DNA from: Spiroplasma endosymbiont of Aspidapion aeneum
GTDB taxonomy: Bacteria; Bacillota_I; Bacilli_A; Mycoplasmatales; Mycoplasmataceae
Direction: 5' to 3'
Length of the DNA: 64,000 nucleotides
Assembly (NCBI RefSeq): GCF_964031045.1
Contig: NZ_OZ034994.1
Location: 1,054,001-1,118,000, forward strand
The translations under genes were made by a program, and so were the position numbers. Position 1 is the stretch's first letter; each line of letters opens with the position of its first letter. The notes under the pieces are model-generated. The model ran no database searches and was not told the origin of the DNA. It saw nothing but the letters and a program-made list of their open reading frames with translations. Of this stretch, positions 1-64,000 are shown one piece after another.

Positions 1-456
1 AGACAAAATTTTTGTAAGTTTATCTAGTTTTCTTTTACCTCTTTCCCCAGATTTTGATCAGTTGCTAAGCACAGGGATAACATCTGTTGATAATAATTGC
101 ACTATAATTGAAGCGGTAATATATGGTGATACACCAAGAGCAACAATTGAAAAGTTACCCAAAGTTCCTCCACCAAGTGTCGAAAGTAATTGAAAGAACT
201 CACTATTGGACACATTTTGTGTATATGAAGGGGACAATGTAATACTAGGGATTGTGACAAAACTTAAAACCCTTATCAAAAGAATTATCATAAGTGTAAT
301 AAAAATTCTTTTAAATAAATCTTTGTTTCTCTTAAAAAAACTAGCATTACCAAAATTAATCGGATTTACTGAATTTTTATTTTTTTTATTTTTTTTATTT
401 TTAATTACCTTAGATTTTCTTGTCTTCAAACCAGTAACAGTTGTCTTATCCAACAT
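1..456 (-). CDS. secY: Protein translocase subunit SecY, N-terminal part (cut by window edge)
   Basis: Channel subunit of the Sec translocon in the cell membrane. The product opens with a Lys/Asn-rich cytosolic stretch of about 40 residues that is longer than usual, followed by the first transmembrane helix (about 50-70) and the glycine-rich plug and second helix (LGGGTLGNFSIVALGVSPYI). An in-frame TGA (58-60) is read as Trp and the frame stays open to base 1, where the window ends. The start ATG shares one base with the rplO stop (TAATG), so translation is probably coupled. It is the distal gene of the S10-spc operon seen here. Confidence 0.95.
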
Positions 457-893
457 TAAATCACCTCTATTTTTCCGCCCGCTTTTTTAATACTTTCTTC
501 TGCATTTTTAGATATTTTGTTAACTCTGACATTAATAACTTTATCTATTTTACCATTTCCTAATATTTTAACTAAAGTTTTTTTTGATTTAATAACCTTT
601 TTTTCAATTAATGAGTCGTGGTTGATATCGGTCAAACCAAGGTTATTAATTGTTGATAAGTTAAGAATAACATATTCTTTTTTATTAATATTTGTAAAAC
701 CAACCTTAGGTATTCTCCTAAATAAAGGAGTTTGTCCACCTTCAAAGCCTGGCCTTACTCCGCCCCCGGAACGAGAATTTTGACCCTTATGTCCTCTTGT
801 AGAAGTTTTACCTTTACCAGACGCCATTCCACGGCCAACACGAGTAACATCCTTTTTACTACCGGGAGTGTATTTTAATTCATGTAATTTCAT
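456..893 (-). CDS. rplO: 50S ribosomal protein L15
   Basis: Large-subunit protein involved in late 50S assembly. The 145 residues have the usual L15 layout: a basic, glycine-rich N-terminal arm ([19 protein letters not shown]) followed by the compact C-terminal domain with KAGGKIEVI at the end. Length is normal for the family. It lies 11 nt downstream of rpsE and its TAA overlaps the ATG of secY by one base, the standard spc-operon order. There is no L30 gene between S5 and L15, which is common in Mollicutes. Confidence 0.97.
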
Positions 894-904
894 ATTTTTC
901 CTCC

Positions 905-1576
905 TTAAGTAGTTGCGATTTGTTCAGTTTCCGGTTTTTTAACGGATTTATTAAATCTTAAAGCTTCTATCTGTGCCCTAGTCATCATTTGAGATAATCC
1001 ATCAAGAGTTGCTCTAATCATATTTATTGGCGTATTTGATCCTAGTGATTTTGCATATACATCACTTATACCCGCTAATTCCATAACAGCCCTTGCTGGT
1101 CCTCCGGCAATGACACCAGTTCCTTTTTTCGCTGGTTTGATCATAACTTTACCAGCTCCAAAATGCCCAATAACATCATGAGGTATTGTTGTACCATCAA
1201 ATGGGACTCTTACTAGATTTTTTCTAGCATCCTTCATTGCTTTTTTAATAGCATCGGGAACTTCATTTGCTTTACCAGTTCCAAGTCCGACTCTTCCTTT
1301 TTTATCACCAATAACCACAATTGCTGCAAATCTAAATCTACGACCACCTTTTGTTACCTTCGTAACTCTATTAATCTTAACAACCTTTTCTTCGAAAGAT
1401 TTATCTCTTTGCATTGGTTTTCTTCTAAAAGATCCTTTGTCATCAGAACGAGAATTAGGTCCTTTTCCAAATTTAGAATTTCTTCCTTTCTCGAAGGGTG
1501 GCTTATTAGAATCGTTTTGATTAATATTTGTTTTTTCTTGAACTATGTTGGTTACTACTTTTTCATTTTCCATCAT
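905..1576 (-). CDS. rpsE: 30S ribosomal protein S5 with N-terminal extension
   Basis: S5 acts in decoding fidelity and mRNA unwinding on the 30S subunit. The family core begins near residue 60 ([20 protein letters not shown]) and holds the glycine-rich loop and the [20 protein letters not shown] segment. About 60 residues precede the core; they are Asn/Lys/Gly-rich, low complexity and probably disordered. Total length 223 against about 165 in most bacteria. Unstructured extensions of ribosomal proteins are known from other mycoplasmas. RBS-like AGGAGG precedes the ATG. Confidence 0.96.
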
Positions 1577-1588
1577 TTTCCTCCTTTA

Positions 1589-1939
1589 CTAGAATTTAAT
1601 TCCCTTTTCTCTTAGTGTTTCTGCAAATGCTTTGATTTTACCATGATAAATATATCCACTTCGGTCAAAAACTATTTCAATTATTTTTTTAGATTTCATT
1701 TTTTCTAAAATATCATTTCCAACCGCCTTTGCGGCGTCAATATTTGATGGGTTCTTTAAGCCCATTTTTAATGAATGTGCCGCAGCAATTGTTTCCCCTT
1801 TATTGTCATCTATTAATTGAGCATAAAAGAATCTATTTGATTTATAAACACATAATCTTGGTTTAGAAGATGTTCCAACTATTTTTTTTCTAATTCTAAG
1901 GTGTCTTTTTTGACGCGCTTTATTTTTAGTATGTTTCAT
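1589..1939 (-). CDS. rplR: 50S ribosomal protein L18
   Basis: 5S rRNA-binding protein of the large subunit. The 116 residues show the basic N-terminus (KARQKRHLRIRKKI), the LCVYKSNRFFYAQLIDD strand region and the FDRSGYIYHGKIKAFAETLRE C-terminus typical of L18. It lies between rplF and rpsE as in the standard operon. Nothing unusual was seen. Confidence 0.96.
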   Translation of the reverse strand: MKHTKNKARQKRHLRIRKKIVGTSSKPRLCVYKSNRFFYAQLIDDNKGETIAAAHSLKMGLKNPSNIDAAKAVGNDILEKMKSKKIIEIVFDRSGYIYHGKIKAFAETLREKGIKF

Positions 1940-1958
1940 AGGTCTCCTTAATTAGCTG

Positions 1959-2498
1959 TTACTTACCAGCTTTTTTTCCTTCTTTTCTTATTATGTGCTC
2001 ATCTTTATATTTTATTCCCTTACCTTTATATGGTTCAGGTTGTCTATATGCTCTAATATGTGCCGCTGCTTGTCCCACAACTTGTTTATCTATTCCAGAT
2101 AATTTTATAATAGTTGGTTTTGGAATTTCAACAGATACACCCTTGGGAATATGATACTCAACAGGGTGGGAATAACCCAATGATAGATTAATCTTATCAC
2201 CAGCTAAAGCCGCTCTATAACCAACACCATTGATTTCTAATTCCTTTTCAAACCCTACACTAACACCCAATAACATTCAAGAAATTATTGAATTTGTTGT
2301 TCCGTGTAGCTGTTTTGTTGTTTTTACATCGTTGCTACGCTCTGTTTTAATACCTAAAGGTGTTGTAGTTATTTTTATTAAAGGTGAAAAAGATTTCTTC
2401 AATTCACCCTTAGCACCTTTAATGGTTATATCATTTCCATCAATCTTAATTTCAACTCCTGCCGGAATTTGCAATACTCTATTTCCTATACGTGACAT
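1959..2498 (-). CDS. rplF: 50S ribosomal protein L6
   Basis: Large-subunit protein near the factor-binding site. The 179-residue product is intact only if TGA at 2274-2276 is Trp; this joins the N-terminal half ([17 protein letters not shown]) to the C-terminal half ([24 protein letters not shown] and [20 protein letters not shown]). Both L6 repeats and the C-terminal signature are present, and the length is normal. It sits between rpsH and rplR. Confidence 0.96.
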
Positions 2499-2520
2499 TT
2501 TATCTTCCTTTGCCTATCTA

Positions 2521-2907
2521 TCAAACAAAAGCCAAGACTTCACCACCAACATTTTGTTGGCGAGCTTGTTTGTCTGTCATAATCCCTTGTGATGTTGAAA
2601 CTATTGCTATTCCTAATCCATTTAATACATGAGGTATATTCTCAGCTTTTGAAAAAACTCGCAGACCAGGTTTTGAAATTCTTTTTAAACCATGAATCAC
2701 TCTATTCTTTCCTAAATATTTCAGTTTTACTACTAGATCTTTTCTAAAGTCATCAGATTCAACAAAATCTTCAATAAATCCTTCTTTTTTTAAGATATCA
2801 GCTATATGTTTTTTTTCCTTGCTTCCCGGAATTAGCACATCCTTGTGATATCTTTGATTCGCATTTCTAATGCGAGTTAACATATCTGCAATAACGTCTG
2901 TTGTCAT
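2521..2907 (-). CDS. rpsH: 30S ribosomal protein S8
   Basis: 16S rRNA-binding assembly protein, and in many bacteria a translational repressor of the spc operon. The 128 residues start with the typical [18 protein letters not shown] and end with the [20 protein letters not shown] signature. Normal length. It follows rpsN and precedes rplF. I did not find a clear S8-binding hairpin that would prove autoregulation. Confidence 0.97.
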
Positions 2908-2933
2908 TTTATATATTCTCCTTAAATCTTAGT

Positions 2934-3119
2934 CTATCAGCTTGCTTTAGTAACACCGGGTAGTTGTCCTTTATATGCAAATTCTCTAAAACATATTCTG
3001 CACAATTTAAATCTCTTTAAAACTGAATGTGGTCTTCCACAATTTTCACATCTTGTATACTCTCTAACCTTAAATTTTTGTTTTTTATGTTGTTTAACAA
3101 TTAATGATTTCTTAGCCAT
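2934..3119 (-). CDS. rpsN: 30S ribosomal protein S14, zinc-binding short type
   Basis: Small-subunit head protein. The start is set at [10 protein letters not shown], giving the 61-residue size of type-Z S14; the frame is open further upstream but would overlap rplE. Four cysteines (24, 27, 40, 43; RCENCG and LCRICF) form the zinc site. The C-terminal Trp is encoded by TGA immediately before the TAG stop, so standard-code annotation would end one residue early. Confidence 0.96.
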
Positions 3120-3129
3120 TAAATACCCC

Positions 3130-3672
3130 CTATTTCGTAAACGGCATACCAATTTTTTCCAACAATTTCATTGAATCCTCACTTGAATTTGTTGATGTAA
3201 CTATTGTAATATCCATTCCTCTAATTTTTTTAACCTTATCATAATCAATTTCTGGAAAAATTATTTGTTCCTTAATTCCTAATGAATAATTGCCGAAATT
3301 ATCGAAACTTTTTTTTGATACACCTCTAAAGTCACGAACTCTTGGCAAGGCAACCGATATAAGTTTCAATAAAAAGTCATACATTTTTTTTCCTCTTAAT
3401 GTGACTTTGCACCCGATCGGCATTCCTTCTCTCAATTTAAATGCTGCCAATGATTTCTTAGCTCTTGTTATTAATGGTTTTTGCCCAGTTATCAGACTTA
3501 ATTCATGGGCTGCTTCATCTAATTTTTTAGAGTCAGAAACAGCATCGCCAACCCCCATATTAATAACTATTTTGTCTATTTTTGGTACTTGCATAATAGA
3601 TTTATATTTATTTTCTTTGAAAAGTTCATCTTTTATTTTTGTGTTATATAATTCTTGTAAAACGCACTTCAT
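3130..3672 (-). CDS. rplE: 50S ribosomal protein L5
   Basis: Binds 5S rRNA and contacts the P-site tRNA in the 50S central protuberance. The 180 residues include the family motifs [41 protein letters not shown] and [19 protein letters not shown]. Length and position between rplX and rpsN are standard. Nothing unusual was seen. Confidence 0.97.
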
Positions 3673-3686
3673 TTTTGAACCTCTCC

Positions 3687-4010
3687 TTATTTAAGAATAG
3701 CCTTAGATTTAACGGTAATTCTTTTCTTTTTTCCATCTATAAAGCTATATGCAATTCTTGTTGTTTGATCTTTATTTTTAGGATCTACTAATTGTACATT
3801 TGAAATATGTACTGCTTTTTCAATATCAATAATTCCACCCTCAGTTGACTGTTGGCTTGGTTTTTGGTGTTTTATTCCTTTAATACCTTCGACAAATACT
3901 CTGCTTCTATCTTTTGAAAATTTGATAATTGGCCCTTGTTCACCCTTGTGTTTTCCTGTGGTAATTTTCACAATATCACCTGTTACAAATTTAGTCTTAT
4001 TCATAATCAT
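3687..4010 (-). CDS. rplX: 50S ribosomal protein L24
   Basis: Assembly initiator protein of the large subunit, with a KOW domain near the N-terminus ([20 protein letters not shown]). 107 residues, normal length. Two ATGs lie two codons apart; the second (MNKTKF) could equally be the start. It is preceded by rplN, 6 nt away, and followed by rplE. Confidence 0.95.
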
Positions 4011-4016
4011 ACACTC

Positions 4017-4385
4017 CTATAAAACTTCTGGAGCAAGGGATGCGATTTTTTGAAAACCAGCATCTCTTACTTCTCTTGCTATCGGGCCAAAAATACGTGT
4101 TCCTCGAGGACTTTTATCTTCTTTTATAATAACAGCAGCGTTTTCTGAAAATTTGATATATGTACCGTCTTGTCTTCTTAATCCTCGAACAGTACGAACA
4201 ATTACAGCTTTGATAACTTGACCTTTTTTAACAGCCCCTCCTGGGGTTGCGGCTTTAACAGTTGCAACAACAATATCTCCAACATTTGAAAATTTCTTAA
4301 CACTTCCACCTAGATTTCTAATAATTAAAATTTCTTTAGCGCCTGAATTATCCGCAACTTTTAATCTTGACTCAGTTTGTAACAT
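4017..4385 (-). CDS. rplN: 50S ribosomal protein L14
   Basis: Large-subunit interface protein. The 122 residues match the conserved family almost throughout: [18 protein letters not shown] at the start, [17 protein letters not shown] in the middle, and [13 protein letters not shown] near the end. This is one of the most readable genes of the operon. Confidence 0.98.
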
Positions 4386-4406
4386 AATTAATTATCCATG
4401 CCTTTC

Positions 4407-4670
4407 TTAAATAATAGCTTTTTCAATAATTCTTACTAATCTAAAATTTTTATTTTTACTTAGTGGTCTAGTTTCCATAATTTCAACACGGTCGCCTTGA
4501 TTAGCAAGTTGCTCTTCATCGTGAGCCTTGTACTTTTTAGAATACTTAACCCTTTTCTTATAAATGGGATGATTTTTGTATGTCTCAACTAATACTGTTA
4601 TTGTTTTCTCCATTTTATCAGAGACTACTTTTCCAATAAAAGTCTTCCTACTTGTTCTTCCGTTTTCCAT
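4407..4670 (-). CDS. rpsQ: 30S ribosomal protein S17
   Basis: 16S rRNA-binding OB-fold protein. The 87 residues include [20 protein letters not shown], the [20 protein letters not shown] core and the [12 protein letters not shown] tail. Its ATG overlaps the TAA of the upstream extended rpmC gene by one base (TAATG), so S17 synthesis is probably coupled to complete translation of the giant L29. Confidence 0.97.
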
Positions 4671-6607
4671 TACTTACTACCCCCGGGTTTTTTAATTTGA
4701 AATGTTCCTTGTTGTTTTTTAATTCTTGCTTCACGTTGTTCTTTTAATAATCTGTTTTGCTCATCAATCTGTTGTTTAGCAGCAGCAGCATTGGAACCAA
4801 AAGTATATGTTTTTGCATCTTTTGGTTTTTTACTTAATGTTAATTCAATCCCTTTGACTTTTCTAGATTCAGGGGTATCTCCTATTTTTACCTTTGGAAG
4901 TTTGATCTCAAAACTATCTTTTTGGTTTTTTAATTTTTTAAGTCTCATTTTCTCAGCATCAAGTCTTGCTTTTTTAATTGCTTCAGTCTCAGCTTCTTTT
5001 TGAGCTTTTTTTGCATCCGCTACTAATTGTGCTTTTCTAAGATTTGCTTTTTTCTCAGCCTCTTTTAATAATGCCTCATTTTTTAATTTATTAGCCTTCG
5101 CTTGTTTTTGAGCTTCTAAAATAATTTTTTTCTTTTCAAACTCAATTTCTTTTTTGGTTTTTTCGGCGTATTTTTTAATTTTTTCTTTAAGAATTAGGGC
5201 GTCTTTTTTAATTTTTTCTTGTTTTTTTTCATCAGCCTTAATTTTAGCCTCCATATGAGCTTTTGATTTTAAATTTTCAGAATGAGATTTTGCCATTAAG
5301 GCTTCGGCTTGTTTTTGAGCTTCTTCGGCTTGTTTTTTGGCTTCGGCTGCTTGTTTAGCTTTTAGGGCTTCGGCTTGTTTTTTTGCTTCTTGGGCTTGTT
5401 TTTTTGCTTCTTCGGCTTGTTTTTTAGCTTCTTCGGCTTGTTTTTTAACTTCTTCGGCTTGTTTTTTTGCTTCTTGAGCTTCGGCGGCTTGTTTAGCTTT
5501 TAGAGCTTCGGCTTGTTTTTTTGCTTCTTGAGCTTCTTTGGCTTGTTTTTTAGCTTCGGCATCTTGTTTAGCTTTTAGAGCTTCGGCTTGTTTTTGAGCT
5601 TCTTTAGCTTCTTCGGCTTGTTTAGCTTTTAGGGCTTCGGCTTGTTTTTTTGCTTCTTGGGCTTGTTTTTTTGCTTCTTCGGCTTGTTTAGCTTTTAGAG
5701 CTTCGGCTTGTTTTTGAGCTTCTTGAGCTTCAGCGGCTTGTTTAGCTTTTAGAGCTTTGGCTTGTTTTTTAGCTTCGGCATCTTGTTTAGCTTTTAGAGC
5801 TTCGGCTTGTTTTTGAGCTTCTTCAATTTTTTCAATTTCTATATCTCTTGCTTCTTGAGCTTTTAGAGCTTCGGATTGTTTTTGAGCTTCGGCGGCTTGT
5901 TTAGCTTTTAGAGCTTCGGCTTGTTTTTGAGCTTCAGCTGCTTGTTTTTGAGCATCCTCAGCTTGTTTAGTTTTTAGAGCTTCGGCTTGTTTTTGGGCTT
6001 CTTGAACTTCTTGAGCTTGTTTATCTTTTAGAACTTTTGTTTCTTGGACCTTTAGATCTTCAACGTGGAGTTCTTCAATAGGATTGGTACTGTATATTTC
6101 GTTATTATTGCTTGTCCAATCATTGCTTAATCCAGGTTTATTATCTACTTTATTATTTGAAATAATTATATCTGGACTAACATTATCTGCGCTTATTTTT
6201 AAATTTGTATTTTCAATATCATTTAATGAATCTACAGTGTCATTAATATTGGAAAAGTCAATGTTTCCCATATTTGGGTTGTTTTCCTCTTCTAACTTAG
6301 CAATTTGTTTTCTAACTTTTTCTCTAACTTTTTTACCTGCTTTATCTGCTTTGTCTACAATTTTTTTATAATCTGCTTTGATTGTTTTACCAACAATTTC
6401 TCCTTGTTGTTGTCTTTCAAAAAGAAGATACTTTAATCTAGCAACATCTTTTTTAATACTACTTATTTGGTGAGGCTTCTCTAAACTCCCCATAGCTGCC
6501 TGAACTCTTAGAGCGAAAAGTTGAGCTTTAAACTCTTCTGTTAATTTTTCCAATTCACTTGTTGGTTTAGTTCGTCATTCAGTTAATGTATCAAGTCTTT
6601 TAGACAT
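4670..6607 (-). CDS. rpmC: 50S ribosomal protein L29 with a ~570-residue coiled-coil extension
   Basis: L29 lies at the polypeptide exit tunnel. The start is set at [19 protein letters not shown], reading one TGA as Trp; a later TTG would lose the N-terminus. Residues ~17-75 are recognisable L29 ([19 protein letters not shown], then [20 protein letters not shown]). Everything after that is extra: an acidic Asn/Asp-rich linker to ~150, then long tandem Lys/Ala/Glu/Gln repeats (units like [14 protein letters not shown]) at ~200-445, further charged helix to ~575, and a basic end. Total 645 residues against the usual ~65. The frame is intact over 1.9 kb and the overlaps with rplP (8 nt) and rpsQ (1 nt) argue that it is translated as one protein. 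The function of the tail is unknown. Confidence 0.9.
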
Positions 6608-7019
6608 TTTCCTCACCTCTTTTAATAATCTTGCATCTGACTGGCAATTTATGCATTGCAAGTCTTAAAGCCTCACGAGCTATTTGTTCATTTACTTGAG
6701 CAACTTCAAACATAAACTGTCCAGTTTTAACTACAGCAACTCAGTCCTCTGGTGAACCCTTTCCAGAACCCATACGTACCTCTAATGGTTTTTTAGTTTT
6801 GGCCATATGGGGGAATATTCTAATTCAAACTTTTCCAAAACGTTTCATATAACGAGTCATCGCAATACGGGCAGCCTCAATTTGACGAGATGTTATTCAT
6901 GCTCCATCAAGAGACATCAAACCATATTCACCAAATTCAATTGTCTTTCCACCTTTTGCTTTTCCTTCATAACTTACTCTATGAGGACGACGGTATTTAA
7001 CCTTTTTTGGCATTAACAT
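6600..7019 (-). CDS. rplP: 50S ribosomal protein L16
   Basis: Large-subunit protein next to the A-site tRNA. The 139-residue product ([67 protein letters not shown]) is normal in length but contains several TGA-coded Trp codons, so it is invisible under the standard code. Its stop overlaps the rpmC start by 8 nt. It lies directly downstream of rpsC. Confidence 0.96.
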
Positions 7020-7021
7020 AG

Positions 7022-7732
7022 TTACTTACCTCCTTTTTGGTGTTCTCTCTTAGGATTGTTAGAATCAGATTGTAAAGATAAATCAGATTTATTTTTGCCT
7101 ATTATCTCACCTTTATTGATTCAAACCTTAACACCAATTTGTCCATAGGTTGTTCTTGCTTCATAAAGTGCATAATCAATATCTGCTCTTAAAGTTGAGA
7201 GAGGTACAGAACCTTCAAGATAACCTTCAGTTCTAGCCATATCAACACCACCAAGCCTTCCAGAAACAGAGGTTTTAATTCCTTTAGCTCCGGCTTCCAT
7301 AGCTTTTCTAATTGCTATTTTTTGAACAGTTCTAAATGAGGCACGATTTGTGATTTGTTCTCCTATTCATTGTGCAACTAGTTGGGCATTAATGTCAGGT
7401 TTTTTAATTTCCTGGACATTAATTTTAACATTCGCTTTTCTATCTTTTAATATTTTTTTAATTATTAAAACAATTCCATTAATTTCTTTTCCTTCTTGCC
7501 CAAGAACAAGTGCGGGTCTAGAAGTATGAATGGTTACTTTTAATTCTTTTGTATCTCGCTCAATTGTTATTTTAGAAACACCAGAATTTTTATATTTTTT
7601 TAAAAGATCTTTTCTAATCCTAATATCTTCATGCAACCATTTAATGTATGTATTTTTTTCTGCATATCAGTTCTCATCTCAAGATCTAATTATTCCAATA
7701 CGCATTACATTTGGTGATACCTTTTGTCCCAT
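7022..7732 (-). CDS. rpsC: 30S ribosomal protein S3
   Basis: Head protein of the small subunit at the mRNA entry channel. 236 residues with the N-terminal [19 protein letters not shown], a KH domain ([13 protein letters not shown]) and the C-terminal [13 protein letters not shown] signature. TGA codons are read as Trp. A short hydrophilic tail ([20 protein letters not shown]) ends the protein. The stop lies 2 nt before the rplP ATG. Confidence 0.96.
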
Positions 7733-7749
7733 TTTTTTACTTCCCTCCC

Positions 7750-8085
7750 TTATCTTGCGTCACTAACAGTTATAGTAATGTGACTTGTTCTTTTTAAAAT
7801 TTCAAATGCACGGCCATGTCCTCTTGGTCTAATCCTTTTTAGAGTTGGGCCCTCATTTACATAAATTGTTTTAATAAATAGTTGGTCAGCTGATGCTCCT
7901 TCGTTATTTACCGCATTTGCCACAGCTGAGTTTAATAATTTTAATATTATTTCTGAAGATTTTTTTTCTTGATTGATTAGGATTGATATTGCATCACTAA
8001 TGCCCTTATCCCTAATACTATCAGCGACAAGGCGAACTTTTCGTGGTGCAATTCTAATCATTGATAATTTTGCTTTTGCTTCCAT
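7750..8085 (-). CDS. rplV: 50S ribosomal protein L22
   Basis: Large-subunit protein whose beta-hairpin lines the exit tunnel. The 111 residues begin [20 protein letters not shown] and end with the hairpin and the [20 protein letters not shown] signature. Normal length, without the long C-terminal extension that some other mycoplasmas have on this protein. Confidence 0.97.
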
Positions 8086-8107
8086 AATAAACTCCTTAAA
8101 CTAATGA

Positions 8108-8377
8108 TTATTTTTTCTTTTTTTTGTCATCGCCGTGTCCACCAAATTTTCTTGTTGGTGAAAATTCTCCCAACTTATGCCCAACCATATCTTCCGTTAC
8201 ATAAACTGGTAAAAAATCCTTACCATTATAAACACTAAATGTATACCCTATAAAAGAAGGGTGAATTTCAGAACGTCTTGACCATGTTTTAATTGGTACT
8301 TTTTTTTCAGTCATATTCTCAACCTTTTTGATTAGATTAGAATCAACGTAAGGTAATTTTTTTTGTGATCTTCCCAT
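8108..8377 (-). CDS. rpsS: 30S ribosomal protein S19
   Basis: Small-subunit head protein contacting S13 and tRNA. The 89 residues include [40 protein letters not shown] and [20 protein letters not shown], the family consensus in order. It lies between rplB and rplV. Confidence 0.97.
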
Positions 8378-8394
8378 GTCTACTCCTTCTTTTT

Positions 8395-9234
8395 TTATTT
8401 ATCAGCGTTTCGTCTTCTAATTATCATTTTATTTGACGCTTTTTTCTTATCTCTAGTTTTTACACCTAGTGTTTTTTTACCTCATGGAGATACAGGTGCT
8501 TTACGACCAATTGGAGTTCTACCTTCTCCACCTCCGTGTGGGTGGTCGTTTGGATTCATAACAGACCCTCTAACTGTTGGTCTTATTCCTTTTCATCTGT
8601 TTCTACCGGCCTTACCTCAATTAACTAAGTTAAATTCCTCATTACCAACTTCACCTATAGTTGCATAACAATCTGAAAGAATTTTTCTTACTTCTCCAGA
8701 ACCTAACTTTACAGTTGTATATTTATTGTCTTCTTTTCCCAATATTTGAACACTTGAACCTGCACTTCTTGCTATTTGCCCACCCTTTTTAGGTTTTAAT
8801 TCTAAATTATGAACCAAAGTACCCTCAGGTATGTTTTTAAGTGGTGCTGCATTTCCGATCTTTATGTCAGCATTATCAGAAGAGATAATTTCTTGTCCGA
8901 CAACCATTCCTTTTGCATAAAGAACATAGCGTTTTTCTCCATCAATATAGTTTACTAAACAAATAAATGTATTACGGTTTGGATCATATTCAATTGTTGC
9001 TATTTTTCCCGGAATATCATATTTATTTCTTTTAAAATCAATTATACGATATTTTCGCTTATGACCTCCACCTTTATGGCGTGTAGTTATTCTACCCTGA
9101 TTATTTCTACCAGCGTGGTTAGGTTTTTTGGCTAACAATGAACTTTCTGGTTTAGAAGTGGTAAGAATGGAATAATCAAGTGTTGTCATATTTCTTCGCC
9201 CATTTGTTGTTGGCTTATATTTTTTAATTGGCAT
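8395..9234 (-). CDS. rplB: 50S ribosomal protein L2
   Basis: Large-subunit protein at the peptidyl transferase region. Start chosen at [16 protein letters not shown] because AGGAGG lies just upstream; an upstream in-frame ATG would bury that site. 279 residues with [37 protein letters not shown], and, after a TGA-coded Trp, the [16 protein letters not shown] region and a basic end. Normal length. Confidence 0.96.
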
Positions 9235-9293
9235 AATAATCCTCCTCAATGCCCATTTACAGTCTTACAATAATTCGAGCAGACAACTCTTTT

Positions 9294-9578
9294 CTATAAG
9301 TCTGAAAGTAATTCTAATTTTTGACCATCAACTAAGGTGATGATAGCTTTTTTATATGCTGGTAATTTACCTGCATATTTTCCTAATTTTTTATCTTTTT
9401 TAATGTAGTTTAAGGTTCTAACACTTTTTACTTTAACCTCAAAAATCTCTTCGAACGATTTTTTAATTTGTGATTTATTTGCCTTTATAGCTACTCTGAA
9501 GGTGTATGAACCGTTTGAAAAACCCTTATAAGTTTTCTCGGATAATACTGGTTTTTTAATAACATCTGTAATATGCAT
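9294..9578 (-). CDS. rplW: 50S ribosomal protein L23
   Basis: Exit-tunnel protein that docks trigger factor and SRP. The 94 residues include the typical [16 protein letters not shown] start and the [12 protein letters not shown]-type region (here [18 protein letters not shown]). Normal length. Its ATG overlaps the TAA of rplD by one base. Confidence 0.95.
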
Positions 9579-10198
9579 TATACATACACCTCCTCAATTG
9601 CCTTAATAGCATCCTCAGTTATTAACAATTTTGATGCATTCAGTAGGTCATAAACATTCAATTTTGCTACATTTAATGTCTTAATATTTTGTAAGTTCCC
9701 AGCTGATTTATTTACAAGGTCATCTTTATCCCTTGTAAGAATTAACACTTTTTGTGTATCTAAATTAACATTTTTTACAATGGATATCATTTCTTTAGTT
9801 GACGGTTTATTAAATATAAATTTATCTAAAACAACTATATCAGTTGCCTTTACACTTAATGCTGATTTCATTGCCAACTGGCGCACTTTTCTATTGACGC
9901 TTTTTTTATAATTTATATTTGGGTTTGGCCCAAAGGCAACTCCTCCACCTTTTCATTGAGGGGCTCTAATAGACCCTTGTCTAGCTCTACCTGTGCCTTT
10001 TTGTCTTCAAGGTTTTCTCCCTCCACCTCTAACTTCAGCTCTTGTTTTAACTTTTTTTGTTCCTTGTCTTAGAGCAGCTCTTTGAGAAATAACTGTGTCA
10101 TATAGAGCTTGTTGATGGGGTTCAATATTTCAGACTGAGTCATTAAGATTTATTTCTTTAACTAAGTCTCCAGTTACACTTAACACTTTAACTTTCAT
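9578..10198 (-). CDS. rplD: 50S ribosomal protein L4
   Basis: Exit-tunnel protein; in some bacteria it also represses the S10 operon. The 206 residues run from [18 protein letters not shown] through the tunnel loop ([37 protein letters not shown]), which contains TGA-coded Trp, to the C-terminal [20 protein letters not shown]. Normal length. It lies 11 nt downstream of rplC. Confidence 0.95.
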
Positions 10199-10209
10199 TT
10201 TGAACCTCC

Positions 10210-11031
10210 TTACTCGTTATTTGTATCATTAGGTGATACTTCTTCTGTCTGGTCAGTACTTCCTGGTGTAGAATTGTCTTCTTTAATAACTGGCTCAACT
10301 TCTTTTTTTGATTCAACAACTTCTTGTGCTGCAGTATTTGTCACATTAACATTTTCTTCACTAACAACTTTATTATTATTTCTAATTAGGATTTCTAAAC
10401 CATCTTTTTCTTTTAATCCTTTAATATTTTCTTTTATGATGACGAATCCTTTATTTGGGCCGGGACATGAACCTTTTATCAAAATTATATTTTCATTTGT
10501 TAAAACAGATACAACCTCAAGATTTTGAATAGTAACTTGTTCGTTTCCCATTCGACCAGGCATTTTTTTTGATTTTAGGATTCTATTGATAATTGGCCCC
10601 ATTGAACCGATACCCCTGTGATAACCAGAACCATGGCCCATTGGTCCACGACTATAGTTATGTCTTTTAATAACTCCGGCTGTTCCTTTTCCTTTTGATA
10701 TTCCTGTAACATCAACAAATTCACCAGACTTGAATACGTCGCTAACTTTAATATCGTTACCCATTTCGTATCCACTCATATCTCTTATTTCTTTTATGAA
10801 GCGCTTAGGTGTTGAATTTGCTTTTTTAAAATTCCCGATCTCTGGTTTATTTGCAAGATTTTCTCTTTTTTCTCCAGTACCTAATTTAAGTGCTGAGTAA
10901 CCATCTTTATCAACAGATTTAACTTGTAGTACTTTATTGGGTTGTACTTCAATTACTGTTACGGGAATCATTTTTCCGTTTTCTGAAAAAATTTGAGTCA
11001 TCTCAATTTTTCGTCCTAAGATTCCTTTCAT
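10210..11031 (-). CDS. rplC: 50S ribosomal protein L3 with acidic C-terminal extension
   Basis: Assembly initiator protein near the peptidyl transferase centre. Residues 1-220 are a normal L3 ([54 protein letters not shown]). The final ~50 residues are an added acidic, low-complexity tail rich in Glu, Asn, Thr and Val. 273 residues in total against about 210. With L29, S5 and L31 it is one of several extended ribosomal proteins in this genome. Confidence 0.95.
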
Positions 11032-11090
11032 GCGATATTTCCTCCTATTTAGTGTTTATGTATATTGTTATGTTTTTTTGTATATCTTAT

Positions 11091-11402
11091 TTACGCAATT
11101 TTAATTGAAATACTAACACCTTTTGGTAAATTAAGTCTTTGCAATGCATCAATTGATTGTGGTGATGTATTTTTTAAATCTATAATTCTTTGATGTGTTC
11201 GAATTTCAAATTGTTCACGGCTATCTTTATATTTATGAACTGGTCTTAAAATTGTAATAATATTTTTATGAGTTGGTAGCGGGATGGGACCAATTACTTC
11301 AGTTCCTGTAGATTCTGCTGCTGATATAATTTTTTTTGCAGAATTGTCGACCGCAATATGATCAAATCCTTTTATTTTAATTCTAATGTTTTGTTGACCC
11401 AT
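11091..11402 (-). CDS. rpsJ: 30S ribosomal protein S10
   Basis: First gene of the operon. The 103-residue product starts at MGQQNIRIKIKGFDH, chosen because AGGAGG lies upstream and the family begins there; an upstream in-frame ATG only adds leader sequence. IPLPTHKNIITILRPVHKYK and EQFEIRTHQRIIDL are the S10 signatures. S10 is part of the 30S head and, as NusE, of transcription antitermination complexes. Confidence 0.96.
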   Translation of the reverse strand: MGQQNIRIKIKGFDHIAVDNSAKKIISAAESTGTEVIGPIPLPTHKNIITILRPVHKYKDSREQFEIRTHQRIIDLKNTSPQSIDALQRLNLPKGVSISIKIA

Positions 11403-11548
11403 AAAACCTCCTTTTTTAAATACAACTTGTTTTAGTGTATTGTTAATGAACATACAAAATATACACGTGCTAATATTATTACATATTTATTAGTGAATTT
11501 CAACAAAAAAAAGGTTTATTTTCAAATTTTTTATTTTTTTAACATAAA
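11403..11548. other. Gene-free leader between rpsJ and the mobile element
   Basis: AT-rich leader of the ribosomal operon, holding its RBS and promoter. Nothing else is seen. The last five bases (ATAAA, 11544-11548) are repeated immediately beyond the other end of the mobile element. Confidence 0.6.
11476..11503 (-). promoter_or_regulatory. Probable promoter of the S10-spc operon
   Basis: On the minus strand TTGAAA (-35, 11498-11503) is followed after 16 nt by TAATAA (-10, 11476-11481); reading one base further gives TGTAATAAT, a possible extended -10. It lies about 75 nt upstream of the rpsJ ATG and no other gene start lies between. Assigned by eye only. Confidence 0.55.
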
Positions 11549-11587
11549 TTAGAGTGAACCCCAATTGGGACACTTTTTTAAAAAGTC
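11549..11587 (+). repeat. Left terminal inverted repeat of the phage/IS3 element
   Basis: The outer 16 bases (TTAGAGTGAACCCCAA) are identical to the inward reading of the right end at 28837. The next ~23 match at about 14 positions, including a shared AAAAAGTC. Form and sequence resemble ends of IS3/IS150-group elements. Confidence 0.75.
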
Positions 11588-11646
11588 TAGTGAAGTTATA
11601 AAAAAATCACTCAACTGTGCTTGTTTAAATAATACCACGTTAAATC

Positions 11647-11677
11647 AAAAAAGGGTTAAATTTTTATAAATTTAGCC
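11647..11677 (-). terminator. Rho-independent terminator after the transposase gene
   Basis: Minus strand: arms GGCTAAATTT and AAATTTAACC (one G-U pair) with a 4-nt loop, followed by a C and a T6 run. It lies about 30 nt beyond the transposase stop and inside the left repeat end. Confidence 0.65.
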
Positions 11678-11707
11678 ATAAAAAACAATTTTTTTGTTGA
11701 AAAAATG

Positions 11708-12829
11708 CTATATAGCATTTAATACATTTTTTAAGTGGAATTTAGAGTTTTTTTCAGCATTGTATCAACGACATCATTTAATGATGTCGATTATATATTG
11801 ATCTAAAGATTTATAATCATTATTATGTACTGTTCCTTTTTTCAATAATGCATGGAAACTTTCAATTACAACATTATCTGCACAACTCATATAGCGGCCT
11901 TGTGATATAATTAAATTGTATTTTTTACATAAATTTTGATATTTTTGTGATGAATATATTACACAATGATCTGAGTGGACTACAATTTTACTTTGATCAT
12001 TTTTTATTTGCCTAATTTTATTAGCAGCTGCATTTATGTTTGAAATTATTAATTGCATGTTATTTTTTCTACTAATTCTAAAATCAATAATTTCCTTTGT
12101 TGCTGCGTCGATAACAGTTGACATATATGCTCTTTTTCTATTTAGAATTAAATATGTAACATCAGTATATACAGTAGTTAATGGTTCCTTAATTTCAGAA
12201 TATTTTCGATTAACTAGGTCGGGAAATTGATTATAATTTATTTTTTTTCGTTTAGCCTTTTTAATCATTTTGATAACATAATTCGCTATTATTCCAAATT
12301 TATGCATTAGCCGTAATACTTTTTTATGATTTCAGATTATGCCTATTTTTGCTATTATTTTTGTTGCTATACGTCTGTACCCATATTGCTTTCTTGATTC
12401 ATCAAAAACCTCTTTGATTATCTTAATATCCTTTTCATCTTGAATTTGTCTTTTTCAACCCCTTTTTAAGAATTTAAAATATGCACTCTTAGTAATATCA
12501 AGTGCATTTAATAAATTTTTAAGCTTGTAATTTTTAGAATTTTGAATAATAAACTTGTATTTTTCAATCTTGCTATCTTTTTTTACAAGCGAAAAATTCT
12601 TATAAATTTGTAGTGATTGTATAGAGTCAAATTCTGTGTTTTTATAATTTCCACGAGAATTGTTTAATTTTCCTTTTTTAAACGAAGCAATTCAAGATTT
12701 AATTGTTGATCTATTAATGTTATATTCTTCGCTTATTTGTAATATGCTTTTTCCATTAAAAAATCACTTTACTATTTTTCTTCTAAAAATTGGGTCATAT
12801 GTTTTAAATTTTTGTCCTAAATTTGCCAT
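11708..12829 (-). CDS. IS3-family DDE transposase, OrfA-OrfB in one frame
   Basis: 373 residues when TGA is Trp. Residues 1-60 form an OrfA-like helix-turn-helix (FRRKIVKWFFNGKSILQISE, then YNINRSTIKSWIASFKKGK). Residues ~120-170 resemble the OrfB N-terminal helices (KQYGYRRIATKI). The integrase core has D223 (VYTDVTYL), D287 (VVHSDHC) and E323 (CADNVVIESFHALL); the last two are 35 residues apart, the DD(35)E spacing of IS3 elements. IS3 elements usually join OrfA and OrfB by -1 frameshifting; here they are in one continuous frame. GGAG lies 6 nt upstream of the ATG. The 3' end faces the left inverted repeat while its expected partner repeat lies 16 kb upstream. Catalytic residues are intact, so it may be active. 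Confidence 0.88.
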
Positions 12830-12844
12830 AAAATTCTCCAAATA

Positions 12845-12874
12845 AAAAAGGTTTCAATAAGTGAAACCTTTTAA
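12845..12874 (-). terminator. Terminator at the 3' end of the phage gene block
   Basis: Minus strand: AAAAGGTTTC, a 7-nt loop, GAAACCTTTT, then a T-rich run. It separates the last phage gene (lipoprotein) from the transposase, whose RBS lies directly behind it. Confidence 0.75.
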
Positions 12875-12894
12875 CATTTATATTATACCATAAA

Positions 12895-13488
12895 TTATAA
12901 CCAATTTGTTAGTGTTGCAGGAATGTAGTTAAATTGGTTTGATTTTTGGTCATTATCGGTACCATTAATTCAGTTACTATTACCTATAAAAATATATGTA
13001 TTGTATTTTTCGTTAAAATCCTTGAGGGTTGCACCACGTTTTAAAATGTCGCCATCTGCTATATAATCTTCTCAATTTGCTCCACCACTTGTTTTGGCAG
13101 ACCCGCTACCATATAAAACTCATTCATGGTTATTCTTATTATGTGATTCAACATCATCATTTTTATGGAAGAATGTAATCCAAACCTCTAATTTTTCAAA
13201 CAAATAAATAGTTTGATTATCAATACCATTAATTTGAGGAAATACATTCATACTATAAAAATTTCTTACCTTGCAATTTTTATCGTCACTTATAGTATTT
13301 GTAACCAATCACTGTGAATTAATCTCAAATTTAAGAGTTTTTGAAATTTTGTATAATTTATCTCAATCATCATTTGTTAATTCTGTTTTAATTTTAGGAA
13401 CATCAGTGTTGCCAAAACTACAAGAAATTGGTTTTGTTATCACTGAAAACAAACTTATCCCTAAAATAAAACTTAGCATTTTCTTCAT
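12895..13488 (-). CDS. Putative phage-encoded surface lipoprotein
   Basis: 197 residues. The N-terminus is a lipoprotein-type signal peptide (MKKMLSFILGISLFSVITKP) with Cys23 as the likely lipidated residue (PISC). The mature part is hydrophilic, rich in Asn, Asp and Trp (several TGA-coded), and not recognised as a family. It is the last gene before the phage terminator. Position and type resemble cargo genes that alter the lysogen's surface or block superinfection, but that is inference. The start is the only ATG before the signal sequence. Confidence 0.65.
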
Positions 13489-13520
13489 ATATCAAACACC
13501 TCAATTTTATTATATCAAAT

Positions 13521-15614
13521 CTATAAATAAATTTTTAAAAAAGCTATGTCCTGCTTGTTAATATTGAATAGTGAAATATTGTCTAATTCAAGCTCTTTTT
13601 GATTATTAGCTATATCATTGTATAATAATTTAAAATATCACAAACCAGAACCCCAAATACCACTTATCTCAAATAAAATAGGATTAATGATATTGTTAAT
13701 ATCAAAAATATAATTATTATTATCTTTGATTATACTATTTGTAATATTTCTTGTTAAAATTGGGTATTTTGTTCTACAGTATTTATCAGTTAGATCTATT
13801 TGAGATAGAAGCATATATTTAATAATATTAGAATCTGATAATTTTAAATCCTTGGGTTGTGTGCTAGCTAGTTTAGTTTCTTCTATACTTTTATTAATAT
13901 TCTCTCAATAAAATATTTGTGATTTATTATTAAACACATATTGTGAAGTGACAATGTTGTTTATAGGTTCTAAAATATATTTATCTGTTTTGTTTGGAAA
14001 ATTAAAGTATTTTGATCTTAATATAACTTTTATATCATTTACATCGCTAGAAGAATAATCCGAATTATAACCATCTCTTGTAAGAATAAATGTTCATATT
14101 CCAGAACCATTGTCAACATTTCCTATATCACCATTTCAAATAGGAGCTGTAGACATTTCAAAATAGTATGGTAACAATATTGTGTAATCATCATTTCCGC
14201 CATTTGCAATTGAATATGTACCATTAACATATTTGCTTAACATAACCTTAATTTTCTTATAATTTTTATATTGCTCAGATTCAATTATATTACTATATTT
14301 TTTTTCAAATGCAGCTTCTAAACCATCAACATAATCTGAAATATTTTTACCTTCAAATTGTTGCTTATAAAGTGCCATTTTATTTAACCCCTTAGATGAG
14401 TCGCCGTTAATATATCCCGCTCCTTTAAAATTGTTATTATAATTATATGTTGCTGTTAGTACTTCTTGTAACAAATGGTAAATTGCTGAATATTTATGAA
14501 CTACTTCATATTCTATTCTTGCATCTGTTAATGACGTTGGAGTCTTTTTCAATTTAATAACTTGTAATCCATCAGGTGATGTAGATGAATCATATACGTA
14601 GCTAACACCCGGTTTAATCAATCCATCTTCTTCATAATCTTCGCTACTTTGTTGAAAAACATAATAAACAGGGTTGTAACCAACTGCTTTTCAACTCCCA
14701 ACTTCCTTAGTTCCTTTTTCCTTATACCTTACTTGTATTGGATCAACATTAACTGAATCGTGGTCCACTATGTCATCTGCACCCAATAATGTTGATAATG
14801 AATTTTCCTCAATAAAATCCTTACAAGTTTCAAAATCTAAAATAAAGTCATTGAATAATCACAAATTTAAAAAATTTACCTCTCCACTTTCCAAAACTTG
14901 TATTGGATTCAACCAAAGCGGATAAAGCTTGTTTTTTGATGTTATGTCTGCAAATGTTTTGTTACCATCACTATCAAGCCCCAATATTTTAAATGAGTTT
15001 AATAAAAATGTGCCGGGTTTTTTAATTTCAATTCCAGTTACTGTTATGTCTTCTAATTGCTTTCCAATTCTAATAACTATTTGGTTACCATCTTTTGTTG
15101 TTCATGCGTTGATATCTACTAGATTCAATTCTTTCTCTTTAGATATAGAATCCGTTAAAAAACCTTTGTCTGTAATCGATTCAATAATTTTACCATATTT
15201 ATAAATTTGATCATCAGTTATCAATTCAACTTCAGAAACTAAATAAAGCTTATCAAATGACAAATTTGAAAATAATTTATCTTTTGATGTTATTGTTGTT
15301 GAATAAGACTCATAAACTGCTATTTCTCCATCAATATTTGACATTGCTTGCTTGGTGGTATACGCCATTTTTTTTGCTTGCGAAGCATTGACCACAAATT
15401 CGATTTTATCATCTGGATCTACAAAACAAATTTTTAGTGCATTTGGTGAATATTTAACCAGTTCTGAGTTGTCATTTTTAATAACATTCTTTAATGGATA
15501 CAAGTAAAATATAGCGTTTTGTGATGCTGTTAAATAATCTTCATCATTATTAATAGATTCATCTGCTGCCAATTTATCAAATTCATCCATGCCAATTTTA
15601 TTTCAATTTTCCAT
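13521..15614 (-). CDS. Large phage protein of unknown function, probably tail or baseplate
   Basis: 697 residues in one frame through several TGA codons. No signal peptide or membrane helix is seen. The sequence is hydrophilic, rich in Asn, Asp, Tyr and Ser with beta-type patterns, as in tail or fibre proteins, but I recognise no domain. The ATG shares one base with the stop of the 72-residue gene upstream (TAATG). Its place after portal and collar-like genes suggests a role in the tail or receptor contact. Function is not established. Confidence 0.7.
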
Positions 15615-15832
15615 TATATTCCTGCAAATTCTATTTTTTTGTTTTTAGAGTAATTGATCATGTTGAGAGCTTGCGCCACTCAATAAGCCTCAAGAGAAGC
15701 CCATCCATTTTTAATAACGATCTCCTCCAATTCTTTAAAAATTTTTTCTTTATTTTCTAACAAATGATTAAATCTATATTTTTTTAATTTTGAAATTACT
15801 TTATATCTTTTGTTTTTGTGAATTTGGTCCAT
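15614..15832 (-). CDS. Small phage protein, unknown
   Basis: 72 residues (MDQIHKNKRYKVISKLKKYR at the start), basic, mostly helical by eye, with a WASLEAYWVAQALNM segment that is intact only with TGA as Trp. It overlaps the preceding coiled-coil gene by 32 nt and the next gene by one base. Tight packing in the late operon supports it as a real gene. No family recognised. Confidence 0.6.
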
Positions 15833-16244
15833 AAATTTCCTCCATACTGGTGTTCGATATTGTTTTTAGTTGATAATCTAGTTCTGAATACGCTGCATTT
15901 GCTTTATACTCAATTTCTATATTTTTAATATGTAAATTGTCAATTTGTTCATCAATTATGTCATTTTTAGTGTTGATATTGTCAATTTCCTCATTAATTT
16001 TACTAATTACTGACTCAATTTTTTCCAATTGTTGCTCTAATTTGTGATTTTTGAAGATGATATTGGTTGTATTTTCATTTGATTTTTGGTTGCTATAGTT
16101 AACTCTTTCAATTAAAATATGACATTTTTCTTGTTCTAATTGCTGAAGCTTTCTAATTTTATCTGCCTTTATAGATTTCTTTTTGGGGTTAAAATATTCC
16201 TCTCTTAAGTGAATTTTATGATTATTCATATTCTCTAAAAACAT
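15801..16244 (-). CDS. Coiled-coil phage protein, unknown
   Basis: 147 residues. The start is placed at MFLENMNNHKIHLREEY, which has GGAG 5-6 nt upstream; the frame is open further but overlaps the upstream gene. Residues ~35-125 show heptad-like Ile/Leu spacing with many Glu, Lys and Asn (INEEIDNINTKNDIIDEQID), so a coiled coil is likely. It follows the collar/fibre-like gene and may be a fibre chaperone or structural rod; neither is shown. Confidence 0.6.
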   Translation of the reverse strand: MFLENMNNHKIHLREEYFNPKKKSIKADKIRKLQQLEQEKCHILIERVNYSNQKSNENTTNIIFKNHKLEQQLEKIESVISKINEEIDNINTKNDIIDEQIDNLHIKNIEIEYKANAAYSELDYQLKTISNTSMEEIYGPNSQKQKI

Positions 16245-16257
16245 AAAAACTCCATTC

Positions 16258-17835
16258 TTATTTAATTTTTTTATAGAAATGAACATATAAACCAGCTGGA
16301 TAGTTTTTTTCATTTCATCTATCATTATCTGATGAATAGTCACCAAAAATTCAGTTTGTTTGTTTAATTCCGCTTAAACTTTCTTGTATAGCAGTTCCAT
16401 GGGCTAAATGTGCGTTTGATTGGCCGGAACTAAGTCCGCCTAAATTAGAGGAACCATCTTGTATCTCATCTGAGTATACAACTTGACCACCTTGACTTGA
16501 ATAGGAAAAAAAATTTATATGGCTATGACTTACATCGGTTATTGTGTGGAGGTGATTGGCAACTCGTCCATTTGATTCGCCCACATGGCCAGGTGAAGAA
16601 ATCAATGTCCATCCATACCCATCATTAAAACTTGTATTAACAATTTCTCAATATTCAGGGTCTGGAGTTATAGATGTATCAAATGGCAATATAACACCAA
16701 TAGGTAAAATAACATCGATATAATTTTGTAATGTTAAATTGTTCATTGTGTCAATTTTAGTATTTTTAATCAAATTTACAAATGATGCATTTAATAAATC
16801 ATCAATTTTTTTGCTAACATTTTTTATAACATAATTAGTTAATGCGTCATTTAATGCAATTGCATTTATAAAATCGCTATCTTTTGCTAATATTGCTCCA
16901 GCTTGTTCGCTCAGCAACTTTTTAAATTCTTTATCAGACAAAATATTTTTCTTCAATAATTCTTGTAGATCTTTATTTAGTGCAACATTTTTAATGAATT
17001 GACTGTCTTTTTCTAATAATTTATCTATAGCATTTTCTAACGATGTTTGAAATTGCTTGTCATTGTCAAGCAATTCTTGTAATTTTATTTCCAACTTAGC
17101 ATTTCAATTTGAATTATTTAGTGCATTATTTTGTAGATTTTCATTTAAAATTTTATTTACTGATAGTCTTTCCTCTAAAGGAGTTTCAGCTATATCAACA
17201 AAATCTTTTATAAAATTGCTGTCTCTTTTAAGGGAATCAAATTTTTCAAGAATTTCAATATCTATTTCTTCATATATCAAATCCAATTCTGAATGAACCT
17301 CATTTTCAAATTCTTTTAATTGGGATAATAGCACAACATCATCATAATTTAAAGTATTTAAATATTGATTTACTTGTATTGGATCATTATATAAATTCAT
17401 AGCAGGTCTTATATTTGTTAATTCTAGAGATTTTAGTGCTGTTGGGCTAAAAATATCTTTGTAGTCACGATTATCATATTTATAGCTACTATTATAACTG
17501 TATCCGTCCGTATCACTATAATTAGTAACAACATTAGATTGAACCGGTAATTTCCCATATAGAATCGATGTAAATGTATAAAACAAGCAATTTTTTATCA
17601 TCCGCTTTAGTTTACTGTTTAAATTTGAAAAATTTACATGATCAAAGAAATTAATAAAGTACAAATTTATGCAGTATTGAATGTCAATTGTTATTGTTGA
17701 TCACATTTCGTCCAATGTTGAAAATTCATTCCTTCACTTTGACGGCAAACCTATTAATTTTTGAATTCCGTATCGATTCTCATTTAAATAGTCATCTAAT
17801 TTAAATCAAGGAGACTCATATTCTTTATTTATCAT
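16258..17835 (-). CDS. Putative phage tail fibre/collar protein
   Basis: 525 residues in one frame when TGA is Trp. The N-terminal ~190 residues are an unassigned domain. Residues ~190-370 are helical and Asp/Lys/Leu-rich with repeating LEKDSQFIKNVALNKDLQEL-type units. From ~378, PIGVILPFDTSITPDPEYW followed by GYGWTLISSPGHVGESNG resembles the tail-collar fold of fibre tips, and a His-rich stretch (HLHTITDVSHSHI) follows. The start overlaps the portal stop by 11 nt. Collar assignment rests on pattern resemblance only. Confidence 0.6.
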
Positions 17836-18955
17836 CTTTATTAACCTCTTTTTTTGTTGCTTGCAATGTTGTATTATCCAACGATTTTATGATGAAGCTT
17901 ACAAATTTGGAATATGGTATTTCAAAAATAATATCATTAATATTTTTAGATATGCCACTCATTTTTTCCAAAATAAAACAAACATTTTTGAATACATTTT
18001 CAAAATACATTTTATTAATAGCTAGCATGTCATATGCAGTTTTGTTGATCAAACCAATTTCTAAAATACTTTTTTGTGCAGAATCATTATCGTCATCAAT
18101 CATTGCTTTTAAAGATTTTTTAAGCAACAATTCAACATTTTGATTAAATGTATATATATCATTTAAATTTGTAGTTGATGGTGTATAAATCGACTTACTA
18201 GCACCACCCTCAAAATTACTACTATCAATATTAATTGTTGGTTGTTGATATTCTGCAATATCAACGTCATTTGATATTTCCCCGGATTCACTTATGTTTT
18301 CTTTTGCCTTTTTTTGTTGTGCATTCAGTAATTGATCTGGTAAAACATTAAATGACATATCAACCAATTTTGCAATATCACTAAAATTATTTAATCCCAT
18401 TTGCTGAGGGGATGAATTGATTATCACAACTGGAATGTATCCTGCCTTTTTTGGATTGAATGATGTTAAATAATTTTTTGCATAATTATTATCAAAATCA
18501 CATAAGATATTTTTATTTACTTTTGAACCATTTAAATTTAAAATCGTTGATTGCGGAACACCCTCAGCAATATTGTATTCAATAACAACCTTATATGTTG
18601 TTTTGCTTAATTCAATAGTATCGATTTCAACACAAATTTGGGTTAATTTATTTTGCTTCTTAAGTAACGTATAATTAATTATTTTTACAACTTCAATATA
18701 ATAACTATCCCCAAATTCGGAAATATGGATGGCATAATAATTATTTTGAAAGCCGTAAAAGAGCGCATTGTAGATAATGTCATACCAGTTACTGTTGTTA
18801 TTTTTTCAATTATTAAACACATCACTATTACACATTATATTATTAATATCAAACGAGTTTATACGTTCAACACAAATTTGATTAATTATGTCTTGTGCAC
18901 GTTTATTCTCTGGAAATCCATATCTGTTATTGATCATCATCCTATTTTTATCCAT
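17825..18955 (-). CDS. Putative phage portal protein
   Basis: 376 residues. The order terminase, then this gene, fits a portal, and the middle segment GYIPVVIINSSPQQMGLNNF, followed by DIAKLVDMSFNVLPDQLL, resembles the strand-and-stem-helix part of portal proteins. The N-terminal part has NRMMINNRYGFPENKRAQDI and a YAIHIS/YYIEVVKI strand pair. The C-terminal 120 residues are helical. Start: GAGGTG 4 nt before ATG 18955. Slightly short for a portal (usually 400-500). A candidate structured RNA lies directly upstream in its leader. Confidence 0.6.
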
Positions 18956-18973
18956 ATACACCTCAAATTATGA

Positions 18974-19164
18974 CGCTATCGTGTCACCCTTGTTTTTTAG
19001 GAAAATTTGATTCTCTTAAAAAAGATTGAGCAACTTTCTGTTGTTTAAGGGAACCTTTGACAAAAAAATAAATTTTTTTGCCGCTCCCCATACAACAAAA
19101 GGGCGGCAATGTTTTTTCAAGGAATAAAATTCCCATAAAACACTTGGTGACACGATGCGTGTTT
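18974..19164 (-). ncRNA. Candidate structured RNA (~190 nt) between terminase and portal genes
   Basis: A consensus promoter (19171-19199) predicts a transcript starting near 19164. Its first bases CGCATCGTGTCACC (19159-19146) pair with GGTGACACGATAGCG (18988-18974) in 14 pairs with one bulged A, closing a loop of ~157 nt. Inside are a GGAAT/ATTCC hairpin (19120-19132), a TTGCCGC/GCGGCAA stem (about 19109-19078) and a CAAC/GTTG hairpin. The segment is less AT-rich than its surroundings. It ends just before the portal RBS, so it may be a stand-alone RNA or a structured leader. A 73-codon frame (from 19205) also crosses it, but starts upstream of the promoter's start point. No known RNA family recognised. 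Confidence 0.55.
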
Positions 19165-19170
19165 GCACAA

Positions 19171-19199
19171 ATTATAACAAGAAATTTTCTAATAATCAA
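19171..19199 (-). promoter_or_regulatory. Strong promoter driving the RNA/portal region
   Basis: Minus strand: TTGATT (19194-19199), 17-nt spacer, TATAAT (19171-19176), with TG one base before the -10 (TTGTTATAAT, extended -10). It is the best promoter match inside the element and lies in the intergenic space between terminase and portal. Confidence 0.75.
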
Positions 19200-19225
19200 T
19201 AGCATTTTGATTTCAGGTTATTTTT
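19199..19225. repeat. 27-bp repeat, copy 1
   Basis: Matches 25617-25643 at 25 of 27 positions (ATAGCATTTT, one variable base, ATTTC, one variable base, GGTTATTTTT). This copy spans the end of the terminase gene and abuts the promoter at 19171; the other lies before the scaffold gene. Both stand at the head of a structural gene group. Confidence 0.6.
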
Positions 19226-21005
19226 CTAATTTTGTTGTGTTTACTATTTTATGAAGATTTGTTCATGAATATTCAAGCGCTGTTGTAGCGTCATTTGCAC
19301 ATCTTTTATCTCTTATTAATGAACCCTTAGAATTAATACAATTATTTAGTTCCTTATATAATAAAAGGCATTTTCTAATATTCATTGTGCATCTCCCGCT
19401 AGACAACAATCCCTTAAAATATGCTTGTCTTGCAGTAATATCTCATTTGTTAAGTACCGATTTGTGTTTTGCTCCTGGAAAAAATACTAAATTTAAACCA
19501 TACTTATCAGATAATAATTTTTGTATCTGGCGGGCAGTAACCTTATCTTGTAAGTCATATCAAACAAAAGGTTTTTTATTTATGTAATTTTTATATTCAT
19601 CATAAATATTAGATATAAATTTTGCAGCAGATTCAATTTTTTTGTCTTCTGAATCGACATAGTTAGATTTAGAAATTGCCCACCAATCAGCCAAAAAATA
19701 TATTTTCTCTCATTTTAAACCATTTCAATTTGATACTCCAGATACAGTGATTGCTGATTTTTTTGATTTAATTTTAGAAAAACCTCAATCAATTCCAATT
19801 GTTAAAATCGAAATTTCATTAGGTTCAGTTTGCCGTAAAATTACCGATTTTAAATCTGTTCTATAGGTAAATTTTGACAAATCACTAGATTCTAAAATTT
19901 GTCCTAAGGCGATAGTTCTATAATATGTATAATCTGTTGATTTCAATTTGCGCAAGTATCGTTCTGTAGCAGGATTCATGAATGCGTTATCCTTAGCTAA
20001 TCATGCAGATGCACGTACTAAAAATATTGACTCTTCATCTAAATTTGCTGTATATGTAAGAATATTTTGATTTAGTAAATTTTGTTCTAAAACATAACTT
20101 GTTGGTCAGATATCTTCAAAGTAACGTTCATGAAAGAAATTGTTTTCTTCTCAAGGATTCAATGTAAATGTTAAATTCACACCATTTTTATAAAAATATG
20201 ACTTTTCAACTTGTATAGAAATCTGATTTTCTTTTCCATCAGAAAAAATTGAAATTGAAGCATAAGAAGATGATGAATCATTTTCTAATATATAATTGCC
20301 ACCTTCATCAGCTTTAGGTATGTACGTACAAAATTCTAAAATTGGCTCATCATTAATAGTATATTCTCCACGTATGGCAGAGCCAAGAAGCATTTGAATA
20401 TTTGAATAAATTTCCTCGTCGCTTTCCTCAATAATATCTTTTGCTGGTGATGACATTTCATCTGCCCAAATATCCCCGATGCCGCCGACTTCAAATTCTT
20501 TACCTAGTTGACTATCTGAGTATTTACCTATAGAATCAAATAAAATAACTCTTTTATTTGGGTGAACTATTTTATTTTCTATCTTATTTTCTCCATAAAT
20601 TCATTTAAAGGCATGAATTGATGTTTGTGTTAAATCAATATCATAATTTTTAAGTAGCATATTAGTTACCTTTTTCATTGTAACAATTGTCGTTGATAGA
20701 TGTGTTGATTTATCCTTTCTCAAGATGATTCCGTTCCAATCTGTAAAATTACATAGTTTAAATAAAAAAATTAAGCATTGTGAATATGTTTTAAATGTTC
20801 ACCTTGCTGTTTCTGCAGCTCTTGTTGTAGCCTTTGTGCATAGTCACGATCTATATTGTCATGCTAGAGAATCAATCAAAATTGGTCATGTAAATCCATA
20901 GTTATCATTTGTTATGTTAAATTTTGTGCAAGTTTCTTTTGAAACTTTAAATTTTTTTGCTTTTGCAATTTCGCTTTCAGTCAATTTTTCATTTATATTT
21001 TTCAT
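19218..21005 (-). CDS. Phage terminase large subunit with altered Walker A
   Basis: Packaging motor ATPase and nuclease, 595 residues. Nuclease domain: D406 in ILTIGIDWG, then FVWYDLQDKVTARQ, and D572 in CANDATTALEYSW, the standard acidic positions of the RNase H-like fold. ATPase domain: Walker B-like IGDIWADEMSSP (D182, E183). The expected P-loop corresponds to ATTRAAETAR (59-68); where relatives have T-R-S-G-K-T this has T-R-A-A-E-T, so the lysine is Glu65. I checked the reading frame there. Start ATG has GGGAGG upstream, directly behind a terminator hairpin. No small terminase was recognised. Confidence 0.85.
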
Positions 21006-21017
21006 TATGCCTCCCAT

Positions 21018-21043
21018 TTAAAAAAGAGCAATAATGCTCTTTT
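21018..21043 (-). terminator. Terminator between the membrane-protein gene and terminase
   Basis: Minus strand: AAAAAGAGC, ATTATT loop, GCTCTTTTTT. It stands 13 nt before the terminase ATG, after the 151-residue gene. It would limit readthrough from the capsid genes into terminase, or be overcome by antitermination. Confidence 0.75.
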
Positions 21044-21065
21044 TAATATATTGATAATTTTGCTT

Positions 21066-21521
21066 TTATTCTGATGGTGTAACAATATCGTTGATTGATC
21101 CAACTTTATTTAAATGCTTGGCTTTTTTTGCAAACGAGTCTAATGTGTTGTTTGCTTTATTATGTTCAAAGATAGCATTTTTTAATTTTTCTTTTGTTTG
21201 CTTTTTATATTCTTTTGCGGATTTGTGATCTTGAATATCAATATTTATTATTCTATGTCCTAGCATGTATTTTGCTTGTAAACCTTTTTCTAGTTCAAAA
21301 TTATCTATTTTTTTTGAAATTTCATAAGAAATAAATAAAAATGATAATGTTATTATAATAGTAAATATAATGTTTGTAATCATTATATTTGTGATTGACA
21401 TGTTTTTTATTGCATCAATTTTATTAAAGAAAAATGAAAATAATATTGACGTTCCTAATGCTAGTAGAATTGGTAATAATTTAAATAAAATTGTGTTTCT
21501 AAATTTTTTGTTCTTGTTCAT
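21066..21521 (-). CDS. Phage membrane protein with two transmembrane helices
   Basis: 151 residues: basic start (MNKNKKFRNTI), two hydrophobic helices at ~13-30 and ~43-65, then a hydrophilic C-terminal half with a charged helix (EYKKQTKEKLKNAIFEHNKA). It overlaps the preceding membrane-protein gene by 23 nt. It could be a holin-like, injection or host-membrane protein; no family is recognised. Confidence 0.6.
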   Translation of the reverse strand: MNKNKKFRNTILFKLLPILLALGTSILFSFFFNKIDAIKNMSITNIMITNIIFTIIITLSFLFISYEISKKIDNFELEKGLQAKYMLGHRIINIDIQDHKSAKEYKKQTKEKLKNAIFEHNKANNTLDSFAKKAKHLNKVGSINDIVTPSE

Positions 21522-22011
21522 GGTTTTTCTCTCCTCTTTTTATTTTAAAAATTTTATTTTCTGTTAATGGCAAATATGCACAAGTAATCAATATTATTAT
21601 TGGGATTATTTTGATTACTGCATGTGTTATAAATTTAAATTTTTTAGATGGTACAAATTTAGGTAGATTGTGTATTGATGTTCCTGCCACAGCTGGTACA
21701 AAGAATAATGTTCCCTTCTCCACTCATGATGGATTTGATCTATGCAATCCTATGCTTAAGAAAGGCATATTATTTTGTAAAAAGGGAATATGATAGTAAA
21801 AACCTCATAATGTTGTGATAATAGCAATTAATAATCAATTAATGAAATTAATATTAGATAATTGATTTTTTCTAATTTTGTAAATTTTTTGATCATCAAT
21901 ATCTAATTTTGATAATTTGTAATCTTCATATTCATTGTTATATCTTCGCCTTTGTTTTGTTCAGGGAATATATACTGTTCATCCATAATCCTTTATGTTT
22001 GGTCTTTCCAT
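21499..22011 (-). CDS. Phage membrane protein, unknown
   Basis: 170 residues through several TGA-coded Trp codons. A charged N-terminal region of ~50 residues (MERPNIKDYGWTVYIPWTKQ) is followed by hydrophobic segments at ~60-77 and ~130-150. AGGAGC lies 5-7 nt before the ATG. It is placed between a 568-residue protein and a second membrane protein. No assignment possible. Confidence 0.6.
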
Positions 22012-22023
22012 TAAAGCTCCTTT

Positions 22024-23730
22024 TTACCTAATTTTTCTAAAATTCTTATTTCCATATTTTCTACGAATTTTCTTAACCTTGTGATTTGTTACAACTCTTA
22101 AAATTTGAGAATTTGACTTTTTAGAAATTATTGATCTAGTAATTTTTTTTGCTAGTGGACTCAAGAAAAGAATAGATAGTATTTCAACCTCTAATTTTCT
22201 TTTCGATTTTGAAATTACATCTTCTTGTATTGTTGGTGCAACACCTTCTTCCTTAAATTCATGTAGTTGTTTTGTATATTTTTTGTATAATCTATAAGTT
22301 TTGATTCCATCCCTTATAAAGGAAACTATGATTGGTGGCATAAATTTTGCAATTGATGATAGTCCAAAAAAATTTAAATTATACCCCATTTCTAATTTAG
22401 CTTTGTAATATTCTCCTGCATTATGCTTTAAACAATTTGCAACTCACTCATTAAACTCAAACTTGTCTCAATAAAATGTGCGTGGCTGATATTTAGAATT
22501 TTGAAAATAGATCATTACAATGTAAGATTCATCAATCATTGCTTTTACTTTATAACCAAGGATTCAAGTTGAATCTACAGGAATTAGCAATTTTGAAGCA
22601 TCCTTTTCAATATCTCCAGCAATTTCAAGCTTATTAATTAATTTGATTTTAGAAAAAATATTTTTAGATATTTTATAGAATTTGGTTTTTTCTACTTTTT
22701 CAATAATTTTTTCAACACCTTTTTCAACTTGATGCATGATGACTTCAATAACTGTTTTAGCAGCTTCAACAAAAATTTCAACAGGATTAACTTTTTTTAT
22801 GATTTTATTCATTTTCTTCCAATATTTATTTAATTTGGTTAAAAATGAATTTTCTATAATTTTTGCCTGTCGAATAGAATAAAGCGACCATATCAATTTT
22901 GCAGATTTATTTCCATTAGTTAATTTGCTTGTGTTTGCTATTTTATCAAAAAAATCATCACTTCTTAAGTCAGATATATTAAATTTGCTATCATCTAAAA
23001 TTTTATAAGCTTCATCATAAAATTGCTTTTCTACTTTTGAAAATAGATTTGGTGACACATTCCTTAAGAGATCATTAATTTTTAAAAATTTCTTTATATC
23101 AGCATCAACAATATCTCTACCCAATCTTATATTTTTATACATTTGTGATAAAGCATTTTTTTTAGTTAAAGTTGAAATTAATGCCAAGGATTGTGGTTTT
23201 GTTACACCATCAAAAAAATCATAAATATTTTTTCCAATTTTGATTTTATTGCCTTCTAGGGTATTTCCTAGTTTACTTAAATTTTTAAATTCCTCTGAAG
23301 AAATATCTAAATCCTTAAAAAGACCTGTTTTGTTAGCATTTTTTAAAATTTGAGACAATTTTAACCCTTTTGCAGAGGCAGAAAGGGCTGCTAAGAATGG
23401 TAATGAGTTTAAGAGGGTTGTATATTTTGACGTTGAATTTGTTAAAGCATCATAACCTTGATTAATTCCAAATTCTGTTGATGCTGCAAATGTTGTTGAA
23501 ATTGTCGATACAGTAAATTCAGAAAATCCAATTTCAGCAAGACTAGCAGCAGCTCATTCTTGTCCAAGTCCAGCGGCAATTGATGCAACAACTGCAACAC
23601 CGACAAATTTTAAGATTGATAGTAACGTTGAAGAGTTATCATTGCTTGATTGTTCAGCAGTGATATTTGATAGCTTTAAATTGTTGGTTTTAACAGCGTT
23701 TTGTGAAGCCACACTAGTTCCAATTGACAT
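22024..23730 (-). CDS. Phage protein of 568 residues, unknown, possibly a virion or ejected protein
   Basis: One frame across TGA codons. Residues ~1-35 are polar, then ~37-105 are Ala/Ser/Gly-rich and hydrophobic (FVGVAVVASIAAGLGQEWAA), like membrane-penetrating segments; the remainder is Lys/Ile-rich and helical with a very basic C-terminus. It directly follows the capsid gene, where head-completion or ejection proteins are often found. No domain recognised, so the role is a guess from position. Confidence 0.65.
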
Positions 23731-23736
23731 TAATTT

Positions 23737-25131
23737 TTAAGCTTTTTTAGTATCTTTTGCTTCGGCTTCTTGTTTTGCTTTTGCTTCGGCTTCTTGTTTT
23801 GCTTTTGCTTCGGCTTCTTGTTTTGCTTTTGCTTCGGCTTCTTGTTTTGCTTTTGCTTCGGCTTCTTGTTTTGCTTTTGCTTCGGCTTCTTGTTTTGCTT
23901 TTGCTTCGGCTTCTTGTTTTGCTTTTGCTTCGGCTTCTTTTTGCAATCTTACACTTTTTAGTGAAAATACTACATTTAAACTACCTGAATATTTAGTTGT
24001 ATTTTTAGCAGAAATTTTTGCACCAGTATCAGTAATTGATGCAATTAAAATATCACTAGTAGTTAAATTAAGCGAATTTTTTGTATTTATTGCCTCTAAA
24101 ATTGTAGTTTCAGTTTTATCTAAAATTTCTCCCAAATTTAAAGTAGTAATAATACTGCTTAATTCAACAGGTTTACTTTGGGTTGATATTTTGGCATAAA
24201 ATACTTTTAATGGCTCTATTAAACAAACATCATATCCATATGCCTCCTCTATTATATCAACATTTCCTTCACCATTACCAACACCATTTTTTCCAGCACG
24301 CAATGGTGTATGGACTCACTGCAACGCTTTAAACGGCCTTGTTAATGAATTCATTTCAACCCCACAAACATGTACACCATCTCCTAATAATGCGATTTTT
24401 TGAATACTTCCTGTTGGTGAAATTGTTGTAACCTTTTTGGGAATGGCTATATATGTTAGTCCTTCAAGGTTGGTATACATTCCTGTTGGTGCAACTCCAA
24501 CACCATTGAGGACGTCTTCAATTTGATTAGTAGCTCCAATAGTCAATTTTAAAGTATCTCTTATCGAGCGTAAAAATTCCATCGAACAAAATAAGATCAA
24601 ATTTTGAATATTTATTCCTACTTCATAACAATAATCGATAATGTTATCGTGTAAACTTAAAGCGTCCTTAGTTATATCAAAGCTGTTATTTATATCAATT
24701 AAAATGCCTTCATTTTGGATCATATCTAAAATTGCTTTTCTTTTTAATTGCACTTCTGTGTTGGATAATTCATCCAAATCAGCAGCTATTAATTCGGGTG
24801 TTAGGTTTTCTAATGGTGTATATTTTCTACCAAATGAAAAAGCCTTATCAATGTGAATATATTTTTCTTCATATTCTGGCATTGAATATTCAATAATTTT
24901 TTTGGTATCAGTCAAGAAATTATCCCCAATACCAACTTTGTATTTTATCGGTTTTTTTCTGGTAAATCTAGTGTTTCTATCCTTTACAATTTCAAATGGG
25001 AAATAAACTTCTCAACCCATATTCATGGGGTAGACCACCCTGTATAAATTATTTATAACTTCTGATCTATCAGTATCATTATTGATGTCAAAAAAACCAT
25101 TTTGATTTTTAAATGTTTTAAAAATATCCAT
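23737..25131 (-). CDS. Putative major capsid protein with heptad-like repeat tail
   Basis: 464 residues. It follows a typical scaffold gene by 3 nt, the usual place of an HK97-type capsid gene. The central part (FDITKDALSLHDNIIDYCYE, YTNLEGLTYIAIPKKVTTIS, RPFKALQWVHTPLRAG, EEAYGYDVCLIEPLKVFYAK) is consistent with that fold, though the call rests mainly on context. Residues ~300-395 may be a surface domain. From residue 398 to the end runs a low-complexity helix of seven EAEAKAKQ units (24-bp DNA repeats). Such a long charged helix at the end of a capsid protein is unusual. Confidence 0.7.
23760..23938. repeat. Seven tandem 24-bp repeats in the capsid gene
   Basis: The plus-strand unit is TTCGGCTTCTTGTTTTGCTT plus TTGC, nearly identical in all seven copies and in frame, each coding EAEAKAKQ. 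The high identity suggests recent expansion and predicts copy-number variation. Open frames on the plus strand here are by-products of the repeat. Confidence 0.85.
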
Positions 25132-25134
25132 TTT

Positions 25135-25563
25135 TTACTCCTTTCCAAGTAATCCCGCAGGATCTGCAGGATTAAATTTAGCTTTATTAACTTTATTTTC
25201 CTTAATATCTATTTTTTCTAAAATATCATTTTTTATAGAAAATAAATTCTTATATGTTTCAATCACATTTTTAGAATTTGATACATCAATATCTAATTTT
25301 TTTATCAAATCAATTTGATTATTGTTATGTTGCAAACCAGCATTACTTAAAATATTGGATATTTCATTAGAAATTTTATAATCCTTTAATTCGATTATTT
25401 CTGCTTGTGATTTAGTTATGCGTTTTCTGATAATTTCATCCAATTCTTGCTGAGTAAATTTGCGCTCGATATTTATGCTATTTTTCTCATTTTGTGATAA
25501 ATTATCTTTTTTTTGAGATTGCTGTTCAGTTTCAGCGTTTTCCTGAATTTGTTTTTCTTCCAT
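25135..25563 (-). CDS. Phage capsid scaffolding protein
   Basis: 142 residues, Glu/Lys/Gln/Asn-rich and helical. The segment FTQQELDEIIRKRITKSQAE is the hallmark pattern of Firmicutes phage scaffold proteins (a TQEEvdeiv..Rl motif followed by coiled coil). Start chosen at MEEKQIQENAETEQ because GGAGG lies upstream; the open frame extends 20 codons further but overlaps a terminator. Directly upstream of the capsid gene. Confidence 0.75.
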   Translation of the reverse strand: MEEKQIQENAETEQQSQKKDNLSQNEKNSINIERKFTQQELDEIIRKRITKSQAEIIELKDYKISNEISNILSNAGLQHNNNQIDLIKKLDIDVSNSKNVIETYKNLFSIKNDILEKIDIKENKVNKAKFNPADPAGLLGKE

Positions 25564-25596
25564 AATATCCTCCTTGACGAGTAATTTGAGAATAAC

Positions 25597-25626
25597 AAAA
25601 AATGCTAAATTTGTAAATAGCATTTT
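25597..25626 (-). terminator. Terminator between the early-type genes and the scaffold gene
   Basis: Minus strand: AAAATGCTA, 10-nt loop, TAGCATTTTTT. It lies 34 nt upstream of the scaffold ATG and divides the presumed early block from the morphogenesis block. Confidence 0.65.
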
Positions 25627-25643
25627 AATTTCGGGTTATTTTT
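25617..25643. repeat. 27-bp repeat, copy 2
   Basis: Second copy of the repeat at 19199-19225 (25 of 27 bases). It includes the 5' arm of the terminator hairpin and the stop of the OB-fold gene. Confidence 0.6.
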
Positions 25644-26013
25644 ACTTTTGATTTAACAGCCGACGCCTTTTTTGATTTTGTTTTGACATATATTTATTTT
25701 CACCAGGTTCTAAAGAAATAATTTTAGTTACGTTAATTGCTACAAAACTAGTTCATGTCTTAAAATTTGTTGAAATAAGTAATTGTCCCTCTACATTGAA
25801 ATAATTGCCTGGTTTTGCTTTTTTTGCAATTTTTCATAATTCTTTGTCATCAAATTGTAAGAACAAATATCCACCTTTAAAAGTTACCTTTATTCTTTTG
25901 CGGTCAACAGTAGAGTTACCAAATTTAACGTTTGCAATTTCTGGATAGCTATACACCTCAACTGCTAAATTGATGTAATTTGGGTACGCCTTTTTAAATA
26001 ATGTATCCTTCAT
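25642..26013 (-). CDS. Putative OB-fold single-strand DNA-binding protein
   Basis: 123 residues. Strand-rich pattern with IKVTFKGGYLFLQFDDKE, then GNYFNVEGQLLISTNFK and TSFVAINVTKII, which resembles the G-x-x-V-x-V-x-G-x-L and terminal strand of SSB proteins. The tail is basic (KQNQKRRRLLNQK), not the acidic tail of host SSB. The start ATG is set by TAATG overlap with the small zinc-finger-like gene upstream. Placement beside a resolvase and a methylase fits DNA metabolism. The SSB call is tentative. Confidence 0.5.
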
Positions 26014-26159
26014 TATTTTTTTCCTTTCATACATATCTTATTAAGATTAAAATATAATAAATTTTCAAAGCAGTTTCTACAAAAATAAATACCTTTTTTG
26101 TATTCTAATAAGTAATTTTTTGTGTATCTATTTTTACATAAAATACAAAATTTATTCAT
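26013..26159 (-). CDS. Tiny Cys-rich phage protein (zinc-ribbon-like)
   Basis: 48 residues with two CxxC pairs at Cys5/Cys8 and Cys27/Cys30 (FCILCKN ... YFCRNCFEN), a plausible zinc knuckle. Its TAA shares a base with the ATG of the next gene. Too short to assign to a family; small zinc-binding proteins of this kind are common among phage early genes. Confidence 0.6.
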   Translation of the reverse strand: MNKFCILCKNRYTKNYLLEYKKGIYFCRNCFENLLYFNLNKICMKGKK

Positions 26160-26170
26160 TTTTATTCTCC

Positions 26171-26380
26171 TTAATTCATATAAAATTCCTCAAAACAATA
26201 GCAACAAACTATAATTTCAAAAAATTCTCCATTAACATAATGCCTTTCTGCTCCGGATGGACTATATCCAAGACCCAAGCAATAAACATTAGCACAGGGT
26301 ATAATATCCATTGTTCTCATTTGATTAGGATGATTGTGCATTAGTTTTGGATATTCTCTTCCTGTAAATCTGTCTCTCAT
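26171..26380 (-). CDS. Small Cys/His-containing phage protein
   Basis: 69 residues (MRDRFTGREYPKLMHNHPNQ at the start) with Cys29, Cys34, CCYC near the end and several His; possible metal-binding protein. Its ATG overlaps the stop of the upstream 47-residue gene by one base (TAATG). No family recognised. Confidence 0.55.
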   Translation of the reverse strand: MRDRFTGREYPKLMHNHPNQMRTMDIIPCANVYCLGLGYSPSGAERHYVNGEFFEIIVCCYCFEEFYMN

Positions 26381-26523
26381 TATAAAATTACTTCTTGTGC
26401 CTTTAATAAAATTCTAATGGCAGCATCTATAATTATATTAAAATCAAATTTGTGATTTACCATCTTAGAATTTAAACCTTGTAGTTTTTCTATTAATTTT
26501 GTGTATTCTTTTTCTCAATTCAT
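26380..26523 (-). CDS. Very small helical phage protein
   Basis: 47 residues (MNWEKEYTKLIEKLQGLNSK then a helix ending RILLKAQEVIL). The third residue is a TGA-coded Trp. GGAG lies ~8 nt upstream and the stop is coupled to the next gene by TAATG. Kept because of these signals in a packed operon; function unknown. Confidence 0.5.
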
Positions 26524-26559
26524 GTTTTTTCTCTCCTTAAATTTCTTATTTTCTTACTT

Positions 26560-27345
26560 CTAATAATTTTTAATAAATAATTCCTTTCCTAATTTACAAG
26601 CTTTTTGCTTACTATTATTTGTCATCGTATATTTTCATTCTCTTTCAACAATGTTGAACTTTTTAAATTTTTTCTTAATATTATCACTATTATTTATAGA
26701 CAATAGAAATTTGCCACCATCTCTATCTATATTTGTTACCAAACAAAGTAAGTCTGATGAATTTATATCATTATATTTATATATTTTTGTTTCCACATCA
26801 AAATACGGTGGGTCTAAATATCAAAATTTTTTGTGTTCATATTCCTTAATTTTGTCATAAAAGAAAAAACAGTCTCAATTGCTAAACTTTATTTTATCTC
26901 TATTTTGATAGATACACAATGCACATTTTTGTATTCTTTCAAATTTGTTAATATTTCAATTTTGCTGTAATCTTTTTTGTGTCCATGTAGATTTCGGCAG
27001 ACCATTAAAACCTAAATTATTATTAATTAAAAATTGTATATATTTTTCTGATAAACGACAAATAAGATCTAAATTTTTCAAATTTATATTTGGGTAAAAC
27101 GAATATTCATTTAAATTTACCTTTGAAATATTTGTTCAAAAACACATAAGTTCACTATTTTTGTCATTAAAATAATACTTTTTAAACAATCCTTCATTTA
27201 AACTATTAAGCCCAACACTACCCCCACCAAAAAATGGCTCATGGTAGTACATTTCAGATGTGTTACTTGGAAAAAATGATTTTATTAAATCTCATTTTTT
27301 AGATTTTCCACCAGGTCAAGTTATTGGTGAAATTGATTTAGCCAT
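26560..27345 (-). CDS. Dam-type (D12 class) adenine-N6 DNA methyltransferase
   Basis: 261 residues in one frame through many TGA codons. N-terminal WPGGKSKK (10-17) is the Dam-family start motif, EPFFGGGSVGLN (36-47) is the AdoMet-binding loop, and DPPYF (178-182) is the catalytic motif IV. Dam enzymes usually recognise GATC; that specificity is likely but not shown. No restriction partner is adjacent, so it is probably a protective or regulatory methylase of the phage. Confidence 0.85.
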
Positions 27346-27377
27346 TTTAACCTCTTATTCTATTTTTTTTATAGAAA

Positions 27378-27845
27378 TTATAATCAATATTTTTTATTAA
27401 TTTTTGCACGCCCATAAAAGTAGATAATTATAGCATCCAGTTCATGTTGATTTATTTTATTTTTATTATAATAAAATCCCCTTTTTGCCTTATATTCCAA
27501 ATTTGGAATATTTTTTTTATTACCTGCAATCATTTTTCCTATTTTTTTGATCATAAATGATGTTACTTCGAGTTTATATTTATATTTAATGTTTAATGCT
27601 CCAATTAAATAAGCTAGATGTACAAGATCGATATTAGTTTTTTGTTGCTTTTGAATTTTATGTAATCCTTCAAAAAATAAGATTGATGTTCTTTTTTTTG
27701 ATAGATAATTTTTAATAAAATTGTAATGATCAAACCAATTTTTAGCAGAAAAACTAACAATATTTTTACCATCAAAAATAGCTGTAGTTCCTGTTCCAGA
27801 CAAGTCTAAGCCAATATAGCCTATTTTTTTGTTGGGTGAATTCAT
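27378..27845 (-). CDS. RuvC-like Holliday junction resolvase/endonuclease
   Basis: 155 residues. RNase H-like motif order: D14 in YIGLDLSGTGTTA, E59 in ILFFEGLHK, and HELDAIIIY near the end (H134, D137), matching the acidic sites of RuvC-type enzymes. The last two codons follow a TGA-coded Trp. In phages such enzymes trim branched DNA before packaging or act in recombination. Start overlaps the end of the previous gene by 25 nt. Confidence 0.7.
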
Positions 27846-28123
27846 CTTATTCCTGCTATTTTTAAATTTGCAAAAATTATGTCTGTTAAATTAAATGGTA
27901 TATCTAAATCAATATTTTCATAAATTAGATATTTATTGCTTTGAAGGTATTTATATTCATCATATAAGTATTTATATTTTGCAGGTAATTCTATAAAATC
28001 ATCAAAAAGCTTAAAATGCTTATTAAAAATTTTTTCAAAAACAATAAAATATATTTTTGTGATCTTGTTTTGATAATCATCAAAAATAAAATCAATTGTA
28101 TAAATATAAATCTTAATCCTCAT
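27821..28123 (-). CDS. Small phage protein, unknown
   Basis: 100 residues (MRIKIYIYTIDFIFDDYQNK at the start), rich in Tyr, Lys, Ile. Start taken at the ATG inside GAGG-ATT overlap with the previous gene's stop, a tight 11-nt overlap. It reads through a TGA at 27842-27844 and ends with WIHPTKK. Size and place suggest a partner of the resolvase; nothing more can be said. Confidence 0.5.
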
Positions 28124-28448
28124 AAGCCTCAATAAATGACTTGTTTTCGATGGAATTTTCCTTAGCAACTTTTTTAAATTGATTTATTAGCTGAATTGCA
28201 TCGTAGATATTAATAATTTTTCTGTCCTGATTATATTCTAGATATTCAATTTGCTCTCCCGTTTTGTAATGGTAAAATGGAATTTCAATTCCAAAGTAAT
28301 TATAAAATTGACTATTCTTGTAGTAATTTTTATTGAATCAAAAAATATTATCCTCGTTAAAAGGTGATCGTACTCTGAAGGCGGTTTTATTAATATTTCA
28401 TTTTATGAAGTTGTTTTTATGACATCATATTATCTTATTTTTTTGCAT
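28113..28448 (-). CDS. First phage gene, unknown
   Basis: 111 residues (MQKNKIIWCHKNNFIKWNIN at the start), rich in Asn, Lys and aromatic residues, with a GIEIPFYHYKTGEQIEYLEY stretch and a helical C-terminus. AAGGAG lies 6-7 nt before the ATG. It is the promoter-proximal gene of the leftward block. No family recognised; all Trp codons but none other are TGA. Confidence 0.55.
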
Positions 28449-28712
28449 ATAATCTCCTTGATTTAAATCTTTAATTAAATAAACTATAATTGATAATAAT
28501 AATAGATTTTTTAATTAAATTATTTTTATTTATTTACTTTTTATAATTTCATACGAAATTATTAATCTAAGAATTTTAAAACATAGATTTAAATCACGCA
28601 TAAAGGCAAAATAAAATTACAATATATTGCTTTTTTGGTATGTTAAAAAATTCTATTTCTTAGATAATCACATTTATTTTTGCTCAACCGGTTGCTTTTT
28701 GCTGAACTCTTC
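28449..28712. other. AT-rich control region upstream of the phage genes
   Basis: No gene is seen. It holds the leader of the first phage gene. A 9-bp inverted pair ATCTAAGAA/TTCTTAGAT lies at about 28565 and 28659, spaced ~85 nt, which could be operator sites. TTGCCT with TATGTT 18 nt downstream (minus strand, around 28605-28580) is a weak promoter candidate. Confidence 0.4.
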
Positions 28713-28784
28713 TTATATTTTAAGAGAAGCTTCTAAATTCGCACAGATAAAAGCTTCTCTTAAAATATAAAAAAAGTGCGAATT
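28713..28784. repeat. Two interleaved inverted repeats (pseudoknot-like)
   Basis: Plus strand order: arm b 28713-28732, arm a 28736-28744 (AATTCGCAC), arm b' 28751-28770, arm a' 28776-28784 (GTGCGAATT). The b pair is 20 bp perfect (core TTAAGAGAAGCTT), the a pair 9 bp perfect; spacers are 3, 6 and 5 nt. A further AATTGT-CAC-ACAATT palindrome follows at 28781-28795. Lies 53 bp inside the right end. Confidence 0.8.
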
Positions 28785-28798
28785 GTCACACAATTTTG

Positions 28799-28837
28799 GA
28801 CTTTTTGAAACGGTCTACTTTTTGGGGTTCACTCTAA
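28799..28837 (-). repeat. Right terminal inverted repeat of the phage/IS3 element
   Basis: Read inward on the minus strand it starts TTAGAGTGAACCCCAAAAAG, identical to the left end for 16 bases and similar for ~23 more. Outside it stands ATAAA, matching the five bases outside the left end. Confidence 0.75.
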
Positions 28838-29000
28838 ATAAAAATGTATTTGAAACCAATATTTACAATATGAAACAAGATACAAAGAAACATTTCAATT
28901 TTAAATGCAATAATATATATATTGTATAGATATTATGCATTATAATTATCAACGAGTCATACTCGCTATATAATTTCAACTATTTATTTTTTTATTAATA

Positions 29001-29009
29001 TGATATAAT
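29001..29009 (+). promoter_or_regulatory. Extended -10 promoter of the ABC transporter operon
   Basis: TGATATAAT is a consensus extended -10 (TG, one base, TATAAT at 29004-29009), 42 nt before the ATG at 29051. No good -35 is seen, which extended -10 promoters tolerate. Confidence 0.6.
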
Positions 29010-29050
29010 TTAAAGAGTTACCAAAAAAGATAACAAAAAAAGGAGAAAAG

Positions 29051-29770
29051 ATGGGAGAAAATAAACCAATAATTGAAATAAAAAGTATTAATAAAAGCTT
29101 TGGTAAAAAGGATATTTTAGATAATATAAGCCTGGACATATATCCCGGTGAAAGAGTTGCAATTCTTGGTGGAAATGGAGCCGGCAAAACTACATTGGTT
29201 GATATGGTTTCATTAACTACAAAGCCAACTAGTGGAACAATAAAAATCAATATTGAAGGGAACTTAAAAAAAGAGATAGGAATTCAGTTCCAGGAAGGAA
29301 ACTGGCCATCAGGAATTTCAGCAAATGATATGTTAAAGTTTTATAAGTCGATTTATCCAAACTTTAATGATGAAAGAGAAAAATATTTAGAAGAAATATT
29401 TGAAATTTCATCTTTTAAACAATCAACATTAAACCGTTTATCAGGTGGGCAAAAACAAAGGTTTAACGCCATGTTGGCAGTTTTAAATAATCCAAAAATT
29501 GTAATTCTTGATGAATTAACAACTGGATTGGACATGAAATTACAATTTAAGTTAATTGATTTTTTTAAGAAAAGCACAATCGAAGAGGGCCAAACATTAT
29601 TAATTGTTTCTCATATGCCGGAAGAGGTTGAACAGTTATGTACGAGATTAATAATAATTGGAGATAAAAAAGTTTTATTAGATGAAAAAACAGAAAATTT
29701 ATTCAAGAAGAAAATATCGATTCGTAGTTTAATGCATGAATATTTTGAAAGAGGTGTCATTAATGTCTAG
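29051..29770 (+). CDS. ABC transporter ATP-binding protein (drug/export type)
   Basis: 239 residues with Walker A GGNGAGKTT (40-48), Q-loop (IGIQFQEG), signature LSGGQKQR (130-137), Walker B VILDEL and a switch His in LIVSHMPEE. Domain size and the adjoining single ABC-2 permease are typical of small exporters of the BcrA/CcmA kind. AAAGGAG precedes the ATG. Its last codons overlap the permease start. Substrate unknown. Confidence 0.93.
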   Translation: MGENKPIIEIKSINKSFGKKDILDNISLDIYPGERVAILGGNGAGKTTLVDMVSLTTKPTSGTIKINIEGNLKKEIGIQFQEGNWPSGISANDMLKFYKSIYPNFNDEREKYLEEIFEISSFKQSTLNRLSGGQKQRFNAMLAVLNNPKIVILDELTTGLDMKLQFKLIDFFKKSTIEEGQTLLIVSHMPEEVEQLCTRLIIIGDKKVLLDEKTENLFKKKISIRSLMHEYFERGVINV

Positions 29771-30620
29771 TAAAAATGAACAAATAAAAAATGTTGAGAA
29801 AAAAAATGTTGATTTCAATAACAACAAATTAAATAATAGCAAAATAAATTTATTTATCTCGTTTAAAGAAATTAGCATTTTATTACTAAAATCTTTTTTT
29901 AGAAGCCCTCGCGGACCACTTTTTATGTATATTGTTCCAACATTCTTTAGTTGACTATTTTATTCAATTTATAAAGATTATGGGGTAAGTATTTTACTAA
30001 GTTATACACTATTACCGTGTTTTACAATTTTAACATCATTATCAATAGCAATAATCGAATGAAAAAATTCTGTTTTTCTTAAACGAATAGATGGTTCTGG
30101 TATAAAAAAATCAATATTTTTATTTGCTATATGATTTAATTATTTAATTATATCTTATTCAGGATTTACGTTGCAAATATTGTTTGGAGTATTAATCACA
30201 AAAGGTGATTTTTACACTCAGGTATTAAAGAATGTTAATTGACTAGTAATGATTTTTGCAGTGACACTTGTGTCAATCACTTGTATAGCAATATCTACGC
30301 TTATTGGTGGAATTATTAACAATGAGGGAAGTGGAACAGGTATTGTAATGATGGTTTACTTTTTATGTATATTTTTAGGTGGAGTAATGATACCAACATC
30401 TGTCATTGAGACATCTACCTTTATGAGGATATTATCATATATAGTTCCACTTAAATATGCGGTAGCAATATTCCACTATTCACTTGGCGAGGAAGTATAC
30501 AACTCTATGACTAATGGAGATTTTTCAAGTATTTTTATTCCAATTGGAGTTGCATTTGCTATATTAATAACTTTATTTGTTGCAACAATGTTTACATTTA
30601 AATGGTCATCAAAAAAATAA
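29763..30620 (+). CDS. ABC-2 type permease, partner of the preceding ATPase
   Basis: 285 residues with TGA as Trp. A polar N-terminal region (~45 residues) is followed by six hydrophobic helices. The segment FLCIFLGGVMIPTSVIETST, then MRILSYIVPLKYA, matches the ABC-2 membrane family (the 'P..lP.ry' loop before the last helices). The ATG is 8 nt inside the ATPase gene, so the two are co-translated. Probably an exporter; substrate unknown. Confidence 0.85.
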
Positions 30621-30983
30621 ATTAGAATTAAATAAGATTTGAAAATAATTTTCTTAATGTAATGACAAAATAAATATCAAAACTATTTATTTGATAAGTT
30701 ATCACATTAAGATTTTTTATTTTTAGATAATATTTATCAAAATTGTTTAACGACAAATAACTGATCAATATATTTTTTTTATAATAATTAATTTATAGAT
30801 TACCATATTATTTTTAATAAATATTTATTAAAATACTTTAAAGTATAATCCTTAATATAAATAATTTAAAGACAGTTTAAAAATAGTTTATTAAATGTCA
30901 TATTTTATATATCTATATCAAAATAAGAGAAAGCAGAATAACGTAGTTTTATGCTCCGATAAGCTTGCTTCCTTATATATTGC
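30621..30983. other. Gene-free AT-rich intergenic stretch
   Basis: Contains the terminator hairpin at 30653-30711 and otherwise only low-complexity AT-rich sequence between two converging transcription units. A further imperfect hairpin may lie at about 30930-30972, but it is too weak to call. Confidence 0.5.
30653..30717 (+). terminator. Long hairpin terminator after the ABC operon
   Basis: Outer arms CTTAATGT (30653-30660) and ACATTAAG (30704-30711) with inner arms AAATAAATA/TATTTATTT, then ATTTTTTATTTTT. It stands between converging genes and could serve both. Confidence 0.6.
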
Positions 30984-33101
30984 TTAAAATGGATGTGTAT
31001 TATAAATAATCTGCGGAATTTCTTCATCAAAATTATTTATATTTTTTAAAATAGAATCATTTTTAAAACCCTTAAGGTACTTATTTATATCTAAATTATC
31101 AGAAAATTTATTAGCATCAACAAGATATTTATGTCTACATTTTATATATAAAAGTAATGCCTTAAGAGATTTTATTTCAGTTTTCTTATTAGCTATTAAA
31201 CCTCTATTGTAGTTCTTATTCTCCTTTAATATTCTCTTGATATTAATTAATAAGAATTTTATTTCTGTTCTTAAACGTAATGTTTCAATATCATATAAAT
31301 ATGACCCGTTTAGGACATCTATATTAGTTCGTTTTTTATTGGTATAAAAATTTTGTATACATATAAACTTATACAATAATTGTAAATATTTGAAATTTTT
31401 TTCTTGAAGGTCATAACTATTGTCTGCCAACATAAAATACTCAAGTTTTATTATTCGAATTACAACCTTTCGTGAAACTATAATAACAAATGAATTTGAT
31501 AGCAGCATAGACACCAGATATAACAATAAGTATAAATCAATAAAATAAGAGTCGTTTTTTGTTGAACTCCTATAATTAGATACTTCTGCAATTATAAGTC
31601 CAGAAAAATTACCCGCTATAGAAAGGAAAAAAATAAATGAAAGAGCATAATTGAATTTAAAAAGCGCGATAAAATTAAAATAGCTTCAACTTAAAACATT
31701 TAATATAATTAATGAAGCTCATAAGGTTCAATAAAAATTATGTATATTAAAATTATTGTATAATCATTTGAATTCATGTGTCAATGATACAATAACCGAA
31801 CATAACGTAATGAGCAATATACAAAATATTGCAGCAATATACAAACTATTTTTTGATAATTTAAACCTACGGTTAACATGGCAATAGAAAGACAATAGAG
31901 AAAAGAAATTAAAAAATATAGTAATTATCAATATTGAAAAGTTGTAAAAAACGAGTTGACATGTTATAGAAACTTGATCATTATACAATGTAATGGCCTT
32001 ATTAAATGAAATATTGCCCATGTCACCCACATTAAATTTTCCACTTTTTATAAACTTTGGCATAACAAATATATAATTACTACCATTTGATACCCCATTC
32101 ATTAGGTTATTATTTTGTGTGATAACTACTGATAATATATAGAATACTCCAACACATACATTGACAATAAAGGATGGTATTCCTTGGTATCCTATCAAAA
32201 ACATTTCTTTTAAAGATAAATCTGAATACCTATATCTAATTTTTACAATTGAAGTTTTCGAAAAATATGAATATAGAAAGCAAAATAAAAGCATAAAAAT
32301 GTACAAAAGGGGATAAAACCCATAATTTCAATTCGCTGATAGTAAATCATATAGTGGTTGGACATGTACAATATTGTATAATAAGATCAGTATAATCATA
32401 CTTGTGTGTACAGAAACAATTAAAATAAACTTTGCTTCAAGTGTGAATAAAATTGTAAATAAGAGTAAAAATGAAAGAAAAATTGATGACACTATATATC
32501 CATTTAGAATATGTTGTAGTAAAGAGTATAAACCCATATCATCATTATTGGATAATTTAAAAACTTGATATATATATATATCTTCAAATGAATACATTAA
32601 TAAATAAACTATAAATAAAAATATTAGATTTCCAATAATGCAATTTAATAATCCTAGATTTTTATATCTATCTGTAAAATTTTTATCACTTCTAACTAAT
32701 TTAGTTGCAATCCCCATTGGGAAAACAAATATAAAGGCGTAACATATAAATTGGAAGGGCATGAGCATTGCAAAAATAATTACAAAAAAACTTTTTTTAT
32801 CAGTTTCATTTTGAATAATTGATGGTGTAGATGCCGATGAATTTCAATTGTAAATTTTATATAGCTTTGTAGTATTATAAATTTTGTTTATATTACTATT
32901 GTATATATTATATGAATTAAAAATTTGAAAAAACATTGGCAAAATAATTGCGGCGGCAACCAAAAAACAAATACTTATATAAGGAAAAAACGCTAATACT
33001 TTTTTCCCATTCAATAATTTTCATATTATTACAGGGCGAACCACATTGCTTTTTCTCTTTAGTATTTCAAATTCATATCTTACATCACTTAAATGCTTCA
33101 T
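30984..33101 (-). CDS. Large polytopic membrane protein, unknown
   Basis: 705 residues in one frame with TGA as Trp. A charged N-terminus (MKHLSDVRYEFEILKRKSN) precedes a first helix at ~35-60; about a dozen hydrophobic helices continue to ~560, and the last ~150 residues are Lys/Leu-rich and cytosolic (YLQLLYKFICIQNFYTNKKR). The helix-and-loop layout recalls ABC-2-type permease halves, but no ATPase gene lies next to it on this strand and I cannot assign it. The ATG lies 7 nt beyond the alaS stop, so it shares that operon. Confidence 0.75.
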
Positions 33102-33108
33102 CTCTTCC

Positions 33109-35835
33109 TTAAACTATCTTTCCTTGGGCTAAAGATTTATTTCCTCCACCCTTTAAATTAAAATTATTAACCTTTTTAAATAATTCTATAGCACTATATT
33201 TGTTCTCCAGATTTTTTCCAATTGAAACAAGGTATATTTTTGATTTCACATTGTAAATGTGTAGAATTAAATCATCATACTTGTTTTGCAAAAGATCTGA
33301 TAAAATTTTGGCATTTTTTAGGTTAAGGTCATTCGCCTCAATATTCAATAAATTATATTCATTATTTATAATAGGTTCTAAATTGGTATATTTATTCACC
33401 AATAGTAAATCAATTGATTCGTTTACAGCAGAATCAAGTTTTTTATAAATTATTCGCATAGAATTTTCCAGCATTTGTATTTCTTTATAATTTTTACGTT
33501 CATTAATACTTTTTTTTGATTCTGAAATTATCTCTTCCATCGAAGAAAAATCAATCTTTGTTAAATTATATTTATTTATTTTATTTTTTAATAGTTCAAA
33601 CTTATTATCAATGTCTTTTAGCGCTAGGTTAAAATGATTATATTTATCATTTATAAATTTATTTATAGTTTCATAAGATGTTATTGCAGAAAATCTAATA
33701 ACACCACTTCCTTTTGATTCCACCTTTGTAATAACCAATCTCTCAATATCACCCGTTTTTTCAACATGAGTTCCACCACAAAGCTCAGATGAGAAATTGC
33801 CAAATTTTATAACCCTTACCTCCTCTTTATACTTTTCATTAAATAAAGAAATTGCTTTATATTTATTAATTGCAGTATTTAAATCACAGTAATAAATTTC
33901 CCGTATATGATTTAGCTTAATATTATTATTAACAAGTTTTTCAATTTTATTAATTTGATCATCATTTGGCATGCCTTTATAATTTATGTCGATTCTAAAT
34001 CCTTCATCATTGTTAAAGCTTCCTATTTGATTACAGTTTTGACCTAATACATTCTTAATTGCAGAATGTATTAAATGTGTACCTGAGTGATTTTTCATTG
34101 TTAATCTTCTCTTATCAGTATTAATACAAGCTTCAACTTCGTCACCAATTCTTAATTCACCATTTACAACAATTTCGTGAATATACTGTCCATTTTTAGC
34201 TTCTTTAACATCAATTACATTAAAAATATCACCATTTTTCGCAACTAAATAACCTGTGTCATTTTCTTGTCCACCTTTAGTAGCAAAAAACGGAGTTTTA
34301 TCCAAAACAACATTACAAGTATTATCTTTAATATGATCAATTTGCAACTCACCTTTGTACATATAAACTATTTTCGATATTTCTTTTTCTTTATCATATC
34401 CAACAAATTCAGATTGAACGGTTAAATTTTCCAAAATAAATGAGAGTGGATTTCATGCACTATTATCTTTCCTTGATTTTCTTGCTAAATCTTTTGACTT
34501 GTTTAATAGATTATTAAATCCTTTAATATCAATCTTTATTTTATTATTAGAATCTTTGATTAATTTATTTTTCTCATCAACCAATTCTTTTGTGATCTCA
34601 ATTGGAAATCCAAAGGATTCAAAAAGGAGTAAACATTCCTTTGCAGATACTGAATTATTTTTTTTGATTATTTCCTCTATAAGATTATAACCCTTATTAA
34701 GAGTTTCTAAAAATTTGTTTTCTTCTATAATAATTGTTTCAATAACATTTTTCTTTTCATTGATTATATTAGGATAAAATTCATTCATTATAAAAATAAC
34801 AATATCTACAAGTTTACTTAAAAATCCTCCAATAATTCCAATTTTTCTTCCGTGTATCATACTTCTCCTAATAAGTCTTCTTATAATATATCCTCTATCT
34901 TTATTAGAGGGGTATACTCCATCACTTATTGAAAATACAATAGTTCTAATATGATCAGATATTACTTTGAAAGAGGTGTTAATACCCAACTTATATGGGT
35001 CATTTGAAAAGAATGCTTGGATATCGTATTTAAACTTATTGCCCGTTAATTTTTCAATTTCCTTAATTATTGGAAGAAACAAGTCATTATCAAAATTCGT
35101 TGGGGAATCTTGAAAAATAGATACAAGTCTTTCAAAACCGGCGCCTGTATCTATATTTTTTCTTGGCAATTCGGTATAATTATTTTTTCCATCATTATTA
35201 AATTGTGAGAACACAATATTTCATATTTCAATATATCTATCATTCTCAATGTCATCTTTTAATAATTTTACTCCAATTTTATTAGGATCATATTTTTCTC
35301 CCCTATCAAAGAAAATCTCAGTATTTGGACCACAAGGACCTTGTCCAACATCCCAAAAGTTAGTTTTTGATGAACCTTTAAAAATTCTCTCTTTTGGAAC
35401 ATTTAACTCCTTATTTCAAATATCATACGCCTCTTTGTCTTCTTCAAATACTGTTATAAATAGTTTTTCTTTATCCAAACCGAATCATTTTTCACTTGTT
35501 AAAAGTTCTCATGCAAAATGAATTGCCTCATTTTTAAAATAACCCCCTATAGAAAAATTGCCCAACATTTCAAACATTGTTTGATGTCTAGCTGTTATCC
35601 CAACATTATCAATATCATTTGTTCTAATACATTTTTGATAATTAGTTAAATTTTTATGTGGCGGTTCTTCTCTTCCTTCAAAAAAAGGTTTTAGGGTTGC
35701 AACCCCGGAATTAATCCATAGTAAGCTCGGATCATCATTAGGAACTAAACTTACCGGCTCTAAAAAATAATGACCTTTTTTCACAAAAAAATCAATTCAC
35801 ATTTTCCTAACTTGATTTGCTTTTAAATTTTTCAT
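33109..35835 (-). CDS. alaS: Alanyl-tRNA synthetase
   Basis: Charges tRNA-Ala. 908 residues, near full length, in one frame with TGA as Trp. Catalytic domain: [40 protein letters not shown] and [20 protein letters not shown] with the GAGFERL motif. Editing domain: [11 protein letters not shown] (HxxxH) and [11 protein letters not shown] (CxxxH), so mischarge correction should work. The C-Ala end is present ([13 protein letters not shown]). It starts 54 nt after a GIY-YIG-like gene, and the 705-residue membrane protein follows. Confidence 0.96.
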
Positions 35836-35889
35836 ATAATCTCCAATACATTCATTAGTATTATTTTATCAAAAAAAAAACTTTTTTTC

Positions 35890-36492
35890 TTATTGTTTTG
35901 AAATATATCCCAGCACCATATTACAATCACACAATGATTTAGGATTGTGCCTTGCTAATATGCATCACTGATTATCAATTGTTACTACATTCACAACCAG
36001 TTTAACCCTATTATTATAACATTTCATTTTGATACTTCTTTTTGAGTTATTAAGTGTTGTTGATTCTTGCCTTTTATATTTATCTCATAATCTTACTATG
36101 TTAATAGACTCTGATATATATCGATTATTCTTATCTTCCACAACATCTAAAATTATAAAATTTATATCTTTATAATCTAAATGATATTTTTCAAATAATT
36201 TCTTAATTTGAAAATATTTTCTGTTTATTCGATTGTTCTTAATTTTTTCCACCATTGCAGATTTAATTTTAAAAATATGGTTTTTTAACCTTTTATAAAT
36301 GTCAAGACTTTCACCAACATAGGTAAATAAAATATTATTTTCAAAAATGCAATAGTACAAATACACACCAGAAATTATTTGGTTTTTTTTCATTATATCA
36401 TCTACGGAAATAGTAATTTTATCTTTAATAACACTATTTAACCTATTGCGTATACTTATATTATAAAATTCATGCATATAAATATTATACAT
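35890..36492 (-). CDS. GIY-YIG domain protein (putative nuclease)
   Basis: 200 residues with TGA as Trp. Motif order: SGVYLYYCIFENN, then TYVGESLDIYKRLKNH with the conserved Arg and His, then ESINIVRLW with the metal-binding Glu. This is the GIY-YIG nuclease layout, here with G-V-Y and Y-V-G. About 40 residues precede it and ~60 basic residues follow, ending NPKSLCDCNMVLGYISKQ. It is not UvrC (too short). Could be a homing-type, repair or housekeeping nuclease. Lies between tuf terminator and alaS. Confidence 0.65.
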
Positions 36493-36513
36493 ATAATTTC
36501 CCTAAAAATATAA

Positions 36514-36571
36514 AAAAGTAACCCTTATATTAGAGGAGTGAATATTATTCACTCTTGTTGTGGTTACTTTT
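36514..36571 (-). terminator. Terminator of tuf
   Basis: Arms AAAAGTAACC (36514-36523) and GGTTACTTTT (36562-36571) enclose a second hairpin GAGTGAAT-ATT-ATTCACTC (36536-36554). On the minus strand it follows the tuf stop by 15 nt and ends in a T-rich run. Confidence 0.8.
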
Positions 36572-36585
36572 AATTTTTCTAATAA

Positions 36586-37773
36586 TTATTTTTTAATTTC
36601 AGTTACTGTTCCAGCACCAATGGTTTTACCACCTTCACGAATAGAAAATTTAGTTCCTTGTTCAACGGCAATAGGTTTTATTAATGCTATTTCAAGTTCA
36701 ACATTATCTCCGGGCATAACCATATCAACCCCACTTGGCAATGTAACTTCACCAGTTACATCTGTTGTTCTAAAGTAAAACTGTGGGCGATATTTATTTA
36801 GAAAGGGTTTATGACGCCCTCCTTCTTCTTGTGTTAGAGCATAAACAGAAGCCTTCAAGATTGTATGTGGTTTAATAGTTCCGGGTTTTGCCAAAACTTG
36901 TCCACGTTCGATTTCTGATCTATCTACACCACGTAAAAGTGCACCAACATTATCTCCCGCTTCTGCAAAATCAAGTAATTTTCTAAACATTTCTAGTCCG
37001 GTAACAACAACCTTTTTACTTAATTCTAATAAACCAACTATTTCAACTTCCTCATTTACCTTAATAACACCTCGTTCAACTCTACCAGTTGCCACAGTTC
37101 CACGTCCAGTAATGGTAAACACATCTTCGATTGGCATCAAGAATGTTTTTTCTTTGTCTCTTTTTGGAGTTGGTATATATGAGTCTACAGCTGCCATTAA
37201 TTCATCAATTTGTTTTCCTCATTTTTCATCACCGTTAAGCGCTTGTAATGCTGAACCACGGATAACAGGTGTATTATCACCATCAAATTCATATTGGCTA
37301 AGTAGATCTCTGACTTCCATTTCAACTAGTTCGATAAGTTCTTCATCGTCTACCATATCACATTTGTTCAAAAAAACAACTATTGCTGGCACGCCAACTT
37401 GTCTTGATAAAAGGATGTGTTCTCTTGTTTGAGGCATTGGTCCATCAGTTGCAGCAACAACCAATATTGCCCCATCCATTTGAGCTGCACCAGTAATCAT
37501 ATTTTTAACATAGTCAGCATGTCCAGGACAATCCACGTGGGCGTAATGTCTTTTATCTGTTTTGTATTCTACATGTCTTGTATTAATTGTTATACCACGC
37601 TCTTTTTCTTCAGGTGCATTATCAATATCTGCATAATCCTGAAATTCTGCGTTTCCTTTCGCTGCCAATACTTTTGTAATTGCAGCAGTTAATGTAGTTT
37701 TCCCATGGTCAACATGTCCTATTGTACCAATATTAACATGGGGTAAACTACGGTCAAATTGTTCTTTTGCCAT
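36586..37773 (-). CDS. tuf: Elongation factor Tu
   Basis: Delivers aminoacyl-tRNA to the ribosome. 395 residues, full length, with one TGA-coded Trp in the linker [10 protein letters not shown]1 GHVDHGKT (19-26), effector [21 protein letters not shown]3 DCPGH, G4 [10 protein letters not shown], and intact domains 2 and 3 ([23 protein letters not shown]). It follows fusA but with a 79-nt gap containing its own promoter-like sequence, and is closed by a strong terminator. Confidence 0.98.
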
Positions 37774-37812
37774 AATTAATTTCTCCTTTTTCTTATTTTA
37801 TGTAACAATATA

Positions 37813-37842
37813 ATTTTAATTTATTTTAAAAGAATTTTTCAA
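37813..37842 (-). promoter_or_regulatory. Probable promoter of tuf
   Basis: Minus strand TTGAAA (37837-37842), 18-nt spacer, TAAAAT (37813-37818), in the gap between fusA and tuf. It would let tuf be expressed above the rest of the str operon. Confidence 0.5.
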
Positions 37843-37852
37843 TTATTTTAAA

Positions 37853-39922
37853 TTATTTAGCATTTTTTTTGATTATTTCTTCAGAAAGGTTTTTAGGCAT
37901 TTCTGCATAGTGTGAAAAAATCATTGTGTAATTTCCTCTACCTTGTGTGAATGATCTAAGCTCTGTTGCGTAACCAAACATTTCAGATAGTGGCACTTTA
38001 GATCTTATTGTTTGTGCGTTCCCTCTAACATCGGAACCCTCAACTAATCCTCTTTTTGAAGATATATTCCCCATAACATCACCATAATATTCATCTGGCA
38101 CAGTTACTTCAACCGACATTATTGGTTCTAATAAAACAGGGTTTGTCTTCTTAGCGGCATCTCGGAGTGCCATTGATGCTGCAATTTTATATGCCATTTC
38201 AGATGAATCTACCTCATGCATCGAACCATCAACAATTGTTGCTTTTACATCAATCATAGGGTACCCAGCAAGCACTCCGTTATCTAGTGAGTTTATTAGG
38301 CCTTGTTTTGCAGCGTTAATATATTCTTTTGTAATCTTACCACCGACAATCTTATCAACCCATTCAAAACCCTTATCATGGTTTGGTTCAAAATTTATAA
38401 CAACATGTCCGTATTGTCCTCGACCACCTGACTGTTTGATGTATTTACCCTCAGCTTTAGCAGGTAACTTTATAGTTTCACGGTATGAAACTTGTGGTGC
38501 TCCAACATTTGTTTCAACCTTAAATTCACGTCTCATTCTATCAACTATTATATCTAAGTGTAGCTCTCCCATACCCGCAATAATAGTTTGACCAGTTTCC
38601 TCATCAGTAAATGTTCTAAATGTTGGGTCCTCTTCTGATAATTTATTCAGGGCAATACCCATTTTTTCTTGATCAGCCTTTGTTTTTGGCTCCAAAGCTA
38701 AGCTAATAACTGGCTCCGGAAATATCATTTTTTCAAGAATTATTTGATTTTTTTCATCACAAAGTGTATCTCCGGTTGTTGTGTCTTTCAAACCAACAGC
38801 GGCTGCAATATCACCTGCAAATACTTTATCTACATCTTCTCTATTATTGGCATGCATTTTAAGGAGTCTTCCAATTCTCTCTTTTTTATCCTTTGTAGCA
38901 TTGTAAACATAACTCCCTTTTTCAAGGACACCAGAATAAACTCTAAAGAATGTTAATTTACCAACAAATTGGTCTGTCATAATCTTAAATGCTAATGCTG
39001 AAAATGGTTCTTCATCTGAAGCATGTCTCTCAGCTTCCCCGCCGTTCATTAAATGACCTCTTATTGACGGAATATCTAATGGGGTTGGTAGATAATCGAT
39101 GACAGCATCTAATAGTAATTTAACACCTTTATTTTTAAAGGCACTCCCAGCTAGAACAGGAAAGAATTCTGCGGAAATTACACCTTTTCTAATAGCCTGT
39201 TTAATTTCTGGTATAGTGAGTTCAATTCCTTCAAGATATTTTTCCATTAATTTTTCGTCGTATTCAACAGCTGAATCAATAAGCTGTGCCCTAAGCTCCT
39301 CGGCTTGTTTTTTTAAATCCGGTGGAATCGGAATCTCTTTGGCCACTTCTTCTGGTTTACCATCAAATTCATATGCTTTCATTTCGACAAGATCAATTAT
39401 TCCTGTAAAATTGTCTTCTGCTCCAATTGGCAACTGAATTGGTGCTGCTTTTGCTCCTAATCTAGTCCCAATAGATTTTACAGAAAATATAAAATCTGCT
39501 CCTGTTTTATCCATTTTATTAACAAACACTACCCTAGGGACATTATAATTTGTCGCTTGTCTTCAAACAGTCTCTGTTTGAGGCTCCACTCCGCTTTGCC
39601 CATCTAAAACTGCAACAGCACCATCTAAAACTCTAAGAGATCTTTCAACCTCAACCGTAAAGTCAACGTGGCCCGGAGTATCAATTATATTTAATCGGTG
39701 ATCTTTTCAAAAAGCAGTTGTTGCAGCAGATGTAATTGTGATCCCTCTCTCTTGTTCTTGAGCCATTCAGTCCATTTGTGATTCACCTTCATGTGTTTCA
39801 CCAATTTTATGAATTCTTCCAGTGTGAAAAAGTATTCTTTCTGTTGTAGTGGTTTTACCAGCATCAATATGGGCCATAATTCCAAAATTTCTTGTATTTT
39901 TTAAACTATAATCTCTTGCCAT
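37853..39922 (-). CDS. fusA: Elongation factor G
   Basis: Translocation GTPase, 689 residues in one frame with TGA as Trp near the N-terminus. G1 [15 protein letters not shown]2 region [11 protein letters not shown]3 DTPGHVDF, G4 [10 protein letters not shown]; domain [16 protein letters not shown] and domain [11 protein letters not shown]. Normal length. Located between rpsG (22 nt) and tuf. Confidence 0.98.
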
Positions 39923-39943
39923 ATAAAATTTACTTCTCCCTTA

Positions 39944-40411
39944 TTACCAACGATAATGAGCAAATGCTTTGTTTGCCTCTGCCATTTTATGGATATCTTC
40001 ACGTTTTTTAACAGAACCACCAATGCCATTTGATGCATCAATGATTTCATTAGCTAATCTATCTACCATTTCTTTTTCATTTCTTAATCTAGAATAATTA
40101 ATTAACCATCTTAATGATAGTGTAATTTTTCTCTCATTTGAAACTTCAATTGGTACTTGGTAATTAGCTCCCCCAATTCTTCTAACTTTTAATTCCAAAT
40201 ACGGTTTTATATTATCTATTGCCTTCTCAAAAACTTCTTTTGGATCTAATCCCGTTTTTTCTTTAATCTTATTAAAAGCGTCATATAATATAGTTTGTGC
40301 TATGCCTTTTTTCCCATCTAACATAATTTTGTTGATAGCTCTTGTTACCAATTTTGAATTATATAGTGGGTCTGGTAAAACATCTCTTTTTTCTGCCTGG
40401 TGTTTACGCAT
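39944..40411 (-). CDS. rpsG: 30S ribosomal protein S7
   Basis: Head-assembly protein of the small subunit. 155 residues: [57 protein letters not shown]-type region (here [18 protein letters not shown]) and the [20 protein letters not shown] end. Standard length and position after rpsL. Confidence 0.97.
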
Positions 40412-40447
40412 CGTTTATCCTTTCTTCTCTAAAAAATTAATTAATAA

Positions 40448-40867
40448 TTATGCTGCCTTCTTAGGTCTCTTTGTTCCATATCTAGAACGCGCTTGCATTC
40501 TTCCGTTTACCCCTGTTGTATCTAATGTACCACGTATCACATGGTATCTTACCCCAGGTAAGTCTTTAACTCTTCCTCCACGTATTAACACAACGCTATG
40601 TTCTTGAAGGTTATGTCCTTCACCGGGGATGTATGCAGTTACTTCCATCCCATTTGTTAGCCTAACCCTTGCATATTTTCTTAATGCGGAGTTGGGTTTT
40701 TTAGGTGTCATTGTGGCAACCCTTGTACAAACACCTCTTTTTTGAGGTGATGAAATCATAGTTACCTTCTTTTTAAGACTATTAACTCCTCTATTTAATG
40801 CTGGAGCCTTTGTTTTAAAAGTTTTATCTTTTCTTGGTCTTCTAACTAACTGATTAATTGTAGGCAT
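40448..40867 (-). CDS. rpsL: 30S ribosomal protein S12
   Basis: Decoding-centre protein. 139 residues with [20 protein letters not shown], the [20 protein letters not shown] loop (lysine at the streptomycin position is present), and [20 protein letters not shown]. First gene of the str operon, with AAAGGAG before the ATG. Confidence 0.98.
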
Positions 40868-40913
40868 AGTGTTCTCCTTTCCACAAAACCGGGTGTTTTG
40901 ATTGTCATTTATT

Positions 40914-40944
40914 ATTATATCTTATTTAATATTTTTTTTGTAAA
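40914..40944 (-). promoter_or_regulatory. Probable promoter of the str operon
   Basis: Minus strand TATAAT (40914-40919) lies ~47 nt upstream of the rpsL ATG; TTTACA (40939-40944) lies 19 nt before it. Spacer is slightly long. The leader contains a small CAAAAC/GTTTTG hairpin. Confidence 0.55.
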
Positions 40945-41002
40945 AAATAGTTAAAATATCATAAAAATTTGTTAAAATAATATTCAAGGGGAATAATAAA
41001 AA

Positions 41003-42166
41003 TTGAAATCCGGAACAATATTTGGCACATCTACTGAAAAAGCATTAACTTCTTGAATTGATAAATGTAGAATTAAAGAACTGGCAAGAAAATCTATAAG
41101 TTCAAAGCAAGAAAATTCATTTTCAGATAGGACATCACAGGCTTATATCCAAACAAGAGAAACAATAACTGATATAGTTCAACAAAATAGGTCAATAAGT
41201 GTTGAACTACTTTATTCAAAACTTCCAAATAATATATTAGCAAATCCGTCTGTTAGATTGATAATTTTTGATATGTGTAATGATGGTGATATTCATTTAC
41301 AGAGTAAGACTAATCCTAACACAGGTGTTGAGGGAGATTTTGTTTTGGTATTTCAAAAAAGGAAGCCAAAAAAACAAAAAAATGATGTTAATAAAAAATA
41401 TGATGGGGAATTTATTCATTCAAACATAGAAGATGTTATGGATAACAATTTTTATGCTAAAGGCCGCAAATTGGAATTTGATTATCAAAATGAAAAGAAA
41501 CCGTTAAATTTAAATTTAAAAGATCCTTTAAAATCATCTAATAAAAAACAAATTAATAGGAAAACAACAGATGTTAGAACGCTGTTAGAAAATATTACAA
41601 TGAAAACTGAGAAGGTACCTGAGAAGGTTGTCCTAATTAATGAACCTGTTGTGAAAAAAATCAACCAATTTGATAAGATAAAATCGGTGGATATTTTTGC
41701 ATCTCAAAAACAAAAGATTATAGAGCAACCCGTTATAGAAATTACAAAACCAATCTTTAAAGCAGAAATTAAACCAGAACCAGTTGAAAAGATTAAGAAA
41801 TATAATACAACAAATCATAATGTTTTTGACAACTATAGCGCATATGATCTTTATTACCTTATTGAATATCTTAAATTATATATTAAGAAACATAAAAATA
41901 AGTCTGGTAAATATAAATATTGTCTTGAAAGTGCCAAAATATACGCTAAAATAAAATGTGGTAGTACAACAAAAAAAATTATATCAGGAATGCTTGGTAT
42001 AACAATTATTTTTTCATTTTTAATCCCTATCGTTATAAAGAACAATGACAAAAAAACAGCAATATTTGCTTTTAAGGAAAAGGAGGAATCTATTGAGTTT
42101 TCATTAATTGAAAGAGAGTTTAGATCTCAATTTAAAAATATATTTGATGAATTTAAATTAAATTAG
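41003..42166 (+). CDS. Orphan protein with C-terminal transmembrane helix
   Basis: 387 residues, starting at a TTG (MKSGTIFGTSTEKALTSWID) with AAGGGG ~10 nt upstream; the first ATG would lose 85 residues that contain TGA-coded Trp. The N-terminal ~100 residues look folded (SVELLYSKLPNNILANPSVR). The middle is Lys/Glu/Pro-rich and low complexity. A single hydrophobic helix (SGMLGITIIFSFLIPIVI) lies at ~330-347, then a short charged tail. Possibly a membrane-anchored cytoskeletal or surface-organisation protein, but this is only a guess. It diverges from the str operon. Confidence 0.7.
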
Positions 42167-42233
42167 ACATATTAATAATTACACAATATGAAAATAAGTA
42201 TTTATCAAATTATAAATTAATTGTAATAAAAAT

Positions 42234-42277
42234 AAAAAGAATGAGAAGCCAATAAATAATATTTTATGATTCTTTTT
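42234..42277. terminator. Weak bidirectional terminator candidate
   Basis: Arms AAAAAGAAT (42234-42242) and ATTCTTTTT (42269-42277) stand between the converging 387- and 565-residue genes. The loop is long (26 nt) and the stem AT-rich. Confidence 0.4.
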
Positions 42278-42286
42278 GTGAATAAG

Positions 42287-43984
42287 TTACTCATGATTAT
42301 TGTATAAGTATTTCTGAATTAAATTATCATAAACACTTTGCTCCTCATCTTCATTTTGTTTTTTAACTCTAGTATTTATTTGATAATCGGATATATATAA
42401 TGCAAGTTCTTTTAATTTATTATTTATATCTCCAAATTCATTTTTAATTTTTTCTACATCAGCTTCATTATTAATTAGATAATTATTAGATGTCGATGTA
42501 TTGACTTCATTTTTGTAAGAATTTGTTTTTTCTTTCAATAATTCTATTTCTCTTTGTAATAACATAACTTTTCTTTCAAGTTCTAATGTTTTATCACTTT
42601 CACTTTTATCAATATCTTCAAAACTATTATAAGGTTCTTTTTTCATTTTTTTGATAATATTTTGTGTTGAAACAATCATAGAATCAATGTCACTCATACT
42701 TGTAGATTTTATTTCATTATTCATAACTTCATTATTATCTACGTTATTTTTAAAACCAAATTTAATGTCATTTATATTTGATTTTTCACCGTCATAAGAA
42801 CTAACTTTTTCAACTTCAATATCATAAGTTGCATTAATATCATAATTTTCTAACTCTGATGCTTGAAGAATTCTTTCATTTTGTTTTACCTTTACATCAT
42901 TTATAATTTCTGTAATTTCCTCTAGATCAATATTATCGCCTTCAGGTTTAATATCCAGCAACTCTATATCATTAATATCAATTTTTTCACTATGTTTGCT
43001 TTCATAAAGGTTTTTGTTTTCATCAACGAATGACTCATTTTCATTATTTATGTTTTGATCATTATTGGTAATGTTTGATGTATCTTCTTCGCTTACAGAT
43101 TGTGTTTTATTGGTAATGTTTGATGTATCTTCTTCGCTTACAGATTGTGTTTTATTGGTAATGTTTGATGTATCTTCTTCGATTATAACTTTGTCACTAT
43201 TAATATGTGTTGTATCTTCATCATCTGTTTTACTAATTAAAACACTTCCCTTATTATTTGTATTTATATCATTATGTACAGAGTTTTCTTCAAATAAAAT
43301 AGAACTACTTACATTAGTTTTTTCATCATTTTTACCATTAGTTGATTCAAATAAGTTTGAAAAAAAATCTACATAATCAGTATCTTTATTAACCAAATTA
43401 TCATTACCAGATTCATGATTAGGTATGTTCGAAAGATCATTTGCATTTTCCTTATTAATTAATTTATTATCTAACATTCCATCTATCATATCTTCAATAG
43501 AATTTTTAGTTATTTCTTTTTCTATTTTTGTTGCTGTATCAAAATTAAATAAAGATGATTTATTATCATTTGTAACATTAACGTCAGTTTCATCATTATG
43601 TTCAACATACTCAGTTATTTGTGTTTTATCAGAAATAAGAATATCATAATTTATTGGTTCAATTTTAAAATTTTCATAAATTCCCAGAAACTTTGCCATT
43701 TCGTTAACACTAAGTGATTTCTGATTATATAAATTAATTTGCTTTTTTAACTTCTTTTCACTTTTATATTTTGTGAGAGATCTCATCTTGACAAGTTCCC
43801 TAACAAGCGGTAGCCTAAGTTTCATCATTTTTTTAAATATTTTTCTTTGTCTTACGTTGAATAATTTTTCATCATAATGCGGTTTTTCAAAGCTCATTTT
43901 TTCTAACTCCTTTGCGGTCATATTAACTTTTTTTAAATCTTTTTTTAATTTTGTTTCCATACCTCGGTAATCAAGTTTACCCAT
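42287..43984 (-). CDS. Acidic repeat-containing orphan protein
   Basis: 565 residues. N-terminal ~100 residues are basic and helical (KLFNVRQRKIFKKMMKLRLP). The middle (~120-420) is Asn/Asp/Glu/Thr-rich and looks disordered, with three near-identical copies of EEDTSNITNKTQSVS. Residues ~470-540 form a coiled coil (LELERKVMLLQREIELLKEK). No signal peptide or membrane helix. Low-complexity acidic plus coiled-coil composition recalls mycoplasma cytoskeletal proteins, but there is no family match that I recognise. It follows the 880-residue gene by 18 nt, probably one operon. Confidence 0.75.
   Translation of the reverse strand: MGKLDYRGMETKLKKDLKKVNMTAKELEKMSFEKPHYDEKLFNVRQRKIFKKMMKLRLPLVRELVKMRSLTKYKSEKKLKKQINLYNQKSLSVNEMAKFLGIYENFKIEPINYDILISDKTQITEYVEHNDETDVNVTNDNKSSLFNFDTATKIEKEITKNSIEDMIDGMLDNKLINKENANDLSNIPNHESGNDNLVNKDTDYVDFFSNLFESTNGKNDEKTNVSSSILFEENSVHNDINTNNKGSVLISKTDDEDTTHINSDKVIIEEDTSNITNKTQSVSEEDTSNITNKTQSVSEEDTSNITNNDQNINNENESFVDENKNLYESKHSEKIDINDIELLDIKPEGDNIDLEEITEIINDVKVKQNERILQASELENYDINATYDIEVEKVSSYDGEKSNINDIKFGFKNNVDNNEVMNNEIKSTSMSDIDSMIVSTQNIIKKMKKEPYNSFEDIDKSESDKTLELERKVMLLQREIELLKEKTNSYKNEVNTSTSNNYLINNEADVEKIKNEFGDINNKLKELALYISDYQINTRVKKQNEDEEQSVYDNLIQKYLYNNHE
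43064..43182. repeat. 45-bp direct repeats (2 full and one partial)
   Basis: Units at 43064-43108, 43109-43153 and partial 43154-43182, beginning ATTGGTAATGTTTGATGTAT. The copies are identical over the shared part and in frame with the 565-residue gene, each adding 15 residues. Confidence 0.85.
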
Positions 43985-44002
43985 AATATCACCTTGTGTC
44001 CA

Positions 44003-46645
44003 CTATCTGTTTCTATTTCCCCCTTTAATATATCTTGTATAATCCTCTTCATGTTCTGTTCTTATTGCTTTTTTATCAAGTCCTCCAACTCCTTCTTGTT
44101 GTCTCATTAACGCACTTCTTTTTCTTGCCAAATTAGACTTTATATTTATTGTTCCGATTCTTTCATCAAAAAAATCATTTGTTCCACTTGCTATTTTATC
44201 TATCTGATCTAGACCTAAATTATTAACATCTTTTACTAAACTTGATGTATATTTTTTTCTTTTAAATTTATAGCCATTTCCATCACGAATCATTTGATTA
44301 GAATTTGAATCGTTTTCATTAACATCTCCTTGACCCATTAATCTTCTATTGTTTTCGCCTTCCTGTGAATTATTCAATGTTAGCCTCCCGGCGTGTCTTA
44401 CTTCATTTGGATCAACCTTTTTATTTGTTTTAGAAAAATCTAATGTTCGGCTTTCGAAATTATGTTTTTGGGCAGCAGCAGATGTTCTTATTGGTTTAAT
44501 TTCAGAGGATTTATCACTTGTTCTTGTTAAAATTTTAGACTGTTTTTTTTCAATTTCCTCATAGGTATCATCATAATACTCTGCACTTTTATCATCCAAA
44601 TCCTCACTGTAATAGTCTGTATATACCTCATCTAAATCGTTTTTATCTGAGAGAACATCTTCGATTTTCTGTGTTTTTGGTTTTAAACTGCTAACTGAGT
44701 CATTTTTTCTAGTTTGTATTTCTAAATCATTAATAAAACCTTGATTATAATTTGTTTCTTCATCTTCAAATGAAAATTTCGGTTTTAATTGAGATTTAAT
44801 TATTTCATTATCTCTTCCAACATTTGGGCGTCTATTATAAGTTTGATTTAACGAACTATAAAAATCATCATTTTTCGGTTGTGACAGTAGTAACTTATTT
44901 TCAGCTGTAAAGAAATCTATCATTGCTAATCCTAATTTCATTTTTGTTGAAGCGGCATTTATTTTTATAAATGTAGTTTCTATTTCAAAAACTAATTTAA
45001 AGTTTGTTAAATTTTCAAATACTAATGTTAGATATGAAATACAATTTAGAAATTGCTCATCGTCAATCCCTCTTATTTCGTCAATAATAATAACAAATCT
45101 TTCTTCACCTAAATCATAAGCATTTAAAACTTTGGTAAATTCTCTTTTAATATTTGTAATTGGATCAGTTATTGCCAATTCTTTATCAAAAATAATTTCC
45201 TCTGAGTATTTAGTTGCGGAAAATTTAGTTGCAGAAAGCAGGTTTGCACATCTTTTTCATAATATTTTTTTATCATCTGTATTGATTTCTGGGAGTTGAC
45301 TTATAAAATGTTTTGTTAAAAATAATATGGGGGAACTATACATAAAAGTTTTTCTCATATTTAAATGAATAATATTCGAGTTTGATATTTGTTTCTTTAG
45401 ATCAAAATATGCTTGTGACAAATATTGCTTACTACCGATTATACCAAGCACTTGCTGTAACTTTGGGTCTTCTTTTATTTTTTCTAGCAAACCTTCCCTT
45501 GTAGTTAATTTTTCCTCACCAAATTCGGTGCCCCTAATTATATTAAGAGCGAATGACATATCATTTGGATTAACCGAGAAAAAATCCATAACATCATCTA
45601 CCGAAGCAGTTATATCATCTTTTTGAATTGTTTTAGTAACAAAATCATTAGAACTATTATATAGCGAATCATCACCAAACTTACCAAAAGCTTGCTTATT
45701 ATAATCAAATCCATTATCTGATGAATTTTGGTAATTTTTAATATTTGCACTGCCGCCAATTTTAGATGACTCTTTTTTTGCAATGCTTAAAAGTTCATCC
45801 ATAGATGCGGGTTTTTCTCTTTCTAAATAACTATTGTTATTAAAATCTACGTCATTAAATTTTCGATTAACCCTTTCTCCCAAACTATCTTCTCATTGCT
45901 CTGTTAAATTTTGTTTTGAATTAGTATCTTCATCAATATTAATCTCATCATTTTTAAGATTACTTGTTAATTCTGTGAATTCCTCATCAGCAGATAATTC
46001 TTCACCAATGTTATTTATGTTTTTTTTTCTTCCAAAGTCTTCCATTTGCTTATCCTCATCTTCCTTACCGTGTTTAAAATTATTTTGAATTTCACTATCT
46101 ATGATTCCTTGTAAAAAAATAGAGCTTTCTTCATCATCTTGGTCCATATGTTTTCTATAATCTATATTATCATTTATTTTTTTTTGAACAGGGTTATTTT
46201 TAAATAATTCATTCATATCCTCAAAATTAGATGAAGCCTGTACGTTTCTTATTTCATCTACAATTCTATTATGCTCGTCAGTTAATGACCCAGCATCGGA
46301 TTGATTCATTAAATAGTCATGCTCATCTCATTTTGCCTTACTTTCATCTATATAAAAATCAGGGTTTTCGTTTGTATCAATAAAAGCCTTGGGAACCGCA
46401 AAGCGTTTGGGCTCTACCTTTTCGACTTTTTTATCATCACTAAGAAGTCCGTTAAAAGAACTGCGAGCTAAAACTTGGGCACTCCCAGCACCTATTTTAT
46501 CTTTCTTTTCTTGCGAACTTATTTCCTTAAGTTTATCTAGCATTTTTTTTAATTGAACCTCTTCATTAAGTTTTTCAATCTCTTTGCGTTTTTCTTCCTC
46601 TTTTGCTAACTTAGCCTTTTCAAATGGATTTAAGTGAAGATTCAT
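44003..46645 (-). CDS. Large acidic orphan protein
   Basis: 880 residues in one frame once four TGA codons are read as Trp; under the standard code it splits into four pieces. N-terminus MNLHLNPFEKAKLAKEEEKR is a charged helix; ~100-330 is acidic and disordered-looking; ~330-580 looks globular (SFALNIIRGTEFGEEKL, LGIIGSKQYLSQAYFDLKKQ, RFVIIIDEIRGIDDEQFLN, LTLVFENLTNFKLVFEIE); the last 300 are again low complexity and basic at the end. No membrane helix. GAGGTG precedes the ATG. Unrecognised; likely a structural protein of this lineage. Confidence 0.75.
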
Positions 46646-47041
46646 AATTACACCTCATTTTTACTATTATATCATATATTGAATTTTTTTTCAATGCACC
46701 CATAAAAAATTCAAAAATATAGTTGCTTGCAAAATATAAACATTACTGTATTACGAGCATATTTAGATTTGATATCCTAAATATTAAACAAATGATTATC
46801 GATGGTGATATAAAAAACGCTAAGATAAAAAAACTTATTTTATAAACGATAATTATTAAATACTAATATTAAATGATATTTATAATATTATTATTTTAAT
46901 AACAAATTAAATTTTTTAATTAAATAATGAAAAACACTAATTGTATCCTGATTGAAATCTCCAGTACAATTAGCGCCCTTCATTTTGTTAGAGAATTAAC
47001 TAAATTTTGTTTTGAAAAGCTAAATTTATATAAATAAAATT
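46646..47041. other. Gene-free intergenic stretch
   Basis: Between the head of the 880-residue gene and the end of the sugar operon. It should contain the promoter of the former; no clear -35/-10 pair stands out. It also holds the hairpin at 46937-46973. Otherwise AT-rich without features. Confidence 0.5.
46937..46973 (-). terminator. Hairpin after the sugar operon
   Basis: Minus strand: CTAATTGTA, 19-nt loop, TACAATTAG, then TGTTTTTC. About 70 nt beyond the pgmB stop. The large loop makes it a moderate terminator candidate. Confidence 0.5.
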
Positions 47042-47710
47042 TTACTTATTAATATTATTAAATAAATTTATGATTTGGTCATAATTCATATTTTCTGGAG
47101 TGGCGAATACAATTTCTGCCATATTTAAATAATTTTTATCTCCAATACCCACACAAAACATACCTGCTGATTTTATTGATTGAACACCAACTAAAGCATC
47201 CTCAAAAGCTATACAATCAGTTGGTAAAATATTTAATTCTAAAGCAACTTTGAGAAATATTTCCGGATCTGGCTTTGAATTCTTTATTAATTTAGGATTA
47301 ACCACATAATCAAAATATTTTAAGATTTTTACATTTTTTAAAATTAATTTTGAATTTCTACTAATTGAAGCTAGTCCAATTAATATATTATCTTTTCTAG
47401 CTTTCTTAATAATGTTTATAGTATTATAATAAATTTTTGCTTTACCGTTATTTATTTCTTCTAAGTATGCGCTATTTTTATAATTAAGTAAATAATCGTC
47501 GTTATATACATCGAAGTTTATTTCCGAAAATTCTTTTTTTAATATTTGCAAGCACTCAGGTCTGCTTACACCTCTAAACTTATCTAAATACAAAAATGGT
47601 AAATCCACATTAAAAATTTTCATCATTTTTTTTCATGCTAAATAGTGTAATTCTGCAGTTTCGGAAATGACTCCATCACAATCAAATATAAATAATTTTG
47701 GTTTAGACAT
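47042..47710 (-). CDS. pgmB: Beta-phosphoglucomutase (HAD family)
   Basis: Converts beta-glucose 1-phosphate to glucose 6-phosphate. 222 residues. HAD motif I FDCDGVISETAELH (Asp10 nucleophile, Asp12), motif II Ser in GLASISRN, Lys in NPKLIKNSKPDPEIFLKVA, and motif III IAFEDALVGVQSIKSAGM, the pgmB-type pattern. Its start overlaps the GH65 gene by 8 nt, tying it to a phosphorylase that releases beta-glucose 1-phosphate. A TGA-coded Trp (YLAWKKMMK) lies near the N-terminus. Confidence 0.9.
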
Positions 47711-49955
47711 TAATTTTCACCTCGGATATGATGTGATAATCCTTTTCCTTATATTTTATTAAAATATCATTTTTATTTGTAAGATTTCTAATAGTAATTT
47801 TATTATTTGTAATATCAAATTCCAAAACATCATCTCTATAGCAAATTTTTACTTGAAAACCTTTAATTACATCATTTACCTTTGGGTCAATCTCTATTCA
47901 ATCATCCTCAATCGATAGTCCTAACAGACCATAAATTATAAACATTCTTGTGCCACCCATACTTGCCATATGAAGACCACGATGTGTATTTTTGTGTGTG
48001 TTCTCAATATCTAAATAAATATTTTTAATAAAATCTTGAATACCAAAGTCATCAATAGAAAGTCTAGCCTTCATAATAGAATATATAGATTTTGATAATG
48101 AAGAATCTGCTGTATCTATATTTTCATAGTATCTTAAGCTTTTTATCATTATATCTTTACTTACAATTTTCGGGTGCATCATATATGCTAGCACAACATC
48201 AGCTTGTTTACAAATCTGTAATGAGTTTATTGCTATCGGATGCATCGTTCTTAATAGGGGCCTCATATTATCATAATCAGATAACTTAACCACTTTTCTT
48301 TTAAGAAAATTGTCATGTTGTGGGTTTATCTTTAATTCGTTATTGTATAATATACAAATGCTATTTGAACAATTTTTAAATTCCTTAATTATATTTTCAT
48401 CAAGATTAAGTTCTTTTTTCTTTTTCAAATACATATCAACATCATGTTTCTCTAACAACCTGCATACCTTATGTGCCCACTCTAAATTGTATTTAGCAAT
48501 ACAATTTGTGTAAAAATCGTCATTTACTATTATTTGATATTCATCAGGTCCGGTAACAGAATTAATATGACCTACACCATTTATTATTGAAACTTTATCA
48601 AGTCACATTTTAGCAGTTTCAATAATAACATCAAAAGCATATTTAAATAGAAAATCATTATCTTTTGTTATTTTATAGTAATTAACAAATGCATATACTA
48701 TATCTCCATTTATATGATATTGTGCTGTCCCCGCTGGATAATATGTGCTAGTTTCATTACCATTTATTGTTCTTCAAGGATACATTGCACCCTGGTGGCC
48801 TAAAGTGTTGGCTATTTTTTTTGCGGCTGCTAGAGTATTAAATCTAAAAAGCAATAACTGCTTTGCTAACTTGGGATTAATCAAATTTAGTGGATTGATT
48901 AAATATATTTCAGTATCTCAAAAATAGTGACCTCCATATCCCTCTCCACTTAATCCTTTTGCGGGTGTGCTTGTTCAAGGAAGTTTACCAGAGTTTGCAA
49001 AAACTTGAAACATATTATAGTTATTGTATAACTCTATTTTGGGGTCCTCAGTCACTAACCTGGTATCTGCTATATCTCAAAATTCAGTTATAATTTTTTT
49101 ATTGTCATTTTTAAGTTGCTCATATGAATATGTTTTTATTTTATTTAATATTTTTTGTTTATTTTTGAATTCTATTTTTTGATACTTTTCATCATACAAC
49201 ACGTTTTTTTTAATAAATTTGATTGGTGATTTCGATATTTCACCTTCATAAATTAAATGATCACTTGAAATATTTTTTAATTGTTCCAAACCCTCCACAG
49301 TACTAAAGAACAAATATTTTGATTTAGATTTTTTTGTTTTATATACAATTGACTGAGTATTAGCATTGCATTCTTCATTATCAATATTAAAAAATTGGGA
49401 AAAACTTGAAGAAATATCATTTGGAATTTCTCGATCTCCCTCTATATCCTTGTAATGTAACGGAAATTCAATTTTAATTTTATGATTTTTATCAAAATTT
49501 GTATTAATATTTATATCTTGATAAAACATTTCATAATTTCTAAATGAGATTATTTTTTTAAATGTGAAAGATATATCATTTTTTTTAAAACATGAGAAAG
49601 TATATGACCTAATAATTTCCGCTGTCTCAAGGTCATATGTCATATTATAATTTGAAATATTGTCAATTTTAAATATAAATCTTTCGCCGTCTATGTAAAT
49701 CTCAATTTTTTGTATATCAACAACAGGCATCATTCTTTGATATAAATCAGGATAACCCGTGTACTTTGCAGCATACGTAATATCAATTAATTCATAAAAT
49801 GCATTAATATAAGTTCCAGGTATAGACTCAATATTTTTTTCAATTCCTTCCTCAAAGCTTCCGCGCATTCCTATATACCCATTTGTTAGTGTATAAATTG
49901 ATTCATCGATTACATATGAATTTTTATTGAATTCTGTTTTTTTAATTGTTTTCAT
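47703..49955 (-). CDS. GH65 disaccharide phosphorylase (probably trehalose 6-phosphate or maltose type)
   Basis: 750 residues in one frame through many TGA codons. N-terminal beta-sandwich domain (ESIYTLTNGYIGMRGSFEEG), catalytic (alpha/alpha)6 barrel with GYGGHYFWDTEIYL and VTGPDEYQIIVNDD holding the catalytic Glu, the phosphate-site region THRGLHMASMGGTRM, and a small C-terminal beta domain. The family cleaves alpha-glucosides with phosphate to beta-glucose 1-phosphate. With a PTS importer and pgmB in the same operon, the substrate is best read as a phosphorylated disaccharide such as trehalose 6-phosphate. Sequence alone does not fix it. Confidence 0.88.
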
Positions 49956-49969
49956 ATTTCACCTTATTC

Positions 49970-50335
49970 CTAAAACAATATATCTCTTGTTCTACTATTT
50001 TGTACAATTTTTTTATATGCAAATATACCATAAAGCAATAAAAATAAATTTAATGTCAGCACATTTGAAATTACAATTATAAATAATAATAAGTACTCTT
50101 TATTTGATGTGTTCTTTGTATAGATATTAATTTTAGTTTTTATAAATCAAGTGTAAGTAGATGATATGAATGCTTGAAGAAAAACCACAATTATAAATAA
50201 TTGTCATAAGAAAAATCTATGTTCTGTTCCAATGTATGCAATTACCAGGATGTAACATATTAACGATACCCAAGCAATTGCTACACTTGAATCTAATATA
50301 AATTTTGTTTTTTCTCTATTAGTCTGTTTACTCAC
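49970..50335 (-). CDS. Small membrane protein in the sugar operon
   Basis: 121 residues from a GTG start (MSKQTNREKTKFILDSSVAI) with AAAGGAT 5 nt upstream. Four hydrophobic segments at about 14-34, 42-58, 80-98 and 98-112 suggest a small polytopic protein; Trp codons are TGA. It lies between the PTS gene and the GH65 gene. No known role. Confidence 0.6.
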
Positions 50336-50351
50336 AAAAGATCCTTTTATT

Positions 50352-51911
50352 TTATTTTAATAATTCTGCCGCTTTAAGATCTAAATTGAATTTTTTAAAA
50401 TAATCAATTTTAGAAAGAGCCATTGTTAAGAATATTGAAATTGCCGCGGCTGCCACCATTGAAATCATAAATCATGTATATCCGGTTCCAATTCATGTTG
50501 TTACACCAGGAATTTTTGATTTCACCTGAACATTTAAGATACCAAGTCAAGCTCCATTTCCAGAGTTATAAGAACTAGTACCAGAAATTACAGCAATTTC
50601 TAAGGCTACACTTGAACCTACACACGCTCCCACAAATGGATACATATGTTTTAAATTAATTCCGTACATTGCAGGTTCGGTTACACCCAAATAGGCAGAA
50701 ATTACCGCTGGCACACCAACATCTTTTGCTCTTGGGTCATCTTTATTGCAAATTATATAACCAAGTACAGCAGAACCTTGTGCAATTGCTTGTCCACACG
50801 TTCCTATGAACAAGAAGTTACCACCATTTTGAATTGTGTCTTGTATAAAGATTGCATTAAATAAATGATGCGTTCCAGTTAATACTATTGGTGCATATAA
50901 AAGTCCAATAATAAATGCAAAGAAGTATTTTGCAACAGAATTTGTGAATGATCAGGACACAGCATATCCGATAGCAGAGGCTATTACATAGCCAATTGGT
51001 CCTATAATAAACATTGCTAAAATATATGTTGGTATAATTGTCACTAGTGGAACTAATATCTGACTAAGGTAAGCTGGAGATTTATCTTTTATCCATCTAT
51101 TTATATATACTCCAATAATTCCAATTGCAAATGCTGGAATTACTTGTGCTGTATATTGAATTTTTCAAGGATATTTCATAAATCCGAAGTCAAATGCTGC
51201 CTCAGTACCTTTTGATTGTAGATTACCCACAATATCCCATATTCATATACCATTATTACTTCCCAATGAATCAAAGGTACTTATTAATGGTGGGACCAAT
51301 AAACAAAGTCCTATCACAATCCCAAGAACCTCGTCTCCATCCATTTTTTTAAAAATACTTCAGCAAATATGCACTGGTAATCACCAAAAACAAACTTGTG
51401 CTGGTATTCATAAAAACGCATCTAATCCATTACAAAATTGACTATGCTTTGTAATTACATATCCGTTATAATCAGCCTCAAGAATATTTCTAAAGCCTAA
51501 TATTATACCACCTGCAACAAGTACGGGTATAATTGGAATGAAAATTTCACCTAGAAAATTCATTCCTCTAAGAAATAAATTACCATGTTGGTCATTTGCT
51601 TGTTGTTTTGCCTCACTTTTCGTTGATGAACTTATCCCGGTTATTGCAACAAATTTTTCATATATTTTTGGAACCTCTGGTCCTATAATGACTTGAAATT
51701 GTCCGGACGCTTTAAATGTCCCCTTAACAAGTTCTAATTTGTCTATTTCAGCAATTTGTAATAGTGTATTATCTTTTAAAACAAATCTAAGTCTTGTCAA
51801 ACAATGTGCAACAGAAATAACATTATCTTTTCCACCAAGAGATTTAACTAAAGTTTCACATCAAATATTAATATCTGGTATGTGATTTATCTGATTATTA
51901 TTTTTTGACAT
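50352..51911 (-). CDS. treP: PTS EIIBC component, trehalose/sucrose-family
   Basis: Imports and phosphorylates a disaccharide. 519 residues. EIIB domain at 1-90 with the phosphorylated Cys37 in AHCLTRLRFVLKD. EIIC domain from ~115 with about ten helices, LTGTHHLFNAIFIQD, and GVTEPAMYGINLKHMYPFVG, the glucose-superfamily EIIC signature. No fused EIIA, so a crr-like EIIA elsewhere must serve it. Gene symbol is by operon logic (GH65 plus pgmB), so sucrose or maltose specificity remains possible. Confidence 0.85.
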
Positions 51912-51986
51912 AATAAATTCTCCGATATAAATAGTAAATAGTAATATTACTCTTAGTAGATATTTGAATAAAGAATATATTGTAAC

Positions 51987-52014
51987 TATTATATGAAAAT
52001 ATTTTCCTATAATA
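51987..52014. promoter_or_regulatory. 28-bp near-perfect palindrome, probable operator/promoter of the sugar operon
   Basis: Half-site TATTATA-x-GAAAA with its mirror, centred on TA; only one symmetric pair of positions mismatches. On the minus strand the right arm supplies TATAAT, a consensus -10, about 80 nt upstream of the PTS start. A repressor bound here would block RNA polymerase. No regulator gene lies nearby. Confidence 0.6.
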
Positions 52015-52201
52015 TTTTTATTTAAATTAAAAATGTGGTAGTTAAAAATTAAACTTATAAGCTATTATGTCTTTTCAACAAATATCTTCTAATCTAATTA
52101 TTTATAACTTCCTTTCTACTTTTATTATTACAAATAATAAATATATTACAAGTGATTTTATCTATTATATAGGAAAAATAAAAATTCTTATTCAGAATAA
52201 C

Positions 52202-52232
52202 AAAAAATCTAAACATTTAATGTTTAGATTTT
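52202..52232 (-). terminator. Terminator after tsaC
   Basis: Minus strand: AAAATCTAAACAT, TAA loop, ATGTTTAGATTTTTT: a 13-bp perfect stem with a T run, 12 nt beyond the tsaC stop. Confidence 0.85.
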
Positions 52233-52243
52233 GTTTGAGATTA

Positions 52244-52735
52244 TTAATTTCGATAATATGATTTTTTATTGTAATCATAAATTTTACTTGGGACACTATT
52301 TAATGCTCCTATATAAAAAACATTATCATTGCCAACAATAGAATAAAATAAATCTATATCTTCAAGATATGGTTGACTTGATATATTTGCACTTGATGAA
52401 TAGATAGGCCCAGTTTTTTTTATTATCCTCTTTATAATTCCATCCCTAATAATTCTAACTGAAACATTACTTTTGGTTACTCCTTTTAAAATTACGGTTG
52501 TTTTATGATTGGATTTTATAAACTTTTTGCTATATTTATTTATAACTACAATATTTTTTATTTGCCTAAATCTTGTAAACAATACTATTAACTCTTGATT
52601 TTCCCGCCTTTTTTTTAGTCTATTAATGTGTGTCATATTTTTATCAGAATATAACATTGAGATCCCGTAAATTGTATCTGTTGGGATAATTACTGCTTCA
52701 TTGGCCTTTAATTTAGAGATTGCTTTTTTAATCAT
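52244..52735 (-). CDS. tsaC: Threonylcarbamoyl-AMP synthase (Sua5/YrdC/TsaC family)
   Basis: Makes the activated precursor of t6A in ANN-decoding tRNAs. 163 residues, shorter than usual (~190-200) but with the main motifs: EAVIIPTDTIYGISM, KKRRENQELIVLF (reduced K-R-P.kP region), VSVRIIRD, and GPIYSSSANISSQP. Last gene of the rpmE-side cluster. The shortness is at the C-terminal end. Confidence 0.85.
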   Translation of the reverse strand: MIKKAISKLKANEAVIIPTDTIYGISMLYSDKNMTHINRLKKRRENQELIVLFTRFRQIKNIVVINKYSKKFIKSNHKTTVILKGVTKSNVSVRIIRDGIIKRIIKKTGPIYSSSANISSQPYLEDIDLFYSIVGNDNVFYIGALNSVPSKIYDYNKKSYYRN

Positions 52736-53549
52736 TTTTACTCTCCAAAATAAAATATCTTCAGTTTTTTTGATAATCTTTTTTGTAGGTAACCTTTATA
52801 TCGTGCGGAACCATTTTTGAAATATCGTTTTTTTGCCGATAACCAAACTCACAATAAATCTTTAGTTTTTTATTTAATGAGAAACATTCACTAATTTTAG
52901 AAAATAAAATATTGAAATAATATAAACCGTTATCTTTGGAAAATATTGCTTTATGTGGTTCCCACTCTTTTACAGATTGAGAAACATTAATGTCATTAAT
53001 ATCAATATAAGGCGGGTTTAAAATAATTAAATCAAAATTTTTAGACTTGGTAATTATTAACTTTTCAAAATATCCACGCAAAACTAAAACATTACCTTCT
53101 TTAATATTACTCTTTGCACATTTAAGAGCTTTTTTACAAATATCAATTAATTCTAATTTTTTTAATTGAACATTATTGAGTACTGATAAACCAAGTGCTC
53201 CACTACCGCAAAAAAATTCACAAACCTTTTCTGGTTTATTATTTGTTATTATATCCTCTATCATTGCCTCACTATCTTGTCTGGGTATAAAAACACCCTT
53301 TTTAATATTGAAGTATGATTTATAAAAAAAAACTCTCCTTAAAATATATGGCAATGGTTCATTATTATTATATCTCTTTAATATATGAGAAATTATTCTC
53401 TCATCATTCTCATTAAAAATCATATCATCCTTTGTGATAAAAATTTTGTCATTTAAAAATGAAATAACAGAATTAAAATCATGTCTATTTCTAAATTTTA
53501 ATAAATATTTAGACTCAATTTCGTGGTATCTACTCATCAAATTGTTCAC
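52728..53549 (-). CDS. prmC: Release factor glutamine methyltransferase
   Basis: Methylates the GGQ glutamine of RF1. 273 residues; a TGA-coded Trp near the end means the gene extends 11 codons past an apparent stop and overlaps tsaC by 8 nt. AdoMet motif [15 protein letters not shown] and the substrate-binding NPPYIDIND are present. The N-terminal helical domain and [13 protein letters not shown] (R-x-D/E-T-E-like) fit the family. Adjacent to its substrate gene prfA, overlapping by 20 nt. Confidence 0.92.
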
Positions 53550-54612
53550 TTATCTTTTCTTTCTTTTCATTATTTAAAAGCTCAGAAATTATTTCTTCCA
53601 TATCACCTTCCAAAAATCTATCTAATTTGTTGATGCTCATACCAATTCTGTGATCGGTTACACGATTATCTGGAAAATTATATGTTCTTATTTTTTCACT
53701 TCTATCCCCACTACCAGCAGATTTTCTTAACTTACTCTCTGCTTCTCTTTTTTTCTCGAGTTCTGCCTCATAAATTTTAGCTCTTAACATTGTCATTGCA
53801 ATATCTTTATTATCGTGTTGACTTCTACCATCTTGTGATGAAGAAACAATTCCTGTAGGTATATGAGTGACTCTAACAGCTGAGTCTGTTGTATTAACAT
53901 GCTGACCGCCAGCTCCAGAAGCTCTATATGTATCAATTCTCAAATCAGATTGCTTAATAATTACTTCAACATCACTTACTTCGGGGAGCACAACAACAGT
54001 AGCGGTAGACGTTTGGATTCTCCCTTTAGATTCAGTTTTTGGTACTCTTTGAACTCGATGTGCACCGGCCTCAAACTTCATTTTTGAAAAAACCTTATTG
54101 CCTTTAATTATAAATGATACTAAACTATAACCTCCAGCCTCAGAAATATTTTCGGCCATCGTTTTTATTTTTCAATTATTTTTTTCTGCGTATCTCATAT
54201 ACATTCTATATAAATCACCCGCAAATATATTTGCCTCATCTCCACCAGCGGCACCCCTAATTTCTATAATCACGTTTTTTTCATCATTTGGGTCTTTGGG
54301 GACCAATAACAACTCAATTTCCTTCTCAATCTCGGTTAATCGATGATTTGATTCTTCGAGTTGAATTTTAGCAAATTCTCTCATTTCCGGGTCTTTTTCA
54401 TTTTCAAGCAAATCTCTAGCATCATTAATGCTATTTTCTGTTAATAAAAATTCTTGATATACATCATAAAGCCCAGTAAGATTAGATCTTTCCTTATTAA
54501 ATTGCATAACCTTTTTTATATCAGTCATTACATCTTCATTAAGTAATGATTGGTCAATTTGTTCACAACGTCTTTTAACTAACTCGAGCGCTTCTCTTGT
54601 TTTTTGATTCAT
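53530..54612 (-). CDS. prfA: Peptide chain release factor 1
   Basis: Terminates translation at UAA and UAG. 360 residues, full length with TGA as Trp. Recognition loop [20 protein letters not shown] has PKT (191-193) at the PxT position that specifies RF1, and [15 protein letters not shown] holds the catalytic GGQ (235-237). In an organism that reads UGA as Trp, RF1 alone suffices. Order tdk-prfA-prmC-tsaC is conserved in Firmicutes. Confidence 0.97.
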
Positions 54613-54625
54613 ATCTTACTCCTAA

Positions 54626-55225
54626 CTATTCTGGTCTGATATAACATTTACGACATCGAGCCTCATATTTTTCATTTCCTGAAATTAAAATTGTTGGCTC
54701 ATCAGATTTTGCTGGTACACCGTTAACTATTCTTTGTGTTCTATTTGCATCAGCACCACATTGAAAACAAACGGCAAGTAGTTTATCAACAACTTCTGCA
54801 CTACTTAGAAGCTTATCTACATTCTTAAAGGGATTGGACCTAAAATCCTTATCTAAGCCATTAACAATAACAATCACGCCTTGATTTGCCAGCATTTCAA
54901 TTACATCAACTATTCCCTCATCAAGAAATTGAACCTCATCAATACCAACAACCTTAACAGGTTCCTTTTTAACAGTTTTATGATAATAATCTAAAATTTT
55001 ATGTGAATTTTCAACATTAATACATTCCAATTTAGCACCAGAATGCGAGATAATATGTTTTTCTGAGTATCTTGTATCAATCAATGGTTTGAATACAATT
55101 GTTTTGTTTTTTGCAAATTTATGTCTATGAATGCGTTTTATAAACTCTTCAGTTTTTCCAGCAAACATGCAACCGGTAATAAGTTCAATTCAACCTGTGC
55201 TATTAAAATTTCTTATTGTATTCAT
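54626..55225 (-). CDS. tdk: Thymidine kinase
   Basis: Salvages thymidine to dTMP. 199 residues: P-loop ITGCMFAGKTEEF (Lys24), GIDEVQFLD with the catalytic Asp/Glu region, and zinc cysteines CFQCGADANRTQRIVNG plus ARCRKCY near the end. Slightly different P-loop (GCMFAGKT for GPMFSGKT). Typical of Mollicutes, which depend on nucleoside salvage. Starts 3 nt after the DHH gene stop. Confidence 0.95.
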
Positions 55226-55228
55226 ACA

Positions 55229-56155
55229 TTAAACCCCTTCACTTAATAATTTTCTTATTTCAGACAATATAATTTTTATTTCAGACAATGCTTTAATCTC
55301 AAAACCACTTGCTAAAATATGACCTCCGCCGTTTCACTTTGTTGCGATTTTGTTAACATTATAATCTCTACTTCGAATTGATACTTTTATTATTTTGTTT
55401 TCTTTTACGTGTACAATAAATCATACTTTAATTTCCTTAATAGATGACAATGTATTTAAACATGTTTTTGCTCTTTCTTCTGTAAGTCCTTTAAAATTTT
55501 TTTTTCTTAAAATAATATATGCAATTTTATTATCCATAAAGTATTTAGATTTTGAAAACATCTTTTGTTTAAATTTAACAACGTTTAGGCGTTGTAAATA
55601 CAGTTCATCATAAATTTCATTTATCTTTATTCCGGTTCCAATTAGAATCTTAGCTACTTCAAAAGTATCCTCATTAACATTTTTAAACAAAAACCTTCCC
55701 GAATCGGTTATTAAACCTTTATAAAGATAATATGCAGCTTTTGTAGAAATTGTAAAATTGTTTTTCTTTGCCCAAAGAGTAATAACCTGCGTACAAGCAA
55801 TGGCGGTATGATCAACCAATTTATTATCACCTGCAAAATTATCATCCTCTTGATGGTGATCAATCTTAAATATAGATTTTGCATCTCTATAATGGGGGAA
55901 ATCAATTCTGCCAATATTTGCCAAATCAACAGTTATCAATAAAAATTCTGAAATATCACTTATTTTAAAATCACTTACAATTCCATCGCATTGTTCTCCA
56001 ACAACATAAACCTTCTTATTTTTATAATTATCGATTATAATTTCTTTGAGTCCATAAGCACTTCCAAAAGCATCTCAATCAGGCGAAACATGTTTAGCAA
56101 TAACAATATTATTATATTTTTTTATTAATACATCTAGTAAATCGTTTGTTTTCAT
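55229..56155 (-). CDS. nrnA: DHH/DHHA1 phosphoesterase (NrnA-like)
   Basis: Bifunctional oligoribonuclease/pAp phosphatase family. 308 residues. Metal-binding motifs: HVSPDWDAFGSAYGL (D26, D28), TVDLANIGR, FKIDHHQEDDN (the DHH motif) and LITDSGRF; DHHA1 end ATKWNGGGHILASGF. A c-di-AMP or nanoRNA substrate is possible; family members differ. It stands between the ABC-like gene (5 nt) and tdk (3 nt), and its stop overlaps the tdk RBS. Confidence 0.88.
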
Positions 56156-56159
56156 ATTG

Positions 56160-57986
56160 CTAACCGCCATTTTCTTCTATTATAATTGATTTTGGTCTAA
56201 GATATAGTTTAACTCTTTCATTTTTCTTGTATTTATCTTTTGAGTAAAATAGAAACTTGTTGCCAAATTCATCTTCACCTTCAATTAGGTTTGGATCAAT
56301 ACAATTTTTGTTATCATTAACCTTAATATTAAATTTGTAAAATGAATCGGTAGACTTTGTTAATTCAAAAGGATTTATAAATATGTCATTCTCTCCTTCA
56401 AACAAACCTTCAAGGTTAAATTTTATTTTTTGATTATTTATAAATAAACTACCATTTTCTTTTATAATTTTTAAATTATTTGTATTTTTAAATATCTTAA
56501 TGTTTTTAGAAAGTAATTCTTTTCCCTGAATTTTTAAAATCTTTTGCTCTTTAACTAAATAAACATCTTTATCAAGATTATAAATATTTTCAAAATTGCT
56601 ATCAATTATAATAATTGATATTGAATCATTCAAGCGAATAATATTGTTTAGAACATCAAAGAAATATCTTTTTTCCCTTATATTAAGCATGCTTAATACA
56701 TTAATAAGAAATAGATTTTTCTTCTTTAAGAAGATAGATTTTAATAGTGACATAAATATAGAATTTATCCCTTTTATATCAAAAGATAAATTATTAATAA
56801 TTATGCCGTAGGTATCGCATTGTTTATTTACTCATTCTCAAATTTTTAAAGAAATGGTATTATATTTTTTACTAAGTTCTTGTTTTTCAATTTTAAAATA
56901 TTCTTGGTCAATGTAGGTAATATCGTCTGCTATTATATCTTTGTGGTATGAATGAATTAACTCTATTACTTTTCCTTTTAAAATATCCCCCTCACTTTGT
57001 AAAGTTTCAACTATTATTTTGTCTTGTTTTTTTGTAAATTCATATCTTTGGTCCTTTGATAAAATAGTTCAGTCACTTAATATTTTAAATAATTTTTTAA
57101 TTGTTAAATTTTTGTCTATATTTTTTAATGAATTCGATAATAGTATTTTAATGTTTTTTAACTCTCTTTTAGTTTTTAAAATTTTTCTTTTAATTAATCT
57201 AATTTTTAGGTCCAATAAGCTTAGAACCTCTCTGACCACATATTCTTGTTCTCTAAATTTTAAGTGTTTTCTAATTTTTTTAAAATCTTTGTTTTTTGAC
57301 TTTGTTATATTATATTCGCACATACAACTAGAATTTAGATCTAACAAATGATAAACCTTATCCCATACACTTTGATGAAATCGCTCCTCAATGGTAAGGT
57401 TTAATATAGACTCTTTTGTTTGGTAAAAATCTTTTAGAATATTTTTAAATTCTTGTTTATACTTTTGTTTATCAATTTGTATGTTATTAAACTTACAAAT
57501 GTAATCTAGATATTCCTGAAGTCATTTTTTTTCAATTTTAATGCTAGAATCAACAAACTCGCTCACCAATTTATTAATACTATCACGCAAATTGATACTG
57601 GTTTGTGAACCATTTGCTTTTAAATAATTTAAATACTTATATCTTCTTATAATATAATCTTCCTTGACATATAAATAAAAATCGTGGTTAAAAAATAAGC
57701 AAAAAAACATTCAGTACTTTGCGTTTAATATCTTTGTGAATATTTCCTTTTTTATAAATGCATTTCTTTTTTTTATTCAATATTTGTCAAGAGCAACATC
57801 ATCATTGATAAGAATATCACCAGAAATGATTGTTTTATTTTTTCCCTTTAAAAATTTAATTAGTCATTTAGAATCGGATTTGTAGTTATAAAAAACATTA
57901 ACAATTTCCTTATTTTCGACATTAAAATCAAGTTGTTCCTCAATTTTTTTGTTTTTAATGATGATCTTATCTGTTTTAAATGACAT
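56160..57986 (-). CDS. Degenerate ABC-ATPase-like protein with large helical insert
   Basis: 608 residues in one frame with TGA as Trp. Ends follow an ABC ATPase of PotA/UgpC type: start LDFNVENKEIVNVFYNYKSD, then LIKFLKG and SGDILINDDVAL; late part LLKSIFLKKKNLFLINVLSM then LNDSISIIIIDSNFENIYNL, and a TOBE-like tail VKLYLRPKSIIIEEN. But the Walker A site (NYKSDSKW) lacks GKT/S, Walker B lacks D-E, and no LSGGQ is visible. Between the halves sit ~250 Lys-rich helical residues. I infer a pseudo-ATPase. The frame is intact, so it is probably expressed. Alternative: an unrelated helical protein. Confidence 0.5.
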
Positions 57987-58065
57987 AAATTCTCCCTATA
58001 ATAAAAAGAAATTACTCCTTAGAAATACAAAAAGACAAGAATAATTCTTGGCAATTTTCAATTAT

Positions 58066-58374
58066 CTAAAGAATAATTTGTGATTTTTCTTTTTTAGGCT
58101 TCTCATTCTTTTTATTTTCTGCTTTTTTAATTTCACTCAATTCTTTTTGCTTTGCTACTATTGCTGCCTGTTTTGCATATTTTTCTTTAAATTTTTCAAC
58201 TCTTCCCTCAGTGTTTGAAAAGTTTTGTTTACCAGTATAAAATGGATGACATTTAGCACAGGTATCAACTCTCAACTCATCTGACTTAGTAGATAATGCA
58301 GAAAATTCACTTGCACAAACAGTGCAAATAAACTTTGCATCGAAAATTTTCGGGTGAATGTCTTTTCTTGGCAT
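58066..58374 (-). CDS. rpmE: 50S ribosomal protein L31, zinc type with basic C-terminal extension
   Basis: 102 residues against ~70. MPRKDIHPKIFDAKFICTVC and VDTCAKCHPFYTGKQNFSNT give zinc cysteines 17, 20, 39 and 42. The last ~35 residues are Lys/Glu/Ala-rich and helical, an added tail. L31 bridges the subunits. AAAGGAG precedes the ATG. It heads the cluster that continues with the ABC-like gene, nrnA, tdk and prfA. Confidence 0.95.
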   Translation of the reverse strand: MPRKDIHPKIFDAKFICTVCASEFSALSTKSDELRVDTCAKCHPFYTGKQNFSNTEGRVEKFKEKYAKQAAIVAKQKELSEIKKAENKKNEKPKKEKSQIIL

Positions 58375-58497
58375 ATTATCTTTCTCCTTTTTTCTTTATT
58401 GCTTTTATATAGTATCATAAATTAATCAATTTTTTTGTAAAATAAGCATATTTTTTATATTAAATTTGGTATTATTATATTGATAGTGGTGGTAATT

Positions 58498-59088
58498 TTG
58501 AAAATAATAAGCGATGATATCGTATATTTTTCTAAGCATACCATAGAAAAATCAGTATTTATTACATTAGTCAAAAAAATAAAAAGTAAGGTAGACCTTA
58601 TAGATTTTATAACAAATTATACAGATAATAAGGCTAGCCATAACGTTATCGCTTATAGATATCGCGAAAATGATAATTTATATTTATCATATAAAGAAGA
58701 CGGCGAACCATATGGAACATCTGGAAAATCACTACTCAACGTTATAGAAACCGTGGACCTTGAAAATGTTATTGTCTTAGTAAAAAGATACTATGGTGGC
58801 AAAAAACTTGGTAAAGCTCTTCTATCAAGAGCATATAGAAAAGGTTTTTTGTATTTATTAGGGAATGATATTCGATTAGAAAATAAAATTAACACTCTTA
58901 CAGCAAGAATAAAATTTCATATCAAAAATATAAACAAGGTTAATTATATACTATCAAATAATAAGATTGTCATTATTAAAAAGACATATGTTGATAAGTA
59001 CTGTAAAATGGAAATATCATTACCAATGGAAACAAATCTTTTAGAAGAGTTTTCAAATTTATTTATGGTTGAATATTACAATAAATAA
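58498..59088 (+). CDS. YigZ/IMPACT-family protein (UPF0029)
   Basis: 196 residues from a TTG start with GGTGG upstream; an ATA/GTG-type start further upstream is possible. Signature parts: SHNVIAYRYRENDNLYLSYK, EDGEPYGTSGKSLLNVIE, and NVIVLVKRYYGGKKLGKALL, the IMPACT N-terminal domain; the C-terminal ~60 residues match the small DUF1949-like domain in place. Biochemical role of the family is unclear. The gene diverges from rpmE and is followed 9 nt later by the exonuclease gene. Confidence 0.88.
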   Translation: MKIISDDIVYFSKHTIEKSVFITLVKKIKSKVDLIDFITNYTDNKASHNVIAYRYRENDNLYLSYKEDGEPYGTSGKSLLNVIETVDLENVIVLVKRYYGGKKLGKALLSRAYRKGFLYLLGNDIRLENKINTLTARIKFHIKNINKVNYILSNNKIVIIKKTYVDKYCKMEISLPMETNLLEEFSNLFMVEYYNK

Positions 59089-59097
59089 GGAGATAAT

Positions 59098-60033
59098 ATG
59101 GAAAATAAAAAAAATAAAATTGCTATAATCGATGGATATCATTTATTACATAGAGGTTATTATGGACCTTTAAAACAAGGTTTTAAAACAAAAAATAAGG
59201 ATGGGCATTTGGTAAACTCTGTTTTTGTTTTTGCTTCAAGGATATTGAAGATGATAAAAAGCAATGAATATTGGTCAATAATAGTCGCATTTGATATTTC
59301 AGGCGCTTGCTGAAGAACTGAATTATTTGAAAAATACAAAGCAACTAGAAAAGACACACCCTTAGATTTGGTACCTCAGATGCAAATTGCGCGAGACTTT
59401 TTAACAGCGGTTAATATCCAATGATTTGATAAACAGAAATATGAGGGTGAGGACATAATTGCAACAATTGCAAAAAAGGCAATTTCCGAAAATTTTAAGG
59501 TTGATGTTTTCACAAATGATAAGGATTTATTTCAATTAGTAACAGAAGATATTAATGTTATTGTACAAAAAGATAAGAAAACACCTCCCCAAAGAGTGGA
59601 CCCCGATTATGTTAGAAGAGAATTTGGTGTGGAGCCGCCTCAGATAACAGATATGAAAAGTTTACTAGGTGATAGTTCAGATAATATTAGGGGGGTAAAA
59701 GGTCTAAAATATGCTTCAGCTATATCCTTAATAAATGAGTATGGTTCAGTTGAGTATATAATAGATAACATAGAGGAACTACCAGGTAATGCTAAATCAA
59801 AAATATCTTCAGCTATTGATCAAATTATAATGAATAAAAAGTTAACAACAATTTGTAACGATGTTGAATTAGAAAATGTTAATTTTAAGAAATTAAATGT
59901 TAATTTTATAAAATATATTAATTTTCTTAATGAAAATGGTATGTATGCGCTTGATAAACAAATTCGACCTTTGTTTTTAGAAAAAATAGAGGAATTAAAG
60001 GCTAAAAAATTTGATTTAACAATTAATACATAA
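59098..60033 (+). CDS. 5'-3' exonuclease (PolA N-terminal domain homologue)
   Basis: Flap/5'-3' exonuclease that removes primers. 311 residues with TGA as Trp. Acidic metal sites in KIAIIDGYHLLHRGYYG, IIVAFDISGACWR, KYEGEDIIATIAKKA and VFTNDKDLFQLV; H3TH motif DMKSLLGDSSDNIRGVKGLK. No polymerase domain follows, as in many Mollicutes that keep only the exonuclease half. AGGAG precedes the ATG. Confidence 0.95.
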
Positions 60034-60038
60034 CAAAA

Positions 60039-60069
60039 ATAAGCTTACATTTATCATATGTAAGCTTAT
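60039..60069 (+). terminator. Hairpin terminator after the exonuclease gene
   Basis: Perfect 12-bp arms ATAAGCTTACAT (60039-60050) and ATGTAAGCTTAT (60058-60069) with a 7-nt loop, 5 nt after the stop. The T run is poor but the stem is strong. Confidence 0.65.
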
Positions 60070-60139
60070 ATATTAATTAAAAAAGTTAATATAAGCAAAA
60101 TAACACAAAATATTCTACAAATTTAAATATAATAAATGT

Positions 60140-61630
60140 ATGAAGAATAACGTAAAGCATTTAATAGTCTTGCTAGTGGTAACGATTATATATTTTGGTT
60201 ACTCTGCTTGAATTGATGGAAACGCGATATATAATATAAATGGTACGCAAATGTCATCTACAAGCTGAGCTAATATTATAAATAACATATGTAAGGATGC
60301 CCACGTTAATAAGAATGATAGCTTGGAAACAAATATTGATTATATACGCAAGATAATTGTGTTAGCAAATTTAAATACACATTCTAACACTTATATTCTA
60401 CGAGGTTTTATGGCTCCAAATTCATTACTTAAAACTCTCTTAGAACCATTTAAATTAATTTTGGTTGGTGGTGTTTTTGCATCATTTATTCCATTGTTCA
60501 AACAAGTATTTTTTTCAAAAATAATTGAAATTAATAAATATTTAAAAAATAAAAATCAGAATATATTGTATAATTTTGATTCAACAATTTTATTTGCAAA
60601 GGAATTAAAAGATCAAATTGACAAAAATAACTCTAAAGGAGCAAAAATAACACTTATTAAATACAAATCTTTGATTTTAAAGCCTGTGTTTTTTGAAAAT
60701 TTTATTGATGAAATTACACAAACAATTACTAGATTTAACAATATAGATATATATAGCGAAAAAATAGATTATATTATTTCTTCTTTAGAAGAAATTCATG
60801 AATTAGAAATTTATCATATCAAAAATCCTAAAGTTAAAAAAGAGTTTATGTACGATTTAAAAAGAGCTAGCGATATAACCTCTGTTCATTCAAAGTATGT
60901 TATAAATTATTACATATCATTCATAAATCTACAAGAAAAAGGTGGATGAAAAATATTTAGTTTAATGATGTTAAGATTTTATTTTATTGCAATTGTGGCG
61001 ATTATCCCTTCTGTGGCGATGGTCTTTTTTACAAATCAAATGCTTGAGATATTTGTAAAAAATATGAACGAAAATATAAGAGTATTTATTTCTATATTTA
61101 TCTCATTGATTTTATGAACAACAATTTCAATTATCATTCATTCATTATATGTGTTTTTAAATAATAAGCATATAGGGCAAAAAAAACTCTTATTGGTTCC
61201 AGCAATTATATATTACATATTAGTTTTTATTCTCGCAACAGTAGCTTCATTTGGAGTTTATAATATTTATGGGGTTGGTAATATTTATAAATATAATTCA
61301 GTTGCAAAACTGTGAAGTTTTTTGGGTTCATTATGCTATATGGTTTTGGGATCAACAATTGTTTTGTACACAATAGCAACTTTAATCGACACATTTAAAT
61401 TAACTAATAAATTAACAAAGGAGGATTTAATAAATGGTATAATTATACCTATAATTATCCTATTAATAACAACGATAAATAATATTATAATATGCTTTGA
61501 TGTTCTTGATATAGAAAATTATCTCCAAACAGCAAACATAATTTTATTAACTTCTTACTGATTGTATATTTGATTTTCTGGCTTTCTTGTTTCAAATATA
61601 AATTTTTATTGGATACAAAAAAATAAATAA
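60140..61630 (+). CDS. Membrane protein, unknown
   Basis: 496 residues in one frame with TGA as Trp. First helix at ~7-26 (LIVLLVVTIIYFGYSAW), an external-type loop, a second helix at ~115-135 (FKLILVGGVFASFIPLF), a charged cytosolic part of ~130 residues, then six or so helices from ~275 to the end. No family recognised. Directly downstream lies the decayed IS. Confidence 0.7.
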
Positions 61631-61635
61631 AAATC

Positions 61636-61649
61636 AGTTTTCTATAACT
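61636..61649 (+). repeat. 14-bp direct repeat flanking the decayed IS, left copy
   Basis: AGTTTTCTATAACT, identical to 63028-63041 on the far side of the element. It lies 2 bp outside the presumed IS end. Confidence 0.65.
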
Positions 61650-61687
61650 TGAATATACTTTGTCAAGTATACAAAATGTTTTTTTAT

Positions 61688-61727
61688 AAATTTAATGTCA
61701 TTTCCTCTTTGAAATGACATTAAATTT
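61688..61727. terminator. Perfect 17-bp hairpin near the IS end
   Basis: Arms AAATTTAATGTCATTTC (61688-61704) and its complement (61711-61727) with a 6-nt loop. It lies at the transposase 3' side and would end transcripts from either direction, including that of the 496-residue gene. Confidence 0.65.
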
Positions 61728-61734
61728 GGAAAGG

Positions 61735-62923
61735 TAAATATCTGCTAGGGTATGTTCATTGCTTTTGATAGTTATTCTTTCATAGTTATAATAACGTATA
61801 TATTTATCAACAATCCTACAAACATCCGAAAATGTTTTTTGATATAGAACATGTTTATACTCAGTTTTTAATTGAGAAAAAAATGTTTCTGCTACAGCCT
61901 TGTCAATAGAGTTACCCGGTCTTGATAATGAGATAAATAATTTTTCTCTTTTAGAAAATCGTCTAATTCAAATTGAAGTATATTGATGACCATTATCATT
62001 ATGAATTATTTCTGGTTTACTATTATCGTGATATTGTTAGGCCGCCTTTCATGTATCCATATAAAGTTTGTTATCATTTATTTCAGATACTTTATCCAAC
62101 AATAAATTTAGTTTTTACATCCTTTAAAATACTCAAGTATGCAAATTTATTACTATATTTTATATGGTGACATCAGTTACTCACAATTCATTTTTTTGAT
62201 AAAGATCTCATGTCTATTAACAATATTAGTATAACCGCTATTACATTTTTTAATCTCAACTGGTTTTTTAAATCTTTTTTTGACTCTTATCCTTGATTTT
62301 AGGCCTAAAATTCTCATATATCTTGCTATTTTAGACTGACTAATTTGCATTGTTCTATTTAAAATGAATTTTATTCGTGGAGAACCATACAAACCATCGT
62401 GATAATTAAAAATAATCTGTATTTTTTTAGCCAAGCTTAAATCAAAATCTATTTGATGCTTTTTTTCCATTTTTAATCCAGCGATTATAAGAAGCTCTTG
62501 TTATTATTACGATTTTGCAGAATTATAAATTTTATGTATATTTTTATATTTTTAAATAAATTCATATTTATTAAAAAATATTTTTTTGGTGTAAGTTTCC
62601 CATCATCTCATCAAACTTTTTTAAAATTCAAGTTCGAACTCTTTCTTTTTACGTTGTTTATTTAATCTAGCGATTTCAATGTCTTTTAGATCTTTAATAG
62701 TTGTTAATTTTATCCCCTTGTTTTTAAATTTACCGGTATTATTTTCTAATGCTTTTTTCCATAAATTTCATAATCCAAACCATCTTCTCACAGCGTTATA
62801 TGAGACATCATTTTTCTCAGCTAAAATTCTAAATTTTAAACCCTAGTCAAAGTGCTGCTTGACAATTATTAATTTTTGTTCCTTTTTTAGAATATTTGAC
62901 TTGTTTCCTTTTAAATTTGCCAT
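61735..62923 (-). pseudogene. IS3-type transposase pseudogene
   Basis: Starts MANLKGNKSNILKKEQKLII, then an in-frame TAG after ~25 codons. The OrfA part continues (RILAEKNDVSYNAVRRWFG) to its own stop. OrfB resumes as RASYNRWIKNGKK, needs a one-base shift at a poly-A tract to enter HQIDFDLSLAKKIQIIFNYH, and stops at TAA before WVTDVT. Further on, pieces such as IIHNDNGHQYTS and SIDKAVAETFFSQLKTE show the second Asp and Glu sites, interrupted by several stops. It is dead. Confidence 0.85.
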
Positions 62924-63027
62924 AATAAAAATCTCCTACATATACAATAATTTTATCTCAAAACTAAACCAATTTTTAGAAATTGCTTTTTGTTTTTTTA
63001 TTATTGTATACATAAGAGATTATATTT

Positions 63028-63041
63028 AGTTTTCTATAACT
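63028..63041 (+). repeat. 14-bp direct repeat flanking the decayed IS, right copy
   Basis: AGTTTTCTATAACT, identical to 61636-61649. Confidence 0.65.
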
Positions 63042-63079
63042 AATTTTTATTGATTATTAATTTGTTCTTTTATAATATA

Positions 63080-64000
<921 letters not shown>

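Follow-up and report, generated by a model that had tools for sequence, protein, structure and literature searches.

A 17.3-kb segment in the genome of the Spiroplasma endosymbiont of Aspidapion aeneum raises the question of whether a tailed phage may integrate by means of the ends and the enzyme of an ordinary insertion sequence. The segment lies within a stretch of 64,000 nucleotides (the window), to which all coordinates below refer. The original prediction, made from the nucleotide sequence alone, described it as a tailed-phage genome packaged as an IS3-type transposon. We conclude that the segment 11550-28836 is very probably an apparently complete small tailed-phage prophage, the integration enzyme of which would be its own IS3-family transposase and the attachment sites of which would be its terminal inverted repeats.

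Ends of the unit and its transposase

The 16 identical terminal bases predicted in inverted orientation 17.3 kb apart are indeed present: TTAGAGTGAACCCCAA occurs as exact inverted copies at 11549-11564 and 28822-28837, as first read. Exact inverted repeats of at least 14 bases with a G+C content of at least 0.35 and more than 500 bp apart number three in the window, the TTAGAGTGAACCCCAA pair being longer than the other two. Since the window also contains AT-rich repeats of 16-22 bases, repeat length alone is not decisive. The weaker similarity claimed further inward was likewise recovered. The ends are imperfect terminal inverted repeats of about 40 bp with the outermost 15-16 bases identical, and the first 45 bases of both ends align with a score of 48, versus a mean of 11 for shuffled sequences (sd 5; maximum of 2000, 31). 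The 15-base end has only two exact copies in the 1.21-Mb genome, which are the two ends of the unit. The non-coding leader on the inner side of the right end contains an inverted repeat able to form a hairpin (28706-28777).

The target duplication had been predicted as the 5-bp ATAAA, which does border both ends in the register as first read. However, homologous elements begin at TAGA (TAGAG...), and solo IS relatives together with sister phages fix the true end there. The 5-bp duplication was therefore dropped in favor of the 3-bp AAT. In this register, chosen by homology, the unit covers 11550-28836 (17,287 bp). Its left terminal repeat, on the transposase side, starts with TAGAGTGAACCCCAATTGGGACAC (11550-11588, forward strand) and its right terminal repeat occupies 28798-28836 (reverse strand). 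The left AAT is at 11547-11549 and the right one at 28837-28839. The chance of a 3-bp duplication at any single copy is about 3% in such DNA of 28% G+C; a single instance is thus weak evidence, and the case rests on five phages jointly.

IS3-family elements are bounded by inverted repeats of about 20-40 bp, duplicate 3-5 bp of their target and typically possess two overlapping frames joined by a programmed frameshift. Terminal repeats and a short duplication of this kind are found in the window unit, and the five phages and the solo relatives agree. As predicted, one intact DD(35)E transposase gene is located near one end, being the last gene of the unit (11708-12877, reverse strand). The 389-aa product scores 199.8 bits against the NCBIfam IS3 model (cut-off 160) and exhibits the triad D239/D303/E339, with a D-E spacing of 35 and a lysine at +7. 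It is encoded by a single open frame (possible internal start at 12829). The two-frame layout is absent from both the window phage and its relative in genome G027, where the frame is fused, whereas the G040 transposase has two overlapping frames and those in G004, and possibly others, have two frames or are broken. The resolution of a transposase tree was too poor to tell whether the phage transposases form one clade.

The repeats could alternatively be the split ends of one IS, if the phage had entered a resident IS3 element by other means or an IS had jumped beside one phage end. IS3 elements of the same group are found in related genomes, and a decayed relative is located elsewhere in the window's own genome. 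Against this, no third end-like sequence was found near the transposase or its start, allowing up to 3 mismatches, nor any solo IS copy sharing the right end in the genome, the finding which the original prediction had named as refuting its reading. Moreover, the transposase gene lies just behind the phage genes, in their orientation and nearly without intervening sequence, and the same arrangement recurs in four sister phages with their own ends and 3-bp duplications. As the repeats are confined to the termini of the unit, bounding the phage genes exactly, we rejected a phage landed inside an IS, as well as a composite IS, and consider such an origin highly improbable.

Phage genes of the unit

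The genes of the unit, all on the reverse strand, start at the right end with two ORFs of 111 aa (28113-28448) and 115 aa (27821-28168). The following 155-aa protein (27378-27845) corresponds to the predicted resolvase. No curated model scored above its cut-off and no PDB chain was matched; its GLDLSGTGTTAIF motif suggests a RuvC/RNase H-like fold, and relatives occupy the same position in the L048 and L049 loci. Next come a Dam-type adenine methyltransferase (26560-27345; Pfam PF02086, 74.4 bits), two small ORFs of 69 aa (26171-26380) and 64 aa (26013-26207), and a conserved early protein of 130 aa (25642-26034) with a relative in L048. A probable scaffolding protein (25135-25623), exhibiting weak PHROG scaffold matches, adjoins the gene of the major capsid protein (23737-25131), which ends in a (KQEAEAKA)n tail and has relatives in other genomes. 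The low-confidence AlphaFold model of the latter (pLDDT 44) matches mostly phage capsids in the PDB (best E-value 3e-3), which suggests an HK97 fold. Beyond the capsid gene lie a 568-aa protein that we use as the hallmark of the lineage (22024-23730; profile A2) and two membrane proteins, of 170 aa (21499-22011; 32% against its G027 counterpart) and 151 aa (21066-21521; relative in L048).

The terminase large subunit (19218-21017) passes Pfam Terminase_3 (28.7 bits, cut-off 23.2) and has relatives in the phages of G042, G027 and S. phoeniceum. After an 85-aa ORF (18948-19205) comes a probable portal protein of 378 aa (17825-18961). Its AlphaFold model is of low confidence (pLDDT 46); of the nine top-ranking PDB matches, nearly all are portals or else neck, connector or vertex entries that contain a portal (best E-value 3e-3). 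The remaining genes encode a 525-aa protein with a glycine- and histidine-rich C-terminal part, probably a tail or fibre protein (16258-17835), a 181-aa coiled-coil protein partly matching an L048 ORF (15801-16346), a 72-aa ORF (15614-15832), a conserved phage protein of 697 aa with BLAST relatives in the L048, G027 and S. phoeniceum phages (13521-15614), and a probable lipoprotein of 197 aa (12895-13488). In L048, too, the transposase gene comes after a lipoprotein-like gene. PDB sequence searches with the terminase, portal and RuvC-like proteins returned nothing useful. No polymerase or helicase was recognized in the window phage and no conjugation gene in the unit, and the terminase was the only ATPase in the scanned set of window proteins. 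Of the predicted phage genes, then, terminase and methylase stand on curated models, the resolvase assignment does not, and capsid and portal are assigned by weak fold matches. Judged from its genes, the unit is an intact small tailed-phage gene set.

Such a gene set might still belong to a domesticated or dead phage, carried as passive cargo by the transposase in what would be a large transposon without particle production. The phage is present in a single copy in its own genome (the only one of its genus in our genome set), and many of its relatives are decayed, including the L048 prophage, where automatic searches for terminal repeats gave AT-rich noise only. On the other hand, all predicted genes of the window unit are open, terminase, capsid and portal included, and the gene order is kept in distant relatives. 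We regard the cargo explanation as quite unlikely.

Sister phages and exchange of the transposase

A search of 320 genomes of the order with the A2 profile detected the hallmark protein in 28 of them. The relatives came from whole-genome searches and one profile scan, a first scan of genome contigs having given little or nothing. Scans of viral contigs with the terminase and capsid also gave little or nothing (one 6.6-kb fragment), and neither protein had a match among the 50,697 phages of INPHARED. The original prediction proposed a search for homologous phages at different sites. The same anatomy was found in four other species, with an IS3-type transposase in the same slot, at other sites and with end sequences of their own. 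All five phages exhibit terminal repeats and a 3-bp duplication: AAT in the window, GTA in G027, CTT in G040, AAT in G042b and CAA in G004. The G027 phage interrupts the final codon of a PTS gene, and its flanks rejoined minus 3 bp give ...KKQLGK*, as in relatives. Integration by an IS3 enzyme of the phage's own, as originally proposed, is thus supported by comparison.

Other members of the lineage possess a Mutator-type transposase of the mycoplasma-ICE family (NF046004), with 8-9-bp duplications in seven copies. One of these copies has an exact empty site (300/300). Two further Mutator-type copies (G014, G025) have both ends present and lack a clean duplication. An IS481-like transposase occurs in two copies, each with different 18-bp repeats. 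In a tree of the hallmark protein the transposase type switches repeatedly, and G042 harbors one phage of each of two types. As enzyme type, repeat and duplication change together, the terminal transposase is the likely integration enzyme of this lineage. By these comparisons the slot is exchangeable, holding an IS3-type, a mycoplasma-ICE/Mutator-type or an IS481-type transposase.

Mechanism, known systems and meaning

IS3 elements are known to form circles (PMC3219604). By analogy with IS3 biochemistry, the transposase would pair both ends, nick one and join it to the other (copy-out). Replication would resolve the joined-end form into a circle with abutted ends, as which the window phage may be excised. 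The circle could re-insert at a new, little-selected site, or alternatively enter replication and be packaged by the terminase of the phage. A Mu-style cycle is unlikely: the phage would transpose repeatedly within the chromosome and be packaged from integrated copies, with no circle. Some relatives are indeed multi-copy, a capsid search giving 24 matches in S. phoeniceum PmM2021, and the window phage has a transposase with no recognized polymerase or helicase. However, it has no MuB-type ATPase, the IS3 enzymes studied use copy-out circles (PMC3219604), the multi-copy relatives bear the other transposase type, not IS3, and reinfection may account for their copies. Extending copy-out to the whole lineage, we tentatively put forward, with somewhat less than even confidence, that it has no fixed integrase but a terminal "transposase socket" into which enzymes of unrelated IS and ICE families have been recruited on several occasions. 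Copy-out would both integrate the phage and supply the circular template for replication and packaging.

Filamentous Spiroplasma phages of the SpV1 group also integrate, in the same hosts, by recruited IS-type transposases; unlike the window phage, they have small single-stranded DNA genomes without terminase, capsid shell or portal. The short-tailed SpV3-type spiroplasma phages, of similar size and from the same bacterial group, provide a plausible virion type for the lineage; no sequenced relative was found. The unit shares transposase domains, DD(35)E triad, terminal repeats and 3-bp duplication with IS3-family insertion sequences, but differs from its solo relatives (about 1.2 kb) in holding 16 kb of phage genes and one fused frame. 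Mu-like transposable phages (proposed Saltoviridae) have a Mu-type transposase with an ATPase partner, 36-39-kb genomes and 5-6-bp duplications (PMC8705779). Like them, the window phage is a tailed phage that lacks a site-specific integrase, has a DDE transposase for integration and is flanked by a short target duplication, but it differs in its IS3-family enzyme, its 17.3-kb length, its 3-bp duplication and the lack of a recognized ATPase partner. Mycoplasma ICEs (ICEA) combine a p-MULT5 DDE transposase with conjugation genes (PMC3942029, PMC6030558, PMC7466169). They too are large mollicute elements with the transposase as last gene beside one inverted repeat, and other sister phages carry a transposase of their family (NF046004); the window unit, in contrast, has phage genes and an IS3-type enzyme.

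The original prediction knew of no described tailed phage of this form. This holds for IS3: in the freely accessible literature searched, we found no tailed phage with an IS3-type, IS481-type or Mutator-type transposase and no transposase swapping within a lineage. IS-type transposases in tailed phages are nevertheless not wholly without precedent, since Faecalibacterium phage Lagaffe, an active 48.3-kb myovirus with demonstrated virions, has an IS30 transposase as its presumed integrase (PMC5883640). The window phage, known by its genes, is likewise a tailed phage with an IS-family enzyme; Lagaffe differs in its IS30 type and large myovirus genome and is not reported as part of a transposase-swapping lineage.

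The more important result of the sequence comparison is the exchange of transposase types within the lineage. For insertion into DNA, this phage group appears to rely on transposon enzymes that can stand in for one another, rather than on the usual phage integrases. Some tailed phages not belonging to the Mu group would run lysogeny on ordinary insertion-sequence enzymes, and one lineage would have retained its capsid and packaging genes while unrelated transposases took the place of its integration enzyme. How a transposon turns into a phage integration module becomes open to direct testing, and a shared transposase family ties these phages to mycoplasma conjugative elements. Insertion of this kind is also a likely explanation of the abundance of prophage copies in the genomes of Spiroplasma, among which are plant pathogens and male-killing insect symbionts.

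Ends and gene content of the prophage

The tailed-phage genes lie in a 1.21-Mb single-contig mollicute genome (TGA = Trp; the window is its positions 1054001-1118000) and are bounded, as originally predicted, by an exact 16-base inverted repeat ending at 11549 and 28837 of the window. Repeat length alone is not decisive in DNA of 28% G+C, where AT-rich inverted repeats reach 22 bases in the window. Among the window's exact inverted repeats with G+C ≥ 0.35, however, none is longer than the terminal 16-mer, and in the whole genome it occurs exactly only at these two ends. It opens a longer, imperfect terminal repeat that extends to about 40 bases; aligned over their outermost 45 bases, the two ends score 48 (shuffles: mean 11, maximum 31), in agreement with the weaker similarity noted originally. 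The 5-bp duplication ATAAA of that prediction presupposed one extra terminal base and is replaced by a 3-bp AAT. On the register set by the ends of solo IS relatives, which the sister phages share, the unit spans 11550-28836 (17,287 bp).

The sizeable genes of the unit are all open and on the minus strand. The last is an intact IS3-family transposase (11708-12877, minus strand) adjoining the left end, with HTH_28, HTH_21 and rve domains and a score above the NCBIfam IS3 cut-off. Its catalytic residues (D239, D303, E339; D-E spacing 35) match the single intact DD(35)E enzyme noted originally beside one end. The absence of a site-specific integrase likewise held among the scanned proteins of the unit. 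The large terminase and the Dam methylase pass Pfam, and the capsid protein has relatives in many Spiroplasma genomes. Poor structural models of the capsid protein (pLDDT 44) and the putative portal (pLDDT 46) find their best PDB matches in phage capsids (T7-like, phi29, P22) and phage portals (SaPI1, phiCD508, T7, SPP1, lambda), respectively, with a best E-value of 3e-3; both identities are likely from these predicted folds. The last part of the capsid gene (23757-23990) encodes a run of about eight near-identical KQEAEAKA units, for which a single long helix is predicted. Genes for a tail tube or a tape-measure protein were not recognised in the unit, which suggests a short tail. Neither the terminase nor the capsid has a match among sequenced phages in INPHARED.

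That a phage simply landed inside a resident IS is very unlikely: a separate IS copy bearing the right end and leader, named beforehand as evidence for such an event, was sought in the genome and none was found. The right end matches nothing but itself; the left end has a single match besides itself, to a decayed relic, and the surroundings of the transposase start contain no third sequence resembling an end. Next to a gene for a repeat-rich surface protein, the same genome holds the degraded remains of a related IS3-type transposase, one end of which is still recognisable (L002, G000:C1:523761-524409).

In the region 11091-11550 the prophage adjoins rpsJ, on its upstream side. Because rpsJ heads the S10 ribosomal protein operon, the prophage may cut the operon off from its promoter, or provide one. 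Directly inside the right end, the non-coding leader holds a strong inverted repeat (28706-28777), which may act as a terminator or regulate read-through into the phage. The longest exact inverted repeat in the window, the 22-base AAAATAAAAAGAATGAGAAGCC at 42229 and 58118 (15.9 kb apart), has no mobile genes seen around it.

Sister phages with IS3-type transposases

Relatives were found by a transposase search in 60 genomes of the family and a hallmark-protein profile (from a 568-aa lineage protein) in 320 genomes of the order. Four related phages in other mollicute genomes end in an IS3-family transposase, each with its own ends and a 3-bp duplication. They are G027 (L146+L147; 42% identity to the window phage in the transposase; ends TAGAG[T/C]GAACCCATAAATTTGACA; GTA), G040 (L207; ends T[A/T]GAC[T/A]GAGTTT; CTT), G042b (L208; AAT) and G004 (L224+L227; 17.4 kb; ends TAGTGTGAACCCC and TAAGGTGAACCCTG; CAA). 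The transposase is a single fused frame in the window and G027, and two overlapping frames in G040.

Solo IS copies of the same transposase group have ends TAGA[CA]TG.ACCC. Duplications are of 3 bp in 11 copies, none of them in genome G047, and of 4 bp in 3/3 G047 copies; in 12 of 26 end pairs the duplication is absent or shorter than 3 bp. A 3-bp match has a chance of ~3% per element, and we estimate that five of five by chance is very unlikely, with some register choice allowed. The G027 phage breaks a PTS gene in its final codon: with the phage in place the reading frame ends ...QLGIEWTHKFDS*, and the flanks rejoined with one GTA give ...KKQLGK*, as in related species. Two further transposases of this group (L149 and L150, genome G052), beside a restriction-modification cluster with a ParA gene near, have no clear solo-IS ends nearby and perhaps belong to further large cargo elements.

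Exchange of the terminal transposase

In G042a (L048), the first relative examined, the transposase slot is occupied by a UPF0236 protein of the mycoplasma-ICE transposase family NF046004. Enzymes of this Mutator type are encoded by the last gene of phages in S. phoeniceum, S. poulsonii and further hosts, and the ends of these phages show no relation to those of the IS3-type phages. Their duplications are of 8 bp in five copies (TAATTTCT, AAAAAAAC, AGAATTCT, GTTAACAA, AACATTTA) and 9 bp in two (TTGCATTTA, CAACAGAAC). The rejoined flanks of one copy equal an uninterrupted site of the same genome (300/300 bases); another copy sits in an IS that is present whole elsewhere, the junction showing one 1-base gap in its A-run. 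The G014 and G025 copies have both ends, and a clean duplication was not found. A further G042a gene product (L048:5565-6116) is an AAA+ ATPase with matches to IstB/DnaA models, possibly a MuB- or IstB-like transposition helper. S. phoeniceum PmM2021 alone gave 24 capsid-search matches of the lineage (L097-L108), many copies being nested in other ISs or carrying ISs.

A third group (G308 and G305) has an IS481-like transposase, the G308 match being under the model's cut-off. Direct repeats of 18 bp, unusually long for a target duplication, flank L214 (G308) and L215 (G305) and differ by copy (ACAAAATATAGTTGTTAG, ACAAAAAATTTTAAAATA).

Across the lineage, the type of enzyme, the sequence of the ends and the length of the duplication thus vary together. 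This joint variation is the strongest argument for integration by the terminal transposase and, with the five IS3-type phages, supports the predicted role of the IS3 enzyme. On the hallmark-protein tree, whose long branches make exact placements uncertain, the IS3 label requires 4 changes (3 forced by supported branches) and the Mutator-type label 5 (3 forced). The tree of phage transposases is too weakly resolved either to group the IS3-type ones as one clade or to split them. G042 alone holds one phage of each type, Mutator-type (G042a) and IS3-type (G042b).

Proposed transposition route and precedents

The window phage has a bounded unit, a duplication and a conserved enzyme. By analogy with IS3 biochemistry, the transposase would join the two ends in a figure-of-eight, replication would convert this to a circle with abutted ends, and the circle would then insert into a target (PMC3219604). 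Mu-style replication is a possible alternative. Mu-like phages use MuA, have genomes of 36-39 kb and make 5-6 bp duplications (PMC8705779), in contrast to the IS3 transposase, 17,287 bp and 3 bp here.

Phages carrying transposases of this kind are absent from the consulted passages of the mycoplasma island review and the p-MULT5 paper. That a tailed phage can recruit an IS enzyme has precedent, since the active tailed phage Lagaffe has an IS transposase (PMC5883640), of the IS30 family rather than IS3. It is the exchangeable transposase that gives the present finding its interest.
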